From Haloplanus ruber (GTDB lineage Archaea; Halobacteriota; Halobacteria; Halobacteriales; Haloferacaceae): 64,000 nt of DNA. The stretch is taken from positions 62,001 to 126,000 of the forward strand of contig NZ_JANHDK010000005.1 in assembly GCF_024494725.1 (NCBI RefSeq). The letters are read 5' to 3'. The translations under genes and the position numbers were made by a program. The notes beneath the pieces were generated by a model that was not told where the DNA came from, ran no database searches, and saw only the letters and a program-made list of their open reading frames with translations. This document shows, in pieces, positions 1-64,000 of this stretch (within the stretch, counting starts at the first letter, position 1; each line of letters begins with the position of its first letter).

Positions 1-37
1 TACGCCCCGATCCCCCGACGCCGCGTCGCGAGGGTTT

Positions 38-1129
38 ATGTCGGACCCCTCGTTTCTCCATGCAACTCCCATGGTACTCGGACTGTCGGGCCCACTCGTC
101 TCGGTCGTGTTGTTTCTGGTCGGCGTCGTCGTCGTCATCGTCAGCGTCGAGGCGTTCATCGAAGCGGTCGCCGAGGGCGCGCTCGCGCTCGGGGTTTCCG
201 GCTTCTTTCTCACCGTCGTCCTCGCGGGGACGGACCTCGAAAACGTGATCCTCGGGGTTGCCGCCGCGTACGACCAACTGCCCGACCTGGCGCTCGGCAC
301 CGTCTTCGGTGAGGCTCTGTTCATCCTCGGCGCGGCCGTCGGCATCGCCGGCGTGTTGGTCCCCTTCGAGACGGACGTGCCGCGGAACTACCTGGGGATC
401 ACGCTTCTCGCCCCGTTTCTCTTCTTCGGCCTCGCGCTCGATGGCACCCTCTCGCGGTTCGACGGCGCCGTCCTCACCGCAACCTTCGTCCCCTATCTCG
501 CCGTCATCTACATGCTCGAACGCTACACCGACACCCGTTATCTCTCGGCCGAGGAGGTCGAGGTCATGGAGCGGGAGCGAGAACGGGAGACCGACGCCGA
601 GGAGGACGAGGACGCTGACGACGGGTGGGTCGACCTCGACGTAGACGTCGACGACTTGGTCGAGGACCACGTTCCCGAACGCCACGAGGGCGCGGCGTTT
701 CTCGGCATCGCCATCCTCGCCACCGTCGGCATGACGGTCGGGTCCGAACTCGCCGTCGAGGGGGCCAAGGGCTTGCTCACGCTTCTGGGTGTGACCGGCC
801 TCGCCTTCGGCGCGACGGTCATGAGCTTCATCGCGTCGCTGGAAGAACTGTTCCTGACGGTCGAACCCGTCAGGCGGGGCCGCCCACATATCGGCGTCGG
901 CAACGTCGTCGGGAGCATGCTCTTTTTCGTCAGCGCCAACGCGGGACTGATCGCGCTGGTACACCCCCTCGATACGACGGGGGCCGTCATGACCGTCCAC
1001 TGGCCGTTTTTCTTCGGCACCCTGCTTGTCGTCGCCGCCGCCTTCTACCGGGGGAAGGTGGGCCGTCCCACCGGCGTCCTCCTCCTCGGGGCGTACGTCG
1101 TCTACTGGGTCGCGAACTACGCGGTCTGA
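38..1129 (+). CDS. Sodium/calcium exchanger-family (CaCA) membrane protein
   Basis: A polytopic membrane protein of 363 residues, predicted to exchange cations across the cell membrane. It has two homologous five-helix halves separated by an acidic cytosolic loop (about residues 175-215, rich in Glu/Asp). The two alpha-repeat-like motifs are GTDLENVILG in the N-terminal half and SLEELFLTVEPVRRG with a following GNVVGS in the C-terminal half; these carry the acidic residues expected for cation binding in CaCA proteins. There is no cleavable signal peptide, unlike the next two paralogues. Its stop codon abuts the stop of the convergent exchanger at 1130. Ion specificity cannot be read from the sequence. 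Confidence 0.8.
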   Translation: MSDPSFLHATPMVLGLSGPLVSVVLFLVGVVVVIVSVEAFIEAVAEGALALGVSGFFLTVVLAGTDLENVILGVAAAYDQLPDLALGTVFGEALFILGAAVGIAGVLVPFETDVPRNYLGITLLAPFLFFGLALDGTLSRFDGAVLTATFVPYLAVIYMLERYTDTRYLSAEEVEVMERERERETDAEEDEDADDGWVDLDVDVDDLVEDHVPERHEGAAFLGIAILATVGMTVGSELAVEGAKGLLTLLGVTGLAFGATVMSFIASLEELFLTVEPVRRGRPHIGVGNVVGSMLFFVSANAGLIALVHPLDTTGAVMTVHWPFFFGTLLVVAAAFYRGKVGRPTGVLLLGAYVVYWVANYAV

Positions 1130-2356
1130 TCACTCCCCGATGGGTACCCCGCTGAAGACGACGAGCGCGACGACCCAGTAGGCGACATAGAGGCCGCCGA
1201 GCAGACACCCGTGCCAGCGTTTCATCTCCCCCTCGTAGAAGCAGTAGGCAGCGATAGCGGTCACGACAATCATCGCCGGGAGGTGAACGGTCAGCACGGA
1301 CGGCGAGATGGTCACCTCGCTGAGGAACGTGATGACGCCGATGTTGCCGGTCACCGAGAACAGCACGCTCCCGATGACGTTGCCGACGCCAATCTCGGGA
1401 AAGCCCCGTCGGACCGGCTCGATAGTGAGCATGATATCCTCGAACGTCAGCAAGAGCGTGAGGAAAGTCGCCCCGAACACCGTCTCGGAGATGCCGAACC
1501 CTTCGATGACTACCTCGGACCCGCCCTCTAAGAGCATCGCCGCGAAGACGATGCCCGCGAGCGCGACGAGAGAGAGGGCGATCCACACGAGCCCGGAGTT
1601 TGCGAGATCACCCAGCACACGCTCCTCGGGAATCTCCTCGAGCGCGTCCGACCGCGTCGCAGTCCCACCGTCGGATCGGAGCTGTTCCCCGAGTTCCGTG
1701 TTGCGAAACACCGGCACCTCGCGCTGGCGCTCGCGGACGATGATGTAGCCGAACGCAAAGACGAAAAATGCCGTCAGTACGACGCCGTGAACGGCGGTCA
1801 GTGTCCCGAGCAGGACGAACGGAACGAGGACGAGCGGTGCGAGACCGAAGACGACGATGTAGTCGTTCGGCAAGTCGACCGGGAACGGGCGGACGACGGC
1901 GGCGAGCGCGAGCGTGACGCCGATGATCGCCAGCCCCGTACCGAGCGCAGTTCCGAGCGCCGCCTGCTCCAGTCCGCCGCCCGACAGGACCAACGCGAGA
2001 ATCGTGTCGTCGAACTCGAAGCCGGTGAAGATGATCGCCAGTGCGAACAGGGACATCTTCATATTGACCGAGGCACGCGCGAGATAGCTGATGAGTTTCT
2101 CCGTACAGGCGGTCAACAACAGCACACCGCCGAGAAGCACGATCACCGCCCCGGTGGTTCCCTGTGCCTCGATGAACCCCTCGATGGCGCCTTCGACTCC
2201 ACCCTCTTCCTCTTCGCCCGTTTCGTCGTCCTCCTGTGCGGCGACCGTTCCAACCGGGCCGTCGACGCCGGTGTCCTGAGCGACCGCAGAGGCGGCCGGT
2301 GAGGCAACGAGGAGGAGCAACACGAGAGCGACGACCGTTCGTGGACGCAGTGACAT
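1130..2356 (-). CDS. Sodium/calcium exchanger-family membrane protein with signal peptide
   Basis: A second CaCA-type exchanger (408 aa). It opens with a Sec-type signal sequence (hydrophobic VVALVLLLLVASPAASA) and a Glu/Asp/Gly-rich stretch (about residues 27-55), then two five-helix repeats. Motifs are GFEFDDTILALVLSGG in the first half and LTFEDIMLTIEPVRRG then GNVIGSVLF in the second. A central cytosolic loop carries charged residues (about 205-245). It is convergent with the exchanger at 38 and divergent from the one at 2597. The external N-terminus would put an acidic extension outside the cell. Substrate ion unknown. Confidence 0.78.
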   Translation of the reverse strand: MSLRPRTVVALVLLLLVASPAASAVAQDTGVDGPVGTVAAQEDDETGEEEEGGVEGAIEGFIEAQGTTGAVIVLLGGVLLLTACTEKLISYLARASVNMKMSLFALAIIFTGFEFDDTILALVLSGGGLEQAALGTALGTGLAIIGVTLALAAVVRPFPVDLPNDYIVVFGLAPLVLVPFVLLGTLTAVHGVVLTAFFVFAFGYIIVRERQREVPVFRNTELGEQLRSDGGTATRSDALEEIPEERVLGDLANSGLVWIALSLVALAGIVFAAMLLEGGSEVVIEGFGISETVFGATFLTLLLTFEDIMLTIEPVRRGFPEIGVGNVIGSVLFSVTGNIGVITFLSEVTISPSVLTVHLPAMIVVTAIAAYCFYEGEMKRWHGCLLGGLYVAYWVVALVVFSGVPIGE

Positions 2357-2596
2357 CGACCGTCTCCAGGCACACCCGGCGCTTATACCTCCGTTTCGGG
2401 GTAGTGCCGTACACCGAACGTCGATACAGGAACCGAGTTCGGTGAACGACGATACATCCGCTCTGAACGGACAGTGACGTATCCGCTGGCTCCCTACACC
2501 GGTACGCTGGGACGCTCCGGTTCTATGTATAATAATTCAACGTACGTGAGTACACGGAAAGGGACACATAAGAGTCACCACCCGTAACGGCCGTCG
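2357..2596. promoter_or_regulatory. Divergent promoter region between two exchanger genes
   Basis: This 240-bp gap holds no plausible gene. An AT-rich TATAATAATT block lies near 2528-2537 in otherwise GC-rich DNA. A second TATA-like element (ACATAAGA, about 2566-2573) is spaced about 27 bp from the ATG at 2597, fitting a leaderless transcript of the plus-strand exchanger. A promoter for the minus-strand exchanger is expected here too, but I cannot place it firmly. Confidence 0.4.
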
Positions 2597-3757
2597 ATGA
2601 TATCCGTGAGTCGTCGGGTGCTCGTCGTACTGGTCGGGGTGCTTCTTCTTTCCGCGGTCGGTGCCGGAGTCGTCGCCGCACAGGAGGACGACGAAACGGG
2701 CGAAGCGGGCGAAGACGGCGAACTACTCGAGGTGTCCGGCTTCGCCGCGGTGGCGACGCTGCTGGTTGGATCGCTGGTGTTGCTCGCGAGCATCGAACTC
2801 CTGATTCACGCGCTGATACGGACGGCGCTTCGATTCGGCGTCTCGGCGTTCGTCCTCGCGGTGGTCTTCTCCGGGTGGGAGTTCGACAACGTCGCCTTCG
2901 GGCTGTTCACCGGGTTCGCGGAGATGCAAAACGTCGCGTTCGGCCTCGCTATCGGCAACGCCGTCTCCATTTTCGGCATGACGCTCGCACTCGGCGCACT
3001 CGCCGTGCCCTTCGTCGTCGACGTGCCGAACGACTACCTCCTGTTGATGATCGCCTCGCCGGTGTTGCTGATCCCGCCACTGTTGTCCGGGACCCTGACG
3101 CTCGCACTCTCGGTCATGCTCATCGTGGTCTACGTGATGATCTTCGGGTACATCCTCTGGCGGGAGAGCCGGATGGACCGGACGTTCATGGAGTCCGACG
3201 AGGTGAAAGAGGTCGTCGCGGCCGCCGACGGACAGGGCGAGGCCGGCGTGCCGTCGTATGTCCCCGATCCGCTCCGCCGCCTCACTGACCTGAAGTGGTT
3301 CTGGCCCGCGATGTTGCTCGTGGGCATCGGCGGCATCGTCGTCGGAGCGGAGAGCGCCGCCACCGGCGTCGAGGGTATCCAGGCGACGTGGAACCTCACG
3401 GGGACGTTCATCGGCGTCACGCTGGTGACGGTGTTGCTAACCCTCGATGACCTTCTCTTGATCGTCGAACCACTCCGACTCGGCTACTACGACGTCGCTG
3501 TCGGGGGCGTCATCGGCAGCCTCCTCTTTTTCGTCACCGCCAACGTCGGGATCATCGGGCTGGTCGGAACCATCGATTTCCGATGGGAAACCGTCTTCTT
3601 TCACCTCCCGTCGCTGTTCGTGTTCACCGGGCTCTCGGGGTATTTCCTCTGGAAAGGGGAGATGTCCCGCCGTCACGGCGCCCTGTTGCTCGGGATGTAC
3701 GTCCTCTATCTCGCGATCAACGTCCGCTTTTTCGCGACGCTCCCCGTCGAGGGTTAG
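2597..3757 (+). CDS. Sodium/calcium exchanger-family membrane protein with signal peptide
   Basis: Third CaCA-type exchanger in a row (386 aa). It starts with a signal sequence (VLVVLVGVLLLSAVGAGVVAA) followed by an acidic QEDDETGEAGEDGE linker very like the one in the divergent paralogue at 1130. The two repeats carry GWEFDNVAFGL and LTLDDLLLIVEPLRLG motifs, and the second half ends with GVIGSLLFFVTANVGIIG. It overlaps the 3' end of the convergent HTH gene by 4 bp. The shared N-terminal architecture of this and the 1130 gene suggests they are the closer pair. Confidence 0.78.
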   Translation: MISVSRRVLVVLVGVLLLSAVGAGVVAAQEDDETGEAGEDGELLEVSGFAAVATLLVGSLVLLASIELLIHALIRTALRFGVSAFVLAVVFSGWEFDNVAFGLFTGFAEMQNVAFGLAIGNAVSIFGMTLALGALAVPFVVDVPNDYLLLMIASPVLLIPPLLSGTLTLALSVMLIVVYVMIFGYILWRESRMDRTFMESDEVKEVVAAADGQGEAGVPSYVPDPLRRLTDLKWFWPAMLLVGIGGIVVGAESAATGVEGIQATWNLTGTFIGVTLVTVLLTLDDLLLIVEPLRLGYYDVAVGGVIGSLLFFVTANVGIIGLVGTIDFRWETVFFHLPSLFVFTGLSGYFLWKGEMSRRHGALLLGMYVLYLAINVRFFATLPVEG

Positions 3758-4035
3758 TCGGCCTCCTCGACGTCGTCGGCGTGCAGGAGGAACATGGGGT
3801 CCGGTTCCGGCGAGGCCCGGAGTTCGATGTGCTTTGTCAGCCGGTAGTACTTCCGTCGGCTGGTCCGGTAGCTCTCGACGATATCCGCCTCCTCGAGCGT
3901 CGAGAGATGGTGGGCAGCGGTCTTCCCGTCCATCCCCACCCGGTCGGCGAGTTCGGAGACGTATCGCGGCTCTGTCGCCAGTTCGCGGATGATCTGTAGT
4001 CGCGCTTTGCTCCCGAGTACGTCGAACAGGGACAT
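3754..4035 (-). CDS. ArsR-like winged-helix transcriptional regulator
   Basis: A 93-residue DNA-binding protein. Residues about 1-70 form an ArsR-type winged helix: SLFDVLGSKARLQIIRELA, a recognition helix around DRVGMDGKTAAHHLSTLE, and a basic wing (SRRKYYRL). The C-terminal 20 residues are acidic (ASPEPDPMFLLHADD). No conserved Cys pair is present, so it does not look like a classical soft-metal sensor. It is convergent with the third exchanger and divergent from the amphi-Trp gene. Control of the neighbouring exchangers is plausible but only from position. Confidence 0.8.
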   Translation of the reverse strand: MSLFDVLGSKARLQIIRELATEPRYVSELADRVGMDGKTAAHHLSTLEEADIVESYRTSRRKYYRLTKHIELRASPEPDPMFLLHADDVEEAD

Positions 4036-4091
4036 CGATCACCGGTACTTGGGACGCACACTATTTTACCTCTCTCCTCTTAGAACAGTCC

Positions 4092-4382
4092 ATGGCTGAC
4101 CTGCCGGACGCGAACGACGGGCCACGAACCGTCTCAGACGGCTACTTCGAGCGGGAGGTTCGCCTCTCCCGGGAGTCGACGGCGGCGTTCCTGCGTGACC
4201 TCGCCGACCAGATCGAATCCGAGCCACGACTCACCATCTCGACCGACGAGTGGGAGATTCCCTTCGAGTTCGACGAACCCATCGAGGTGGAAGTGGAGTT
4301 CGTCGGCGAAACCCACCGCCAACTGGAACTGGAGTTGGAGTTCGAGTGGTCTCCGCCGGAGGACAAGATCGGGGTTAATTGA
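4092..4382 (+). CDS. amphi-Trp domain-containing small protein
   Basis: A 96-residue acidic protein matching the haloarchaeal amphi-Trp family. It has a short helical N-half (residues about 25-48, REVRLSRESTAAFLRDLADQ) followed by alternating hydrophobic/acidic beta strands (FEFDEPIEVEVEFVGE, LELELEFEWSPP). Function of the family is not established. A TATA-like CTATTTTAC lies about 27 bp before the ATG, consistent with a leaderless transcript separate from the downstream SBP gene. Confidence 0.7.
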   Translation: MADLPDANDGPRTVSDGYFEREVRLSRESTAAFLRDLADQIESEPRLTISTDEWEIPFEFDEPIEVEVEFVGETHRQLELELEFEWSPPEDKIGVN

Positions 4383-4387
4383 TAAAC

Positions 4388-4409
4388 ATTCCTCCGGAAT
4401 TTTTATACT
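4388..4409 (+). promoter_or_regulatory. Palindromic operator plus TATA box of the SBP lipoprotein gene
   Basis: The perfect palindrome ATTCC-TCC-GGAAT spans 4388-4400 and is followed directly by the TATA box TTTTTATAC (about 4401-4409). The TATA centre is about 27 bp before the ATG at 4432, predicting a leaderless mRNA. The palindrome occupies the BRE position, so a bound protein could block or recruit TFB. Related palindromes occur at 19146-19159 and 21116-21128. Confidence 0.6.
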
Positions 4410-4431
4410 AACCGTGTCCTGATAGCCGCGC

Positions 4432-5559
4432 ATGCAACGGACACCGACGAGACGGTCGTTTCTCGTCACGGCGGGGGCGACGGGAGCGACGGGGCTCGCG
4501 GGCTGTCTCGGCGGGACCGACGGCGGCGACGCCGGCGACGGAGCCGACGGAACGGCGACGCCGACCGCCCCCGACGAGACGCCGACCGGAACCACTACGG
4601 GCACGCCGATTCCGGGGGAGTCGTCGCTGTTGCTCAACTGGAAGCCGAGCGGTCTCCACGTCCCCTACTTCGCCGCGAAGGCGAACGGCTTCTACGAGGA
4701 GGAGGGACTGACGCTCTCGACCATCGAGACGGGCGAGGGGTCGACCTTCTCGGCGAAGCAGGCCGGCCTCGGCAACACCGACTTCGCGATTTCGAGTAGT
4801 GACCAAGTGTTGAACGTCAACAGCCGCGATCTCTCGCCGCTGTCGGTCGGCGTCGTGATGCAGAAAAGCCCCGCCGTGGTGTTCTCGACCCGCGACACCT
4901 TCGGGGAAGAACTGAGCGACGTCGAGGCACTCGCCGGCAAGACCGTCGGTACCGGCCCGGGGATGGTGCGGATGCTCACCACCCTCCTCTTGGAGGAGGC
5001 GGGCATCCGCGAGGACGTCGAGATGGTCGACACGGGGTACGACACCGTCCAGCAACTCCTCTCGGGCAAAATCGACGCCGCCGGGGGCGTCTTCGGTGAC
5101 GCCATCAGCGCCGAGGCGCAGGGCTACACCGTCGACAGCATCCCCGTCGCCGACACTATCCCCGCCTACGGGCACGTCGTCACGGTGAACCGCGACTGGG
5201 CGGCCGCGAACGACGAGGCGGTCCGGGCTTTCCTGCGGGCGACCGCCCGCGGCGCCGCGTGGGCCCACCGGCGGCCGGGTGACGCGACCGAGTTGCTCGT
5301 CGAGGCCAACGGGGTTCTCGCGGAGTCCCGCGAGCAACAGCGACAGAAGTGGGAGACTCTGGCACAGGAGTTCATGCTCGGTGACGCTGTCGAGCAGAAC
5401 GGCTGGGGGTGGAGCGAGGCCGAACCCTGGCAGGTGAGCCACGACGCCCTCGCGGACGCCGACGCCCTCGGTGGCGAGGTCGACCCGACCGCCGTCTGGA
5501 CCAACGACTACCTCGACACCGACTCCCCGTATATCGGCTCGTATACGGACCAGCTCTGA
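4432..5559 (+). CDS. ABC importer substrate-binding lipoprotein, NMT1/THI5-like (SsuA/ThiY class)
   Basis: Extracellular solute receptor of an ABC importer (375 aa). The N-terminus has a twin-arginine start (RRSFLVTAGATGATGLAG) ending in a lipobox with Cys at LAGC, then a Gly/Asp/Thr linker to about residue 60. The type-II SBP fold begins with LNWKPSGLHVPYFAAKANG, the NW-P-G signature of the NMT1/THI5-like family, and ends with a WGWSEAEPWQ segment and WTNDYLD. The stop overlaps the next permease (TGATG), so the two are co-translated. Related proteins in the window are an HTH fusion (7882) and a cytosolic one (17066). Possible substrates include pyrimidines, riboflavin-like compounds, sulfonates or nitriles; none can be picked from sequence. 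Confidence 0.85.
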   Translation: MQRTPTRRSFLVTAGATGATGLAGCLGGTDGGDAGDGADGTATPTAPDETPTGTTTGTPIPGESSLLLNWKPSGLHVPYFAAKANGFYEEEGLTLSTIETGEGSTFSAKQAGLGNTDFAISSSDQVLNVNSRDLSPLSVGVVMQKSPAVVFSTRDTFGEELSDVEALAGKTVGTGPGMVRMLTTLLLEEAGIREDVEMVDTGYDTVQQLLSGKIDAAGGVFGDAISAEAQGYTVDSIPVADTIPAYGHVVTVNRDWAAANDEAVRAFLRATARGAAWAHRRPGDATELLVEANGVLAESREQQRQKWETLAQEFMLGDAVEQNGWGWSEAEPWQVSHDALADADALGGEVDPTAVWTNDYLDTDSPYIGSYTDQL

Positions 5560-6362
5560 TGGCGACCACCGACCGGCGCCTCCCGTCGGTCGACGCCCCG
5601 ACGGCGAGCGGCGGCGTCGTCCGCACCGCCGTCGGCTACGTCTGGCCGCCAACCGCGGTGTTGGTCGTCGTCGTCGCTTGTTGGCGGTGGTTCGTGACGA
5701 CGACCGGTGTTCCGGCCGTCATCCTCCCCGGACCGACCGACGTCGGGACGGCCTTTCTCGCCGCCCGCGGAACCCTGCTCGCGGCGGCAGGGGTGACGGC
5801 GACGACCGCGGCCTTAGGGCTGGCCGGCGGGGTCGTCGTCGGTCTCACGCTCGCCTTCACGATGGTCTGGTCGCGGGCCGCGTCGGCGGTCCTTCACCCC
5901 TACCTGATCGCGTTGCGGATCGCCCCCCTCGTCGCCATCGCACCCCTCCTCTTTCTCTGGATCGGTGACGGGGTCGTCGCGCGAGCGACGCTCGTCACCA
6001 CGCTGACGGTGTTTCCGGTCGCCATCGCGTCGGTCGACGGTCTCCGGTCGGTTCCCCGGGAGTACGTCGACCTCGCGCGCTCGGTCCGGGCGCCACCGAT
6101 CCGAACCTTTCTCCGGGTTCGGGTGCCGGCGGCCGCGCCGAGCGTCTTCGCGGGCGTGAAACTCGCGGCGGCGCTGTCGGTCGTTGGGACTGTCGTCGCG
6201 GAGTTTCTCACCCTCCAGTCCGGGCTGGGCTATCAACTCTTTCACACCGCGGAGTTCCTGCAGACGAGCACCACCTTCGCGGCCCTCGGGACGCTCACGC
6301 TGCTCGGTCTCGTCTTTTATCTCGTCCCCGCGGCGGTCGAGCGGCGACTGGACTGGGGCTGA
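5559..6362 (+). CDS. ABC importer permease (SsuC/ThiX-like)
   Basis: Inner-membrane permease of 267 residues from the ATG overlapping the SBP stop; this coupling decides the start. About six membrane segments are visible, beginning YVWPPTAVLVVVVACWRW. The cytoplasmic coupling loop (EYVDLARSVRAPPIRTFLRVRVPAAAPSVFAG) follows the EAA pattern that contacts the ATPase. It abuts, stop to stop, the second permease gene on the other strand (6363). The two permeases are related but clearly distinct, suggesting a heterodimer served by the single ATPase at 7115. Confidence 0.85.
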   Translation: MATTDRRLPSVDAPTASGGVVRTAVGYVWPPTAVLVVVVACWRWFVTTTGVPAVILPGPTDVGTAFLAARGTLLAAAGVTATTAALGLAGGVVVGLTLAFTMVWSRAASAVLHPYLIALRIAPLVAIAPLLFLWIGDGVVARATLVTTLTVFPVAIASVDGLRSVPREYVDLARSVRAPPIRTFLRVRVPAAAPSVFAGVKLAAALSVVGTVVAEFLTLQSGLGYQLFHTAEFLQTSTTFAALGTLTLLGLVFYLVPAAVERRLDWG

Positions 6363-7118
6363 CTACCCCCACGTTACGGCGCGCTGACAGAGCAACACGC
6401 CGCCGTAGAGTCCCAATCCGATGGGCAGGAGAACCGCGAGCGCCGCGAGCATCACGTCGACCTGGACGTTCTCGGAGGCGGCCAGGATCAGTGCGCCCAA
6501 GCCGTCGTTCGAGAGGATCCACTCGGCGACGACGGCCCCGACGACCGACAGTGTCACCGCCTGTTTCAGCCCCGCGAACACGTCCGGGAGGGCGTGTGGC
6601 AGCCGCACCGACAGGAAGGTTCGGAGTGGATCGGCGTCCACGGACCGGAGCAAGTCGAGATGGGCGTCGGGCGTCCGCGACAGGCCGGCGGCGGTTCCGA
6701 CCACGACGGGGAAGAAGACGACGAGGGCAACAAAGAGGACCGCCGTCTCGAAGCCGACGCCGAAGTAGATGAGAAAAACGGGCGCGACGGCAATCTTCGG
6801 CAGGACGCGGGCGGCGACGAGGTAGGGGTAGAGCGCCCGCCTGAGCAGTGGGATCGTCGTGACGAGTACGGCCAGTGTGAAGCCGGCGGTGACCCCCGCG
6901 GCGCCGCCAACGAGGATCTTCCGGAGCGTCTCGACGGCGTTGGTCAGATACAGCTCCGGATTGCCGACCAGACGGGCGAGGACGGCGGCCGGCGACGGCA
7001 ACAGGAAGGGCGGAACAGCGAAGGCGACGGTGACCGCCCACCAGCAGGCGACGGCGACGACCAGCCCTGCGAGCGGCAACGTCGCGTCGGGAAGCGGCAC
7101 GCGGTCAGCGACGCTCAT
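6363..7118 (-). CDS. ABC importer permease (SsuC/ThiX-like), second subunit
   Basis: A 251-residue permease with about six membrane helices, starting after LPDATLPLAGLVVAVACWWAV. The EAA-type loop reads LLRSVDADPLRTFLSVRLPHALPDVFAG. Its ATG overlaps the stop of the upstream ATPase gene (ATGA), so it is third in the minus-strand operon HTH-SBP, ATPase, permease. Together with the plus-strand lipoprotein and permease this completes one importer encoded by two convergent operons. Confidence 0.85.
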   Translation of the reverse strand: MSVADRVPLPDATLPLAGLVVAVACWWAVTVAFAVPPFLLPSPAAVLARLVGNPELYLTNAVETLRKILVGGAAGVTAGFTLAVLVTTIPLLRRALYPYLVAARVLPKIAVAPVFLIYFGVGFETAVLFVALVVFFPVVVGTAAGLSRTPDAHLDLLRSVDADPLRTFLSVRLPHALPDVFAGLKQAVTLSVVGAVVAEWILSNDGLGALILAASENVQVDVMLAALAVLLPIGLGLYGGVLLCQRAVTWG

Positions 7119-7885
7119 GTGTCGCCGTGGAGCGCTCCGCGGACCCGGGCGACCTGTGCCCCGAAGGTCTCCGACCCGAAGACCGACTCGTCGCGCGGCC
7201 GCGAGAGATCGATGTCGAACTCGGCGACGATCCGTCCGGGCGAGCCGTTGGCGGCCGGATCGGCGTCGCCGTCGGCTGCGACCACGAGACAGCGGTCGCC
7301 GAGGAAGACCGCCTCGGGGACGCTGTGGGTGACAAACACCACCGTCTTACGGTTCTTGCGCCAGAGCCGGAGGATTTCGACGCCCATCTCGTCCCGCGTA
7401 ATCTCGTCGAGTTCACCGAACGGTTCGTCCATGAGCAACACGTCGGCGCCGAGGTGAACCGCGCGGGCGATGGCGACCCGCTGTTTCATGCCGCCCGAGA
7501 GTTCTGACGGGCGGGCATCCTCGAAGCCGTCGAGACCAGTCGTGGTAAGGAGGTCCCGTGCCCCCGCCGGATCGGGGTCCTTTCCGGCCATCCGCCGCAG
7601 GAAGGTGACGTTCTCGACGGCCGACTTCCAGGGGAGGAGCGTGTGATCCTGAAAGACGAACCCGAGGCGGGCCGCCGACTGAGCGACTTCCGGCGGGTCG
7701 CCGTCGACGGTGACCGTGCCGGTCGTCGGTTCCTGCAAGCCGCCAATAGTTCGGAGGAGTGTCGTCTTCCCGCATCCGGAGGGGCCGACGACGGTAACGA
7801 ACTCCCCCTCGTCGACGTCGAGGTCGACGTCGGCGAGCGCGTCCACGTCGTCGTAGCTAACCGAGAGATTCTCCGCGTGAATCAT
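7115..7885 (-). CDS. ABC importer ATP-binding protein (SsuB/ThiZ-like)
   Basis: Cytoplasmic ATPase that drives the importer (256 aa from the chosen ATG). Walker A is GPSGCGKTT, the signature is LSGGMKQRVAIARA, Walker B is DVLLMDEPFGELDE, and the switch histidine lies in VTHSV. A longer reading frame extends 20 codons upstream, but the ATG at 7885 overlaps the stop of the preceding gene (ATGA) and gives the family-typical N-terminus MIHAENLSVSY. It ends by overlapping the permease ATG at 7118. Confidence 0.88.
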   Translation of the reverse strand: MIHAENLSVSYDDVDALADVDLDVDEGEFVTVVGPSGCGKTTLLRTIGGLQEPTTGTVTVDGDPPEVAQSAARLGFVFQDHTLLPWKSAVENVTFLRRMAGKDPDPAGARDLLTTTGLDGFEDARPSELSGGMKQRVAIARAVHLGADVLLMDEPFGELDEITRDEMGVEILRLWRKNRKTVVFVTHSVPEAVFLGDRCLVVAADGDADPAANGSPGRIVAEFDIDLSRPRDESVFGSETFGAQVARVRGALHGDT

Positions 7886-9159
7886 AATGCGTCGGCCTGA
7901 TCGAGGGCGATCCGGAGGCGTTGCCACGTCTCCCCGGAGTGCCACCCCCAGCCGTTCTTTTCGACGGCGTCGCCGCCGGCGAAGCGGTCGAGTGCCTGCG
8001 TGAGTTTGCGGCGTTCGGCCGCGGCCGCCTCGTCACTCCGGTCGACGACGGCGTCGACTGCCGCCGCGGGGTCGGTCCGGGCGGTACTCCACCCGTCCAT
8101 CGCGCCCTCGAGGAACGCCCGGAGCGCTTCGGGGCGGTTCCGAAGCGTCTCCCGGCGGACCACGAAGGCGGGGCCGGGAACCGGGAAGTGCTCGGCAACC
8201 AGCACCGAATCGACATCGTGGCCGTCGGCCGCCAGCTCCAGCGGGTCGGTGAACACGCCCGTCGCCACGTCGGCGTCGCCACGGAGCAGCGCTGCGCGCT
8301 CCTCGCCCTCGGCGCGGACGACGGTCACGTCGTCGACGACGCCGGCCTGCGACAGGAAGAGGCGTCCGAGCGCGCCGGTCTCGGAGCCGGCCGGCATGGC
8401 GACCCGCCGACCGCGGACGTCCTCGACGCTCCGAAGCGGGCCACCGAACCTCCCCCGTGTCGTATAGAGGACGACCATCGCCCGCTGGTAGTAAAGGGCC
8501 AGCGGGACCACATCACGTCCCTCTGCGTGCGCGCGAAGGAAGGTGGCTGCACCGGTGAGTCCAACGTCCACCTCACCCTCAGCCACCCTCGACAGGGCGG
8601 CGGCGGAGCCACGACACCCCTCGAAGGCAACGTCCGCGTCGTACGTTCCCGCGAACAGCGGGGCGTGGAGGCCGTTTGGGTCCCAGTTTAACCCAACCTC
8701 GACGGGTCGCCCGTCGTCCCCCCGGGCGTCGGCGTCGACGGAGATGTCGTCGCCGAGGGTCGCGGCGACCGTCGCCGCCCGGTCGAGTAGCGCCTCGGAG
8801 TGGCAGGCACGCACGCGGGCGGCCGTCCGGTCGAAGCCCGCGTCGGCCCGCCAGCCCTTTGGCGGTCGGCCCGGCGCCTCGCTCCGGACGGTCGTCTCGG
8901 TGATCAGTCCGTCGTCGGTGAGGGCCGCGAGTACGTCCGAGACGCGACCACGGCCCAGGTCGACGCCCACGCGGACGGCCAGCCGCGACGCCGCCTCGCC
9001 GGAGAAGCGATCGGACTCCTCGCGGGCGACCAAGTAGGCGAGAACGCGCGCAGCCTCGCGGTCCAGCCCCGCGGCAAAGGCTTCGACCGCTCGTTCGTCC
9101 TCGTCCCCGAGAACCGGAAACTCTCGAACTCGCACGTCCGGCCATTCGCTCCGATGCAT
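7882..9159 (-). CDS. HTH domain fused to an NMT1/THI5-like substrate-binding domain; putative one-component sensor
   Basis: A 425-residue protein with no signal peptide. Residues about 25-120 look like a TrmB/MarR-like winged helix (AARVLAYLVAREESDRF, then RGRVSDVLAALTDDGLI and a GRPPKGW wing). From about residue 155 comes a complete SBP-like domain opening with VGLNWDPNGLHAPLF and closing with EKNGWGWHSGETWQ, the same signatures as the lipoprotein at 4432. I infer a cytoplasmic regulator that senses the imported ligand directly. It heads the operon with the ATPase and permease. The ATG at 9159 is used here; however, a TATA box at 9160-9166 is only about 27 bp from an in-frame GTG at 9135, so the leaderless start may be there. 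Residues may therefore shift by eight. Confidence 0.75.
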   Translation of the reverse strand: MHRSEWPDVRVREFPVLGDEDERAVEAFAAGLDREAARVLAYLVAREESDRFSGEAASRLAVRVGVDLGRGRVSDVLAALTDDGLITETTVRSEAPGRPPKGWRADAGFDRTAARVRACHSEALLDRAATVAATLGDDISVDADARGDDGRPVEVGLNWDPNGLHAPLFAGTYDADVAFEGCRGSAAALSRVAEGEVDVGLTGAATFLRAHAEGRDVVPLALYYQRAMVVLYTTRGRFGGPLRSVEDVRGRRVAMPAGSETGALGRLFLSQAGVVDDVTVVRAEGEERAALLRGDADVATGVFTDPLELAADGHDVDSVLVAEHFPVPGPAFVVRRETLRNRPEALRAFLEGAMDGWSTARTDPAAAVDAVVDRSDEAAAAERRKLTQALDRFAGGDAVEKNGWGWHSGETWQRLRIALDQADAL

Positions 9160-9168
9160 ATATAAACT
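9160..9168 (-). promoter_or_regulatory. TATA box of the HTH-SBP/ATPase/permease operon
   Basis: On the minus strand GTTTATATAT lies directly before the ATG at 9159. Standard haloarchaeal spacing would put transcription start near 9136, inside the annotated ORF and next to an in-frame GTG at 9133-9135. This favours a shorter, leaderless protein. No TTCC/GGAA palindrome is visible near this promoter. Confidence 0.45.
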
Positions 9169-9249
9169 GCCGGCGATCTCCCGTGCATCGAGTTGGGCAT
9201 CGTACACGTTCTGCCGTGTGTGTGGGAGTCTTTGCCGAGACTTCATCAG

Positions 9250-9256
9250 GTTTATT
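9250..9256 (+). promoter_or_regulatory. TATA box of the halocyanin-like gene
   Basis: TTTATTA within GGTTTATTAGATTAAAACC, centred about 27 bp before the ATG at 9281, fits a leaderless transcript and supports 9281 as the start rather than the longer frame. Confidence 0.5.
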
Positions 9257-9280
9257 AGATTAAAACCGAAGTTCGACCCG

Positions 9281-9817
9281 ATGGTTTCGAAGGAGTTCCT
9301 GTCACGACGGAAATTCGCAGCCACGTTCAGCGGCGCCGTGCTCGCCGGCCTCGCCGGCTGCGGCGGTGGCGGCGGCAGCAGTGATGGTGGCGACGAAGCG
9401 ACGGCGACGCCAACCGATACCCCGGAACCGACGGCGACGGAGACAGCGACGGCGACGGCGACGGCGACGTCGACCCCAGCCAGCGAGGCGGACGCGACGA
9501 TCACCGTGGGACCCGGTGGAAGCCTCCAGTTCGAACCGGCGACCACCGCCGTCTCGCAGGGCGATACCGTCGAGTTTGTCTTCGACTCCGGCGGCCACAA
9601 CGTCTCGGGGCATCCGGATGCTCACTCCCAGGTGTCGCTCCCGGAGGGTGCCGAGCCGTTCGCGTCCTACGACATCTCGGGTGACGACATCAACCACCTC
9701 TCGCTCAATCAGGCCGGGTCGACCTACCGGCACACGTTCGAGACCACCGGCCAGTACACGTACGTCTGTGTTCCCCACGCCGCGTCGGGGATGGTCGGCA
9801 ACATCACGGTTCGCTAG
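9281..9817 (+). CDS. Halocyanin-like blue copper lipoprotein (plastocyanin fold)
   Basis: A 178-residue extracellular electron carrier tethered to the membrane. The N-terminus is a Tat lipoprotein signal (SRRKFAATFSGAVLAGLAGC), followed by a Gly-rich and Thr/Glu/Ala-rich linker to about residue 65. The cupredoxin domain has the four type-1 copper ligands: His in GGHNVSG, then Cys, His and Met in YVCVPHAASGM (C-x2-H-x4-M spacing). It sits just upstream of the PQQ alcohol dehydrogenase operon on the same strand, so it is a natural electron acceptor for that enzyme. It has its own promoter; a longer frame to 9218 is not used. Confidence 0.88.
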   Translation: MVSKEFLSRRKFAATFSGAVLAGLAGCGGGGGSSDGGDEATATPTDTPEPTATETATATATATSTPASEADATITVGPGGSLQFEPATTAVSQGDTVEFVFDSGGHNVSGHPDAHSQVSLPEGAEPFASYDISGDDINHLSLNQAGSTYRHTFETTGQYTYVCVPHAASGMVGNITVR

Positions 9818-9900
9818 GCGAACCATCCGGCAACGGCAAGTCGCCGTCCGTTCTTGCGCTCGTGACATCCCCTAGATACTGCTCTCTGTCATTTACTTTA

Positions 9901-9942
9901 ATTTAGGTTCTAAATCATGAAATATATCACAAAGTTAAATAT
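9901..9942 (+). promoter_or_regulatory. Palindrome and TATA box upstream of the PQQ dehydrogenase operon
   Basis: A perfect 15-bp palindrome ATTTAG-GTT-CTAAAT covers 9901-9915. The TATA-like TTAAATA at about 9935-9942 is about 26 bp before the ATG at 9963. The intervening DNA is very AT-rich compared with the rest of the window. The palindrome lies upstream of the core promoter, a position more typical of an activator than a repressor. Confidence 0.5.
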
Positions 9943-9962
9943 AGACAATTCCTTCGCTACAT

Positions 9963-10895
9963 ATGGAGTGGTATGGCATGTCGCAATATGTAAACGGAAT
10001 GCCCCAGATCGACCAAGAGGATCGACGGCAGTTCCTCAAGGTCGTCGGGTTGACCGGCGCAGTGGCAGCAGGTAGTGAGTTCACCCTGAGCGACCTCAGG
10101 GGAGAAGTAGAAGGGGAGACGGCGGGGGAACTCGCCGCCATGGGGGAGGCCATCAGCGACGACCTGACGGGCGAACTCGACGCGAGTCTGCTCGGTGGCG
10201 AACTCGTGGCCCTCGAAGAACAGATCGCCCAGTTGGACGAGCTTCGGGCGATGGGCGTCCCGGCCGAGGACAGTACGGCCTATCAGGAGCTCGCCGAGCC
10301 CGGGTGGGCAATCCACGAGCATCTCGTCGAAGTCGGCTTCTTCGAGAGCGCCGAGGAGCACCTTCCCGAGTTCAGCCCCGAACACATCGGGGCGACCGCG
10401 CGGGAGTTCATCAACACGCCTGTGTTGGCATCCGCGCTCCTCGAACTCGGCTACACCGAGTCCGAGCTCACCTCGACGATGGTCAACGTCGTCAACAACA
10501 AGGAACGGCTGGCGATGTGGGTGCCCACGAAGAACATCCCCGCCGGCGTCGAAGGGTTCGATCCCGCGAACGTGGCTCCGCTCCACCAGCGAGCGGCCGC
10601 CGGCACCCTGTTGTGGACCGATTACCTCGATACGTACCTCTGGCAGAACGAGGTACTCCTGACCGACACCATCCTCGACAACAACTACGGTGACCTCAAG
10701 CAGATGTACGCCGGACTGCATCTGCTGGCCAACGCCGCCGAGGACCTCGCGGGCAGTCAGGAACTCGGCGACGCACAGCTCACCGCCGCGCTCTCGGCGG
10801 GCGCGGCGATGATGATCGTCGGACAGGAGGACCTGACCAACGACGTGATGCGCATCACGGACGAAATGCGCGCCCCACGCACGGGAGGTGCGTAA
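9963..10895 (+). CDS. Tat-exported partner subunit of the PQQ dehydrogenase (unknown family)
   Basis: A 310-residue protein I do not recognise by family. Residues about 20-40 carry a twin-arginine signal (DRRQFLKVVGLTGAVAAGS). The rest is acidic and mostly helical, with no cysteine at all, so it is not a c-type cytochrome or Fe-S protein. The stop is three bases before the ATG of the PQQ dehydrogenase, which has no export signal of its own. I infer that the two form a complex in the cytoplasm and the dehydrogenase is carried out by this subunit's Tat signal. ATGs at 9978 and 9999 are alternative starts; 9963 fits the TATA spacing best. Confidence 0.6.
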   Translation: MEWYGMSQYVNGMPQIDQEDRRQFLKVVGLTGAVAAGSEFTLSDLRGEVEGETAGELAAMGEAISDDLTGELDASLLGGELVALEEQIAQLDELRAMGVPAEDSTAYQELAEPGWAIHEHLVEVGFFESAEEHLPEFSPEHIGATAREFINTPVLASALLELGYTESELTSTMVNVVNNKERLAMWVPTKNIPAGVEGFDPANVAPLHQRAAAGTLLWTDYLDTYLWQNEVLLTDTILDNNYGDLKQMYAGLHLLANAAEDLAGSQELGDAQLTAALSAGAAMMIVGQEDLTNDVMRITDEMRAPRTGGA

Positions 10896-10898
10896 CGC

Positions 10899-12623
10899 AT
10901 GGCTAGCATTCACGAACACGACAAGGCGGTACAGGCGGCACAGAACATCGAGATGGTGGAGGTTGAGGACGGCTACACGCTGACCAACCTCCCTGACGAG
11001 TCGATCACGCAGCAGTTCGACATCGATCAGATCCCACAGCAGGACGTCACCCAGGACATGCTGAATCAGTCGGCCAAGGAGAATCCCGAGGCCTGGCTGA
11101 TGTACGGCGGTGGCTATCAGCAGCAGCGCCACACGTCCGCGGACGTGATCACGCCGGACAACGTCGAGGGACTCGAACTCGAATATCTGGTCCAGAGCGG
11201 CGTTGCCTCCAGCATGGAAGGCGTGCCGATTGTCGTGCCCGGCGATCCGCCGGTCATGTACCAGACCAACGGGCCGAACCACGCGAAGGCGATCAACGCC
11301 CGCACCGGCGAGACCCTCTGGAGTTACACGTACGCCAACCCGCAGGGGCTGCTTCTCTGCTGTGACGCGAACAACCGCGGGTTCGCCGTCCACGGCGACA
11401 AGGTCTTCATGACCACCCTCGACTCGGGTATCGTCGCGCTCGACCGATACACGGGCGAAGAGGCGTGGTACACCTCGACCGGTGACCACGAGATCGGTTA
11501 CTCCGCGACGTGGGCGCCGATTGTCTACGACGGGCAGGTCATCACCGGCTCCGCCGGCGGCGAGTACGGTGTCAGCGGCTTCGTCGCCGCTCTCAACCCC
11601 GAGGACGGCTCCGAAGTCTGGCGCACGAACACGACGCCGGCCGAGGAGTGGGCCGGCGACTCCCACGAACACGGCGCCGGCACCGTCTGGATGACGCCGA
11701 CGCTCGATCCCGACACCGGGATGATCCACGCGCCGGTGGGCAACCCCGGTCCGGACTTCGACGGCACCGTCCGTCCCGGTCCGAACCGCTACACCATCGG
11801 GACGCTCACCATGGACGCCAGCGATGGCTCCATCCAGTGGCACTACGGCGAGAGTCCCCACGACGTCTGGGACTACGACTCCTCGGCGCCCAAGATCCGT
11901 GTCAACGACATGGAGATGGACGGCGAGACGCGCGACGTGGTGCTCAGCCCCGGCAAGACCGCCTGGGTGTACACCATGGACGCCGAGAACGGGCAGTTGC
12001 TCCAGCGCTCTCAGGAGACGACCCAGCACATCAACATGTGGAAGATGGTCCCGCACGCAGACGAGGACCGACGGGTCGCCTTCGTGCCCGGTGCACACGG
12101 TGGTAACGACTGGCAGCCGCCGTCGTACAACCCCGAGACGGGGCTGATGTACCTGAACCAGAACAACGCGCCTCACGAGATCTTCTGGGAGGAGGCGCAG
12201 TACGAGGCGGGCCAGACCTACTGGGGCGGCGGCCTCAACGACTGGCCCGACGTCGACGCGCCGGACAACTGGAACGGCAACCTGAGCGCCATCGTTGCCG
12301 TCGACCCGGCTACCGGCGAGCGCGTCTGGCGTGACTGGATCTCCTCGGACACCACGAGCGACTACCTCTGGGGCGGTTCGATCACGACCGCGTCCGGCCT
12401 CACGTTCGCCGGCACCCAGAACGGCAACCTCGTCGCCTACGACGGCGAGAACGGCGACCGGCTCTGGCAGTTCCAGCTCGGCGCGCCGATCTGCTCGTCG
12501 CTGTCCAGCTGGTACGACCCCGGCGAGGGCAAGCAGTACGTCGCGGCCCAGGTTGGCGGCTCCGGCTGGCTCCACGGCGGCCGTCGTGGCTCCACCGTCG
12601 CCGTCTTCGGCCTCAGCGAGTAG
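10899..12623 (+). CDS. PQQ-dependent alcohol dehydrogenase with lanthanide-type active site (XoxF/ExaF-like)
   Basis: An eight-bladed quinoprotein (574 aa) predicted to oxidise an alcohol and pass electrons to an external carrier. Blade motifs such as ALNPEDGSEVW and AVDPATGERVW are visible. The vicinal disulfide Cys154-Cys155, hallmark of methanol/ethanol dehydrogenases, is present. By alignment with methanol dehydrogenase the metal/PQQ site is Glu222 (GGEYGVSG), Asn282 (VGNPGP) and catalytic Asp325 in PHDVWDYD. The extra Asp327 two residues later is the residue that distinguishes lanthanide enzymes (XoxF) from calcium enzymes. There is no signal peptide; export probably depends on the preceding Tat subunit. 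Copper proteins on both sides are likely acceptors. No PQQ biosynthesis genes lie in this window. Confidence 0.85.
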   Translation: MASIHEHDKAVQAAQNIEMVEVEDGYTLTNLPDESITQQFDIDQIPQQDVTQDMLNQSAKENPEAWLMYGGGYQQQRHTSADVITPDNVEGLELEYLVQSGVASSMEGVPIVVPGDPPVMYQTNGPNHAKAINARTGETLWSYTYANPQGLLLCCDANNRGFAVHGDKVFMTTLDSGIVALDRYTGEEAWYTSTGDHEIGYSATWAPIVYDGQVITGSAGGEYGVSGFVAALNPEDGSEVWRTNTTPAEEWAGDSHEHGAGTVWMTPTLDPDTGMIHAPVGNPGPDFDGTVRPGPNRYTIGTLTMDASDGSIQWHYGESPHDVWDYDSSAPKIRVNDMEMDGETRDVVLSPGKTAWVYTMDAENGQLLQRSQETTQHINMWKMVPHADEDRRVAFVPGAHGGNDWQPPSYNPETGLMYLNQNNAPHEIFWEEAQYEAGQTYWGGGLNDWPDVDAPDNWNGNLSAIVAVDPATGERVWRDWISSDTTSDYLWGGSITTASGLTFAGTQNGNLVAYDGENGDRLWQFQLGAPICSSLSSWYDPGEGKQYVAAQVGGSGWLHGGRRGSTVAVFGLSE

Positions 12624-12644
12624 CGACTCCGACCGACTTCTCCG

Positions 12645-12650
12645 TTTTTT
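12645..12650 (+). terminator. Oligo-T terminator after the PQQ dehydrogenase
   Basis: A run of six T about 20 bp after the stop, in GC-rich surroundings, is the usual haloarchaeal transcript end. No strong hairpin precedes it. Confidence 0.45.
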
Positions 12651-12679
12651 CACACCCTCTAGCGGTGGATTTAGCTATT

Positions 12680-12720
12680 GTGAGAATGAAACTCACTGTT
12701 AATATCCCGTAATTTTATTT
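12680..12720 (+). promoter_or_regulatory. Promoter of the cupredoxin gene, with small inverted repeat
   Basis: The TATA-like ATTTTATTT (about 12712-12720) is about 27 bp before the ATG at 12744, predicting a leaderless mRNA. Upstream an imperfect inverted repeat GTGAG-N7-CTCAC covers 12680-12696 and could be an operator. Confidence 0.4.
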
Positions 12721-12743
12721 GATGTGGGATACACGGGACGGAT

Positions 12744-13400
12744 ATGGCGACGCGAAGAACGTTCCTGATCGGCGCTGCAGCAACGACGGCGGGACTAGCC
12801 GGTGCCGTGGGCTCGGCGACGGCCCAAGCCCAGACTTTCGAACTCGAACTGACCCAAGAAGGGTTCGTCGGCCGTGCGCCCTCCAGCATCGAGGGCGAGG
12901 CCAATCCGACCCTGGAGGTGGAAGCGGGACAGAACTACGCCATCCAGTGGACGAACAGCTACAACCCCGAGTCGGAGGGGATCCCAGCGCGACACAACCT
13001 CGTGGTCACGACCTCTGATGGCGTCGTGCGCCGGGGAGAGTACGTCTTCGAGACGGGACAGACCCGCACGATCCAGTTCCAGGCCCGATCCGGCCTCTCG
13101 GAGTACTTCTGTGAGGAGCACATGGGTGAAGGCGGCGAGTTCAACGTCGCCGGTGGTTCCACGGCAACGGCCACCGAGACGAGCGGCGGCGACATGGAGG
13201 GCGGCGACGGCGGCGACGGTGGCGACATGGAAGGCGGCGATGGTGGCGACGGCGGCGACATGGAGGGCGGCGACGGCGGCGACGGTGGCGACGGCGGCGA
13301 GGAAACCTCGGGTGGCGGTCCCGGCTTCGGTGTCGGTGCAGCCCTGACGGCCCTCGGCGCGGGCGCCTACGGTGCCCTCCGACGCGGTAGCGACGACTAG
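12744..13400 (+). CDS. Cupredoxin-like surface protein with PGF-CTERM anchor
   Basis: A 218-residue secreted protein. It begins with a twin-arginine signal (TRRTFLIGAAATTAGLAGAVGSATAQA), then a cupredoxin-like domain (about 30-135) with candidate copper ligands His in ARHNLVV, and Cys and His in YFCEEHMG. The Met directly follows the His instead of lying four residues on, so the axial ligand is uncertain. A Gly/Asp/Met repeat linker follows. The tail GGGPGFGVGAALTALGAGAYGALRRG is a PGF-CTERM signal: archaeosortase would cleave it and attach a lipid. Its place right after the PQQ dehydrogenase suggests a role in the same electron chain. Confidence 0.8.
   Translation: MATRRTFLIGAAATTAGLAGAVGSATAQAQTFELELTQEGFVGRAPSSIEGEANPTLEVEAGQNYAIQWTNSYNPESEGIPARHNLVVTTSDGVVRRGEYVFETGQTRTIQFQARSGLSEYFCEEHMGEGGEFNVAGGSTATATETSGGDMEGGDGGDGGDMEGGDGGDGGDMEGGDGGDGGDGGEETSGGGPGFGVGAALTALGAGAYGALRRGSDD
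13188..13286 (+). repeat. Three tandem 33-bp repeats encoding GGDMEGGDGGD
   Basis: Copies at 13188-13220, 13221-13253 and 13254-13286, starting GGCGACATGG; copies 1 and 3 appear identical and copy 2 has a few silent changes. They encode the linker between the cupredoxin domain and the PGF-CTERM anchor, so copy number could change the length of the stalk. Confidence 0.85.
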
Positions 13401-13413
13401 CTCCGCTCACAGC

Positions 13414-13419
13414 TTTTTT
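13414..13419 (+). terminator. Oligo-T terminator after the cupredoxin gene
   Basis: Six T in a row 14 bp after the stop (AGCTTTTTTC), the usual haloarchaeal transcript end. Confidence 0.4.
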
Positions 13420-13444
13420 CGATGCGTACTCCCAACGGGAGGTG

Positions 13445-14209
13445 ATGAGTATTCGCTCGGTCGGAGACCGGCTACGCCGTCCGGAGTATACGGGTGAGAA
13501 CCGCTGTCTCCCGTGTACCGTGGTGAACGTTTGTCTCGTCGTCGTCGCCGCCGCAGTCGCGGCCGTTCCACTCGGCCCACCCGGCGGCCTCGCCGTTCTC
13601 ACCGTCGGTCTCGGGGCCATCTACTTCCGGGGGTATCTCGTCCCCGGTACGCCGGCGCTGACGGCACGATACTTCCCGCCGTGGCTGCTCGAACTGTTCG
13701 GGAAGGAACTCGAACTCCGCGAGACGCTCGTCCCCGTCGAGGATGTGGCTGTTCGCTCGACGGCCGAGGGCGGGCGCCTGACCGACGACTTTGCCGCCGC
13801 GTGGGACGCCCGGATCGAGCGGATGCGCGAGGCGGGCGTCTCGGACGACGACGTGGCGACGCTGTTGGGCGTCGAGTCGGCGTCAAGCGTGTCGGGTGAC
13901 GTAGCCTACGTCGTCGACGGTGGCCTCAGACAGTGGCTCTCGACGTCTGCGCTCCTCGCCGACGCTGCGGCCGCGGCCGTTCTCGACGCGCGTGGCGGCG
14001 AGGCCTGGGCGGCGCTCGCCCCGGACGAACGGGTCGCGACGCTCCGTGACCTTCGGAAGTTCCTCGGATACTGCCCGGGTTGTGGCGGCGCCCTCGACGA
14101 AGAGGAGACTGAGACGGTCGAAACCTGCTGTACGGAATCCGAACGCGTGCTGATGGCGACCTGCGTAGACTGTGACGTTCGGTTGATCGAGGACCTCGGA
14201 GAGCGTTAG
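13445..14209 (+). CDS. Membrane protein with C-terminal zinc ribbon, unknown function
   Basis: A 254-residue protein of no family I recognise. Two hydrophobic segments (about residues 23-60: VVNVCLVVVAAAVAAVPLGP and LAVLTVGLGAIYFRGYLV) precede a soluble acidic domain. A CLPC pair sits near the N-terminus, and the C-terminus has CPGCGG, CC and CVDC, giving several possible metal pairs. A sequence matching the anti-Shine-Dalgarno complement (GGAGGTGA, about 13438-13445) overlaps the start codon itself, which is unusually close. The gene ends 4 bp into the convergent formate dehydrogenase gene. Confidence 0.6.
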   Translation: MSIRSVGDRLRRPEYTGENRCLPCTVVNVCLVVVAAAVAAVPLGPPGGLAVLTVGLGAIYFRGYLVPGTPALTARYFPPWLLELFGKELELRETLVPVEDVAVRSTAEGGRLTDDFAAAWDARIERMREAGVSDDDVATLLGVESASSVSGDVAYVVDGGLRQWLSTSALLADAAAAAVLDARGGEAWAALAPDERVATLRDLRKFLGYCPGCGGALDEEETETVETCCTESERVLMATCVDCDVRLIEDLGER

Positions 14210-16332
14210 TCGTCGGCCGGCGCGTCGGTGGTGTCCGGATCGACGCTAACCTCGATTTCCGCGGCGGCGGCCTTGTACTCGGGAATCTTCGCGCGTTCGT
14301 CGAGCACGTCGTTGGTGAGCCGGTTGCCCGCCGCGTCGGCGAAGTGGGGCGTCGTCCAGACGGTGCCCTCTTTGATGTCTTCGGTGACCCGGGCCTCGAC
14401 CTCGATCTCGCCGCGCCGGGAGGTAAGCGTCACGTAGTCGCCGTCCTCGATGCCGTACTCCTCGGCATCGTTCGGGTGGACGTCGACGAAGTTCTCCGGT
14501 TCGACGCGGGTGAGCGTATCCGAGCGCCGACTCATCGTCCCCGTGTTGTAATGTTCGACGATCCGGCCGGTGGTGAGAATCAGCGGGTACTCGTCGTCGG
14601 GAACCTCCTTCGGCGGCTGGTGGCGGACGCCTTCGATCTGCCCGCGGCCGCTCTCGGTCGTGAAGCCGTCATCGTAGAGGTAATCGTCACCCTCGTCGCC
14701 CGGTTCGTAGCAGGGCCAGTGGATGCCCTCCTCGCCCAGGCGGTCGTAGGTCATGCCGTGGAAGATGGGCGCGACCTGCCGAAGTTCCTCGAACACTTCC
14801 TCGGGGTCCTCGAACGCAAAGGAGTCGTCGTCGAACAGCCGTTGCCCGACGTCACACAGGATCTCGAGGTCGTCTTTCGTGTTCGGGTGGACTTTATCGA
14901 CACCGCGCATCCGCTGGGTCCGGCGGTCCGTGTTGACGACGGTCCCGTCGCGCTCCGCCCACGAGGTGGCAGGCAGGATCACGTCGGCGTACTCCGCGGT
15001 TTCGGTCTTGTAGATGTCCTGCACCACCATGAAGTCGAGTTCCTCCAGACGCTTCTCGACCTGGTTGGTGTCGGGTTCGCTCATCACTGGGTTCTCGCCC
15101 ATGATGTAGAGCCCCTGGACCGTGTTGCCAATCTCGTGGGACACTTCGACGTTCGTCAGGCCAGGTTCGGCCGGGACCTCGAAGCCCCAGACCTCCTCGA
15201 CGTCCGCGCGCACCTCGGGATCGGACACGTCGCGGTAGCCCGGCAGAACGTTCGGCATCGCCCCTACGTCGGAGGCACCCTGGACGTTGTTCTGGCCGCG
15301 GAGTGGGTTGACGCCCGTCCCCGGACGGCCCAGGTTGCCCGTGACCAGTGCGAGGTTGATCTCGTTTTGGACGTTGTCGACGCCGCAGGTGTGTTGGCTC
15401 ATCCCCATGCCGGTGAAGATGGCGGCGTTGTTCGCCATCGCGTACTTCTCGGCGGCGAGTTCGATGTCCTCCAAGGGGACGCCACACTCCTCGGCGGCGG
15501 CCTCCTTATCGAAGTCCTCCAGCGTCTCTTTCAGATCCTCGAAGCCTTCCGTGCGCTCGGCGACGAACTCCTCGTCGACCCAGTCGTTCTCGAGGACCGT
15601 TTTGAGAACGATATTAAGGAGGGGGATGTCGGTCCCCGGCTCCAGCTGGAGGTGCATGTGGCGGTCGGTCTCGTCGATCTCGAACGACCGCGACGTCTTG
15701 TTGGCGTGGGGGTCGACCTGGATGACGGTCGCCCCCTCCAGCACGGCCTGTCGGAAGTACTGGCTGTTGGCGATGGGGTGTTGTTCACCGGGGTTTGCGC
15801 CTTGGATCCAGAACACGTCGGCCGCCTCCTCCAAGTCGGCCATGCTGTTGGTCATGGCGCCCTCGCCCAGACTGTTTTTGAGCGCGTACACCGTCGAGGA
15901 GTGGCACATCCGCGTACATGTGTCGACGCTGTTGGTGCCGTAGTGGCGGGCGAGCTTCTGGATGAGGTAGTTCTCCTCGTTCATGGCCTTCGAACAGCCG
16001 TAGAAGCCCATCGCCTGCGGGCTGTGGTCGTCACGGATGCGCTCCATGTTGTCGATGACCAGGTCGTAGGCCTCCTCCCACGTGGCCTCGTGGAACTCGC
16101 CGTCGTCGCCGCGGATCAGTGGGTCGGTCAACCGGTCCTCGTGGTTGACCGACTGGGTCGCCGCACCACCCTTGATACAGATGCTCCCCTCGTTGACGGG
16201 GGCGTCGCCCCACGGCCGGAACGTGACTTCGCCCTCGTCGTCCTGTGCAATCTGGATTCCACATCCAACACCGCAGTAGGGACAGATAGTCTTGGTCGGT
16301 CCGTCCGATTCACCGCTTGATTGGGATGACAT
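14206..16332 (-). CDS. fdhA: Formate dehydrogenase alpha subunit (molybdopterin oxidoreductase)
   Basis: A 708-residue molybdenum/tungsten enzyme predicted to oxidise formate to CO2. The N-terminal [4Fe-4S] site is Cys17, Cys20, Cys24 and Cys52 (CPYCGVGC, SICIKGG). Cys143 in TCTRMCHSS is the metal ligand that is selenocysteine in some bacterial enzymes. The C-terminal molybdopterin-dinucleotide domain (TTGRIVEHYNTGTMSRR, PLRGQNNVQGASDVG) is complete. There is no Tat signal, so it should be cytoplasmic. The chosen ATG at 16332 gives the family-typical N-terminus; a TATA-like TATAAT lies just before it. No beta or gamma subunit gene is next to it. Confidence 0.88.
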   Translation of the reverse strand: MSSQSSGESDGPTKTICPYCGVGCGIQIAQDDEGEVTFRPWGDAPVNEGSICIKGGAATQSVNHEDRLTDPLIRGDDGEFHEATWEEAYDLVIDNMERIRDDHSPQAMGFYGCSKAMNEENYLIQKLARHYGTNSVDTCTRMCHSSTVYALKNSLGEGAMTNSMADLEEAADVFWIQGANPGEQHPIANSQYFRQAVLEGATVIQVDPHANKTSRSFEIDETDRHMHLQLEPGTDIPLLNIVLKTVLENDWVDEEFVAERTEGFEDLKETLEDFDKEAAAEECGVPLEDIELAAEKYAMANNAAIFTGMGMSQHTCGVDNVQNEINLALVTGNLGRPGTGVNPLRGQNNVQGASDVGAMPNVLPGYRDVSDPEVRADVEEVWGFEVPAEPGLTNVEVSHEIGNTVQGLYIMGENPVMSEPDTNQVEKRLEELDFMVVQDIYKTETAEYADVILPATSWAERDGTVVNTDRRTQRMRGVDKVHPNTKDDLEILCDVGQRLFDDDSFAFEDPEEVFEELRQVAPIFHGMTYDRLGEEGIHWPCYEPGDEGDDYLYDDGFTTESGRGQIEGVRHQPPKEVPDDEYPLILTTGRIVEHYNTGTMSRRSDTLTRVEPENFVDVHPNDAEEYGIEDGDYVTLTSRRGEIEVEARVTEDIKEGTVWTTPHFADAAGNRLTNDVLDERAKIPEYKAAAAEIEVSVDPDTTDAPADD

Positions 16333-16474
16333 TATACGTGAACTTCCGTACGGTCGAACATCAATGTTGTCATCCCATACCGTGTAAAGACAGCTCAAAC
16401 GGCGGTTCACGTCGGCACACGTGGATATTTTGGCAAACGGAAACGTTCACCCGTTCGGGGGTTGTAATCCCTGT

Positions 16475-17056
16475 ATGAGCGACCACGACTCGGCCGGTGA
16501 GGGGAGTGAAACCCTCACCCCAGCGGCGGTCGACGACTTGGCGGCGGCCTACGAGCAGGCAGAGCCGTTCGACCTGGTCGAACGCGAACACGTCGACACC
16601 CTGCCGCCGGCGCTCGCCGCCGGCGACTTCGGGCGACGCGACGCCGAGTGGGTCGTTCAATGGTACTACCGCCGCCGGGCCATTCCCGATGCCGACCGGC
16701 GCGCCGCCGAGGAGCAATTTCTCGACAACGACTACGAGGTGTTGGTCGATGCCATCACCGCTGCGGCCGCGGCGACCGACCGCGAGCGTAAGCTCGAACA
16801 GTTGCGGTCGTTAACCGGTGTCGATGTCGCCGTCGGATCGGCGTTCCTGGCGTTCCTCCACCCCGAGACGTACGTCGCCATCGGCGAACGCGAGTGGATG
16901 GGACTCTACCACGCGGGTGAACTTCTCGACTCCCCGCCGCCCTCCTTCGCGGCCGCGGATTACTGGCGGTATCTCGACACGGTGACGGCGGTGGCCGACC
17001 GGGTGGACCGCGACCTGTGGACGGTGTATCGCGCGCTCTGGCGTCTCGACGCCTGA
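16475..17056 (+). CDS. Uncharacterised haloarchaeal protein, possibly HhH-GPD-like fold
   Basis: A 193-residue soluble protein. The central part (RKLEQLRSLTGVDVAVGSAFLAFLHPETYVAIG) resembles the helix-hairpin-helix region of DNA glycosylase-like proteins, where a similar SAFL-x-F-P-x-Y pattern is seen, but the catalytic Lys/Asp cannot be identified with confidence. The start at ATG 16475 is chosen over the longer frame because the upstream 18 codons are Gly/Cys-rich and atypical. It is transcribed away from the formate dehydrogenase gene and may have no link to it. Confidence 0.5.
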   Translation: MSDHDSAGEGSETLTPAAVDDLAAAYEQAEPFDLVEREHVDTLPPALAAGDFGRRDAEWVVQWYYRRRAIPDADRRAAEEQFLDNDYEVLVDAITAAAAATDRERKLEQLRSLTGVDVAVGSAFLAFLHPETYVAIGEREWMGLYHAGELLDSPPPSFAAADYWRYLDTVTAVADRVDRDLWTVYRALWRLDA

Positions 17057-17065
17057 GCCGACGCG

Positions 17066-18034
17066 TTACCGGCCGATCCGCTCGGCGTAGTCGGCGATCA
17101 CCGGGTCCGAGCCGTCGACGTACTCGTTCGTCCACGCCGCCGCGGGGTCGACCGGTGATTCGAGCAGATCGGTCTCGGAGAGCATCTCGGCCAGGTTTTC
17201 CCAGCGCCGTTCGTCGAAGTGTCCCCACCCCGCCTCGCGGACGAACTCGGTGAACTGCAGATCCTCCGCGGAGGCCAGGAACTTCATGTGCTCTACCTCG
17301 CGGTTGTGTTCGAGCTGTGCGTTCCGGTCGATCAGGGCGTCGACCGCTCGCTCGGGATCCGTCGTCGCCGCCTCCCAGCCCCGTGCGGTCGCCCGCAGGA
17401 ACGACCGCACCGTCTCGGGGTTGGCCTCGGCGAACTTGGGGTTGGCGACGACCGTCATCCCGTAGACGTCGAGGTAGTCGCCGATGAGGAGTTCGTCTGC
17501 CGTCCGGTCGTACTCGCGTTCGAGTTCCTTTCCGTTGGTGACGACGCCCACCGCGGCGTCGACGTCGCCGTCGAGCAACTGGTGTTCGACGCGGTGATGG
17601 GTGTGTTTCTGGACGTCGTGAACCTCGACATCCTCCCGGATGCCCCGGTCTTCGAGCAACTGGAGCGTCAGGATGCGGGTTTTCGTCGCCGACGGCGCGA
17701 CCGTCCGTCCACGAAGCTGTTCGGGTTCGGTGAAGGGGTCACCGAACACGTCCCGGAGGCTGTATATGGTCGCGGGGGTCTTCTGGCTCACCGCGGCGAC
17801 AGCCAGCGGGTCGAGGCCCTGACTCCGCACCGAGAGGACAGCGCTTCCGCCGGCGAGTCCGAGGTCGCTCCGCCCCTTGGCGGTCTGTTCCGCGGCGAAC
17901 GGCGATCCGTGGCCCTCGACGAACTCGACGTCGAGTCCCTCGTCCGCGAAGAACCCCTCGCGGCGCGCGAGGAAGTACGGTGCCTGAAAGCCGTTCGGTT
18001 CCCAGTTCAACTGGAAGGTGACTGTCTCCGTCAT
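17066..18034 (-). CDS. Cytosolic NMT1/THI5-like substrate-binding-fold protein
   Basis: A 322-residue type-II SBP-fold protein without any signal peptide. It starts FQLNWEPNGFQAPYFLARREGFF and ends with REAGWGHFDERRWENL and AWTNEYV, clear homology to the importer lipoprotein at 4432. In yeast THI5, which uses this fold to make HMP-P, the catalytic Lys62 and His66 align here with Ala61 and Ala65, and the Cys-rich motif is absent; so this is not a THI5 enzyme. Instead there is a histidine cluster at 139, 144, 146, 147 and 151 (HDVQKHTHHRVEH), where the transporter homologue has no His. I infer a cytosolic enzyme or binding protein for the same ligand class. Its ATG overlaps the stop of the upstream gene. 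Confidence 0.7.
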   Translation of the reverse strand: MTETVTFQLNWEPNGFQAPYFLARREGFFADEGLDVEFVEGHGSPFAAEQTAKGRSDLGLAGGSAVLSVRSQGLDPLAVAAVSQKTPATIYSLRDVFGDPFTEPEQLRGRTVAPSATKTRILTLQLLEDRGIREDVEVHDVQKHTHHRVEHQLLDGDVDAAVGVVTNGKELEREYDRTADELLIGDYLDVYGMTVVANPKFAEANPETVRSFLRATARGWEAATTDPERAVDALIDRNAQLEHNREVEHMKFLASAEDLQFTEFVREAGWGHFDERRWENLAEMLSETDLLESPVDPAAAWTNEYVDGSDPVIADYAERIGR

Positions 18035-19023
18035 GGATCGGTCTCGAACGTTCTCTCGGGAATCTCCGCGACACCGAGCGCCTCCGCGCCGGCGACGGCC
18101 TTGAGGTGGTCGAACAGTCGGTACATCCCGTCGACACTGTCTTGATCCCAGTCGCGGACGACCATCTCTCGCCAGCCGTCCCGGACCGCCCGCATGACCG
18201 CGGGGTCGTCGTAGCTCATGAGTTTCTCGCTGATCTCCACCCAGAGGTCGTCGTCCTCGACGAGACGGTCGACGGCGTCGCGGTAGGCCGCGGTAAACGC
18301 CCGTACCGTCTCCCGCTGGCCGTCCAAGTACGACTCGCTGGTCAGGAAGGCGGCGATGGGGAGTTTGTTGTCGGTTTCCGAGAGCCGCTGGACCAGTTCC
18401 GACATGGGAAGGACCTCCTCGAACGGCCCGGTCTCGGTAATCTCCGGGACGATCTGCCAGAACTGGAGACCGGCGTCGACCTCTCCCTCGCGGATCATCC
18501 GCGTCAGTTCGACCTTCGATCCCGCCTCGACCGGGGTGGCCGTCTCGTCGGGGTCGAAGTCGTGGTACTCGCGGCAGGCCGCCCGCGTTAGAATCCAGTT
18601 TTTGTCTAGTCGGCGAACGACGCCGATCCGATGCCCCGACAGATCCGTCAGCCCCTCGATGTCGGAGTCCTCGGGGGCGACCAGGCCACCCACGGTTCGC
18701 CCGTAGGGGTGGAAGGCGACGATGTCCGCCCCCTCGGCGCGTTCCCGTGCGATAGAGATGTAGTCGATGTCGATGAGGTCGGCGTGGCCTTCCTGCAGTT
18801 GGGCCTCGACCGTCTCGATGCCGTCTTCGAGGGCATCGGAGACGAGTTCGACGTCGAGGTGGAAGTCGTGGTCGCGGTCGAAGCCGAACCGCTTGATCGT
18901 ATAGAGGAGATACCGGGGGCTACCGTTGTGTTCGAACCGGGCGCGCATCGTCGGTAGCTCTCCCGGATCGTCGTGGTGTTCGTCGAGGACGGCCTGTTGG
19001 GCGTCGACGTGACTCCGACTCAT
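18031..19023 (-). CDS. Cytosolic SBP-fold protein, tandem paralogue A
   Basis: A 330-residue protein of the SBP superfamily without a signal peptide, roughly three quarters identical by eye to the gene at 19202. Shared blocks include HNGSPRYLLYTIKRF, HPYGRTVGGLVAPE and NWILTRAACREYH; the last holds the only clearly conserved cysteine. The fold is also used by enzymes such as 4,5-dihydroxyphthalate decarboxylase, desulfinase DszB and MqnA/MqnD, but I cannot assign a reaction. Start: ATG at 19023, whose first bases overlap the stop of a 31-codon leader frame (ATGA). The stop overlaps the ATG of 17066. Confidence 0.65.
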   Translation of the reverse strand: MSRSHVDAQQAVLDEHHDDPGELPTMRARFEHNGSPRYLLYTIKRFGFDRDHDFHLDVELVSDALEDGIETVEAQLQEGHADLIDIDYISIARERAEGADIVAFHPYGRTVGGLVAPEDSDIEGLTDLSGHRIGVVRRLDKNWILTRAACREYHDFDPDETATPVEAGSKVELTRMIREGEVDAGLQFWQIVPEITETGPFEEVLPMSELVQRLSETDNKLPIAAFLTSESYLDGQRETVRAFTAAYRDAVDRLVEDDDLWVEISEKLMSYDDPAVMRAVRDGWREMVVRDWDQDSVDGMYRLFDHLKAVAGAEALGVAEIPERTFETDP

Positions 19024-19115
19024 CGTCGACCTGCGGGTGAGGTGAACCGTGGCGACTCGGCGCCGGGAGGCGTCGCTTCCCGACGGGGTGTCACAGGAAT
19101 CTCGTGGATCGGCAT
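19020..19115 (-). CDS. Possible 31-residue leader peptide coupled to the SBP-fold gene
   Basis: A short frame beginning MPIHEIPVTPRREATPP whose ATG (19115) is 27 bp from the TATA box at about 19141-19146, exactly where a leaderless transcript would begin. Its TGA overlaps the ATG of the following gene. No ATG in the frame of that gene exists near the predicted transcription start. It could be a real small protein, or a leader whose translation delivers ribosomes to the main gene. Amino-acid content (Pro/Arg-rich) is not typical of a conserved protein. Confidence 0.35.
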   Translation of the reverse strand: MPIHEIPVTPRREATPPGAESPRFTSPAGRR

Positions 19116-19136
19116 ACCCGCAAGGTACGACCGTAT

Positions 19137-19159
19137 CTTGATAAACTTTCCTCGGAAAG
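19137..19159 (-). promoter_or_regulatory. Palindromic operator and TATA box of the 18031/17066 operon
   Basis: The palindrome CTTTCC-TC-GGAAAG spans 19146-19159; on the minus strand it runs directly into the TATA box GTTTATCAA. It matches the operators at 4388 and 21116 in the TTCC...GGAA core, but with a spacer of two instead of three. The flanking TTGATAAAC-TTCCTC stretch also recurs almost unchanged at 4380-4394. Confidence 0.55.
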
Positions 19160-19201
19160 GTACTTCCGTTCCGGCCCACCCGGCACGCTCACGGCCCGAA
19201 G

Positions 19202-20191
19202 TCAGGGATCGGGCCGAAAGGTACCCTCGGGAATCTCTGCGACTCCGAGTGCGTCCGTGCCGGCGACGGACCGCAGGTGATCGAACAGGTGACACATTCC
19301 GTCGACGCTGTCTCGGTCCCAGTCTCGGACGACCATCCCGCGCCAGCCGTCGCGGACCGCCCGCACGACCGTCGGATCGTCGTCCATCAGCCGGTTGCCG
19401 ATTTCCGTCCAGAGGTCGTCGTCGTCGACGAGGTGGTCGACGGCGTCGCGGGCGGCCGCCCCAAACGCCCGCACCGCCTCCCGGTGTGCCGCCAGATACG
19501 ATTCGCCGGTGACGAAAGTCGCCATCGGGAGCTTCCGGTCGGTTCCGGAGAGTCGCTGGACTAGCTCCGACACCGACAGGACCTCCGTGTACGGTCCCGT
19601 TCGGGTGAGTTCGGGGACGAGCGGCCAGAACTGGAAGCCGGCGTCGACCTCCCCCTCGCGGATCAGCCGCGTGAGTCCGTCCCGCGATCCGGCTTCGACG
19701 AGGGTGACCGTCTCCGCGGGGTCGAAGCCGTGGTACTCGCGGCAGGCCGCCCGCGTCAGAATCCAGTTTTTGTCTAGCCGGCGCGTGACGCCGATCCGAC
19801 GCCCCGACAGATCCGTCAGTCCCTCGATGTCGGTCCCCTCAGGGGCGACCAGGCCGCCCACGGTTCGCCCGTAGGGGTGGACGGCGACGACGTTCGCGCC
19901 CGCCGCCCGCTCTCGGGCCACGGAAATGAAGTCGGTGTCGACCAGATCGGTCTCGCCGCCGTCCAGTCGGTCTCGGATCGTCTCGATCCCGCTTTCGAGG
20001 TCGTCGGACGCCAGTTCGACGTCGAGGTGGAAGCCGTGGTCGTGGTCGAGGTCGAATCGCTTGATCGTATAGAGGAGATACCGGGGGCTGCCGTTGTGTT
20101 CGAACCGGGCGCGCATCGTCGGCAGCTCCCCCGGGCCGTCGTGGTGTTCGTCGAACGCCGCCCGCTGGCTGTCGATGTGGCGACGACTCAC
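19202..20191 (-). CDS. Cytosolic SBP-fold protein, tandem paralogue B
   Basis: A 329-residue duplicate of the gene at 18031 (SRRHIDSQRAAFDEHH, HNGSPRYLLYTIKRF, NWILTRAACREYH). I start it at the GTG 20191, which overlaps the stop of the upstream gene (GTGA) and aligns with the Met of paralogue A; a longer frame to 20257 would overlap the upstream gene by 70 bp. There is no signal peptide. Long runs of near-identical DNA with 18031 indicate a recent duplication. About 86 bp separate its stop from the promoter of paralogue A. Confidence 0.65.
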   Translation of the reverse strand: MSRRHIDSQRAAFDEHHDGPGELPTMRARFEHNGSPRYLLYTIKRFDLDHDHGFHLDVELASDDLESGIETIRDRLDGGETDLVDTDFISVARERAAGANVVAVHPYGRTVGGLVAPEGTDIEGLTDLSGRRIGVTRRLDKNWILTRAACREYHGFDPAETVTLVEAGSRDGLTRLIREGEVDAGFQFWPLVPELTRTGPYTEVLSVSELVQRLSGTDRKLPMATFVTGESYLAAHREAVRAFGAAARDAVDHLVDDDDLWTEIGNRLMDDDPTVVRAVRDGWRGMVVRDWDRDSVDGMCHLFDHLRSVAGTDALGVAEIPEGTFRPDP

Positions 20192-21084
20192 CGGAGCGGG
20201 GAGACGATGGCGTCGATATCGGCGTCGTCGTCGATCAACTGGCGCTGTTTCATCCACGAGAGGTGGTAATCGAGGTCCTCACGGTCGGCGAGTTCCGGCA
20301 TCTCGTACTCCGGCACCTCGATGTCCTCGCGAACGGCCTCGGTGTCTATCTCCTTGAAGAGGTCCGGCGCGACCTCACTGTCCTTCCAGAGCATATCGAG
20401 ATACTGGTCGCGGTAGGCCGACGAGTCGGCGTTGATCGTCTCGACCGCCCGACGGTACGCGCGCATGAACGCATCGAGCGTCTCGCCTTCCAGACCGTCG
20501 GCACCGACGACGCCCATGTGGTTCTCGAACTCGAGGATCTTCTCGAAGCCGAGGTGTTCGGCGAGGGTGATGTGGGGATCGAGCAGGGTGACGGCGGCCA
20601 CGTCGCCGTCGCGGAGCGCACGCAGGCGGTCGGTCGGCATCCCATGGCCCTCGATCACCACCTCGTCTTCGTCCATGTGCTCTTCGAGCGCCCGGATCGC
20701 GGTGTACTCCTGGCCCGTCCGGCGGTTGACACCGACGGCCGTGTTCGCAAGATCCGACGGCGTCTCGATATCGGAGTCGGGGCGGACGAACACGGCGTAG
20801 GGCTGGTCGGCGAAGGTGCCCTTGGCGACGATCCGACCGTCGTCGAACTCCCAGGTCCGCTTGAGGCTCTCCCACTTGCAGATGGGATAGAGGTCGACGT
20901 CGTTGTCGCCGGTGAGCGTCTCCTCGGCGGGGATGTACTTGTTCGTCACACAGGTTCGGTCTCGCTCGATCAACTCGACGTCGAGTCCCTCGTCCGCGAA
21001 GTAGCCGCGGTCGGCCGCGACGCGCTGAGGGAGCATGAACGAGAACGGCAGGTGGAACACCCTGATCGTGTCGTCGCCTGGCAT
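20188..21084 (-). CDS. Cytosolic SBP-fold protein, third type
   Basis: A 298-residue SBP-superfamily protein with no signal peptide. It begins TIRVFHLPFSFMLPQRVAADRGYFADEGLDVELIE, the usual first strand and helix of NMT1/THI5-like proteins, and carries Cys in TCVTNKYIP and PICKWESL. It differs clearly from the paralogue pair downstream. The ATG at 21084 is chosen because the TATA box TTTTATACT (centre about 21112) is 27 bp away; a second ATG five codons earlier is possible. First gene of a minus-strand operon with 19202. Enzyme or ligand chaperone; function unknown. Confidence 0.62.
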   Translation of the reverse strand: MPGDDTIRVFHLPFSFMLPQRVAADRGYFADEGLDVELIERDRTCVTNKYIPAEETLTGDNDVDLYPICKWESLKRTWEFDDGRIVAKGTFADQPYAVFVRPDSDIETPSDLANTAVGVNRRTGQEYTAIRALEEHMDEDEVVIEGHGMPTDRLRALRDGDVAAVTLLDPHITLAEHLGFEKILEFENHMGVVGADGLEGETLDAFMRAYRRAVETINADSSAYRDQYLDMLWKDSEVAPDLFKEIDTEAVREDIEVPEYEMPELADREDLDYHLSWMKQRQLIDDDADIDAIVSPLR

Positions 21085-21106
21085 ACATTCAGGGTACAAC
21101 CGTAAT

Positions 21107-21136
21107 AGTATAAAAGTTCCTCAGGAACCTTTATTA
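21107..21136. promoter_or_regulatory. Divergent promoters around a shared palindromic operator
   Basis: The perfect palindrome GTTCC-TCA-GGAAC (21116-21128) sits between two TATA boxes: TTTTATACT on the minus strand for the SBP-fold gene (start 21084) and TTATTA on the plus strand for the cupin gene (start 21168). It thus covers the BRE of both promoters, so one protein could control both directions. Confidence 0.6.
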
Positions 21137-21167
21137 GTAACCGTTCGTATCTCGTGGTAGTGAGTCA

Positions 21168-21509
21168 ATGAGGCGCATTAGCGACGAGACGGCCGACGGC
21201 GAGGAGGTCGCCGACGGCGTGTTCCTCGCGGATCTTGCGTCGGGGGAGCGCGCGTCGATGAAACACTGGCGGGTCGAACCGGGCGCGACGCTTCCCGTCC
21301 ATCGCCACGAGAACGAACAGATCGGCTACATGATCCAAGGGACGCTTACCGCGATTACCGAGGACGAGGAGGTGCTCCTCCGTCCGGGCGACTCGTATCT
21401 CTTCACCGGCGACGAACTTCACGGCGCCGAGAACCGCGGCGACGAACCCGCCGTCGGGATCGGCGTCCTCTCGCCACCCCGCTCTGAGCCCGACTGGAAG
21501 CAGTCCTGA
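21168..21509 (+). CDS. Small cupin-domain protein
   Basis: A 113-residue single-domain cupin. Motif 1 is LPVHRHENEQIGYMIQG with the His-x-His pair, and motif 2 is PGDSYLFTGDELHGAEN with the third His and following Asn. The three His plus a Glu/Gln form a probable metal site. It is transcribed from the operator region shared with the SBP-fold gene at 20188, which ties it to that group. It may be a dioxygenase, isomerase or just a ligand-binding protein; nothing in the sequence decides. Confidence 0.75.
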   Translation: MRRISDETADGEEVADGVFLADLASGERASMKHWRVEPGATLPVHRHENEQIGYMIQGTLTAITEDEEVLLRPGDSYLFTGDELHGAENRGDEPAVGIGVLSPPRSEPDWKQS

Positions 21510-21516
21510 TCGGCTC

Positions 21517-22137
21517 TCACACCGTTCGGTCGATTCCGACTCGTCCTTCGCCGATGTCGAGTGCGAACCCCGCGTCCCGGAGCCACGCCGCCGCCTCCCC
21601 TTCACCGTGGAGCAACACCTCGACCAGATCCGCCGGCTCGTCGACGTCGGTCGACAGTCGCATCGAGTCGACGACCCACGTTTCGGCGCCTACCGCCCGC
21701 GCGGCGGCTAGGTGATCGCGTACGGAGACGCCGTGGAAGTCGACCCGGAAGTCGGGATGGGAGACGACCAGTCCGTTCGTCCCACCGCCGCGTCCGGGGG
21801 CGACGGCCACGCCACCCTCGTCGCTGGCATCGACCAACGACCCCACCGCCGCCGGCGTCACCAGTCCCAAGTCGGCGACCAGAATGCCGACCGGATCGGT
21901 GCCGCCGAGTCGGGCGTTCACCGCGGCCGAGAGCGGGCGGTCGTCGACGGCGACCGGAACGTCCCCCTCGTCGACCGCCTGTGTCGCGACAACCGTCGGA
22001 TCGTGACCCGCCGCGCGGAGCGCAGCGAGGACATCACGAAGCATGGCCCGCGCGAAGGCGGCGCGTTCCGCGGCGTCGAGCACCGGGTTTAGCCGCGTCT
22101 TGGGTCGCGTCGCTTCGAACGGGACGAGAAATCGCAT
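21517..22137 (-). CDS. cofC: 2-phospho-L-lactate guanylyltransferase, coenzyme F420 biosynthesis
   Basis: A 206-residue nucleotidyltransferase that activates 2-phospholactate (or phosphoenolpyruvate) with GTP for F420 synthesis. The N-terminus MRFLVPFEATRPKTRLNPVL is the family signature, and GILVADLGLVTP is the metal-binding region with a second acidic cluster downstream (STDVDEPADL). Normal length for archaeal CofC. It lies directly after the membrane protein at 22138 with no gap, in an apparent operon headed by cetZ. Confidence 0.85.
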   Translation of the reverse strand: MRFLVPFEATRPKTRLNPVLDAAERAAFARAMLRDVLAALRAAGHDPTVVATQAVDEGDVPVAVDDRPLSAAVNARLGGTDPVGILVADLGLVTPAAVGSLVDASDEGGVAVAPGRGGGTNGLVVSHPDFRVDFHGVSVRDHLAAARAVGAETWVVDSMRLSTDVDEPADLVEVLLHGEGEAAAWLRDAGFALDIGEGRVGIDRTV

Positions 22138-22938
22138 TCAGCCGAGCGGGTCCTCGGGGCCCTGCTGGGAGCGCCAGTAGACGACACCACCGACCAGCAG
22201 GCCGACCACGAGCAGTCCCCCGACGGCGTAGATGATCAACTGCTGGGTCTGCCGGGACTGCTGGGCCTGGCTCGCCTGTTCGGTCGCCCGGTTTGCGAGG
22301 TTGGTCGCCACGTCGAAACTGCCGTCCTCGTACGCGGCGACGGCGTCCTCGTAGTTAGCCTGGGCGTCCGTGGGGTTCGCGCCGTTCGACCGCGCCGTCT
22401 CGATGGCGGCCCCTGCCTCGTCGATGGCCGTCCGGGCCGACGCGCTCCGCTCGGTGTAGTGGTGGGCCTCCCAGCTATCGACCGTGTTGCTGGCGCCGCC
22501 CGCTTGGCCGCGGGTCACCTCCATCATCCGGAACCGCTGGGCCGGATCGTAGCTGTACGACCCGACTTCGGGGACGGTGCCGGTGACGCGCACCTCGACT
22601 TCGGCCGTTCCGGTTTCAGCGGCGATTTCGACCCCGGAGAACGACTGGCCGGTGCGCTCGACCAAGTCGACCTGCGAGCCGGTCTGGTCGTAGTACACGA
22701 CCGTCCACGACACGTCAGTCAGTTCCGTCGATCCCGACAGCTGCCACCGCTCGCTCTCGGGGTTCTGGTACAGTTCGTCGAGCGTGACGGTTGCCGATAC
22801 CTGTGAGCCGACCTGTGCCTCCTCGGGAACGTCCTCGCCAGTGACGGAGACTGCTGCCGCCGGAACGGTCGCGGCGAGCAGAACGACGAGCGTGGCGAGA
22901 ACGACCCTAGAAGAGCGATTCGAGTTCGTCCTCGTCAT
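22138..22938 (-). CDS. Secreted membrane-anchored protein, unknown function
   Basis: A 266-residue protein with a signal sequence (SSRVVLATLVVLLAATVPAAAVS), an extracellular beta-rich domain, a helical Ala/Gln-rich segment (about residues 165-230, possible TPR-like or coiled coil), and a C-terminal transmembrane helix (LIIYAVGGLLVVGLLVGGVVYW). The ATG at 22938 is used; an earlier TTG is less likely. Its start overlaps the end of cetZ by 32 bp and its stop abuts cofC, so it is probably co-transcribed with both. No known family recognised. Confidence 0.65.
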   Translation of the reverse strand: MTRTNSNRSSRVVLATLVVLLAATVPAAAVSVTGEDVPEEAQVGSQVSATVTLDELYQNPESERWQLSGSTELTDVSWTVVYYDQTGSQVDLVERTGQSFSGVEIAAETGTAEVEVRVTGTVPEVGSYSYDPAQRFRMMEVTRGQAGGASNTVDSWEAHHYTERSASARTAIDEAGAAIETARSNGANPTDAQANYEDAVAAYEDGSFDVATNLANRATEQASQAQQSRQTQQLIIYAVGGLLVVGLLVGGVVYWRSQQGPEDPLG

Positions 22939-24094
22939 CTTCAACTAGATTCTGGAGATTGGCTTCGCTCTCTTCGCGGATCTCGCTGATATTGTCTTGA
23001 GCCTCGATAGCGACCTGCTGGAGTTCCTTGATGCGGGGGACGTTCGTGACGCCGGAGAGTAGGATAGCCGACGCGACGAAGTCGCTGTCGTTGACGGGGT
23101 AGTCGCCGCCGCGGACTTCCATGCTGCCGGTCTGCTCTTCGAGCCACTTCCGCCCGCGCTCGATACCTTTCCGGTTGAGATACGCCGAGGGGCCGGCCAT
23201 TACGAGGAGGGCACGCTCCGTCCCGTCGATCTCACAGGGGAGGGTCAGGCGGCCGAGTGCTGCCTTGCGGACGAGACTCGTGATGCGATTGGTGGTGTTC
23301 GCCGAGTCGAGTTGGTCTTCGATGGACTCGTCGTTGCCGGTGAGCTTCGAGAGCAGTCCACCGCTGTTTTGCTTGCGCTCGATCGTCTCGGAGGCGTAGC
23401 CGACCGTCGAGACGCCGCCGCCCGAGAGCGTGTTGATGATCTCGGAGCTGTCGACGACGGATTCGGCGACCTCCTGGCCCTGTTTGACCTCGCCCGCGCC
23501 GAACAGAATGCCGAACCGGCGGACGATTTCGTCGTTGATCTCGTCGTACCCGCTCTGGACGGACTCGCCGGTCTTCCGCCAGGCGTCGTTGTCGAACACG
23601 AGGAGGTTGTCAACCTCGTTGACGAGCGTCTGGAAGGAGCGCGCGGCGTTGAGCGTGTAGATCCCTCCCTCGTCGCTTCCGGGCAGGATACCGAGTCCGT
23701 AGACGGGTTCGGTGTAGATGCGCTTGAGGTGTTTCGCGAGGACCGGCGCGCCGCCGCTCCCGGTCCCGCCACCGAGACCGGCGACGACGAGGAAGGCGTC
23801 CACCTCGTGGACCGGGATGCCGTCGATGGCGCCCTGCACCTCGCCGATGTCCTCCTCGGCGATCTCCGCGCCGAGTTCGTTGTCCGCGCCCACGCCGTGT
23901 CCCTTCACACGAGACTGGCCGATGAGCACGCGCTGGTCTTGGGGGATATGTTCAAGCCCCATCAGGTCGGCCTTTGCCGTGTTGACGGCGACCGCCGCGC
24001 GCACGATCTCGCTCCCCGTCCGCTGATCGTACTCGAGGAACTTATCGACGATCTTGCCGCCGGCCTGCCCGAAACCGATCATGGCCAGTTTCAT
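22907..24094 (-). CDS. cetZ: CetZ tubulin/FtsZ-superfamily cytoskeletal protein
   Basis: A 395-residue GTPase of the archaeal CetZ group, which affects cell shape and motility. The GTP-binding T4 loop GLGGGTGSGGAPVLAKHLK is intact, and the N-terminus KLAMIGFGQAGGKIVDKF carries the T1 loop of the family. The C-terminal tail is acidic (LVEDDEDELESLF). Length is typical of CetZ. It is the first gene of the group with the secreted membrane protein and cofC. Sequence alone does not tell which numbered paralogue it is, though the cofC neighbourhood resembles that known for cetZ1. Confidence 0.88.
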   Translation of the reverse strand: MKLAMIGFGQAGGKIVDKFLEYDQRTGSEIVRAAVAVNTAKADLMGLEHIPQDQRVLIGQSRVKGHGVGADNELGAEIAEEDIGEVQGAIDGIPVHEVDAFLVVAGLGGGTGSGGAPVLAKHLKRIYTEPVYGLGILPGSDEGGIYTLNAARSFQTLVNEVDNLLVFDNDAWRKTGESVQSGYDEINDEIVRRFGILFGAGEVKQGQEVAESVVDSSEIINTLSGGGVSTVGYASETIERKQNSGGLLSKLTGNDESIEDQLDSANTTNRITSLVRKAALGRLTLPCEIDGTERALLVMAGPSAYLNRKGIERGRKWLEEQTGSMEVRGGDYPVNDSDFVASAILLSGVTNVPRIKELQQVAIEAQDNISEIREESEANLQNLVEDDEDELESLF

Positions 24095-24252
24095 CGTTTC
24101 AGACCCCTCTTCATTAAGAAGATTTCAGGCGTAAAACGAACATAAACCTTGTGGGCGGACCCAATCCTCAAGCCCCGAATTCGGCCGCTAATCCGCCGAC
24201 GGCGTGGCGATAACGGCCGATCACGCTGTGTCTGACGGACGGCGGACGTCCG

Positions 24253-25140
24253 TCAGCGCTCCGCGAGGTAATCGCCGAGAGTCCGCAGGTCGCCCTCGCT
24301 GACGTCGAACGCCTCCACGTCGTTGTGGTCGGTGGTGTTGTCGAACTGGAGCGACCGGTACTGATCAGCACCCATCGGCGCGCCGGGGAGCGATCCGAGC
24401 GTCGACAGGCCGATCTTGGCGAGTGCCATCGGGACGGGGACCACCGTCGACGGTCGCCCCTCGCTCCCGTGGACCGTCTGCGCGACCTCGGCCAGCGTGA
24501 GTCGCTCCGGGCCGCCAATCTCGTAGACCCCACCGTCGTAGGCGTCGTCCTCGATCCCGTCCGCGAGGATGGGCGTCAGGTCCCCGATCCAGATCGGCTG
24601 GAAGCCGGTCTTCCCGCCACCCGGCAGCGGGGTGAGATACGGCGGTGCGAGTTTCTTTGTGAAGGGGACGAACTCTCCGCCATCGCCGAAGATCACCGAC
24701 GGTCGGAAGATGACGTAGCGAAGCGACGACGACTTGACGATTTCCTCCGCGGCACCCTTGGCGCGGATATACGCCGTCGCTCCGTCCGGATCGGCGCCGA
24801 GCGCGCTCATCTGCAGGATCTTCTCGACGCCCGTCTCCTCGGCCGCACGCACGACGTTCTCGGTCCCCTTGCGGTGGACGCGGTCGTGCATCTCGTCGCC
24901 ACCGGAGGGCTTGAACAGCGGCGAGAGGGCGACCAGATTGACGACGACGTCTTTCCCCTCCATCGGTTCGACTAGCGAGTCGTACGCGGTGACGTCCCCC
25001 ATGGCCTTCTCGACGCCGCCGGGTAGCTCGCCGGCGCTCGGCCGGCGTGCGAGCGCGGTCACCGAGTGGCCGCGGGACTTCAACTCACGACACAGGTGTC
25101 GCCCCACGAACCCGGTTCCGCCGGTTACAAGAATCTTCAT
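24253..25140 (-). CDS. Atypical SDR NAD(P)-binding protein, complex I NDUFA9-like
   Basis: A 295-residue Rossmann-fold protein. The dinucleotide site [11 protein letters not shown] is at the N-terminus; the usual SDR Tyr-x3-Lys appears in the [11 protein letters not shown] segment. It has the arrangement of NDUFA9-like atypical SDRs ([16 protein letters not shown], then [12 protein letters not shown]). Such proteins may bind quinone-pathway components or act as NAD(P)H-dependent reductases; the substrate is unknown. Monocistronic, facing tmk across a 160-bp gap. Confidence 0.78.
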
Positions 25141-25300
25141 GGCCTGTACATATCCACGAACCGACCTAAAGCTAACGCGCTGTGAACCGTTCCCACGACG
25201 CGGCTTCCCGCTCCCTCCGGACCTACCAGAAGGAAAACACTATCGGCGGTCTCCGGGGCGGACCCCGACCGTTAATCCGCCTCGCTCCGGTAGCACAGAT

Positions 25301-25885
25301 ATGCTCATCACGCTAGAGGGACTCGACGGGAGCGGCAAGACGACGGCCTGGCGGGCGCTCCGCGACCACTACCCCGACGCGGTGTTCACGCGCGAACCCA
25401 CCAACTCGTGGTACGGTGAGGCCGTCGCCCGCTCTATCGACGACGACGACGCCGACCCACTGGCCGAACTCTTCCTCTATATGGCCGATCACGCCGATCA
25501 CCTCTCTCGGGTGATTCGGCCCGCCCTCGCCGAGGGATCGCTCGTCGTCTCCGACCGCTACTCGGATTCGCGGGTCGCCTACCAGGCGGCGACGCTCGCC
25601 GACGCCTCGATCCCCGACCCCTTCGCGTACGTGCGTTCGATCCACGACCCAATCTCCCGTCCGCCGGACGCGACGCTCTATCTCGACGTCGACCCCGAGA
25701 CGGCCGCCGAGCGCAGCGGCCGGACGAACAAGTTCGAACGGGTCGCCCACCTTCGACGGGTCCGGGAGGGCTACGAGCGACTGCTCGATGCGGACCCCGA
25801 CCGGTTCATCCGTATCGACGCCGACCGGCCGCAGGCGACCGTCCGCGACGACGTGACGGCCGCCGTCGACCGCCTGGTCGACTAG
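25301..25885 (+). CDS. tmk: Thymidylate kinase (dTMP kinase)
   Basis: A 194-residue kinase that phosphorylates dTMP to dTDP. The P-loop [11 protein letters not shown], the DRY-type motif [14 protein letters not shown], and [11 protein letters not shown] (the dTMP-binding Arg-Glu-Pro) are all present. The ATG at 25301 gives the standard start immediately before the P-loop; the long upstream frame is antisense to 24253 and is rejected. The gene overlaps the end of the convergent membrane protein by 4 bp. Confidence 0.9.
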
Positions 25886-26199
25886 CCCGTCGTGTCGGGG
25901 AGTTCGTACTCCTCGGGCGCGGGGACGTACAGTACGTCGATGGTCGCTCCGAGAATCGTCGGGAGACCGATCATCAGGCCGATGACGGCTCCCGCGCTCC
26001 CGAGGTTGACGCCGACGCCGAGGCTGAACGTGACGATGGTCGTGATCGTGAGGACGACCGGCACCAGCAGGGCGGTGTACACGACCGTTCCCCACTGGGT
26101 GTGGAGCTGGATGCGGAAAAAGCGGGTCATGACCGCCGCGATGAGGGTGTTCCCCACGAAGACGCCCCCCATCAGGGCGAAATCCAGAAGCGTCGCCAT
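25882..26199 (-). CDS. Small membrane protein, unknown function
   Basis: A 105-residue protein with about three hydrophobic segments ([58 protein letters not shown]) and a short polar tail. No catalytic motif is visible. It is convergent with tmk and follows the gene at 26239 on the same strand after 39 bp. Confidence 0.6.
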
Positions 26200-26238
26200 G
26201 CCGGACGTGGGGGCTCGACCGGCTTTGTCCTGTCGCTT

Positions 26239-26712
26239 CTACTGTCCCCGTGCCCGGTCGATCAGTTGTGCCGCCGTCCCCGTGTAGTCGTATCCTGGGA
26301 TGATCCCTTGGACGTAGGTGCCCTCGACGTAGTTGACGACCGCGGCAGCGTCGTCGACGCCCCGCCGTTCGTTGATGTCGGTAAACGTCGTCTCGACGAT
26401 CACCGCTTCCTCGGTCAGGCGCACCGTCGGGTCGAGGTTGTGGTCCTTCTTGAGGACGCCGTCGGCGTCGGCCACCCGAAGTTCGAACGTCTCCAGCCAC
26501 CCCTCCTCGACGACTGCCGCCACGTCGCCTTCGACGGCTGCCGAGAGTGACGGCGCTCTGATCGTCAGGTCGTACTCGATCCGGCCGTCGACCTCGCGTG
26601 CCGCCACCACCGCATCGAAGGCAGTCGTCGTCACCTCGAACCGTCCCTCGTCGACACGCTCGAAGTCCGCGTGGTCGCGAAACGCCCGCTCTGCCCGGGA
26701 TGCCTCAGTCAT
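26239..26712 (-). CDS. Uncharacterised haloarchaeal protein (DUF5813-like)
   Basis: A 157-residue soluble acidic protein, alternating strands and helices (RFEVTTTAFDAVVAA, IEYDLTIRAPSLSAAVEGDVAAVVEEGW, VVNYVEGTYVQGIIPGYDY). It looks like the haloarchaeal DUF5813 group, of unknown role. ATG 26712 is chosen; a longer frame reaches 26781 but its first 23 residues are atypical. Confidence 0.55.
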   Translation of the reverse strand: MTEASRAERAFRDHADFERVDEGRFEVTTTAFDAVVAAREVDGRIEYDLTIRAPSLSAAVEGDVAAVVEEGWLETFELRVADADGVLKKDHNLDPTVRLTEEAVIVETTFTDINERRGVDDAAAVVNYVEGTYVQGIIPGYDYTGTAAQLIDRARGQ

Positions 26713-26801
26713 GTCCCGAGGGAGGGCGTGAGCGGCAAAAAGCTCCTCGTGTCGCGGATGTGCGCTTTCGGCATCCCGCACACCCTGCCGCCGGCGGCAC
26801 G

Positions 26802-26937
26802 CTTAAGTCCCTTCCACCGCTTTGTTTAGGTGACGCTTCGTCTGGAGGGCCGAAGCGTCAGCGGGGACCAATTCAGGGCGGCAAGCGATCGTACGGACCC
26901 CTCTTTCCCCGTACGTCGCTTTTCGCTTTCGTACGAT
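26802..26937 (+). ncRNA. Candidate structured non-coding RNA
   Basis: This 316-bp gap between 26712 and the tRNA contains no convincing gene but strong RNA-like structure. CTTAAGT at 26802-26808 resembles haloarchaeal stable-RNA promoters and predicts transcription from about 26831. There a perfect 10-bp hairpin starts: TGACGCTTCG (26831-26840) pairs with CGAAGCGTCA (26851-26860) around a 10-nt loop. A second stem pairs CGTACGG (26890-26896) with CCGTACG (26909-26915), extended by five more pairs after a small bulge. It is followed by a T-rich stretch at 26920-26929. It would converge with the tRNA gene. Strand and ends are inferred. Confidence 0.35.
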
Positions 26938-27028
26938 ACCACCGAGTCACTGCTCGTCCGCTGGAGACGATCAGACCTACGTCGCGTCGTTTCCCGAGAG
27001 ACACCGCTCCTCGTTCGTTCGGAAACTG

Positions 27029-27113
27029 TGCGAGGGAGGGGATTCGAACCCCCGAACTCCTTCGAGAGCGGGTCTTAAGCCCGCCGCCTTTGGCCTGGCT
27101 CGGCCACCCTCGC
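27029..27113 (-). tRNA. tRNA-Leu (anticodon UAA)
   Basis: A complete 85-nt class-II tRNA on the minus strand. The acceptor stem GCGAGGG pairs with CCCTCGC, followed by discriminator A. The anticodon stem-loop is GCGGG-CTTAAGA-CCCGC with anticodon UAA. A long variable arm fits leucine, the T-loop GGTTCGAATCC is standard, and there is no intron. The CCA end is not encoded. The gene is only 45 bp downstream of the coiled-coil protein gene. Confidence 0.95.
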
Positions 27114-27157
27114 CCGGGTGCCCGTTCCCCGCACCGCCGCAAGTGGCTTTCGGTACC

Positions 27158-27670
27158 TTACTCCTCTGTGTCGCTGTGGTCGAACTCGACCGACGTACCG
27201 AGGATTTCCGCCAGCGACTCGACGGTTCCCTGCAACTCCTCGATCCGCTGCTCCTGGCGGTCCATCCGGTCGACCATCCCCTCGACGGAGTGTTCGAGCG
27301 CCGTCAACTCCTCGTCCAAGTCATCGGGGACCGCCGCCGACAACGCTTCGACCGTATCGAGTATCTCTTCGCCATCCTCGGCCGATACCAACCCGTGTTC
27401 GGACGGGGTCGTCAGCATCCGTCGGTGTGAGAGAATTGCCTCCGAGATGCTCTCACTTCCGTCGGGCAGCGTTATCGTCAGTGGCTCCGCGTCGGGGGCG
27501 TCGTCCGCCGCGTCGGATGCATCCTCCGTGGCGCTGGCGTCCGCCGTGTCGCCGGCGTCTGCCGTGTCGTCGGCATCCGTATCGACGACGGTGGCGGTTG
27601 CCTCTGACTCCTCGGCCTCGACCGTTCGGTCCCTGTCGGCTCGTTCTGTGTTCATGGGGTCTACGTCCAT
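27158..27670 (-). CDS. Acidic coiled-coil protein, unknown function
   Basis: A 170-residue, strongly acidic protein. The N-terminal half (to about residue 60) is low-complexity Asp/Ala/Thr/Glu; the C-terminal half is predicted coiled coil (LDEELTALEHSVEGMVDRMDRQEQRIEELQ...). A segment LTITLPDGSESISEAILSHRRML lies between. No family known to me. A TATA-like GTTTATGAT just upstream favours the leaderless ATG at 27670; ATGs at 27697 and 27655 are alternatives. Confidence 0.55.
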   Translation of the reverse strand: MDVDPMNTERADRDRTVEAEESEATATVVDTDADDTADAGDTADASATEDASDAADDAPDAEPLTITLPDGSESISEAILSHRRMLTTPSEHGLVSAEDGEEILDTVEALSAAVPDDLDEELTALEHSVEGMVDRMDRQEQRIEELQGTVESLAEILGTSVEFDHSDTEE

Positions 27671-27755
27671 GGTTCCGATACGGACCCCGTCGATCATAAA
27701 CCATCGTCAGACAATAATAATCGGACTGTCAAATCCTCTCCGGGGCGACGCCATC

Positions 27756-28622
27756 TCACTCAGTCTGGTAGTAATCCCGCTCGATCCGGCGGTCGAACGC
27801 CGTGGCAAGGCGGTCGGTCACCGGTCCGCCGCCGACCGCCCGGCCGTCGACGGTCGCCACGGGTCGGACCTCCCACGTCGTGTTCGTCAGGAACGCCTCG
27901 TCGGCCTCCCTGACCGCGTCGACGCCGTATCGCCCCGTCTCGACCGGCACGTCCAGATTCGCCGCGACGTCGAGGACGACCCGCCGGGTCACGCCGGGCA
28001 GGATCGGTCCCGCGAGGGCGGGCGTCTTGAGGACGCCGTCGGTCATCAAAAAGACGTTGCTCGTCGCCCCTTCGGCGAGAAAGCCCTCGACGTCGCAGAC
28101 GAGGGCCTCGTCGGCGTCGGTCCCGCGCAGTTCCAGTCGGGCTAGTACGCCATCGAGGTAGTTGTGGGTCTTGGCGGCCGCGGGCATCGACGCCTCCGGG
28201 ATCCGGCGGCGGTCGACCGTCCGCACCGACGCCGGCCCGTCCCACACCGGCCGCCCGTCGACGCCCCCTCGGGGCAGTGGCTTGACGACCACCACCACCG
28301 TCGGCTCCACCTCGGGGTCGGGGGTGAGCTTTCCGGTCTGAACACCGCGCGTGACCGAGACGCGGACGTAGGCGTCGTCGAGGTCGTTTGTGTCGAGTGT
28401 CGCCGCGACCCGCTCCCGGAGGTCCGTCGGGACGGCCCCGCCCATCCCCAGTGTCTCGCAGGTGTCGACGAGTCGGTCACGGTGGGCGTCCCACTCGAAG
28501 ACCGTCCCACCGTAGGCCCGACAGGTCTCGAAGCCGGCGTCGCCGTAGCGGAATCCGCGGTCGTCGACGCGGACCGTCGCCTCCGCGGCGGGCACCAGCC
28601 GACCGTTCACGTGGTACTGCAT
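27756..28622 (-). CDS. pabC: Class IV aminotransferase, probable aminodeoxychorismate lyase
   Basis: A 288-residue PLP enzyme of fold type IV. DDRGFRYGDAGFETCRAY is the family N-terminal motif, the PLP lysine is in PAAAKTHNYLDGVLA, and EGFLAEGATSNVF is the conserved cofactor-binding loop. From context it should release pyruvate from 4-amino-4-deoxychorismate to give 4-aminobenzoate; branched-chain or D-amino acid transamination are alternatives for this class. It overlaps the upstream amidotransferase gene by 16 bp. Confidence 0.78.
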   Translation of the reverse strand: MQYHVNGRLVPAAEATVRVDDRGFRYGDAGFETCRAYGGTVFEWDAHRDRLVDTCETLGMGGAVPTDLRERVAATLDTNDLDDAYVRVSVTRGVQTGKLTPDPEVEPTVVVVVKPLPRGGVDGRPVWDGPASVRTVDRRRIPEASMPAAAKTHNYLDGVLARLELRGTDADEALVCDVEGFLAEGATSNVFLMTDGVLKTPALAGPILPGVTRRVVLDVAANLDVPVETGRYGVDAVREADEAFLTNTTWEVRPVATVDGRAVGGGPVTDRLATAFDRRIERDYYQTE

Positions 28623-29188
28623 CGGTTCAGGAAATTGCGGACGAGTTGCTTACCGTCGTCGGTCAGGATACTCTCCGGGTGGAACTGGACGCCCACGTGG
28701 GGTTTCGACCGGTGGCGGACGCCCATCACGACGCCGTCCTCGTCGTCGGTCCGGGCCGTCCGCTCCAGGATCGCCGGCACGTCGTCGGGATCGACCGACA
28801 GCGAGTGGTACCGACCCACCTCGATCCGCTCGGGGAGGCCGGCGAACACCCCCGCTCCGTCGTGGTGGACGGTCGAGCGCTTACCGTGGACCACCGCCGG
28901 GGCGTGGCGGACGTCGGCTCCGTGGACCGCACACAGCGCCTGGTGGCCCAGACAGACCCCGAGCGTGGGATAGTCGAGGTCGGCGAATATCGGCATCGAC
29001 ACGCCCGCCGACTCGGGTGTGCCCGGTCCCGGCGAGACGACGATGGCGTCCGGGTCGATCCCTTCGATCCCCGCGAGGTCGACCGCGTCGTTCCGGCGGA
29101 CGATCACCTCGTCCGCCGCCTCGCCGACGTACTGGACGAGATTGTACGCGAAGGAGTCGTAGTTGTCGACGACCAACACCCGCGTCAC
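28607..29188 (-). CDS. pabA: Glutamine amidotransferase subunit of a chorismate-aminating enzyme (PabA/TrpG type)
   Basis: A 193-residue class I amidotransferase supplying ammonia from glutamine. The N-terminus [20 protein letters not shown] is standard; the catalytic triad is Cys in [11 protein letters not shown], and His/Glu in [10 protein letters not shown]. The start overlaps the stop of the synthase gene (ATGA). PabA and TrpG cannot be told apart by sequence alone; the pabC partner favours aminobenzoate. Confidence 0.85.
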
Positions 29189-30630
29189 CCGGCGCTCACC
29201 TCCACGTCCATCTCCGCGTCGTCGCCGAGGGCGGTGTCGACGGCGGTGATCAGCGCCCGCGCTTTCGCCAGCGTCTCCTCGTACTCTCGGTCGGGTACCG
29301 AGTCGTGGACGACACCGCCCCCGACCCGAAGGTGGTACTCGTCGTCGTGGCGGACCAGCGTCCGGATGATGATGTTCAGCGTCGCCCGACCGTCGAAGCC
29401 AATCGCCGCCATGCTGCCCGTATACGGCCCGCGACGGTGGCGCTCCACCTCGTCGATGATCTCCATCGTCCGCGGTTTGGGGGCGCCCGTGATCGTCCCG
29501 CCGGGGAACACGGCGCCGACCGCGTCGCCGAGGTCGTGGCCCGCGCGGAGGCGCCCCGAGACCGTCGAGACCAGGTGGAACACCTCGGCGTAGCGGTCGA
29601 TCCGCCGGTACTCGTCGACCGTAACCGATCCGTACTCGCTCACCTTCCCCAGGTCGTTGCGTTCGAGGTCGACCAGCATCGCGTGTTCCGCTCGCTCTTT
29701 CTCGTCGTCTTGGAGGGCGGCCCGTAGCCGGCGGTCCGCCGCCGCGTCCTCGCCCCGGGGGCGGGTGCCGGCGATAGGTTCGGTCTCGATGCGGTCGCCC
29801 ACTCGCTCCAGCAGGAGTTCGGGGCTCGCGCTCACCAGGTCGACACCCGGGAACTCGATCAGCCCCGAGTACGGCGCCGGGTTCACCTCCCTGAGCGCGG
29901 CGAAGGCCTCGACCGGTTGGACCGCCGCCGGCGCCGTCAAGCGATGAGAGACGTTCGCCTGAAACGTGTCGCCGTCGCGGATATACTCCTTGACCTGCCG
30001 CACCCGGTCACCGTAGGCCCCCCGCTCACAGGAGCTCTCGAACGTGACCGGCCCCGTCGCCGGCGGCGTCGCCACCGACGGGTCACCCGTCCGTGCCGCC
30101 GCCGCGAGGTCGAGTGCACGGTCCACCCCTGCCTCGTAGGCGGCATCGGGGTCGTCGTCGACCCGGGGTGTCGCCACGATACGCAGGGTCGACTCGCCAG
30201 CCCGCCACGCCGCCAGGCAGGTGTACCGGGCCAGTTGGAGGCGCGGCAGCCCCCGGTCGTCGGCGGTCGACGCCGGCAGCGTCTCGATTTCCCGGGCGAC
30301 GTCGTAGGAGAGCCAGCCGAAGAAGCCGCCGGGGTAGGGCACCGCACACTCCCCACGCGCCAGCGACGCCGAGGCGACCAGTTCCCTGATGGCCGCCAGC
30401 GACCCGTCGTCGTCGCCGCCGACCTCGTGGACCGCGTCCGGTTCGACGCCGAAGTATCCCCAGCCCGGTTGCCCGCCGCCGGTCTCGAAAAACACCGACG
30501 GCGCCGCTCCCCGTGCCCGGCGGTAGGCCTCGAAGGGGTCGGCGTCGAGGGTGACCTCGACGGGGACGCGCGCCCCCGTCGTCGCCGCCGCGTGAAACGA
30601 CTCCCGGGACGTTTCGACCGTCGGGGTCAC
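29185..30630 (-). CDS. pabB: Chorismate-binding synthase, aminodeoxychorismate synthase component I or anthranilate synthase-like
   Basis: A 481-residue chorismate-binding enzyme. [23 protein letters not shown] and the C-terminal [10 protein letters not shown] signature are intact. The residue at 287 is Ala (PIAGT), as in anthranilate synthase, while E. coli PabB has a Lys there (PIKGT) that acts in catalysis; so the usual PabB call rests mainly on the linked pabA and pabC. The first codon is GTG. N-terminal domain residues about 40-130 ([21 protein letters not shown]) match the family. Confidence 0.8.
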
Positions 30631-30687
30631 GGTCCCGGCTCCCGACGCAGGTCGACCGACCGCGCGGTCACCGTCGTCGTCGGTCGC

Positions 30688-31233
30688 TCAGCGCTCCACA
30701 TCCACGGACGTCAGGCGCACGTCTTCGGTCGGCTGGTCGTTCGGGTCCGTCCGCACGCCGCCGATTTCCTCGACGACGTCCATCCCGTCGACGACCTCAC
30801 CGAAGACGGCGTGATCGCCGTCGAGGTGGGGCTGAGCGTCCAGCGTGATGAAAAACTGCGAGCCGTTGGTGTCGGGACCGCGGTTCGCCATCGAGAGGAC
30901 GCCCGCCCCGTCGTGACGGAGTTCGTCGTGGAACTCGTCGTCGAAGGTATAGCCCGGACCGCCGCGGCCGGTACCGGTGGGGTCGCCACACTGGAGCATG
31001 AACCCGGAGATGATCCGGTGGAAGGGCACGTCGCTGTAGAGCGGGTCGGTTCGCGTGTCGCCCGTTTCGGGGTCCTCCCAGGCACCAGTCCCGGGTTCGA
31101 CCGGCGCGTCTGAGTCGTCGGCGCCCTCCGCCAGTGCGAGGAAGTTCTCGACCGTTCGCGGCGCCCGCTCGGCGAACAGTTCGACCGTGATGTCTCCGTG
31201 TGTCGTCTCCAGCGTCGCAGTGGGATTGCTCAT
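30688..31233 (-). CDS. Cyclophilin-type peptidyl-prolyl cis-trans isomerase
   Basis: A 181-residue cytoplasmic prolyl isomerase. Cyclophilin motifs are in order: [60 protein letters not shown] and [18 protein letters not shown]. An insertion rich in Asp, Glu, Gly and Thr ([20 protein letters not shown]) between the first two is typical of haloarchaeal homologues. ATG 31233 gives the normal N-terminus. Confidence 0.9.
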
Positions 31234-31282
31234 ACTATTCCCTGGCGGCCCGGCGGGATAACGTTGCTGACCGCGCGAGCGA

Positions 31283-32263
31283 TCAGTCCCTGTCACCGTC
31301 GGCCGGCGTGGGGGTCGGCGTCCCGGCCGACGTTCGATCGGTGTCCTGCGTCTCGCTCGGCTGGTGGTCGCCCTGGAGCATGAACTCCACGAGGTACGCG
31401 ATGAACACCTCGTTGTCAGCGACGTTGAACCGATCACCTCGCAGGAACGTTTTGTCGCCGAGCAACACCGTGTTCTGGGTGCGCACCGCGACCGGGTACT
31501 CGCCGGTCACCTGATCGCTCCCGGACTTGTGGGTGTTCGGCGCGCTCCGCAGGAGGACCGTCCCTCGCTGTGTGGTGACCGCCGCCGCCGTGTACATCGT
31601 CGCCTGCTCGACGCCGTCGAGTCCACCCTGTCCTGTCGGCCGTGCGACGAGATGTTTGAAGGTGCCGTCGGCGTGTTCCTGATTGTAGAGGTACTGCGTG
31701 TCGACGCTCATCCCGTACGCCGAGGCGAGCGCCGTGAGTCGGCTCTCCTGCGTCTGGATCGAGGTGCCGAGCAGCCCGCTACTGATCGCGGTCCGGTCCG
31801 GTTCGCCCATCATCACCAGGTGGCCGCCGTTCCCGGTGAACTGCCGTACGTCGTCGACGTCACCCGGGAGATACTCCGATCCCGGATCGATCACGAGGAA
31901 GACGTCGGCGTCCGCGAGGCGGCCCCCCAGGTCGCCGTCGGTGTAGAACTCGACGGTGAATCCCTGTCGGACCAGCGCGTCCACGAGCGGCTCGATGTCC
32001 GCCCGCGAGAACCGATTGGCGTGCCCGCGGTCGATGAGGACCGTCCCGTTCGTCGTGGCTTCGACACCCGACGGGTCGACCGTTCCCGTCGCCGAGAGCG
32101 GGTCGGGCGCGACGCGGTCGGGCGCGTACTCGGGGTTCTGGAACGCCTCTTCCCCGCCGTCGTCCGACGAGAGGAGCATCGGTCCCACGCTGGCGACGGC
32201 CACTACGACGGCCACCGTCAGGATCAGCACGACTAGCCGCTTGCCCGCCTCACGCCACCACAT
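31283..32263 (-). CDS. DUF4350-type membrane protein
   Basis: A 326-residue protein with one N-terminal transmembrane helix ([21 protein letters not shown]) and an extracellular domain resembling the DUF4350 family, which has a GATase-like fold ([54 protein letters not shown]). No enzymatic residues recognised. It overlaps the SppA gene by 14 bp and is probably its operon partner; haloarchaeal DUF4350 proteins often occur with membrane AAA/MoxR clusters, which are not seen here. Confidence 0.65.
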
Positions 32264-33278
32264 GCGTGCCTCCCGAAACCGCCGCGGCCACCGGTGTCGG
32301 CGTCGGTTCCGGCGCCGCCGTCCGGTTGTCGGTCACGCCTGGCCCCGTGTCACTCGTCCGTGGGGTCGGGGATGCTGCGTCGTCGTTCGACGTGTCGAGA
32401 TACATCGCTGGAACCATCAGGAAGGTCGGGCCTGACGGGTCCTCGCCGTAGAGATACCGTGCCGAGACCATCTCCTTGTTCGGTGCGGTCGACGCGACAT
32501 AGTTCGACCGCGAGAGGAATCGTGCGGTGCCGTCCGGGCGCATAACGCGCACGTCGTAGTTGTTGAGGCCAGCCTCGTCGGCCGCGTATTCGACCGCGGC
32601 CTGCCGGCCGCCGATGGAGTCGGCGAGGCCGTTACGGACCGCCTGTGTCCCACTGTAGATGCGCGCCTGTTCGACCTCGGTTCGGGTGAGTTCCAACTGC
32701 TCGCCGCGCTGTTCGAACACGGCGCCGATGAAGGCGTTCCCCAAGGATTCGAGGAGGTAGTTGAACTCGCGCCCGTCGCCGCCGGTCAGCTTGTTCGGTC
32801 CCGTGGTGGCGACGAGATCCGTCGGTTCGAGTTCCTGTGGGGCCGTCGCCAACACCCCCACGCTCCCGACAGTCGACGCCGGCTTGGTGTAGATCCGGTC
32901 ACTCGGCGCGATCGTGTAGTACGCACCCGAGGCTGCCGCGGCGTCGACGCTGGTCACGAGCGGCATCTCGGCGGCCGTCCGCTTCGATTGCAGGTATAAC
33001 TCCTCGCTCGCGGCGGCGCCACCACCCCCGCTGTTTACGAGCAACACGACTGCTTTCACGTCGGGGTCGTTGCGGGCCTGCCGGAGCATCGCCGTGACCG
33101 ACGCGGAGGTCGATCCGTCGATGGTGCCCGCGACGGGGACGACTGCGACTGTCCCCTCCGAGGACGTGGCGTTCCACGCGACGGGGGCCAGCGCGAGTCC
33201 CACGACGACGCCCACCACCACGAACAGCACGTACGACCGTGCGATTCGTGACAGGAGGGCGCGGGTTCTGTTCGCCAT
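32250..33278 (-). CDS. sppA: Signal peptide peptidase SppA (S49 family) membrane protease
   Basis: A 342-residue membrane serine protease. One transmembrane helix at the N-terminus (SYVLFVVVGVVVGLALAPVAW) anchors an extracellular S49 domain. The fold signatures are VVPVAGTIDG, VVLLVNSGGGGAAASEELY and the nucleophile region DAAAASGAYYTIAPSDRIYTKPASTVGSVGV, which holds the Ser of SGAYY and a Lys about 15 residues later for the Ser-Lys dyad. The C-terminal 60 residues are Thr/Pro-rich and probably disordered. It should degrade cleaved signal peptides. ATG 33278 selected. Confidence 0.8.
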   Translation of the reverse strand: MANRTRALLSRIARSYVLFVVVGVVVGLALAPVAWNATSSEGTVAVVPVAGTIDGSTSASVTAMLRQARNDPDVKAVVLLVNSGGGGAAASEELYLQSKRTAAEMPLVTSVDAAAASGAYYTIAPSDRIYTKPASTVGSVGVLATAPQELEPTDLVATTGPNKLTGGDGREFNYLLESLGNAFIGAVFEQRGEQLELTRTEVEQARIYSGTQAVRNGLADSIGGRQAAVEYAADEAGLNNYDVRVMRPDGTARFLSRSNYVASTAPNKEMVSARYLYGEDPSGPTFLMVPAMYLDTSNDDAASPTPRTSDTGPGVTDNRTAAPEPTPTPVAAAVSGGTHVVA

Positions 33279-33322
33279 GGTCGAATGTTGGCACACCGCT
33301 ACAAAAAACGTCGGTCGCCCGG

Positions 33323-34093
33323 TCAACGACCGGGAAGTTCGGCCAACAGTTGGGCACCGCGGATCGCACTCGCTTTCGCCGCCGCCCGTCCCCTGAGTGC
33401 GCCGACTTTCGCGTAGTAGCCGCTCTTTCGTGCCGTGCCCACCGCGTAGTGACGCGCCGAGGTGTGGATCGGCTGTCGGCGGCCGCACATTCGGGTCGCC
33501 CCCTCGCGGACGGCCGTCAACACCGACTCCCCGTCGAGGGCGGCCGGATCGACTCCCTCGATGACGAGTTCCGTGTACGCCCGCCCGACGTGTGGCACCG
33601 AGTGGGCGTCGCTAGCGGCGAGCGCCGGGTAGCCGTTCTCCGCCGCGAACCGCCGTGCCCGCCGGTTCCGGAAGCCGGTGAACAGCCACGAGTTGAACAC
33701 CTCGACGGCGTCACAGTCGACGAGGTGGCGCCGTGGGATCCCGTGACGCGAGCGCTGGAACGGGTGGGGAACGACCGCGAGGCCGCCGTGATCCCGGACC
33801 CACGCGACCGTCTCGTCGAGCGGTGCGCGCCGGGGTGGCATCTCCGAGACGCCGATAGCCAGCAGATGCCCCACCGACGTCGACACCTCCACGCCAGGAA
33901 TGCCCAGCAGACCGTACTCCGGAGCGAGTTCGGCCGCCCGCACCGACTCGTGGATCACGTCGTGATCGGTGACGACGATACCGTCCAACCCAATTTCGGC
34001 CGCCTGCTCCAGTAGCAACTCGACGGGGTCGTGACCGTCGTAGGAAGCCGACGAGTGGACGTGTGGGTCGATTTGGATCGTCGTCTGGCTCAC
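33323..34093 (-). CDS. PHP-domain phosphoesterase
   Basis: A 256-residue metal-dependent hydrolase of the PHP family. Metal ligands appear in IDPHVHSSASYDG (HxH), GIVVTDHDVI, GLAVVPHPF and LAASDAHSV. Such proteins cleave phosphate esters such as 3',5'-nucleoside bisphosphates or RNA 5' ends; the exact substrate is unknown. The first codon is GTG. Basic C-terminal region (residues 215-256) is unusual for a haloarchaeal protein and may bind nucleic acid. Confidence 0.78.
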   Translation of the reverse strand: MSQTTIQIDPHVHSSASYDGHDPVELLLEQAAEIGLDGIVVTDHDVIHESVRAAELAPEYGLLGIPGVEVSTSVGHLLAIGVSEMPPRRAPLDETVAWVRDHGGLAVVPHPFQRSRHGIPRRHLVDCDAVEVFNSWLFTGFRNRRARRFAAENGYPALAASDAHSVPHVGRAYTELVIEGVDPAALDGESVLTAVREGATRMCGRRQPIHTSARHYAVGTARKSGYYAKVGALRGRAAAKASAIRGAQLLAELPGR

Positions 34094-34132
34094 ACGTCAC
34101 GTTCGACGGGCGGAAGGATAAGCCTCGTGGCG

Positions 34133-35044
34133 CTACTCGGCGGCGATACCGAGCGTCGCGTCGACGACGTCCGCCACCGCGGCCCGCTGTTCGGCGTCCA
34201 GTTCGACCAGCGGCGGCCGCACCGCATCGTCGTCGATAACGCCGCGTTCGACGAGTACCGACTTGGTCGTGGGCGCGAAGCCGTATTCGAGCGAGATGTT
34301 GAACAGGGGGGCGACGTGGTTCAACTGGAGGTCACGCGCCCGGTCGATGTCGTTCGCGGCCGCGGCGCCGATGGCCTCCGACATCACGCCGGGGAAGTAG
34401 TTCGACACCGCGTTGATGCCGCCGGTCGCCCCCATCGACACCGCGGGGACGAGTTGGCTGTCCCAGCCCTGGAACAGATGGAAGTCCTCGCCCGTCCGCC
34501 GGATGATCTCGAGTAGGTGTGTCAGGTCACCGCTGGTGTCTTTCATCCCTGCGAGGTCGGGATGGTCCGCCACCGCCTCGACCAGATCGGCGTCGATAGA
34601 CTGGCCGACACACGAGGGGATGTTGTAGAGGATCAGCGGGAGGTCAGTCTCGGCCAGAACCGCACGGATGAATCGCTCGTTGCCCCCCGGCCCGTTTTCC
34701 CCGTGGAAGTACGGCAGGACGACGAGGACGGCATCGGCGCCGCAGTCGGCCGCAATCTCGATCCGTTCGAGCGTGCCGGCGACACTGGAGTGGCCGGCAC
34801 CGGGGAGCACCGGCGCTCCGTCGGCGGCGTCGACACTCGCGGAGACGACCGTCTCGTACTCGTCGAGCGAGAGGCTGGCGAACTCGCCGGTTGTCCCACA
34901 GGGGATGAGGCCATCGGCCCCGTGTTCGAGAGTGAACGACGCGAGGTCCGCCACCGCCTCGGCGTCGACCGACCCGTTCGAGAACGGTGTGACCGTCGGG
35001 ACGAGCGTGGTTCCGTACTCCGAATCCGCGGGTGCCGTAGGCAT
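34133..35044 (-). CDS. DapA/KdgA-family aldolase
   Basis: A 303-residue TIM-barrel class I aldolase. The GTTGE motif, Tyr140 in ILYNIPS and the Schiff-base Lys168 in GMKDTSGD are all present. In dihydrodipicolinate synthase the motif continues YN-x-P-S-R, with Arg binding the substrate carboxylate; here that residue is Cys145. This argues against DapA and for a 2-keto-3-deoxy-sugar-acid aldolase or similar. No sugar-acid or lysine genes lie beside it, so the substrate is unresolved. Confidence 0.8.
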   Translation of the reverse strand: MPTAPADSEYGTTLVPTVTPFSNGSVDAEAVADLASFTLEHGADGLIPCGTTGEFASLSLDEYETVVSASVDAADGAPVLPGAGHSSVAGTLERIEIAADCGADAVLVVLPYFHGENGPGGNERFIRAVLAETDLPLILYNIPSCVGQSIDADLVEAVADHPDLAGMKDTSGDLTHLLEIIRRTGEDFHLFQGWDSQLVPAVSMGATGGINAVSNYFPGVMSEAIGAAAANDIDRARDLQLNHVAPLFNISLEYGFAPTTKSVLVERGVIDDDAVRPPLVELDAEQRAAVADVVDATLGIAAE

Positions 35045-35069
35045 ACCCCGTGATTCGACACCCGCCCAG

Positions 35070-37394
35070 TTAGGCGTTCCCCTGCGGTTCGGGATCGCCC
35101 TGTCGGCCGCTAAGCAGGGGCGAGACCCGTTCCGCGAGGCCGTCGAGGACGATCAGCGTTGGCGGGAGCGTCGCCAGCGCGGCCAACAGCGTCAGGAAGA
35201 TGACGCCGACGGTCAGGTAGCCGAAGTCCGCGAGGATCGGGAACGGCGAGAGCGTCAGCGCCGAGAACCCGAACACGGTCGTCATCCCCGAGACGGAGAT
35301 TGCCTTGCCGACGCGGGTGGCGGCCGTCTCGACGGCGTCGAGTTTGCTCACGCCCGCCTGGGCCTTCTCCTCGTAGTACCGCTCCATCACGATGATGGTG
35401 TACTCCGCGCCGATGCCGACAGTCATGGCACCGAGCGAGGCACCCAGCGGCGAGACGGGGATGTTGAGCGCCGCCATATAGAGGTTCTGCCACCCGATGA
35501 CGAACAGCATCGGCACCAGCGGCGCGACGGCCTTGACGAGGTTCCGGTAGTACACCAGTAGGAGGCCGAAGACGAACAGGACGCCAAGCCCCGTCGTCAC
35601 GTTTCGGCTCTCGATCTGCTCGACTACCGACGGCGGCGAGACGACTGCCGTCCCCGTAAGCGTCGGCTCGACACCCGGTGGCGGATTGCTGAACCGGATC
35701 GACTTCTCCACGTTCGAGATGAACGAGAGCGTCTGATCGGTCGACATATCCTGGGCACCGATGACCGTGATGTGAGCCACACCGTCGTTGTAATACTGGG
35801 CGCGCTCGCGTTCGGGTACGTCCGCGAGGACCCCCTCGACGGCTGCCTGTGTCTCCGGAATCTCGCCGCCGTTATATTGCGCGACGAGTGTCGCCGGCGA
35901 GTCGACCCCTTCGACCAGTGGCGTGTCGTCGGCCACCTGTTCGAAGCGTTGCATCCACTGTAACACCGCCGGGTGTGTCAGATCACTCCCGGTGACGACG
36001 ATGTCGTACTGCACGGCACTCCCCCCGCCGGTTTGGGAGCGGAACTGCTGGAGATCGACGTACGCCGGCAGGTCCTGTGGGACGAACTCCTCGGTGTCGG
36101 CGAGCGTGTCGAGTTGCTGGCCCGCCTGAAAGCCCGCCCCCATCAACAGCAACGCGGTGAGCAAGACGATCCCTGGGTTGGCGGCGAGCGCTCGGGAGCC
36201 ACGCCCGAGCGTCCGGCCGACGACGCCGATCCGATCGGAGTCTGCCGAATCCGTTCGCTCCTCGTCGCCGGCGTCGGGAGCGTCGCCGTCGTCAGCTTCC
36301 TCGGCCACGTTGTCGGCGTCGAAGTCGTGGTGATCGAGTTCGCCGACGCCGCGCCGACGGAACCGCGCGTACAGCGTCAGGATGGGGAGCAAGATCAGAA
36401 TGCCCGCGAGGAAGGTGAGCAGGACTCCAAAGATCGATGTCTGGGCAAACCAGACGAACGCGGGCGATCCGATGGTCGAGATCCAGGTCGCCCCGAACCC
36501 GAGGGCGGCGGCGAGCATCGCGATGAACACCGGCGGGCCGATACCGGACAGCGCCTGCGGCAGCGCCTCGCGTGGCGGCGCCGATTCCAGTTCCTCCTCG
36601 TAGCGCTCGTGGAACTGCACGGAGTAGTCGATGCCGAGACCGATCAGGATGGGGAACACGGAACTCGTCAGCGTCGAGTTGGGGACGCCCGCGTACCCGA
36701 TAGCGCCGAAGGTGTAGATCACCCCCGTAAACACCGCGACGATGGGGAGCAGTCGCAGTCGCACGCCCCGGAAGAGGAAAAAGAGGGCGACGATCATCAG
36801 CCCCACCGCGAGACCGAGCAACTGGTTCGTGCTCTGGCCGATGAGCTCCGACAGCTGTGCCGAGAAGGCCGCGGAGCCGGTGATGATCACGTCGACGCCG
36901 GCGGGGAAGCGTGCCCACTCTTGGGCCGACAGTGCCTCCGTGTAGATGGGTCGCTCCTCGGGCTGTGTCAGTCCCGGTTCGAACACGACCCGCACGAACG
37001 TGATGTCGGGTCCGCCGAGAACGCGTTCGATCTTCGCCTTCGAGTCGGGGATACGGCCGTACTCCGCTCTGACCCGGTCTGCCGGGCTCGCGACGTAGGC
37101 AACGTCGTTCACGTTCGACATCCGGTCGTCGAATCTGGCGACGGCTCTGAGCGTCGCCGGATCGGTCGTTTCGCCGCGGAGGAGGACCGAGATCGACCCC
37201 CGGTCGAACGCGTCGTTGAACGTCTTCAGCGTCGGATTATCGCCGGTGAACGCCTGATCGCCCGTGACGCTCGTGATCTGTGCTGCCCCCCCGAGCGCGG
37301 CAAACAGCAACACGGCCGCGATCAGGAGCGTGGCGACCGGGTGGGCCTGGATCTCCTTCCCGATCCGACGGAACACCGACCGCAGCGCGTGCAT
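35070..37394 (-). CDS. RND/MMPL-family transporter
   Basis: A 774-residue membrane exporter with two halves, each one helix, a large extracellular domain and five further helices (first pair VATLLIAAVLLFAALGG; VLSVF-type helices around FPILIGLGIDYSVQFHERYEEE and TVGIGAEYTIIVMERYYEEKA, which are the typical RND helix-4 motifs with Asp/Glu). Likely exports lipids, drugs or other hydrophobic molecules using the ion gradient. It starts at ATG 37394. It lies 54 bp after the beta-sandwich surface protein at 37449, probably its partner. Confidence 0.82.
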   Translation of the reverse strand: MHALRSVFRRIGKEIQAHPVATLLIAAVLLFAALGGAAQITSVTGDQAFTGDNPTLKTFNDAFDRGSISVLLRGETTDPATLRAVARFDDRMSNVNDVAYVASPADRVRAEYGRIPDSKAKIERVLGGPDITFVRVVFEPGLTQPEERPIYTEALSAQEWARFPAGVDVIITGSAAFSAQLSELIGQSTNQLLGLAVGLMIVALFFLFRGVRLRLLPIVAVFTGVIYTFGAIGYAGVPNSTLTSSVFPILIGLGIDYSVQFHERYEEELESAPPREALPQALSGIGPPVFIAMLAAALGFGATWISTIGSPAFVWFAQTSIFGVLLTFLAGILILLPILTLYARFRRRGVGELDHHDFDADNVAEEADDGDAPDAGDEERTDSADSDRIGVVGRTLGRGSRALAANPGIVLLTALLLMGAGFQAGQQLDTLADTEEFVPQDLPAYVDLQQFRSQTGGGSAVQYDIVVTGSDLTHPAVLQWMQRFEQVADDTPLVEGVDSPATLVAQYNGGEIPETQAAVEGVLADVPERERAQYYNDGVAHITVIGAQDMSTDQTLSFISNVEKSIRFSNPPPGVEPTLTGTAVVSPPSVVEQIESRNVTTGLGVLFVFGLLLVYYRNLVKAVAPLVPMLFVIGWQNLYMAALNIPVSPLGASLGAMTVGIGAEYTIIVMERYYEEKAQAGVSKLDAVETAATRVGKAISVSGMTTVFGFSALTLSPFPILADFGYLTVGVIFLTLLAALATLPPTLIVLDGLAERVSPLLSGRQGDPEPQGNA

Positions 37395-37448
37395 CTCAGC
37401 GCACCTCCGGGGACCGACAGTCGTCACCGCTCGCTGCCGCGACTGCGA

Positions 37449-39077
37449 TCATCGGCGTCGGTACCACACGCCGCCGCCGATCACGACGAGCAGGATCACG
37501 CCCGCGGCGATGGGGAGGACCGGCGGGCCGCCGGACGGCTCCTCGACGCCAACGCCGATGGACATGCCGTCGGTGAACTCGGTGTCGCCGTCCGGTTCGT
37601 CGTATCGCACCTCAATCGACGCGTCGTACTGCTTGGGCAGAGCGTCGCCCGTTGCGCTGATCCGGAACGTAGCTGTGGCCGTGTCACCCGACTGCATCGT
37701 CCCGAGGAAGGCCCCGTCGTCGGACGTCGAAAGCGGATCGCTCGTGAACAGCTTGGCGTTGACCGCCGAAATCGGGTCGTCGCCGACGTAGCGCACGTCC
37801 GCGCTGAGGCGCGCCGTCCCGCCGGGAGTCACCGACGTGTCGACGTTCGTCACCTCGAACCGGTCGAGTTCGGGCTCGATGACCAGCGTCTTTCGCAGCG
37901 GGTTCGACGCCGTCCGCACGTCACCGTCGGCGTTCTCGTACTCCACCTCAAAGGCGAAGGAGTTCGAACCGGGTTCGGCCTCGTCGGGGATGGCCGCCGT
38001 GAAGTTCACCGGCGCGGACTCGTCGGGTTCAAGCGTTCCGACCGCCGCCTCGCCGTTCGTCGGCACTGCGGCACCCTGTCCACGCATCCTGACGACGACG
38101 TTCCGCGCGACACCCGGTCCCGTGTTGACGACTCGCCCCGTGATGCGCGCTTCGGACTCGTCAACCCGGAAGTTCTGTGTCTCCAATCCCTCCATCGCGA
38201 AGGTGCGTTTGTGCCGGACCTGCACCCCGGCCGTCAGCGTGTCCGACTCTCGACTGATGTCGCTCCTGTCACGATAGGCGACGACGGTGTCGACCGGGTA
38301 GTTCCCGGGCGAGAGGTCGTCTCGCGCGCCCACCTGGACCGACACGCTCTCCGTCTCGCCCGGCTCTAGGCTCTCGACGAACACGCCGTTTTCCGGCGAC
38401 GGATTGGCTGGACTCCCGAAGTAAAGCCCCGAGGCTCGCGAGGCCAGCCGAACCGTCGCGTTCCGTGCGGTCTGTGTTCCGGTGTTTTTGATCTCGAACG
38501 CCAGCGTGCCCGTGTCGCCAGCGAACAGTTCGTTCGACCCCTCGGAGACGATGTCGAATGTCGACGTCTCCTCGATCCGGATCGTCAGATCGACCGTCCG
38601 CTCCTTGTTGAGCCAGACGTACTCCGTCTCGCTCGGTGCCGACGTCGACCCCTCGTAGATCACCGCGCGGGCGTGACGATAGGTGACGTCGACGGGAACG
38701 GTGTAGGTCCCCGGTTCGGCGTCTCCGATCTCTAGGTTGAAGCCGAACTCGGCGACGCCGCCCGGGCCGATGCTTCCGGTCGTCACCGTGCCCGACTTCA
38801 CGTCTATCGGCGCGTTTATTTGCCCTTCCTGAACGTCCATCCGGACGCTCCGTGCCGTCTGGACCTGATCCTCGAAGCGGCCGACTCCCCCGTCCTCGAT
38901 GTTCCCGTCGTTGGTGGCGACGACGGTGAGCTGCACCTCCTCGTTTGGCTGGAACGTATCGTCAGCGACGCTGTAACTCAGCTCCGGGTTTCCCGTGACG
39001 ACGCTCGATGCGACGCCAGGGACCACCGGCGCGACCAACAGTAGACTGGCGACCGCTAAAATCGTAATCCGTCTCAT
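37449..39077 (-). CDS. Secreted NEW3/CARDB-like beta-sandwich protein with C-terminal anchor
   Basis: A 542-residue surface protein. Signal peptide RITILAVASLLLVAPVVPGVAS, then four or so immunoglobulin-like repeats with the pattern of alpha-galactosidase-NPCBM-associated NEW3 or COG1361 domains (NTGTQTARNATVRL, ESLEPGETESVSVQVGA, NTGPGVARNVVVRM, SGDTATATFRIS). One C-terminal transmembrane helix (VLPIAAGVILLVVIGGGVWY) ends in Arg residues. In archaea this kind of protein is commonly encoded next to RND exporters, as here. Confidence 0.75.
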   Translation of the reverse strand: MRRITILAVASLLLVAPVVPGVASSVVTGNPELSYSVADDTFQPNEEVQLTVVATNDGNIEDGGVGRFEDQVQTARSVRMDVQEGQINAPIDVKSGTVTTGSIGPGGVAEFGFNLEIGDAEPGTYTVPVDVTYRHARAVIYEGSTSAPSETEYVWLNKERTVDLTIRIEETSTFDIVSEGSNELFAGDTGTLAFEIKNTGTQTARNATVRLASRASGLYFGSPANPSPENGVFVESLEPGETESVSVQVGARDDLSPGNYPVDTVVAYRDRSDISRESDTLTAGVQVRHKRTFAMEGLETQNFRVDESEARITGRVVNTGPGVARNVVVRMRGQGAAVPTNGEAAVGTLEPDESAPVNFTAAIPDEAEPGSNSFAFEVEYENADGDVRTASNPLRKTLVIEPELDRFEVTNVDTSVTPGGTARLSADVRYVGDDPISAVNAKLFTSDPLSTSDDGAFLGTMQSGDTATATFRISATGDALPKQYDASIEVRYDEPDGDTEFTDGMSIGVGVEEPSGGPPVLPIAAGVILLVVIGGGVWYRRR

Positions 39078-39202
39078 GGTCGCACCTGCGGTCGGTCGAT
39101 GATAACGATGACGATTGCAGAAACAAAACTCAAACAGGGTTGAACAAAAGGAAAGTGGTTTGGCGTTCGTGACTGCGTAGAGCGTCGCTCGTTGCCCTTC
39201 GC

Positions 39203-40264
39203 TCAGTAGGCGAATCTGACAACTCGGTCAGTGTCGCCGTCGACGAGTCGGAGCGTCTCGTTGTCGTTGTCGAGAACGGGGGTCGTCGCGCCCCAGTACA
39301 GGTGGCCCTCGCGGTTCCGCCCCGCGCCGACGTGGAGGACCACCCGCTCGCCCGGGCGGAGTTCTCGGCCGTCAAAGAAGAAATACCGGTGGCCGTCCCC
39401 GTCGACGAGATGCCAGTCCGAGAGGTCGACCGTCGTTCGGCCGGCGTTCTCGACGACGACGTACTCCTCGGTCAGCGAGGCGGCGTCGTCGCCGGGTGGG
39501 TTCGGGCGCACCGCGGCGATGCGGACGCCCGTGATGTTCGACTCCCGAAGTGGCCGGTCGTTGGTGACGACACCACACGACCAGACGCCTCGCGTCGCGC
39601 TCCGGGCGGCCCGCTCCGCGTCGGCGTATCGGCCATCGGTGGCCCGTGCGTAGCCACGCTCGACGACCCGTCGGTTGATCGACCGCCCGTCGGCGCGCAG
39701 AACCGCGGTGAGACCGGTCGGCCCCCGTTCGACGGCGGCGACGGTCACCGACTCACCCACGAGACCCGTCCGCAACGATAGCAGCCCCTGCCGCCCGTGG
39801 TCGGCGAGACACGTCCGCCCTCGGCTTCCAGTCACGACGCCGTCGAACCGCTCGGGGGCGGCACCGCCGACACCCGGCGCGTCGACGCCCGCGAGACGAA
39901 CTGTCCGGCTGGTTCCGGACGCTGTCCGGTAGGTAAGCCGGTCGCCGGACGCAACGCTCACCACGGTGGCCGTCGTCGCCGTCGCGTTCGCGCTCGCCGC
40001 TGCCGTCAGCGGCTCCGCCGCCTGCCGTTCGACGGCCGGTGCCGGTCGCTCGCTCGCGTTCGTCGTCGCCTCCGCTCCGCCGTCGGCCGCCGGGGCGTCG
40101 GGGCCGGCGGGAACCGTCACCGCGAGCGCACCGCCGACCGCCAGCAGGGCGACACCCACGAGGAGTGCCCGCCGTCCGTCGATGGCGTCGATTCGGGCGA
40201 TGGCGTACGCACTCACGACGAAGAGGAGTGCGAGGCCGAACGCGGCGCCGACGAGGGGGAGCAT
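39203..40264 (-). CDS. Membrane protein with nuclease-like (SNase) and lamin-tail domains
   Basis: A 353-residue protein. Two transmembrane helices (LPLVGAAFGLALLFVVSAYA, RALLVGVALLAVGGALAVTV) precede an external thermonuclease-like domain (about 95-225) with VRLAGVDAPGVGG and SINRRVVERGYARA, the fold signatures of staphylococcal nuclease. The C-terminal 110 residues form a lamin-tail domain (EYVVVENAGRTTVDLSDWHLVDGDGHRY). It may be a surface nuclease, though not all catalytic Arg/Glu can be verified here. Confidence 0.7.
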   Translation of the reverse strand: MLPLVGAAFGLALLFVVSAYAIARIDAIDGRRALLVGVALLAVGGALAVTVPAGPDAPAADGGAEATTNASERPAPAVERQAAEPLTAAASANATATTATVVSVASGDRLTYRTASGTSRTVRLAGVDAPGVGGAAPERFDGVVTGSRGRTCLADHGRQGLLSLRTGLVGESVTVAAVERGPTGLTAVLRADGRSINRRVVERGYARATDGRYADAERAARSATRGVWSCGVVTNDRPLRESNITGVRIAAVRPNPPGDDAASLTEEYVVVENAGRTTVDLSDWHLVDGDGHRYFFFDGRELRPGERVVLHVGAGRNREGHLYWGATTPVLDNDNETLRLVDGDTDRVVRFAY

Positions 40265-40315
40265 GGGAGTGAGACCGGCTGGTGCCAGGATAGCGACTGT
40301 CGGGAACCGACCGAC

Positions 40316-41911
40316 TTAACGATTCGCCTCGGCTGTCGCCCGTCGCTCGCCTACGACCCGCCCGCCGTCGACGATCCGAACGGTAACCGACCGCCCCGCG
40401 GCGCTCTCCGGCAAATCGAACGTCGCTGCGAGGCGTCGGTCGGAACCGACGCGCGTGGCTCGCCGAAACAAGAACGCGTTCGACCCCGTGTCGCTCACCG
40501 TGACGACCACCTCGGTGGTGGGCGCAAGCGTCGTCTCGGCTCGGACGGTCGTTTCGCCCCCCGCGACGGGCGGGGTCTCGGGGGTTGGCGCCACGACCGT
40601 CGCCCGCCGTTCCGTGAGTTGTACGCTCGCACCTGTCGACTCCGTCTCGGCCGCCAGCGGACTCACGCCCCACCGGATCAGGCCGACGCCGTAGCGCTCG
40701 CCCGCGGCCAGCGCCGACGTGTTCAGGAGGGCGTACAGGCGGCCGTCCGCGTAATGATACGTCACGGCGGCGAGCGGATCGACGACCGTCCGGTTGCCCG
40801 TCGTGGTCACCCCGAGGTCGATCCCGTACCCCAGCGTCCCGCGGCCCGCCACCCCGTATACGACCGTTCCGTCGTGCTCGACGGCCCCGTCGACGGCGGC
40901 GTGGACCCCGTATCTCCCCGCCTCCGTCGGGTTCGTCGCCCGATACTGCACGAGCAACGTCTCGTTCGCGGCGAGGGTGGCGTCGGTCGACAGGTCGATC
41001 CGCAGGGTGTGTTCGGTCGACTCGACCGCCGCGACGGCGGATCGAAGATCCCTCTCGACGATTCCGTCGCCGTCACGGTCGATCCCCAGTCGGCGGACCT
41101 CGTCGGCATCGAGGTGACCGAGCCGTCGTGGCGTGCCGGCATCGTACTCGACGGTGACCGTCTCCGGTTCGACCATCCGGGTGGCCTCGATCCGAACGGT
41201 GTGTGTCGTCGTCGCGCCCGGCATACTGTCGGTCGGGTATACGAGGTTCCGCCCGGGTGGAGGGGTCGACGCGAGGACGCCCCCGAGGCCGCTGGCGTTG
41301 ATCGACACGACGGCGTGGTCGCCGACGGCGACACGGCCCGTCGCGAATCGCTCCGTCTCCGGAACTGCGGCGGCGTCGCCGCCGAGACGGTCCCGCGGTG
41401 CGGTCGCCGTCGTCGCCGCTCCGACCCGGTTCGGTTCCACGACCAGCGTCGCCGACGTACTGTCGCTTCCCGCAACCGCAACGAGGTTGTACCGGCCCGC
41501 GGGCAACGACCCGTCGAGGCGGTCGGTGCGGCGTCTGACCGACGTGAGACGGTCGCCCGCTCCGACGGCGTACGCGACCGATTCGTCGGCCGTCCGGCCG
41601 GCTTGGAACGTGTTGACCGACACCGTCACCTGCCCGTCGTCGTTCGCGTCGGTGGCACGGACCCGCGTGTCGTACGCCCCATCGGGGGCCCGAACCATCA
41701 GCGTCAGCCGGTCACGGTCACCGATCCGCAACGAGAGACGCGCCACGTCGCCCCGCGGTTCCGTCGTCGATGCGTCGGCGAACGTCAAGCCGTCGGCGCT
41801 CTGTGCCGCCGCGCCACCGCCTCCGACGCCCGACGTGAGCAAGAGGCTCCCGACGACGAGTCCGACGACTGCCCGTCGGAGCGTCCGTCGCCGTCTCGAC
41901 TGCCTCTCCAT
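40316..41911 (-). CDS. Secreted beta-rich surface protein, unknown function
   Basis: A 531-residue protein with an N-terminal export signal after an Arg-rich start (RRAVVGLVVGSLLLTSGVGGGGAAAQ). The rest is beta-strand-rich, acidic, and has a calcium-binding-like DRDGDGIVERD segment at about residue 285-295. No C-terminal anchor or sorting signal is visible. Resembles haloarchaeal surface/adhesion-type proteins; the family is not known to me. The gene is single and flanked by other envelope genes. Confidence 0.6.
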   Translation of the reverse strand: MERQSRRRRTLRRAVVGLVVGSLLLTSGVGGGGAAAQSADGLTFADASTTEPRGDVARLSLRIGDRDRLTLMVRAPDGAYDTRVRATDANDDGQVTVSVNTFQAGRTADESVAYAVGAGDRLTSVRRRTDRLDGSLPAGRYNLVAVAGSDSTSATLVVEPNRVGAATTATAPRDRLGGDAAAVPETERFATGRVAVGDHAVVSINASGLGGVLASTPPPGRNLVYPTDSMPGATTTHTVRIEATRMVEPETVTVEYDAGTPRRLGHLDADEVRRLGIDRDGDGIVERDLRSAVAAVESTEHTLRIDLSTDATLAANETLLVQYRATNPTEAGRYGVHAAVDGAVEHDGTVVYGVAGRGTLGYGIDLGVTTTGNRTVVDPLAAVTYHYADGRLYALLNTSALAAGERYGVGLIRWGVSPLAAETESTGASVQLTERRATVVAPTPETPPVAGGETTVRAETTLAPTTEVVVTVSDTGSNAFLFRRATRVGSDRRLAATFDLPESAAGRSVTVRIVDGGRVVGERRATAEANR

Positions 41912-41957
41912 TGTGAACCGGTACCTTTCCCCAAATGAAGTATCTTGTGGAGGGTAG

Positions 41958-42563
41958 TCAGCGGTACCGAATCCGACGGACGGCGAGTTCGAGAGCGTAC
42001 CGTTCGGTGTTCGTCCACCCTTCGTCCCGCTCGTCGCGTTCGAATCGGATGGTCTCGCGGACCCGGTCAGTCTCGTCTGTCTGGAGTCCCTCCCCGGACT
42101 CGTCGCTCTCCTCGTCGCCGTCGGACTCGTCCTGCGGGTCGAAGACGAACCGGTGGAAGTCCGTCGCGACGATCTGTGAGATGTCCTCGTGTTCGTACCG
42201 AACGTCGACCCGGAACTCGACGTCCCGAACCGTCCGGTCGCCGACGTTCTCTACGTCGAACCGGTAGTCCACGAACGCGAACGACTCCAGCTGACTCCGC
42301 CTGACGACGAGTTCCCGGTTTCGGACCTCGATGACGTCGTTCGGCAGTGGCGCAGCGGTGGGGGTGGCCGTCGCCGTCGTCTCGACCGTTTCGGTCGTCG
42401 TGGATGTCGGCTGCGGCGTCGCCATCTGTGTCGGTGTCCCGCCGCCGGGCGTGGCCGTCGTCGACTCCGGTTCGATGAATAGTCCCGAACAGCCAGCGAG
42501 TGACGACAGGAGTCCGATCCCGACGCCGAGAAGCGTCCGCCGTCCGACACGGTCGTCGACCAT
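41958..42563 (-). CDS. Tat-exported lipoprotein, unknown function
   Basis: A 201-residue lipoprotein: twin-arginine start (GRRTLLGVGIGLLSSLAGC) with the lipobox Cys about residue 25, a Thr/Pro-rich linker, then a FxxxLR-type beta domain (FAFVDYRFDVENVGDRTVRDVEFRVDVRY) followed by an acidic stretch and a basic C-terminus. Function unknown. Transcribed divergently from the HAD gene at 42652. Confidence 0.65.
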   Translation of the reverse strand: MVDDRVGRRTLLGVGIGLLSSLAGCSGLFIEPESTTATPGGGTPTQMATPQPTSTTTETVETTATATPTAAPLPNDVIEVRNRELVVRRSQLESFAFVDYRFDVENVGDRTVRDVEFRVDVRYEHEDISQIVATDFHRFVFDPQDESDGDEESDESGEGLQTDETDRVRETIRFERDERDEGWTNTERYALELAVRRIRYR

Positions 42564-42651
42564 CGACGCTGATATGGTGGGCGAGGGGGATTAAACCCCG
42601 CGGCGTCCACGCCGGTGAAACGCTTTTCGCCGCCGACCCCTACGTCGTCGT

Positions 42652-43329
42652 ATGGGTTACGAGGCGGTCCTGTTCGACAACGACGGCGTCCTCGTGGAAC
42701 CGATCGGGCGCTCGGTCCTCCGACGGGCCACGTGGGAGGCCTTCGACGCCCTCGGCGTTTCCGACCCCGACCCGGACGACGTCGACCGACTCGCGGTCGG
42801 CGTCACGCCTGACCTCCTCGCGACGGTGTGCGAGCGGTACGACCTCGCCCCCGAACGCTTCTGGCGCGCCCGCGACTACCACTCCTCGCACGCCCAACGG
42901 GCGGCGCTCCGTGACGGCCGGGCGACGCTCTACGACGACTTCGACGCCGTCCGCGCCATCGACGCCCCCCGCGGCATCGTCAGTTCGAACCAGCAGGACA
43001 CCGTCGAGTTCATGCACGACTTTTTCGCCACCCGCGACCTCTTCGGGACGGCCTATGGGCGCGCGCCGACCGTTCGTAGTCTGGCCCGCAAGAAGCCCGA
43101 ACCCTACTACCTCCGACAGGCGCTTGCCGACCTCGACGTCGAGACGGCGCTGTTCGTCGGGGACAGCGAATCCGACGTGCTCGCGGCGCGGGCGGCCGGC
43201 CTCGACGCCGCCTTCGTCCGTCGTCCCCACCGCGCGTCGTACGAGCTGTCCGCCGAGCCGACCTACGAACTCGACGGCCTGACCGACCTACTCGACGTCG
43301 AGGGTGTCCCGACCCGACGCGAGGCCTGA
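42652..43329 (+). CDS. HAD-superfamily phosphatase (phosphoglycolate phosphatase-like)
   Basis: A 225-residue hydrolase. Catalytic Asp pair in LFDNDGVLVEP, the motif II Ser/Thr in IVSSNQQ, the Lys of motif III in ARKKPEPYYLRQAL, and acidic motif IV in LFVGDSESDVLAARAAG are all present. A helical cap domain lies at about residues 20-95. It removes phosphate from an unidentified small molecule. The start Met follows the family pattern. Confidence 0.82.
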   Translation: MGYEAVLFDNDGVLVEPIGRSVLRRATWEAFDALGVSDPDPDDVDRLAVGVTPDLLATVCERYDLAPERFWRARDYHSSHAQRAALRDGRATLYDDFDAVRAIDAPRGIVSSNQQDTVEFMHDFFATRDLFGTAYGRAPTVRSLARKKPEPYYLRQALADLDVETALFVGDSESDVLAARAAGLDAAFVRRPHRASYELSAEPTYELDGLTDLLDVEGVPTRREA

Positions 43330-43391
43330 GCGACGAACGGGCCGTCCGCCCGCGGCGCCGAGGCTATGTGTCTGGCTCCCCTACCACCTGT

Positions 43392-43787
43392 ATGACCGAC
43401 CCTGCGGACCTGTCCGACGCGGAGTGGCGTGAGCGCCTCGACGAAGACGCGTATCACGTGTTGCGCGAGCGCGGCACCGAACCCAAGTTCAGCGGCGACC
43501 ACCTCGATCAGAAGGCGGACGGCACCTACGCCTGTGCGGGATGCGGGGCGACCCTGTTCGAGTCGGACACCAAGTTCGGCTCCGGCACCGGCTGGCCGAG
43601 TTTCTATGACGCCGTCGACGGCGCCGTCGAGCTAGAGACGGACTCCCGTCACGGAATGCAGCGGACCGAGGTGTTGTGTGCCCAGTGTGGCGGTCACCTC
43701 GGGCACGTCTTCGAGGACGGCCCCGACCCCACCGGCGAGCGCTACTGCATCAACTCCGTCGCGCTCGATTTCGACGCCGAGGATTAG
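43392..43787 (+). CDS. msrB: Peptide-methionine (R)-S-oxide reductase
   Basis: A 131-residue repair enzyme that reduces methionine-R-sulfoxide in proteins. The two zinc-binding CxxC pairs are CAGCG and CAQCG, and GTGWPSFYDAV is the family signature. The catalytic position lies in RYCINSVAL with Cys at the active site. ATG 43392 is used. The gene overlaps the convergent uspA stop by 4 bp. Confidence 0.92.
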   Translation: MTDPADLSDAEWRERLDEDAYHVLRERGTEPKFSGDHLDQKADGTYACAGCGATLFESDTKFGSGTGWPSFYDAVDGAVELETDSRHGMQRTEVLCAQCGGHLGHVFEDGPDPTGERYCINSVALDFDAED

Positions 43788-44218
43788 TCCTGCTCGGCGA
43801 TGTTGACGGTGAGCACCGGGGCGTCGGACATCGTCACGACCTTCTGTGAGACGCTGCCGAGCATGTTCCGCTCGTAGTCGGCGCCGTGGGTGCCCATCAC
43901 GACGAGGTCGATGTCCGCTTCGTCGGCGTAGGCGAGCACCTCGTCGGCGGGGTTGCCCTTCCTGATATCCGCCCGGACCGCGAGACCGTCGCGCTCCAGT
44001 CGGTCCGTGACCGACGTGGTCGCCGTCTCGCCTTCCGCCCGGAGTTCGTCTTCCACGTTCGATTTCATCCCGTCCTGCAGCGTCAGGAACGAGCGGTCGT
44101 CGACCACGTATAGCACGTGTACCGTCGCGTCGCGTCGTCCCGCGATGTCGGCCGCGTGTTCGACCACCGCGTCCATCGACTCGCTCCCGTCCGTCGGGAC
44201 CAGAATGTCCTCGTACAT
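43784..44218 (-). CDS. Universal stress protein (UspA family)
   Basis: A 144-residue single-domain Usp protein. The N-terminus ILVPTDGSESMDAVVEHA and the ATP-binding motif GTHGADYERNMLGSVSQKVV (G-x2-G-x9-G-S/T type) are present, so it is an ATP-binding form. Role in stress survival is known for the family, not for this gene. Confidence 0.85.
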   Translation of the reverse strand: MYEDILVPTDGSESMDAVVEHAADIAGRRDATVHVLYVVDDRSFLTLQDGMKSNVEDELRAEGETATTSVTDRLERDGLAVRADIRKGNPADEVLAYADEADIDLVVMGTHGADYERNMLGSVSQKVVTMSDAPVLTVNIAEQD

Positions 44219-44270
44219 CGTCCGACCGCTTCTCTCCGTACACCTTCACGCTTTTCGGTTCCGCTCGCGC

Positions 44271-44519
44271 TCAGTGGGTCAACAAGAGTAGCTTTTCGCG
44301 CGTGCGAGCCAGACAGAACGGCGCGTCCGGCGGGTTGCCGAAGGTGACCCGGTCGTCCTCGGAGACGAACAGCCGCTCGAACGGCCGGCCACAGGCGGGG
44401 CAGCCGAGTCCCTCCCGGTTTTCGAGGTACATCGACGACCCGTCCTGTGTCTGGAGTTTCAGCCGCGACCGGTAGTCGTGGACGTCGAACCCGTCCGACA
44501 GGTCGAGACGTTCGGCCAT
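44271..44519 (-). CDS. Small zinc-finger-like protein, unknown function
   Basis: An 82-residue acidic protein of the haloarchaeal DUF7385-like type. GLGCPACGRPFERLF holds a CxxC pair; a single Cys occurs later in PFCLAR. It may bind zinc. No operon partner; 43 bp separate it from the FAH gene upstream. Confidence 0.6.
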   Translation of the reverse strand: MAERLDLSDGFDVHDYRSRLKLQTQDGSSMYLENREGLGCPACGRPFERLFVSEDDRVTFGNPPDAPFCLARTREKLLLLTH

Positions 44520-44562
44520 GTGCTCTCAGCGGCCGCGGCGACGAAAGGCGTTACGGCCCCGG

Positions 44563-45276
44563 CTAGACGACCGTGTTCCGCAGCGTTCCGACGCCTTCGT
44601 AGGTGATCTCGACGGTGTCCCCACGCTCGATCAACCCCGGATTGGCCGGACTGCCGAAGGAGATCACGTCGCCCGGACGGAAGGTGTACCGCTCCGAGAG
44701 GAAGGCGACGATTTCCGGCGGCGAGAAGATCATCTCGTCGGTCGTCGCCGACTGCCGCTGCTCGCCCGAGATGACCGTCTCCATCGCCATCCCGTCGAGG
44801 TCGACGTCGGTCTCGATCCACGGCCCGAGCGGTGCCGACCCGTCGAAGGCCTTCCGAGCCGTCCGCCGATCCTGCTCGTAGGCGTCGAGGTCGTTCAGAA
44901 TCGTATACCCTCGCAGGGCGTCGTCAACCTCGTCGACCGAGAGGTCGTGACACTGTTCGTCGATCACGGCCGCCAACTCGCCCGCGTAGGTGAACGAGTC
45001 CACCCAGTCGGGGTACGTAATCGGCTGTTCCGGCGGGTGGAGCGCGTGGGGTGGCTTGACGAACCAGTCCGGGCGGTCCGGGCGGTCGCCCTCACCCATC
45101 TGGTCGATCTTCGCGCCGAAGTTCCGGCCGGTACAGAAGAGCGCCGTCGGATCACAGGGCGCCATCAGGTGGGCGTCCTCGCCGAGAGTGTACGTGTCGC
45201 CGTCGGCGTGGACGACGCCGTCGTCGTACTCGCCGGTGAGCGTGCCGTGCGGGGTGGAGATACGCGCCAGTCGCAT
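44563..45276 (-). CDS. Fumarylacetoacetate hydrolase-family protein
   Basis: A 237-residue C-C hydrolase/decarboxylase of the FAH superfamily. GRNFGAKIDQM, FVKPPHALHPP, and the metal-site region SFTYAGELAAVIDEQCHDLS with the two acidic residues are conserved; FSPPEIVAFLSERYTFRPGDVISFGSPANPG is the C-terminal family motif. Substrate unknown (oxaloacetate decarboxylase/acylpyruvase are known alternatives). It lies just after the aIF2-beta gene but on its own. Confidence 0.78.
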   Translation of the reverse strand: MRLARISTPHGTLTGEYDDGVVHADGDTYTLGEDAHLMAPCDPTALFCTGRNFGAKIDQMGEGDRPDRPDWFVKPPHALHPPEQPITYPDWVDSFTYAGELAAVIDEQCHDLSVDEVDDALRGYTILNDLDAYEQDRRTARKAFDGSAPLGPWIETDVDLDGMAMETVISGEQRQSATTDEMIFSPPEIVAFLSERYTFRPGDVISFGSPANPGLIERGDTVEITYEGVGTLRNTVV

Positions 45277-45314
45277 GGGCCGACGACGCCGTCCCTCGGG
45301 CTATGCGTTTCGAT

Positions 45315-45926
45315 TCAGGCTAGCTGTGCGAACGCGAGCGTCCCGCTGATGTTGTCGATGTACGCCTCGACGACCTGCCCCTCCTGGGCGCCAGGGACGA
45401 AGATGGTGTACTTGCCGCGCTCGGCCACGCCGTCGCCCTTCCGACCCGTGCCCGTGATCTGGAGCTGGTAGGTCTGTCCCTCTTCCAGGGTGGGCTGGCC
45501 CGCGTCGGCGGTCTGTTTCGGCCGCTTGGCGACCGGCCGGAACGCACCACAGGCCGTACACCGGAGCATGTCGACGCCGTCCTCGCGGACGAGGTTGGTG
45601 TCCGGCAGGCCACACTCCGAGCAGGTGACGTACTCGGTGACGTAGGCGTCGACGGCGGCGTCGAACTCGTCGACGGTAAAGGAGCCGTTGTACCGCGCTC
45701 GGTCGCCGTCGAACTGACCGTTGGTCCCGAGTTCTCGCTGGATCGAGCGGTGGAGGTGTTCCGGCTCGCGGTCCAGCGCCGCCGCGATGTCGCCCAGATT
45801 CGTCAAGCGGGTGAAGGCGCCGTCGGTCTGCCCCTCCGGGTCCGGAACCTGCAGGCGGTCCCCCGCCTCGCGCGTTCGCTCCGGCAACGTGTCGTACGCC
45901 CGGTCGAGGGCAGTGTCGTAGTTCAT
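45315..45926 (-). CDS. Translation initiation factor aIF2 beta subunit with TRAM domain
   Basis: A 203-residue protein. The N-terminal half is the aIF2-beta/aIF5 domain (FTRLTNLGDIAAALDREPEHLHRSIQRELGTNGQF). A C4 zinc ribbon follows (CSECG and CTACG). The C-terminal TRAM domain (QTYQLQITGTGRKGDGVAERGKYTIFVPGAQEGQVVEAYI) is expected to bind RNA and is typical of the haloarchaeal version. It takes part in delivering initiator tRNA to the ribosome. The ATG at 45926 removes an implausible upstream extension. Confidence 0.85.
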   Translation of the reverse strand: MNYDTALDRAYDTLPERTREAGDRLQVPDPEGQTDGAFTRLTNLGDIAAALDREPEHLHRSIQRELGTNGQFDGDRARYNGSFTVDEFDAAVDAYVTEYVTCSECGLPDTNLVREDGVDMLRCTACGAFRPVAKRPKQTADAGQPTLEEGQTYQLQITGTGRKGDGVAERGKYTIFVPGAQEGQVVEAYIDNISGTLAFAQLA

Positions 45927-45972
45927 AGACTCGAAAGGGTCCGGCGTCGTAAATCCGTTCCGTGAGCCGCGC

Positions 45973-47094
45973 TCACACGTCACGAAACGCCGTCTCGACG
46001 AGCGCCGCGGCCGCCGCGGCGTCCATCGGCCCGCGCTCGGCCAGCACCCCGAGCAGGCGGTCGATCCGCTCGTCGGTCGGGTCGATCCCCGCCCGGTCGA
46101 GAAGCGCGCGGGCGCTTCCGCGGCCGCTCCCCGGGCCGAAGACGAGGCGGCGTTCGCCGCCGAAGTCGGCCGGGTCAAACGGCTCGAAGGTGCCCGGATC
46201 GCGCAGCATCGCCGCGGTGTGAATGCCCGACTCGTGGGTCGTCACCGCCTCACCGAGGATCGGCGTCCGCGGATCGACCGACTCGCCGAGCGCGTCGAGC
46301 ACCGTCTCGCAGACAGGCACAAGATCACTCCGGTCGACGGCGACGACGCTCTCGTCGCCGCCCGGGCCGTCGACGGCGTCCGCCACTACCACCCGCTCTA
46401 GTGCCGCGTTGCCCGCCCGCTCGCCAAGTGACGCGACGCTCACATCCGCCGTCGTCGCCCCCGCGGCCGCCGCCGCGAGCGTGTTCGCCGTCGCCACCCC
46501 GAGGTCGTCGTGGAAGTGGACGCCCAGACGGTCCCCGTCGACCCCCCGATCCCGGAGGTCGGCCACCAAGGCTCGCACCCGATCCGGCGTCCGTGCCCCG
46601 ACCGTGTCCGCCACCGTGACCGTCGGCACCGACGGGAAGGCCTCGAAGGTCGTCGAGAGATGTTCGGGGTCGGTCCGGAAGCCGTCGACGAGCGTGAGGT
46701 GGACGCGCGCCCCGCCCTCGCGGGCGCGATCCAGCGCCTCGCCCGTCATCGACAGCGCCATCTCGCGGGACTCCCCGAGGACGTGCTCCAGTTGCCGGTC
46801 GGAGGTGGGAACGAATACCTCGATCACGTCGGCCTCGGCGTCGAGTGCGGCCTCCACGTCAGCGACCCGCGCACGGGCGATGCCGACGACGTCCGCTGCC
46901 ACGTCGTCGTCGGCGGCGAGACGGCGGATCGCCGCCCGGTCCGTCTCGCCGACGGCGGGGAAGCCGGCCTGGACGGCGTCCACCCCGAGTCGGTCGAGCG
47001 CCCGCCCGGCGGCCACCCGGTCCTCGACGGCGTACGTCCGCCCGGGCATCTGTGCCCCTTCCCTGATCGTCACGTCGCGGAGCGCGACCGGCAT
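45973..47094 (-). CDS. LeuA/homocitrate synthase-like enzyme (HMGL superfamily), divergent
   Basis: A 373-residue TIM-barrel condensing enzyme. The first barrel motif is RDVTIREGAQM; in isopropylmalate and homocitrate synthases it reads DTTLRDGEQ, so the usual metal Asp is Glu12 and the Glu is Ala14. The HxH metal site His193/His195 (VHFHDDLGVATANT) is intact, and a regulatory domain is missing, as in homocitrate/citramalate synthases. The ATG overlaps the stop of the CoA transferase gene. A condensation of acyl-CoA with a 2-oxoacid is likely; the exact substrates are unclear. Confidence 0.72.
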   Translation of the reverse strand: MPVALRDVTIREGAQMPGRTYAVEDRVAAGRALDRLGVDAVQAGFPAVGETDRAAIRRLAADDDVAADVVGIARARVADVEAALDAEADVIEVFVPTSDRQLEHVLGESREMALSMTGEALDRAREGGARVHLTLVDGFRTDPEHLSTTFEAFPSVPTVTVADTVGARTPDRVRALVADLRDRGVDGDRLGVHFHDDLGVATANTLAAAAAGATTADVSVASLGERAGNAALERVVVADAVDGPGGDESVVAVDRSDLVPVCETVLDALGESVDPRTPILGEAVTTHESGIHTAAMLRDPGTFEPFDPADFGGERRLVFGPGSGRGSARALLDRAGIDPTDERIDRLLGVLAERGPMDAAAAAALVETAFRDV

Positions 47095-48371
47095 CAGATC
47101 ACGCCCGCGTCGCGGAGGCGGTCGAACTCCGACTCGTCGAGGCCGAGTTCGGACAGATACACCTCGTCGTTGTGCTGGCCGTGTCTCGGTCCGGCGTGGT
47201 CGACCGCGCCGGGCGTTCGGGTGAACCGCGGCACCGGCCCCGCGGTCTTCAGCGATCCGAGGTCCTCGTCTTCGACCTCGACGATATTGTCCCTGGCGGC
47301 GTACTGTTCGTCCGCGAAGATGTCGGCCATGTCGTAGACCGGGCCAACGATGGCGTCCGCGGCCTCCATCTCGGCGATGGCCGTCTCGGTCGACCGCTCT
47401 CGCGTCCACGCCTCGATCACCTCGTCGAGTTCGTCCGCGTGTTCGACACGCGCCTCGTTGTCGGCAAAGCGCGGGTCCTCGACCAGGTCCGGCCGCCCGA
47501 CCGCCTCGGCCACGTTCTCGAAGATGGACTGCGCCGACGCCGACAGGGTCATGTAGCCGTCGGCCGTCTCGTAGACGTTCCGCGGCGCCGCACTCTCGTG
47601 GTGGTTGCCGATCCGCTCCCGGGTCTCTCCCAGGCGGTCGTACGCTTCCACCTCCGAGAGAAAGAGCCGAAAGAGCGGCTCGTAGAGGCTCATATCGATC
47701 ACCTGCCCCTCGCCGCTGCCTCCCGACCGACCCACGTCGCGCTCGAAGACCGCGAACATGACCCCCTGGACGGCGACGTTCGCCGCGGTGAGGTCCGCGA
47801 GGCTGATCGGCGGCAACAGGGGTTTGCTGTCCGGAAAGCCGTTGACCTGTGCCCAGTTCGAGACGCCCTCTGCGACGGTGCCAAAGCCCGGCTTGTTCGA
47901 TTTCGGCCCCGTCTGGCCGTACCCCGACTGCCGGACGACGATCAGCCCCGGGTTCTCCTCGTGCAGACGCTCGGGGCCCAGCCCCCACCGCTCCATCGTC
48001 CCCGGCCGGAAGTTCTCGAAGAGCACGTCCGCGTCGGCGATCAGGTCGAGCAGCAGGGCGCTTCCCTCCGCGGCGCTCAGATCCAGCGTCACACAGCGTT
48101 TGTTCCGGCCGATGGACTTCCACCAGAGTGACACGCCCCGCTCGTCGGTGGCGCGTTGCTCCCCGGTTTCGTCCGCGGAACCCTGTGCCTCACGCTCCGC
48201 GTACGGCGGCCACTCTCGAAGCGGGTCGCCCCCGTCGGGGTGTTCGACCTTGATCACGTCGGCGCCGAAGTCCGCGAGCTGTGTCGTGGCGAACCCGCCG
48301 GCGATCATGCCCGAGCAGTCGACCACCCGCAGCCCATCGAGCGGCCCCTGTCGTTCCCGTGCGGTCGTCAT
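47094..48371 (-). CDS. Family III CoA transferase (CaiB/BaiF)
   Basis: A 425-residue acyl-CoA transferase. LRVVDCSGMIAGGFATTQLADFGADVIKVEHPDGGDPLR is the family N-terminal motif; the catalytic Asp is in PPISLADLTAANVAVQG region. The middle has VLFENFRPGTMERWGLG. It should move CoA between carboxylic acids. It precedes and overlaps the LeuA-like synthase (ATGA), suggesting the two act in one acyl-CoA pathway such as mesaconate/citramalate-type metabolism; this is inference. ATG 48371 chosen over a longer frame. Confidence 0.82.
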   Translation of the reverse strand: MTTARERQGPLDGLRVVDCSGMIAGGFATTQLADFGADVIKVEHPDGGDPLREWPPYAEREAQGSADETGEQRATDERGVSLWWKSIGRNKRCVTLDLSAAEGSALLLDLIADADVLFENFRPGTMERWGLGPERLHEENPGLIVVRQSGYGQTGPKSNKPGFGTVAEGVSNWAQVNGFPDSKPLLPPISLADLTAANVAVQGVMFAVFERDVGRSGGSGEGQVIDMSLYEPLFRLFLSEVEAYDRLGETRERIGNHHESAAPRNVYETADGYMTLSASAQSIFENVAEAVGRPDLVEDPRFADNEARVEHADELDEVIEAWTRERSTETAIAEMEAADAIVGPVYDMADIFADEQYAARDNIVEVEDEDLGSLKTAGPVPRFTRTPGAVDHAGPRHGQHNDEVYLSELGLDESEFDRLRDAGVI

Positions 48372-48419
48372 GCACACTCGGTGCTTCCCGGTCGGCATAA
48401 GCGATGCGCTCCCCACCGC

Positions 48420-48953
48420 TTACGGCCACCCGTCCCGGCGACCCCGCCGAACGCCGAGTTCGAGGCCACTGAGGAGCGCGAGACCGACCACCGCGGCTGG
48501 GACGACGGCGAGCGTCCAGAGCAAGAGGAGAAAGAAGGCGCCGGCCTCGCCCCCGACGCGGAGGAAGGTGTACGTACAGAACCAACTGATCCCGAACAGC
48601 CAGACGACCGGGGCCCACAATCCGCGACTCGTATGGAGATATAGCGGCAGGCCGCCTTGGACCGCGAGTGCGAGCGCCGCGCCGCCGAGGATCACGAACG
48701 CGACGAGCGGCGAGTCCCGCGGATCGACCGCGAACCGCCAGCTGAGGAGGCGAACTCCCGCCCACAGCAGCAGGAATCCACCACTGTACGCCGCCCCGCC
48801 GCGGAGTACGAGCGAGCGGGCATCCCGCGGCGACCGGCCGACGAGCGCCACGACGACGACGGCAACGGCCGTCGCTACCGCCGCCGTCGGGAGAGGGCCG
48901 CCGAGCGCGTGATGCGGGGTTCCGGCCACACGCCGTGTCGTCGCCGCCGCCAC
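48420..48953 (-). CDS. Small membrane protein, unknown function
   Basis: A 177-residue protein with about five hydrophobic segments (PTAAVATAVAVVVVALVGRS, AAYSGGFLLLWAGVRLLSW, LVAFVILGGAALALAVQGG, VVWLFGISWFCTYTFL, AGAFFLLLLWTLAVVPAAVVGLALL) and a short Arg-rich C-terminus. The first codon is GTG. No family recognised. It is 48 bp upstream of the CoA transferase and diverges from the UbiA-fusion gene. Confidence 0.55.
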   Translation of the reverse strand: MAAATTRRVAGTPHHALGGPLPTAAVATAVAVVVVALVGRSPRDARSLVLRGGAAYSGGFLLLWAGVRLLSWRFAVDPRDSPLVAFVILGGAALALAVQGGLPLYLHTSRGLWAPVVWLFGISWFCTYTFLRVGGEAGAFFLLLLWTLAVVPAAVVGLALLSGLELGVRRGRRDGWP

Positions 48954-48973
48954 CTAAAACGTCGCGGCCGGCA

Positions 48974-49000
48974 GTATATGTGGGTGTGGTACATACCCAC
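48974..49000 (+). promoter_or_regulatory. Promoter and inverted repeat of the UbiA-lycopene cyclase fusion gene
   Basis: GTATATG at 48974-48980 is about 27 bp from the ATG at 49006, giving a leaderless mRNA. The inverted repeat GTGGGT-N9-ACCCAC (48980-49000) lies between TATA box and transcription start, a place where a bound repressor would block RNA polymerase. Confidence 0.45.
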
Positions 49001-49005
49001 GCAGC

Positions 49006-50166
49006 ATGGCTATCGCCCGACACGGCGCCGGCCCGCGAGCGGCCGTCGGCGCCGTCGCCTCACAGGTCCACCCCGTATTCATGGCCCCGCCACTTGCTGC
49101 CTCCGGATTCGGCGCCGTTCTCGGCGGCTTCGTCGCGCCTCGCCTCGCTATCCTCCACCTCGCCGTCGCCTTCACCGCGCTCTACACCGCTCACGTCAAG
49201 GACGGCCTCGTCGACTTCCACCGTCGTGACGAGGACGACGACCACCCACTCACCCGGCGTGGCTGTCACCTCGCCATCCTCGGGTCGAGTGCCGCCTTCT
49301 TCGTCGGCGTCGCCGCTCTCGGGACTCTCGTCGACCCCGTCGCAGCCGCCCTCGCCCTCCCCGGGTGGCTGGTGGCCGTCCTCCACGCCCCGCAACTCGA
49401 CACCAACCCTCTCGGCGCGACTCTCGGGTACCCGGCTGGCATCGGCTTTGCCCTCCTCGGCGGCTACTACGTCCAGACCCGCGGCCTCTCGACGGCCGTC
49501 GTCGCTTTCGCCGCCGTCTTCGTCGTCGTCCTCGCTGGGATCAAGGTCGTCGACGACACCACCGACTACGCCTACGACCGTTCGGTCGATAAGCGGACGG
49601 TCGCGGTGGTCGTCGGCCGCGACCGGGCACGGGTCGTCGCCGGCCGACTCATGGGCGCGGGCATGATGGCCGTCCTCGCACTCGCCGCTACCGGCGTCGT
49701 CCCGCGAGGCTCCGCGCTCGCCGTCCTCCCGTTCGCCGTCGTCGCGCTGATCGCCCGGCGAGGCGACCCCAAGACCGCGACGATGTTGCTCGTGCGGGCG
49801 TCCTACCTCTTTTTTGCGCTTCTCGTTGTCGCCGTGTGGCTCCGACCGCTCGCCGGCCTCTCGGCGCCCGACCTCACCGTCCTCGGTCCCTACACCTACC
49901 TCGCCACGGAGCTACTGTGGGGGACCGTCGCCGTCGCGCTGGTGGTGCGGGCAAACGCGGTGCGGGCGGCCGCCCGAACCGTCGCCGTCCTCTACCCCTT
50001 CGCCTACGTCTGGGACTGGTACACCCTCACCGTCGGCGTCTTCGCGATTCCGATGCGGACGGGGATCGACCTGCTCGGTATCCCGCTGGAGGAACATCTG
50101 TTCATGCTGATCGTTCCGACGATGGTCGTCGGCGTTCACGAGACGCTACGCCACCTGTCCGACTAG
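49006..50166 (+). CDS. UbiA-family prenyltransferase fused to a lycopene cyclase-type domain
   Basis: A 386-residue polytopic membrane protein. The first 270 residues or so look like a UbiA prenyltransferase: the two Asp-rich prenyl-diphosphate sites are VKDGLVDFHRRDEDDDHP and KVVDDTTDYAYDRSVDKRT. The C-terminal 110 residues match one half of the archaeal/fungal-type lycopene cyclase (WDWYTLTVGVFAIPMRTG, then IPLEEHLFMLIVPT), which normally needs two such halves. I infer a carotenoid or isoprenoid-quinone modifying enzyme, perhaps a C5 elongase. Its role is not proven. Confidence 0.65.
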   Translation: MAIARHGAGPRAAVGAVASQVHPVFMAPPLAASGFGAVLGGFVAPRLAILHLAVAFTALYTAHVKDGLVDFHRRDEDDDHPLTRRGCHLAILGSSAAFFVGVAALGTLVDPVAAALALPGWLVAVLHAPQLDTNPLGATLGYPAGIGFALLGGYYVQTRGLSTAVVAFAAVFVVVLAGIKVVDDTTDYAYDRSVDKRTVAVVVGRDRARVVAGRLMGAGMMAVLALAATGVVPRGSALAVLPFAVVALIARRGDPKTATMLLVRASYLFFALLVVAVWLRPLAGLSAPDLTVLGPYTYLATELLWGTVAVALVVRANAVRAAARTVAVLYPFAYVWDWYTLTVGVFAIPMRTGIDLLGIPLEEHLFMLIVPTMVVGVHETLRHLSD

Positions 50167-50249
50167 TCGTGTGACGCCCTCGTCCGACGGCCGACGCCGA
50201 TCCCCGAATATAAATCCCGGTGTGACGTAGTTTACGTAGAGAGAGCGTG

Positions 50250-52124
50250 ATGTACGAAGATTCCGACGACGGGGAGATGCGAGCCTTCGAGGGCGCCTCG
50301 GGGGCTGTCTACGAGACGATTTTCCGCGAGATGCAGGATGCTGTCTTTCTGGTCGACGTCAAGCGGGTGGATGGCGACTACCGGTTTATTTTCCGACGGA
50401 ACAACGCTTCGCACCGACAACGAACTGGGATTTCGGAGGACGAATTCCGCGGACAGTCCCCGAGGGAACTGCTCGGTGCGGAGGAGGGTGCGGCCGTCGC
50501 GGCGAACTATCGCCGCTGTGCCGAACGGGCGGAGACGATCGAGTACGAGGAGGCGCTCACCTTTCCGGGTGGGACGAGCCACTGGCAGACGAAACTGACG
50601 CCGATCATCGACGACGGCGAGGTCTCACAGATCGTCGGGGTCGCCCGGGATATCACGGAACGAAAGACCCACGAACGGGAACTCCAGCACATCCACAGCC
50701 AGTTCGAGACCGTCTTGGATACCATGTCCGCGGCCGTGTTCCTGAAAGACACCGACGGCCAATATCTCATGATGAACCAGGCGTGTCGCGAACTGTTCAA
50801 CGCCGAAGATCGGGATATCGTCGGGCTTTCCGACTACGATCTCCTCCCTCCAGGGGTCGCCGAAGAGGCGAGAGCGGACGACCGACAGGTCATCGAGTCC
50901 GGTGAGGTAACCGAAATAGAGGAGACGGTCCCGACGGCCGTGGGGAACACCGTCCGGCTTACGCGAAAGTCCCCCGTCTACGAGGGCGACGAGATCACGG
51001 GGATCTGTGGCGTCTCGACCGACATCACCGAACAGAAGCGGCGTGAACAGGAGCTTCAACGCCTCACGGAGCGGTTGGAACTCGCCGTCGAGGGTGCGAA
51101 CCTCGGCATCTGGGACTGGGACATGACCACCGACGAGGTGGAGTTCAACGAGCAGTGGGCCCGGATTCTCGGCCACTCGCTCGACGAAATCGAGCCTCGA
51201 CTCGCGGCCTGGGAACAGCGCGTCCATCCCGACGACCTCGGCGGCGTCGAGGACACACTCGACAAACATCTGGCTGGCGAAACCGACCTCTACGACACGG
51301 AACACCGGATGAAAACCGCCGACGGACGCTGGAAGTGGATTCGCGATATCGGAAGGGTCGTCAATCGCGACGAGGACGGTGAGCCGCTGCGCGCCGTCGG
51401 CATCCACCTCGACATCGACGAGCGCAAGATGTACGAACAGACCCTCGAACGCCAGCGTGACAACCTCGAAGTGCTCAATCAGGTCGTGCGCCACGACGTC
51501 CGCAACGCCCTCCAACTCGTGATTGCCTACGGCGACGTGCTAGAGCATTACGTCGAGGACGACGGAGCCAAATATCTCCGACAGATCCTAGAGGCGGGCC
51601 GCGAGGCCGTCGACATCACCCAGACCGCCGGCGACGTCACCAAGGTGTTGCTCCGCTCGGAGGCCGACCGCACCCCGATGAATCTCCGCCCTCTCCTCAG
51701 AGAGCAGGTCGACGAGATCCGAACTAGCCACGAACGCGCCATCGTCACCGTCGACGGACCGATTCCGGACGTCGAGGTGCTGGCCGACGATATGCTCGCG
51801 TCGGTGTTTCGGAACCTGCTGAACAACGCCATCGTCCACAACGACAAGGAGCTTCCCGAAACCACCGTTTCGGTGAGCGTCGACGACGAGGCCGTCCGGG
51901 TCCACGTCGCGGACAACGGGCCGGGGGTTTCCGACGACCAGAAAGAGCAGATCTTCGAGGAGGGCGAGAAAGGCCTCGACAGCGAGGGAACTGGACTGGG
52001 ACTCTACCTCGTCCGGACACTCGCCGAGCGCTACGGCGGTGTGGTCTGGGTCGAAGACAACGACCCCGAGGGGAGTGTCTTCACCGTGGAGCTACTCCGC
52101 GAGTCGTGGGCCGGCGATCAGTGA
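50250..52124 (+). CDS. PAS-domain sensor histidine kinase
   Basis: A 624-residue cytoplasmic kinase. Three PAS domains in tandem, each ending in a PAC motif (VGVARDITERK, CGVSTDITEQK, VGIHLDIDERK), cover about residues 15-395. The dimerisation/phospho-acceptor helix is VLNQVVRHDVRNALQLVIAY with His in RHDVRNAL. The HATPase domain has NNAIVHNDKELP, VADNGPGVSDDQKEQIF and GTGLGLYLVRTLAERYGG. No transmembrane helix; it likely senses a cytosolic signal. No response regulator is adjacent. A GTG three bases earlier may be used. Confidence 0.85.
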   Translation: MYEDSDDGEMRAFEGASGAVYETIFREMQDAVFLVDVKRVDGDYRFIFRRNNASHRQRTGISEDEFRGQSPRELLGAEEGAAVAANYRRCAERAETIEYEEALTFPGGTSHWQTKLTPIIDDGEVSQIVGVARDITERKTHERELQHIHSQFETVLDTMSAAVFLKDTDGQYLMMNQACRELFNAEDRDIVGLSDYDLLPPGVAEEARADDRQVIESGEVTEIEETVPTAVGNTVRLTRKSPVYEGDEITGICGVSTDITEQKRREQELQRLTERLELAVEGANLGIWDWDMTTDEVEFNEQWARILGHSLDEIEPRLAAWEQRVHPDDLGGVEDTLDKHLAGETDLYDTEHRMKTADGRWKWIRDIGRVVNRDEDGEPLRAVGIHLDIDERKMYEQTLERQRDNLEVLNQVVRHDVRNALQLVIAYGDVLEHYVEDDGAKYLRQILEAGREAVDITQTAGDVTKVLLRSEADRTPMNLRPLLREQVDEIRTSHERAIVTVDGPIPDVEVLADDMLASVFRNLLNNAIVHNDKELPETTVSVSVDDEAVRVHVADNGPGVSDDQKEQIFEEGEKGLDSEGTGLGLYLVRTLAERYGGVVWVEDNDPEGSVFTVELLRESWAGDQ

Positions 52125-52177
52125 CCGGTACCGTCCCGAACGTCGCGGTGGCCGCCACGCCGTGCCCGCCGCGGTAA

Positions 52178-53923
52178 TCAGTCCTTCGCGCCCGGATCGG
52201 TTACCGCGCCGTTTGCCGCCGACCCGAACATCTGCCCGTATTTCGCCAGCACGCCGCCGGTGTAGTTCGGTTCGGGGTCGTACCCCTCCAGTCGCCCCTC
52301 GATTTCTGCGTCGCTGAGATCCACCGAGAGTTCGTGGTCGTCGACGTCGATAGTGATCACGTCGCCGTCTTCCAGTGCGGCGATTGGCCCGCCCACGAAC
52401 GCCTCGGGGGCGACGTGGCCGATGGAGAAGCCACGGGTCGCGCCGGAGAAGCGGCCGTCGGTGAAGAGAGCCACGTCCTCGGCGTGACCTTGGCCGGCGA
52501 CGGCGCTCGTGACGCCGAGCATCTCGCGCATCCCGGGCCCGCCGCGAGGCCCCTCGTTCCGGATGCCGATCACGTCCCCGGAGTCGACGTGACCCTCTTG
52601 GACGTACTCCATGGCGTTTTCCTCGTCGTCGAAGATCCGGACGGGGCCCTCGTGGTGGAGGTGGTCCTCGCCGGTGATCTTGATGACCGCCCCCTCGGGC
52701 GCGAGGTTGCCCGAGAGGATACGAATGGCGCCACGCTCGTGGATCGGGTCGTCGACCGTATGCAGGAAGTCGGCGTCCAGGTCGGCGACAGCGGGCGGAT
52801 CGTAGCGGTCGAGCGCCTCAGCCATCGTCTCGCCCGTGACGGTGAGCGCGTCGCCGTGGAGCAGGTCGGCATCCAGGAGTTCACGCAGGACGACCGGGAC
52901 GCCGCCGACCTCGTGAAGGTCGTTCATCACTCGCTCGCCCCCGGGCTGGAGGTTGGCGATCTTCGGCGTCCGCGCGCTGATGCGGTTGAAGTCCTCGATG
53001 TCGAGGTCGATACCAGCCTCGGCGGCCATCGCCAGCAGGTGGAGGACGGCGTTGGTCGACCCGCCGATAGCCACCTGGAGCGCGATGGCGTTCTCGAAGG
53101 ACTCCCGCGAGAGGAAATCGGAGGGCTTGCGCCGTGAGTCGACGACGTCGACGACGAGTTCGCCGGTTTCACGCGCCACCTCGTAGCGGGACTCGTCCTC
53201 GGCGGGCGGTGAAGCCGACCCGAGCGGTGCGAAGCCGATGGCCTCGCTGATCGAGGCCATGGTGTTGGCGGTGAACATACCGCCACAGGACCCCGCACCG
53301 GGGCAGGCGTTCCGTTCGAGGTCGTCGAGTTCCTCGTCGGACATCTCGCCCTCGGCGACGGCGCCGACGCCCTCGAAGACGTTCTGGATGGTGACCTCGC
53401 GGCCGTCGTGTTCGCCGGGCATGATCGACCCACCGTAGAGGAACACGGAGGGCAGGTCGGTCCGGATCGAGGCCATCATCATCCCGGGCATATTCTTGTC
53501 ACAGCCGCCGATGGTGACGAGGGCGTCCATGCGCTCGCCAAAGGAGACGAGTTCGACGGAGTCGGCGATGACCTCCCGGGAGATCAGCGAGGATTTCATC
53601 CCCTCGGTTCCCATCGAGATGGCATCGGAGATGGTGATCGTGCCGAACTCGATGGGCATGCCGCCTGCCTCGTCGATGCCTTCGATGGCCGACTCGGCCA
53701 GTTCGTCGAGGTGGACGTTACACGGCGTGATATCCGCCGCCGGATTGGGGACACCGATCATCGGCGACGAGAGGTCCTCGTCGTCGAACCCCATCGCGCG
53801 GAACATCGACCGATGGGGCGCGCGGTCCCGGCCCTCGGTAACGTCAGTACTCCGGAGGTCTGAGTCCTTGTCTCCGGCGTAGGGCTCCGACTCGGACTCT
53901 CGCTCTGGTTCCTGTTGACTCAT
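52178..53923 (-). CDS. ilvD: Dihydroxy-acid dehydratase (valine/isoleucine synthesis)
   Basis: A 581-residue Fe-S dehydratase converting dihydroxy acids to 2-keto acids for branched-chain amino acids. Cluster cysteines lie in [23 protein letters not shown] and [31 protein letters not shown] and the C-terminal [19 protein letters not shown] segments are conserved. It has an acidic N-terminal extension of about 35 residues, common in haloarchaea. Cytoplasmic. Stands alone from other ilv genes. Confidence 0.93.
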
Positions 53924-53974
53924 GACCCGACTCTACTCGTCCGAGGGCTTAAAGCATGAGGCCTCGTGCGTGTC

Positions 53975-54520
53975 TCAGGTCTCACGCCCCGCCAATCCCG
54001 AGAGGTGGCCGGCCTCCGGCACGATAATCTCCTCGGCCCCGAGTCGCGCCGCGTTCTCGCTTCCCGGCAGACAGAAGACGGGCGTCCCCGCGACAACCCC
54101 TGCGACCGCCCGCGTCCCGACTACCTTCGTCCCGATTTCGTCGTACGAGAGCCGGCGAAAGAGTTCGCCAAAGCCCGGGAGCGTCTTCCCGAACAGGGGT
54201 TGGGCCGCCTCGGCGGTCACGTCGTCCGGCGTCACGCCCGTGCCGCCGGTGCTCACCACCGCGTCTACGTCGTCCCGTCCGGCGAGGTGCTTCAGCGTCG
54301 CCTGCACGCGGTCGTAGTCGTCCGGGATCAGCTCCCGGGTGGTGACCTCGTGGCCCGCGTCGGTGAACGCCGCTGCGATGGCGTCGCCCGCCGGGTCGTC
54401 GTCCAAGCCACGCGAGGAGGTGACGGTCACCACCGCGGCACCGAGGGTCTCGACGTCGTGGTGGTGGTGTTCGTGGTCGTGGTCGTCGCCACCGCCGTCG
54501 TGTCCGTGATCGTCAGCCAT
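53975..54520 (-). CDS. moaB: MoaB-family molybdopterin biosynthesis protein with His-rich N-terminus
   Basis: A 181-residue MogA/MoaB-fold protein that adenylylates molybdopterin. The motif VSTGGTGVTPDDVTAEA (GGTG site with acidic following residue) and LFRRLSYDEIGTKVVGTRAVAGVV are typical. The first 22 residues contain eight His (DHGHDGGGDDHDHEHHHHDV); I infer a metal (zinc, nickel or copper) binding tail. It would serve molybdenum enzymes such as the formate dehydrogenase at 14206. ATG 54520 chosen over a longer frame. Confidence 0.85.
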   Translation of the reverse strand: MADDHGHDGGGDDHDHEHHHHDVETLGAAVVTVTSSRGLDDDPAGDAIAAAFTDAGHEVTTRELIPDDYDRVQATLKHLAGRDDVDAVVSTGGTGVTPDDVTAEAAQPLFGKTLPGFGELFRRLSYDEIGTKVVGTRAVAGVVAGTPVFCLPGSENAARLGAEEIIVPEAGHLSGLAGRET

Positions 54521-54619
54521 GAGCGTGGCTTCGGGAGCCGCCCACAAAAACCGTCCCCGAGAGGCGCGCGACATATTGGACGAGTAACCACTTTGCCGAT
54601 GACGGTCGTACGCACGCGT

Positions 54620-54775
54620 ATGGTCGACGCATCCAGCGGGACGGAGGTAACGTGTTTCAAGTGTGGGTTCGCGGCGCCCGCCGGGAGCGACGACTGGGAC
54701 ACCGCGACCCATCCGTCGCTCGGGACGCTCCAGCGGTGCCCCGACTGCGGGAGTACGGACACGACGAGCGGATAG
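54620..54775 (+). CDS. Small zinc-finger protein (haloarchaeal CxxC type)
   Basis: A 51-residue protein with two CxxC pairs: TCFKCGFAAP and QRCPDCGST. The spacing gives a single zinc ribbon. Several such tiny zinc-finger proteins occur in haloarchaea, with no known function for most. Its start ATG at 54620 gives the compact form; an upstream ATG at 54599 is possible. Confidence 0.6.
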   Translation: MVDASSGTEVTCFKCGFAAPAGSDDWDTATHPSLGTLQRCPDCGSTDTTSG

Positions 54776-54861
54776 GGAACGGGGACGCCGGCCGGTGGAG
54801 GCGGATACCCCGGTCTCGCCGGAACCACAGCGTTTTGTCGGTCGCGGTGGTTTTCACGGGT

Positions 54862-55014
54862 ATGCACGCGGTCTATGTGGCCTACACCCTCGACGCGAGC
54901 GACTCCGACGTGGCGTCCGATCCGGTTGGCGGCCGGAACGCGCGACGCGGCGGCCGGGCGCCCTCGCGACCCCCGAGAGCACTGTGTAGCGGTCAGAGCG
55001 GGTCCCGACGGTGA
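54862..55014 (+). CDS. Possible 50-residue ORF coupled to the next gene
   Basis: Short frame beginning MHAVYVAYTLDASDSDVASD and ending in an Arg/Gly/Pro/Ser-rich stretch not typical of haloarchaeal proteins. Its TGA overlaps the GTG start of the next gene (GTGA), the arrangement used by true gene pairs in this window. The composition argues against it being conserved; it may be a leader or chance frame. Confidence 0.2.
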   Translation: MHAVYVAYTLDASDSDVASDPVGGRNARRGGRAPSRPPRALCSGQSGSRR

Positions 55015-55286
55015 GCGACGACGACCGCCCTGTTGTCGAACCCGGCGGGGACGTGTCGCGCACGAGCGACCCTCCGGACGGCGAGACGGACCTCGGATGG
55101 GTCGGGTGGGTACTCGTCGCGGCCGTCGTCCTCGCCGTTCTCGGGGTCCCCGGTGCCATCTACCTCTGGCCTGCCGGCGGGAGCGTCCTCGGCGCTCACT
55201 ACCGCACGGCGATGCTCGTTCTCCCCATGGCGCCGGCCGTCCTCCTCGGCATCGTCGCCGTCTGGTCGATGAAGAATCGACGCTAA
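55011..55286 (+). CDS. Small two-helix membrane protein, unknown function
   Basis: A 91-residue protein with an acidic N-terminal 28 residues and two transmembrane helices (LGWVGWVLVAAVVLAVLGVPGAIYLW and TAMLVLPMAPAVLLGIVAVW). GTG start. No catalytic motif; family not recognised. Confidence 0.55.
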   Translation: MSDDDRPVVEPGGDVSRTSDPPDGETDLGWVGWVLVAAVVLAVLGVPGAIYLWPAGGSVLGAHYRTAMLVLPMAPAVLLGIVAVWSMKNRR

Positions 55287-55354
55287 GAGCGGTTCGTAAT
55301 AAATCCTCCCGACAAGAGTTATATCACGGGGTATGGTAACGTGTACCGAACCGT

Positions 55355-55711
55355 ATGTTCGAAGAGTTCTCCGCCGGCTACTACCTCGGACGGTTGTACG
55401 TCCAGCCCCGCGACGGTGACCACGCCGTCATCCACCGGACGGACCACGAACGGATGAACGAACGCCTCTATTCGACGGGCGAGGGGGTCGAACGCCTCGA
55501 TGCGCCGCTCGTGATGAAACTCGACGGGCGTCACTTCCCGGTGCTCGGCGAGGAGGGCGTCCCCTCCGGGACGCTCGGCCTGCCCCCGACCGTCACCGAG
55601 ACGGACCTCCCCGACCGATGTGAGGTGTTCCTCGCCAAACCCGACCGCGCCGCCGAACTCCTCCGGTATTCGGGGTACGAGCCTGGTGGTGTCGCTGGCG
55701 AGGCCGTGTAG
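55355..55711 (+). CDS. Uncharacterised haloarchaeal protein (DUF5802-like)
   Basis: A 118-residue soluble protein starting MFEEFSAGYYLGRLYVQP, which I recognise as the haloarchaeal DUF5802 pattern. The rest alternates beta strands and loops (LDAPLVMKLDGRHFPVLGEEGVP, DRCEVFLAKPDR). Function unknown. A TATA-like GTTATATCA lies roughly 30-40 bp upstream. Confidence 0.65.
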   Translation: MFEEFSAGYYLGRLYVQPRDGDHAVIHRTDHERMNERLYSTGEGVERLDAPLVMKLDGRHFPVLGEEGVPSGTLGLPPTVTETDLPDRCEVFLAKPDRAAELLRYSGYEPGGVAGEAV

Positions 55712-55760
55712 ACGGGTCGCGGTCGCAGGGTAGAAGGCCCCCGCGCTCGCCTACCTATTC

Positions 55761-56720
55761 ATGCTCGATTCGTTGCTCGGGCGGGCCGAACTGAAGGCGC
55801 GCATCGAGGAACTCGAAGAGGAAAAGCGCCACCTCGAACGTCGACTCGACGCCGAGAGCGACCGCCGAGCCGAGGCCGCAACCGCCCGTCAGGAAGCCGA
55901 ACAGCGGGTCAATCGTCTCGAGGACCGCATCGCTGACCTGGAGGGCCGCCTCGACGCCGAACGCGACGACCGCGAGGCGTCGCTCACCCCGCGCGGCACC
56001 GAAGACCTGCGCGGCGACCGACGCGACGAGGTGCTTGCACGCCTCCGAAGCCTCTCGACGACGTCCGAAGGAGCGCTGACCGCGATGGTCGGCGCGGGCG
56101 GAGTCGGCGGGGCGAGCGCGGAGCGGGCACCGCCCGATAGCCTGGCGAACGACGCCGCCTCACCCCCCGACCGCGACGCCGTCGACGACGCCATCGGCGA
56201 CCGGGCGGCGCTTCTCGACGACGTCGCACCCGCGCTCGTCTGTGTCGACGACGCCGGCCTCGTGAGCGTCGCTCTCGACCCACCGCTCGCGCCCGATCCC
56301 TTCGTCGAGTGGGGCGAGGGCTTCCGCCTCGACCCCGACTGGTTTCGCCCGCCCGACGGCCTCGCCGTCGCGCTAGTTCGCTCGGATCTGTTCGCCGTCG
56401 GCCGCTACGACGGTGGCTCGCTCGTCGACGTCGAGACGGTCGAGACGGACGTCAAGGGACGTCACTCGAAGGGTGGATTCTCGCAGGCCCGGTTCGAGCG
56501 GCGTCGCGAGGAGCAGGTCGACGGCCACCTCGACGACTGTCGTGCCGTCCTCGACGCGCGCGACCCGGATCGACTCGTGCTCCTCGGCGAGCGAACCGTC
56601 CTCGACGACCTGGACCGCGAACCCGTCGCCCGCGCCCCCGTCGACGCGAGCGGCGACCCCGAGACCGCCCTCGTGGACGCCGCGGACTCCTTTTTCACGA
56701 CCCGGCTGACGCTGCTGTGA
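55761..56720 (+). CDS. Vms1/Ankzf1-family peptidyl-tRNA hydrolase-like protein
   Basis: A 319-residue protein: an N-terminal coiled coil (residues about 1-80, Glu/Arg/Ala-rich heptads) and a C-terminal release-factor-like domain with SKGGFSQARFERRREEQV, the motif of the archaeal Vms1/Ankzf1 group that cleaves stalled peptidyl-tRNA on ribosomes. It probably acts in ribosome quality control. A Glu/Gly-rich loop joins the domains. It overlaps the convergent membrane gene by 26 bp at the stop. Confidence 0.75.
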   Translation: MLDSLLGRAELKARIEELEEEKRHLERRLDAESDRRAEAATARQEAEQRVNRLEDRIADLEGRLDAERDDREASLTPRGTEDLRGDRRDEVLARLRSLSTTSEGALTAMVGAGGVGGASAERAPPDSLANDAASPPDRDAVDDAIGDRAALLDDVAPALVCVDDAGLVSVALDPPLAPDPFVEWGEGFRLDPDWFRPPDGLAVALVRSDLFAVGRYDGGSLVDVETVETDVKGRHSKGGFSQARFERRREEQVDGHLDDCRAVLDARDPDRLVLLGERTVLDDLDREPVARAPVDASGDPETALVDAADSFFTTRLTLL

Positions 56721-58788
56721 GCGCGGGATCGGCCGACGCCGTCGCGTTCGTCGCCCGGAGGTCGTGTTCGACGACGACGCCATCACGCGCCGCGTCGGGG
56801 ATGTACGCCGCCTCGCCGCCACACCGGAGCGCCTGCCGACAGACCTCGACGTATGGCGTCAGAGCGCGGGTTCGGTCGCCCTCGGTCGCTGTCGGCACCT
56901 CGAGCCGGTAGCTGAACCCGTTGCCCGAACCGTAGTCGGCAAAGGCCGTCACCTGCAGGTCGTCACGGTCGTCGACCGGAACCGTCGCGTTCCCGTTGAC
57001 GGGTGTCACGCCGCGGAGGCGGGCGCGGCCGTCGCCGACGACCAGCGACGGGGTGGCGAGTGTGGGCGTGCCGTTCGTGACGTAGTAGGCCTGCCCTGCC
57101 TCGGATTCGAGGCGGATGGAGACGCGTTCGACACCCGGTGGGACGCCGAGACGCAGGTCGAGGACGACCCGGTCGCCGGCGACGTGATCGACGGGCTGGA
57201 TTCGTGGGCGAACCGTCTCCCCCGCCGTCGGGACCCACGTCCCGCGGTAGGTGTAGCGATACAGCGTCCGCCCGGGGTGGGCGTCGACGACGTCGAACTG
57301 GCGCTCCCGGAGCGCGTAGACCACGTCGCCGTCGAAGTCGGGATCGTTGCGTAGCGCTTGGAACGGGTGATTCATCCAGTCACCGTACGGCGTCGGGAGG
57401 AAGACGAGTCCCCCGTCTTCGATCCCGTTGACAGGCGCGTACGCGCTCCGATAGGTGTCGGTCACCTCGGCGTTGCGCTCGACGGGGCTGGCGAGTGCCG
57501 TCGCCGCCGGCATCGCGAACGCGAGGAGGCAGACGGCCGCGATAGCGATTCCGATCCGGCGTCGCCGGGCGCCCTCGGAGACTCGCGACGCCAGCGCCGC
57601 TCGGAGTCGCTCGCCGCCGCCGACGACCCCGTGGGCGGCGAAGGCGGCGGTCGGCACCAGCAGGTCGAAGTGGTAGTACGGCCCGAGGTGGGCCACCAGG
57701 CCGTCGTTGGCCTGGCCGAGGTCGCCGAGGACGTTCACGTTCCCCCAGAAGTAGACGTTGCCGGCGGCCACCGAGACGAACAGGCCGGCGAGGACGAGAC
57801 GACGCGGGTCGGCCGACCGGTCGCGGGCCAGGCGGGCGAGGAGGCTACCGACGCCGACGGCCGCTAAGAGCGTCCCGACGGGGCCGGCGGCGACCCACTC
57901 GCCGAACAGGAGCGCGAGCACCCGGCCGTTGGCCCGAAGCGCGAGTTCGGGGGTGTACTCCCGTGAGTACGCGAGGATCTCACGCTGGCCGAAGCCGAGG
58001 CCGTCCCGCGGAGCGAACGCCTCGTAGGGAAACACTGTGGGATCGCCGGTCGTGAGGGCGTTGTACCCGAGCGCCGCACCGACCCCGACGAGGCCGAACG
58101 CCGCGGTCGTGGTCTGCCGAGCGACGCTGTCGTGGCCGAGGCCACGAAGCGTCCACAGCGCGTGGACGATTACGGGCGTCGCGAAGAGGACGGCCGTGTA
58201 GGGGCGGGCGAAGAAGGCACCACCCACGGCGAGGCCGGCGACGGCGGCGGCCCGGAGACTCCCGGTTCGCTGGGCGCGGAAGTACGCCACCGCGAACGCG
58301 AGGTTCAGGAGTGTCGTCGGCGCGTACGGCAGGAAGACCGCCGACTCGATCAGAAAGAGTGGCGAGACAAGCAGGAAGGCGGCTGCGAGCAGCCCCCGAC
58401 GGCGGTCGAAGGCTTCGGTGACGAGCGTGTAGGTGAGCGCGAGGTTCCCCGCCGCAATCCCCGCGAGCGCGAGGCGGTAGCCGCCAAGGCGTTCGCCGAT
58501 GGCGAACATCGCCGCCGGAACGGGGGCGTACTTCGCGTACAGTGCCCCGTCGGGCGCCCGGACGAAAAACCACGGGCGGTAGGCCTCCGCGACGGGCGGC
58601 CGCAGGAACACCTGGCCGTCGAGCAGCATCGCCGCCTGCTGGAGGTAGACGCCTTCGTCGTGGTTGAGGCTGTGGTACGGAAACAGACGCGTGGCGACCA
58701 GCAGAACGAGTAATCCGCCGCCGATGGCGAGGGCGGCGGCGAGCAGGCGGTAGGTTCGGGGACCGAGCCACGCCGTCTCTTCGGTCAC
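56695..58788 (-). CDS. GT-C-type membrane glycosyltransferase-like protein
   Basis: A 697-residue protein with about ten transmembrane helices and a long extracellular C-terminal domain. After the first helix comes YHSLNHDEGVYLQQAA, matching the catalytic Asp-Glu region of dolichyl-phosphate-mannose-type GT-C enzymes (PMT/GT39-like). It probably transfers a sugar from a lipid carrier outside the membrane. Start: GTG at 58788 overlaps the stop of the ABC ATPase gene (GTGA); a further GTG lies five codons earlier. It thus ends the iron-transporter operon. Confidence 0.7.
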   Translation of the reverse strand: MTEETAWLGPRTYRLLAAALAIGGGLLVLLVATRLFPYHSLNHDEGVYLQQAAMLLDGQVFLRPPVAEAYRPWFFVRAPDGALYAKYAPVPAAMFAIGERLGGYRLALAGIAAGNLALTYTLVTEAFDRRRGLLAAAFLLVSPLFLIESAVFLPYAPTTLLNLAFAVAYFRAQRTGSLRAAAVAGLAVGGAFFARPYTAVLFATPVIVHALWTLRGLGHDSVARQTTTAAFGLVGVGAALGYNALTTGDPTVFPYEAFAPRDGLGFGQREILAYSREYTPELALRANGRVLALLFGEWVAAGPVGTLLAAVGVGSLLARLARDRSADPRRLVLAGLFVSVAAGNVYFWGNVNVLGDLGQANDGLVAHLGPYYHFDLLVPTAAFAAHGVVGGGERLRAALASRVSEGARRRRIGIAIAAVCLLAFAMPAATALASPVERNAEVTDTYRSAYAPVNGIEDGGLVFLPTPYGDWMNHPFQALRNDPDFDGDVVYALRERQFDVVDAHPGRTLYRYTYRGTWVPTAGETVRPRIQPVDHVAGDRVVLDLRLGVPPGVERVSIRLESEAGQAYYVTNGTPTLATPSLVVGDGRARLRGVTPVNGNATVPVDDRDDLQVTAFADYGSGNGFSYRLEVPTATEGDRTRALTPYVEVCRQALRCGGEAAYIPDAARDGVVVEHDLRATNATASADPALTAASAGS

Positions 58789-59918
58789 TCCGCGGGATAC
58801 CACGCCAGCGTGTGGTCGGCAACTAGGTCGACCGTGACCCGTTCGCCGAGTTCGTGCTCGGTCGAGTGGTTGTGCTCGCAGTGGACGACATCGCCCGTAT
58901 CGAGTTCGACCCCGTACACGAACGAGGGGCCGGTGTACTGGCGGCCGACGAGCGTGCCGTTGCCGGTTCGCCGGTCGTCGTCACACGGCGTCGCCCGCAG
59001 GTCGTCCGGTCGGACGAGCACGTCGATCCGGGCGCCGTCGTAGTCCGCGGTCAACCCCTGGAGTAGATCCGCCGAGAGCGTTCCGAGACCGGTCTCGATG
59101 TTGTTCTCCGCGAGCCGGCCGGTGAGGAAACTCGCCTGTCCGAGGAAGTCGGCGACGAACCGAGACTTCGGGTGTTCGAACACCGCCTCGGGGCGGCCAA
59201 CCTGCTCGATGTGGCCGTCGTTCATCACCGCCACCCGGTCGGAGATAGAGAGGGCTTCCTCTTGGTCGTGGGTGACGGAGACGGCGGTGACGTTCGTCTC
59301 CTTGATGATCCGGCGGACCTCCTCGCGCATCCGTTCGCGAAGGCGGATGTCGAGGTTGGCGAACGGCTCGTCGAGCAGGAGCACCTCGGGTTCGGGCGCC
59401 AGCGACCGGGCGAGTGCGACGCGCTGTCGTTGCCCACCCGAGAGGTTCTCCGGGGAGCGGTCCGCGAACGACGAGAGGCCGACCAGGTCCAGGAGGTCAG
59501 CCACCCGGCGTTCCCGCTCGTCGGCGTCCCAGTCGTCGAGGCCGAAGCCGACGTTCTCGGCGACGGTCAGATGCGGGAACAGGGCAAACTCCTGGAACAC
59601 CATGCCCACGTCCCGCTGCTCGGGGGGGACGCCGTCGCCGTCGCTGGCGACCGTCTCGTCGTCGACGCCGACCCGTCCGCTCGTCGGCATCGTCAGGCCG
59701 GCGATCATGCGGAGCGTCGTCGTCTTGCCACACCCCGAGGGGCCGAGAAGCGTGAGGAGTTCGCCGTCACGGACCGTCAGGTCGATGTCGTCGACTGCCG
59801 CCTCGGCGCCGTAGCGCTTCGTCACGCCGTCGAGTGTCAGCATCGCCGACGCGTCTGGCGTCGATTCCGCCGTGTTCGTCGTCGTTCGACGAGGTATCTC
59901 TAGTGTGTCGTTAGGCAT
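58785..59918 (-). CDS. ABC importer ATP-binding protein, iron(III)-type
   Basis: A 377-residue ATPase with Walker A GPSGCGKTTTLRMIAG, signature LSGGQRQRVALARSLA, Walker B LLLDEPFANLD and His in VTHDQEEAL. A C-terminal TOBE-like domain (about 260-377) is as in FbpC/PotA-type ATPases. It energises the permease at 59911. An internal ATG (59843) gives a start nearer the conserved region; the ATG at 59918 overlaps the permease stop by 8 bp and is retained. Confidence 0.85.
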   Translation of the reverse strand: MPNDTLEIPRRTTTNTAESTPDASAMLTLDGVTKRYGAEAAVDDIDLTVRDGELLTLLGPSGCGKTTTLRMIAGLTMPTSGRVGVDDETVASDGDGVPPEQRDVGMVFQEFALFPHLTVAENVGFGLDDWDADERERRVADLLDLVGLSSFADRSPENLSGGQRQRVALARSLAPEPEVLLLDEPFANLDIRLRERMREEVRRIIKETNVTAVSVTHDQEEALSISDRVAVMNDGHIEQVGRPEAVFEHPKSRFVADFLGQASFLTGRLAENNIETGLGTLSADLLQGLTADYDGARIDVLVRPDDLRATPCDDDRRTGNGTLVGRQYTGPSFVYGVELDTGDVVHCEHNHSTEHELGERVTVDLVADHTLAWYPAE

Positions 59919-61548
59919 CGTCCCCCTCCTGTCGCAAGAGCAGAATCATCGAGAGCGCTGAGACGGCGACCAGTACCAGCGCCGGGAGCGCGGCTCGCCC
60001 GTAGTAGCCCGCTTCTTGCACACGCCAGATGTAGGTCACGAGGGTTGTAAAGCCCGTCGGATGGAGGATGAGCGTCGCCGGCAGTTCCTTCATCGTCGTC
60101 AGGAAGACAAGCGCGGCGCCCGCGACGAGTCCGGGGGCGATCAGCGGCAGGGTCACGCGCCGGAAGGCGCCCCGCGGTGTCTCCCCGAGGGTGCGGGCCG
60201 CGCCGAGCAGTTTCGCGTCCACCTGTATCACCGACGACCGGGTCGATCCGACCGCCTGGGGCAGAAAGCGGACGATGTACGCGAACACCAGCAAGGGGAG
60301 CGTCTGGTAGAGCCAGGGGAAGTAGTTCGCCCCCAGAAACACCAGTGCGAGCGCGAGGACGATTCCCGGTACGGCGTAGCCGACGTACGTCGACCGCTCC
60401 AGTAGTTGAGCGATCCGGGAGTCCGAACGCGCGGAGACGTAGGCGATGGGAAGCGCCGCGAGCACCGTCCCAACCGCGGCGAAGACGGACACGTAGACGG
60501 AGTTGATCGCGAAGTCCCACTGGAAGCCGATGCCGCCGGATGCGTAGCCGGGGCCGCTCCGCAGCAGCCACATGCCGAAGATGGCGACGGGAATCACGAG
60601 CGTCAGTCCGACGACGAGCGCACAGAACGCGAGCGCCGGGAGCTTCGCCCACCCGAGCGAGGCGACGGGTGAGTCCGTGCCGACGACGCCCCCACCGTAT
60701 CCGTCGCCGCCGGCGTCGCCGAGCCGGGATTCGAGAAACAGCACTAGCGCGGTCACCGCCAGCAACTGGATCGAGAGCAGCGACGCGGTTCCGCGGCCGA
60801 AGTTGTTGTACTGGACGTAGATCACCCGCGTGAACGTATCGAAATGCATGATCGCGGGCGTCCCGAAGTCCGACAGCGCGTAGAAGGCAACGAGGAGAGC
60901 GCCGGCGGTCATCCCCGGCGCAATCTGTGGCAGGACGACGCGGCGGAACGCCGACCGGAAGCCGTGATTGAGCGTCTGTGCCGCCTCCAACTGCTCGGTG
61001 TCGAACGAGAGCAGGGACGCCCGGGTCGTCAGGAAGACGTAGGGGTAGACAAAGAGGCCGAGGACGAGCGTCGCACCCTGGAAGCCGTAGACGGTCGGAA
61101 TCGTGACTCCGAGCGGCGACAGGAGTTCGGCGAGTTCGCCCCGTGGACCGAACGCCGAGACGAACGCGAACGCGCCGAGATAGCTCGGGACGACCAGTGG
61201 GAGCGACAGCGCCACGGTCCAGACCCGACGGAACGGCAGGTCGCTCAACACCGTCAGCACTGCCAGTGGCACGCCGAGCGCGACCGAGAGGCCGGTGACC
61301 GACGCCACGAGCGCGACGCTGTTGACGAACACGTCGAGCGTCGAGGGGGCAACGAGGATCGACAGCGCCTCCCGTGGACCGACCGCGGCCGCCCGGAGGA
61401 ACAGCCACAGGAGCGGTGAGATGACCGTCACCGCGATCAGGACGGCCACCCCGGCGACGAGTCGGTTCGACCCGTCGCGTGTCGGCGAGCGGGCGGCCTC
61501 CCGGAGTCGGTCGACCGCCCGCCGGGTGCCGGTGTCCTCGCGACTCAT
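59911..61548 (-). CDS. ABC importer permease, fused two-domain iron(III) type
   Basis: A 545-residue permease made of two homologous halves, each about six helices, as in FbpB-type iron transporters. Each half has the EAA coupling loop (EAAQTLNHGFRSAFRRVVLPQIAPGM and GAARTLGETPRGAFRRVTLPLIAPGL). It lies between SBP and ATPase genes; 3 bp separate it from the SBP stop. Confidence 0.88.
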   Translation of the reverse strand: MSREDTGTRRAVDRLREAARSPTRDGSNRLVAGVAVLIAVTVISPLLWLFLRAAAVGPREALSILVAPSTLDVFVNSVALVASVTGLSVALGVPLAVLTVLSDLPFRRVWTVALSLPLVVPSYLGAFAFVSAFGPRGELAELLSPLGVTIPTVYGFQGATLVLGLFVYPYVFLTTRASLLSFDTEQLEAAQTLNHGFRSAFRRVVLPQIAPGMTAGALLVAFYALSDFGTPAIMHFDTFTRVIYVQYNNFGRGTASLLSIQLLAVTALVLFLESRLGDAGGDGYGGGVVGTDSPVASLGWAKLPALAFCALVVGLTLVIPVAIFGMWLLRSGPGYASGGIGFQWDFAINSVYVSVFAAVGTVLAALPIAYVSARSDSRIAQLLERSTYVGYAVPGIVLALALVFLGANYFPWLYQTLPLLVFAYIVRFLPQAVGSTRSSVIQVDAKLLGAARTLGETPRGAFRRVTLPLIAPGLVAGAALVFLTTMKELPATLILHPTGFTTLVTYIWRVQEAGYYGRAALPALVLVAVSALSMILLLRQEGDDA

Positions 61549-61551
61549 CGC

Positions 61552-62727
61552 CTAGAGGACGCCCACGTCTCGCATGAGTTGGAGGGTCGGTTCGACGTTT
61601 GCTAGCTCCTGCAGATCGATGGACGGCGGGTTCAACTCGTCGATGGTGGGGAGACCGCCGACCGGTGGCACGCCGGGGATCATCGGGTAGGCGAACGTCC
61701 GGGTGGCGAAAAACTCCTGTGCCTCGACCGTGAGCAGGTGGCGGACGAAGTTCTGAGCCAGTTCCGACTGGTCGGTTCCCTGGACGACGGCGGCGCCAGC
61801 GATGTTGATGAGCGCGCCCGCGTCGCCGCTGGTAAAGGCCAGATCGAGCGGCGCGTTCGAGCGCGCCGAACGCACTCGCAACGCGTAGTAGTGGTTGGCG
61901 AAGCCGGCGTTGATCTCCCCGTCCGCGACGGCGTTGGAGGTCAGGAACTCGTCGGGGTACTCCGTGACCCCGCCGTCGAGCATGCCCTGGAGCCACTCAC
62001 GGGTCGCGGACTCGCCCTCGATGAGCCGCATCGCCGTGACGAACGCTTGGAACGCGCCGTAGGTTGGTCCCCAACCCATCGACTCCACGAGGCCGTCCGT
62101 TTCAGGGAAATCCATCACCGTGTCCGGGATGTCCGCCGCGGAGAGCGCGTTCGTGTTGTACGGAACGCTCCGGGCGCGGCCCGCCGTTCCGACCCACCGA
62201 CCGGTGGGATGGAACTCCTCGGGGACCGATTCGACGACGTCGCCCGAGAGGTCCACCGTCATGCCCGCCTCGTCGACGGCACCGAGTGAGCCTGCGTCGA
62301 CCGCCCAGAACACGTCGGCGGGGGTGTTCTCCCCCTCCTCGATGATGGTGTTTGCGAGCTGTGCGGTGCCACCCTCGCGGGGTCGGGCGGTGAAGTCGGG
62401 ATAGATCTGTGAGAACATCGCGAGCAGGTCGCGGTACAGCCCGCCCTCGCCGCCGCCGAGGTAGATGGTAAGCTCGCCGGAGAGGTCGGGGAGGTCGGCG
62501 ATCCGGGTGCCGCTCAGCGACGCCCGGTTCTCGACGAGTGGCCCGGACCCGCGGAACGAACTCAGGCTGAGCGTTCCGCCGCCGTCGCCGCTGCTGCCGC
62601 TGCCGCCGCTGCCGCCACCGCTCCCACCGGGCAACCCGTTGCACCCTGCGAGCGCACCGACAGCCGCGGCCGCACCAGTCGCGAGGAACCGACGCCGTCG
62701 GAGGGACGACGAAGTATCGTCTTCCAT
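61552..62727 (-). CDS. ABC importer substrate-binding lipoprotein, iron(III)-type
   Basis: A 391-residue extracellular receptor. The signal is a Tat lipoprotein leader (RRRRFLATGAAAAVGALAGC) with Gly/Ser linker to about residue 55. The fold is that of ferric-iron SBPs; NHYYALRV near residue 285 matches the tandem-Tyr iron-binding site of FbpA-like proteins. First gene of the operon with permease, ATPase and membrane glycosyltransferase. The upstream operator TTTAGG-N4-CCTAAA suggests repression by an iron sensor. Confidence 0.83.
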   Translation of the reverse strand: MEDDTSSSLRRRRFLATGAAAAVGALAGCNGLPGGSGGGSGGSGSSGDGGGTLSLSSFRGSGPLVENRASLSGTRIADLPDLSGELTIYLGGGEGGLYRDLLAMFSQIYPDFTARPREGGTAQLANTIIEEGENTPADVFWAVDAGSLGAVDEAGMTVDLSGDVVESVPEEFHPTGRWVGTAGRARSVPYNTNALSAADIPDTVMDFPETDGLVESMGWGPTYGAFQAFVTAMRLIEGESATREWLQGMLDGGVTEYPDEFLTSNAVADGEINAGFANHYYALRVRSARSNAPLDLAFTSGDAGALINIAGAAVVQGTDQSELAQNFVRHLLTVEAQEFFATRTFAYPMIPGVPPVGGLPTIDELNPPSIDLQELANVEPTLQLMRDVGVL

Positions 62728-62733
62728 AGTTTG

Positions 62734-62759
62734 TTTAGGCCGCCCTAAAACACTTATAC
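62734..62759 (-). promoter_or_regulatory. DtxR-like operator and TATA box of the iron importer operon
   Basis: TTTAGG (62734-62739), spacer CCGC, CCTAAA (62744-62749): a perfect 6+4+6 inverted repeat. On the minus strand the TATA-like GGTATAAG (about 62753-62760) is upstream, and the ATG is at 62727; so the operator sits between TATA box and start, a typical repressor position. The half-site resembles those of DtxR-family iron regulators. Confidence 0.6.
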
Positions 62760-62805
62760 CTGCCGATTCAGCTGACCGAGTCGTCAGTCGCCGGGGAGCG
62801 AATCG

Positions 62806-63960
62806 TCAGTCGTCGGCCGGCACCGCGCGCTCGACCGACTGGAGTTCGTCGAGACACGCCAGCCAGTCGTGCATATACTCGCCGACGTGTGCGAGGAAGT
62901 CACCGTTACGGTAGTCCGCCTCCGCGTCGATCAGCGCGTCGGCCATGGCGGCGAAGGCGTCGGCGTACGTGACTTCGCCGGTCGGTTCGGCGCCGTCGAC
63001 CAGTTTCCAGAGGTGCTCGTTGAGTTCGAGCCCCGCCACCTCGTTGTGCAGGTCGTCGAAGGTGGATCGCGGTGCCTTGTCGTGCCGACAGAGCGGGTCG
63101 CCCGTCAGAATCTGTTTGCCCAACAGGTCCGCGGCCCGCTTCAGGAACACGCCGCTCCAGATGTCGTCGAACCGGCCGACCGACCACTCGTTGTCGTCCA
63201 TCGGCAACTGGTAGAAGGCCGGCACGACTTCCCGGCGGAAGGCCAGGTTCATCGAGCAGACGGTGAGATACTGGCCGGGTTCGGCGACGAAGTCGGGGCC
63301 GAAATCCGCGGCCGTCAGCCGTGTTTCCGCCTGTCCCTGTAGGTCGCCGTCCATGAGAATGCGCACCGCGTCGAGGTCGGGGACGTTCGTCCACAGCCCC
63401 TGTGAGGCGACCACGCTGTCGACGTGGGTCGTCCCCGTTTCCACCCGCTCGTCCATGGCTGCGTAGGGGTAGCCGCGAGGGTAGAGTCCGTGGTCGTCGG
63501 CCTCGTGATAGAGCACGTTGACCCACCCCTCGTCGGATCGCACCGACTCGACGGTGCGGTCGGCGTGCAGGTTTCGGAGGTGTGTTCCGAAGAAGTCGAC
63601 GTCGTCGTGTGGCCGTGTGTCGTCGTCGATGAACACTCCGTAGGGGTGGTCGTGGGCCCAGAGATACAGCAGGCCGAAACTCGTCTGAGCGTGACTCCGC
63701 GCCGGGATCAGGTGGTCGTACTCACCGACGCCCCGTTCGGCCAGCCACGCTTCGCGCCGACTCCCGTCGAACACCTCGCCGGCGACGCCCAGATCGTCGA
63801 GCATCGCCGCCATCTCCGCGGTCGGGCAGTGGTCCTCGGTCACCAACACGAACTCCAGTCGGTCCGTATCGAACCCGTGTCGCTCGGCGTTCGCGACGTA
63901 AGACCGCACACATTCGTACTCCCTGATCGTCGGCACGATCACACAGACGTCCTCGCTCAT
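62806..63960 (-). CDS. RGP-like (reversibly glycosylated polypeptide) glycosyltransferase-family protein
   Basis: A 384-residue cytoplasmic protein. VCVIVPTIREYECVRSYVAN is the nucleotide-sugar site region; the Asp-rich motif VFIDDDTRPHDDVDFFG is like the DxD of RGP/UDP-arabinopyranose mutase proteins and related glycosyltransferases, as is the later SMNLAFRREVVPAFYQLPM segment. Whether it is a mutase or transferase is unclear. It has the same operator as the iron importer just downstream. ATG 63960 is used; a GTG precedes it. Confidence 0.65.
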   Translation of the reverse strand: MSEDVCVIVPTIREYECVRSYVANAERHGFDTDRLEFVLVTEDHCPTAEMAAMLDDLGVAGEVFDGSRREAWLAERGVGEYDHLIPARSHAQTSFGLLYLWAHDHPYGVFIDDDTRPHDDVDFFGTHLRNLHADRTVESVRSDEGWVNVLYHEADDHGLYPRGYPYAAMDERVETGTTHVDSVVASQGLWTNVPDLDAVRILMDGDLQGQAETRLTAADFGPDFVAEPGQYLTVCSMNLAFRREVVPAFYQLPMDDNEWSVGRFDDIWSGVFLKRAADLLGKQILTGDPLCRHDKAPRSTFDDLHNEVAGLELNEHLWKLVDGAEPTGEVTYADAFAAMADALIDAEADYRNGDFLAHVGEYMHDWLACLDELQSVERAVPADD

Positions 63961-63972
63961 CACACGTTCGTC

Positions 63973-63988
63973 TTTAGGGGCACCTAAA
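63973..63988 (-). promoter_or_regulatory. DtxR-like operator upstream of the RGP-like gene
   Basis: TTTAGG (63973-63978), spacer GGCA, CCTAAA (63983-63988): the same perfect 6+4+6 inverted repeat as at 62734-62749, 13 bp before the ATG at 63960. Its TATA box would lie at the window edge and cannot be confirmed. Confidence 0.55.
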
Positions 63989-64000
63989 GTAACTGTCGCT

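Follow-up and report, generated by a model that had tools for sequence, protein, structure and literature searches.

The gene at positions 10899–12623 (+ strand) of the window (the whole 64,000-nucleotide stretch of Haloplanus ruber DNA that was analysed) encodes the catalytic subunit of a PQQ-type quinoprotein alcohol dehydrogenase (PQQ-ADH) of 574 aa, which carries the D-x-D motif of lanthanide-type metal sites and is paired with a partner protein encoded directly upstream. Our overall reading, which we hold with somewhat more confidence than doubt, is that of a quinoprotein alcohol dehydrogenase encoded by two genes in haloarchaea, with a metal site of the lanthanide type, most likely exported with its partner and probably using scavenged PQQ. 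Among the new results, those that weigh most are an obligate partner found only in haloarchaea, the lack of a signal peptide and the absence of the PQQ pathway.

An earlier, sequence-only reading had assigned this open reading frame to the PQQ alcohol dehydrogenases, and its coordinates, its length and its Pfam and PedH matches all agree with that assignment. The frame has a GC3 of 0.90 and is preceded by a GGAGGT ribosome-binding site (10884–10889, + strand) within the 3' end of the partner gene. The host genome measures 3.28 Mb, and the enzyme is 91% identical to the copy in a Haloplanus MAG. Two other frames were set aside: the antisense open reading frame 9957–12653 (898 aa) was judged a shadow from its GC pattern, and a PQQ_2 match at 11252–11641 fell in an 892-aa frame that contains stops, and this match belongs to the annotated frame. 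The Pfam family PQQ (PF01011) matched over the entire propeller (E = 1.8e-55; 189.3 bits, gathering threshold 26.7). The best PDB sequence matches were to PedH (6zcv/6zcw, E = 1.3e-73 for 6zcv), followed by XoxF. With the predicted model, Foldseek gave the same ranking, PedH and XoxF being the nearest solved structures, and VIA-align placed these two level with other solved PQQ dehydrogenases (Z 33–37); the AlphaFold model is weak near the active site, with pLDDT below 50 at residues 319–328. The designation "methanol/ethanol-type" given previously is loosely right, but the score against TIGR03075 (PQQ methanol/ethanol dehydrogenases) was 389.1 bits and thus below the curated cut-off of 480.05. 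TIGR03074, the model for membrane glucose dehydrogenase (Gcd), gave 123.6 bits against 832.65, and the 574-aa protein has no membrane domain.

With regard to the active site, the residues named previously (C154–C155, E222, N282, D325 and D327) are all present and correctly numbered, and they align with the PedH/XoxF site. Alignment with the XoxF and ExaA structures showed that the WDYD motif is in register: it corresponds to WDFD of PedH and WDYD of XoxF (6dam), and to WDFS and WDYT in the calcium enzymes ExaA (1flg) and quinohaemoprotein (1kb0), respectively. Conservation was assessed in 31 haloarchaeal relatives, including paralogues at 34–40% identity to the dehydrogenase. Five residues, all encoded on the + strand, are invariant in this set: Trp264 (11688–11690), expected to stack on PQQ; the predicted metal ligand Asn282 (11742–11744); the putative catalytic base Asp325 (11871–11873); the extra Asp327 (11877–11879), which is replaced by Ser or Thr in the compared calcium enzymes; and Lys353 (11955–11957), located near PQQ at the Arg331/Lys position of MDH/quinohaemoprotein ADH. 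The metal ligand Glu222 (11562–11564, +), within a GGEYG motif, is Glu in 25, Asp in four and Tyr in two relatives, and the residue preceding it is Gly as in PedH/XoxF, not Asp as in ExaA. The vicinal disulfide pair Cys154–Cys155 (11358–11363, +) aligns with the CC of PedH, XoxF and ExaA and is found in 15 of the 31. Across the whole set, invariance is limited to 42 of 511 columns. The conservation of W264, N282, D325, D327 and K353 while the rest of the protein diverged to 34% identity therefore speaks for selection on the PQQ/metal site, i.e. for a functional site.

In our tree, 27 haloarchaeal sequences formed a single clade (SH-aLRT 100) apart from XoxF5, PedH/ExaF, ExaA and a quinohaemoprotein ADH. 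The enzyme thus lies outside the PedH/ExaF (type 2b) clade and outside XoxF as represented by XoxF5 only, since MxaF and other XoxF types were left out of the tree. With PedH/ExaF, the lanthanide ethanol dehydrogenases that include its best PDB match, it shares D-x-D, GGE, CC, Asn and Trp; it differs from them, besides its separate clade, in having Lys353 where they have Arg and, following D-x-D, SSAP where they have GVNE, in having an obligate partner but no signal peptide, and in its adjoining genes for cupredoxins rather than cytochrome c. The XoxF methanol dehydrogenases have the same residues in common with it (GGEFG in XoxF), whereas the haloarchaeal enzyme stands outside their clade in a genome without PqqC; no cytochrome cL/XoxJ-type neighbours were seen. 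The calcium enzymes (ExaA, MxaF and quinohaemoprotein ADH) share the fold, the CC and the catalytic Asp, but differ in the Ser or Thr at the position of Asp327, or Ala in the case of MxaF, and in the Asp or Ala preceding the position of Glu222. The closest plasmid-borne bacterial relatives seen were WDLD quinoproteins of Paraburkholderia and Alloyangia (loci L064 and L065; 36–37% identity), which share HDVWDLD..SPP and the KTG motif but possess their own signal peptide and no partner gene; in Alloyangia a cytochrome c4 gene adjoins.

The extra Asp in place of Ser constitutes the difference between PedH (lanthanide) and PedE (Ca) (PMC5487730), and judging from the aligned sequences it separates lanthanide from calcium enzymes within the methanol/ethanol clades. 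D-x-D has been used as a lanthanide marker in a study that predicts m-GDH to be metal-promiscuous and notes that GDH can form complexes with any of Ca, Mg, Zn and Sr (PMC11996626). The marker role earlier ascribed to this Asp thus holds for PedH/XoxF as opposed to ExaA, but it is not exclusive to lanthanide enzymes, because E. coli Gcd also has WDMD (HHDLWDMDLP). Gcd, a glucose dehydrogenase, is active with Ca/Mg. At the second position after the catalytic base, none of the 31 relatives has the Ser, Thr or Ala of the calcium type (ExaA/MxaF); all have Asp, as would be expected of a lanthanide-dependent PQQ-ADH. Since Gcd shares D-x-D and the haloarchaeal clade is separate from the confirmed lanthanide clades included in the tree, we consider the metal site to be lanthanide-compatible on sequence grounds, while the family itself is not a confirmed lanthanide family. 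The earlier proposal of a lanthanide-type PQQ alcohol dehydrogenase consequently stands as regards the type of site, with D-x-D plus G-G-E and with PedH/XoxF nearest, whereas lanthanide use is only plausible. Given this type of site, a light lanthanide would be the likeliest physiological metal, a view to which we incline slightly, with Ca or Mg as the alternative.

According to this alternative, which we consider a serious contender although we tend to doubt it, the same enzyme would work with Ca2+ or Mg2+ like membrane glucose dehydrogenase, and the second Asp would be ancestral and no sign of lanthanide use. Apart from its presence in Gcd, D-x-D occurs in many parts of the tree, namely in haloarchaea, Deinococcus, Paraburkholderia, XoxF, PedH and Gcd itself, and Ser/Thr is confined to ExaA and the quinohaemoprotein branch; three Na/Ca-exchanger genes in the window, and exchanger genes beside four other copies of the enzyme, also fit with it. 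On the other hand, the remaining site is PedH/XoxF-like (GGE motif, N and CC) while Gcd is without the GGE motif, and the closest solved structures are lanthanide enzymes. The three exchanger-family genes are consecutive (38–3757) and could bear on metal supply; the other copies with adjoining exchanger genes are those of loci L013, L021 and L025 and of a Halomarina plasmid (L063).

The partner gene (9963–10895, + strand) encodes a protein of 310 aa with a Tat-like N-terminus (RRQFLKVVGLTGAVAAG) and stops 3 bases short of the dehydrogenase start codon. Relatives of the partner were found directly upstream and on the same strand at all 103 well-matched PQQ-ADH copies, which are distributed over 69 genomes. 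Among 107 partner matches four seemed to be unpaired, but three of these adjoin a more distant PQQ-ADH (32–34% identity) and the remaining one is a degenerate copy beside a dehydrogenase that is likewise broken (locus L106, G192:C1:1280000–1283500). The partner was absent from the 12 bacterial PQQ-ADH loci examined, none was seen outside Halobacteria in the phylum sample, and the plasmid records holding it are all haloarchaeal. In the records covered, the partner thus occurs only in haloarchaea and is obligately paired with PQQ-ADH. The two genes lie in one frame here, but a fusion by stop-codon read-through was rejected because their frames differ in loci L019, L024 and L027. The family had no match in Pfam, NCBIfam, PADLOC or PDB. 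Its predicted model is all-helical (mean pLDDT 88), and the best hits obtained with it, a Foldseek E of 0.17 and a VIA-align Z of 7.6 to unrelated helical bundles, amount to noise for helical proteins. Comparison with the PqqC and TenA profiles gave an hhalign probability of 0.1 to both, although a missing profile match leaves a shared fold possible. The Tat signal family PF10518 was recognised in four of 15 partners (best 3.2e-4), the Haloplanus partner scoring 14.5 bits against a cut-off of 22.7.

No signal peptide was present at the N-terminus of the dehydrogenase or of any catalytic subunit seen among its relatives, and an N-terminal extension of the Haloplanus protein is excluded by the TAA stop at 10893–10895, just upstream of its start. 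An analogous arrangement, a signal-less catalytic subunit with a small subunit bearing a Tat signal, exists in the FAD fructose/gluconate dehydrogenases, which have no sequence relation to the present enzyme and use flavin, not quinone. Most likely the dehydrogenase and its partner form a complex, and co-export of the folded complex appears to be the likeliest route in Haloplanus. What counts against this step is that the RR motif is missing from the partner in Natrialbaceae, Halomarina and another group. In most of the RR-less groups a gene with a Tat-type signal lies 6–56 bp downstream of the dehydrogenase, and the two such proteins that were scanned carry Copper-bind; this downstream protein could stand in for the export role of the partner in those groups, but not in Halomarina, which has neither an RR motif in the partner nor a secreted cupredoxin downstream.

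It is conceivable, though in our view unlikely, that some members of the family, at the least, function in the cytosol, next to ferredoxin and aldehyde ferredoxin oxidoreductase (AOR), instead of at the cell surface. This would agree with the signal-less catalytic subunits and with the situation in Halomarina, where ferredoxin and AOR-type genes are found nearby, as well as with the AOR-type genes near loci L021, L025 and L026. In Haloplanus, however, the two cupredoxin-like proteins encoded nearby are both secreted, the partner begins with a Tat-like sequence, and the enzymes of this kind known to us are all extracytoplasmic.

The first of these cupredoxin-like neighbours (12744–13400, + strand) is a small secreted protein with a Tat-type signal (RRTFL), a PGF-CTERM anchor (27 bits, above the cut-off) and a cupredoxin-like C..H motif; it had no match in the Pfam scan, but related proteins beside other PQQ-ADH copies carry Copper-bind. 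The second (9218–9817, + strand) is a halocyanin/plastocyanin-type lipoprotein (Copper-bind, 4.9e-17; plastocyanin/halocyanin models). We infer that the former is the likely electron acceptor, with the halocyanin as the alternative. A number of other genes recur in the neighbourhood. The regions 4432–9600 and 17066–21099 encode an ABC transporter and several substrate-binding proteins of the NMT1/SsuA type, which are also seen beside other PQQ-ADH copies; one of the binding proteins (7882–9600, − strand) appears to be fused to an N-terminal regulator-like part. A 255-aa protein with a zinc-ribbon-like Cys pattern at its C-terminus and no family match (13442–14209) is found near 15 of 18 PQQ-ADH loci, and a formate dehydrogenase alpha subunit (14206–16410, − strand; TIGR01591, 751 bits) near 10 of 18, in varying arrangements. 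AOR-type genes, present near loci L063, L021, L025 and L026, may possibly represent the next step after alcohol oxidation. The recurrence of formate dehydrogenase and AOR-type neighbours nevertheless fixes no substrate.

The search for pqq genes elsewhere in the genome, suggested in the sequence-only reading, was negative for PqqC, so that by this measure the organism is not autonomous for PQQ. Moreover, none of 391 Halobacteria genomes had PqqC above the cut-off in a profile search (highest score 19.4 bits); on S. meliloti pSymB, the positive control, this model scored 428.9 bits. PqqB was not found above the cut-off in the 22 genomes holding the enzyme, and PqqE searches of the Haloplanus genome returned weak radical-SAM matches (best 94 bits, cut-off 381). 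A TENA_THI-4 gene of the same genome (locus L032) was considered as PqqC, but was not recognised by the PqqC model. One other genome, which is without PqqC, encodes a PqqB-like metallo-hydrolase (G190, L076:1495–2286) that matches the whole model below the cut-off, with 113.7 bits. PQQ is thus either scavenged or made by a so far undescribed route; uptake from outside the cell, not synthesis by the known route, is the probable source, and it is also the simple answer because bacteria that use PQQ enzymes without making PQQ are many (PMC12124388). That the family was kept and multiplied although no PQQ synthesis was found counts against our overall reading. The missing pathway would also suit a protein that does not use PQQ in the cell, being an apo propeller or using another quinone, but this is improbable in view of the PQQ/metal residues that stay invariant in the 31 relatives and of the PQQ-importing bacteria just mentioned.

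In the mechanism that we favour, the 574-aa eight-bladed propeller would bind PQQ acquired from outside the cell, and Glu222, Asn282, Asp325 and Asp327 would hold a single metal ion. Asp325 would accept a proton while the alcohol hydride moves to PQQ, and the electrons would exit singly to one of the two cupredoxins and then to the respiratory chain. Through the Tat-like signal that some of the partners possess, the helical protein and the dehydrogenase would leave the cell together.

The family is a common accessory gene of Halobacteria and not peculiar to one genome, because 69 of the 391 Halobacteria genomes carry copies, several in some of them. To our knowledge, the biochemical demonstration of lanthanide-dependent metabolism is confined to PQQ alcohol dehydrogenases of bacteria. 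No report of haloarchaeal lanthanide or PQQ alcohol dehydrogenases was found in a literature search with little coverage of subscription journals. Archaeal D-x-D quinoproteins as such are already known, since DYD PQQ-dehydrogenases have been published for marine heterotrophic Thaumarchaeota (PMC7300363). Some of these have D-x-D, and electron transfer to quinone or blue copper proteins has been proposed for them, but none has the CC, signal peptides or membrane spans are found in most, and they are reported to have a PQQ synthase (PMC7300363). The copy in Haloplanus is therefore not singular.

A more far-reaching reading, which we consider less likely than not, is that these lanthanide quinoprotein alcohol dehydrogenases form a class peculiar to haloarchaea, in which a dedicated helical partner of novel fold would be needed for assembly, PQQ loading or co-export, copper proteins would replace cytochrome c, and PQQ would be scavenged or supplied by an undescribed route. 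The findings raise the questions of where haloarchaea obtain PQQ, what the partner does, and by which route a signal-less quinoprotein reaches a copper acceptor. Whether archaea use lanthanides would become testable with a haloarchaeal family that can be cultured and whose lanthanide-type site is intact.
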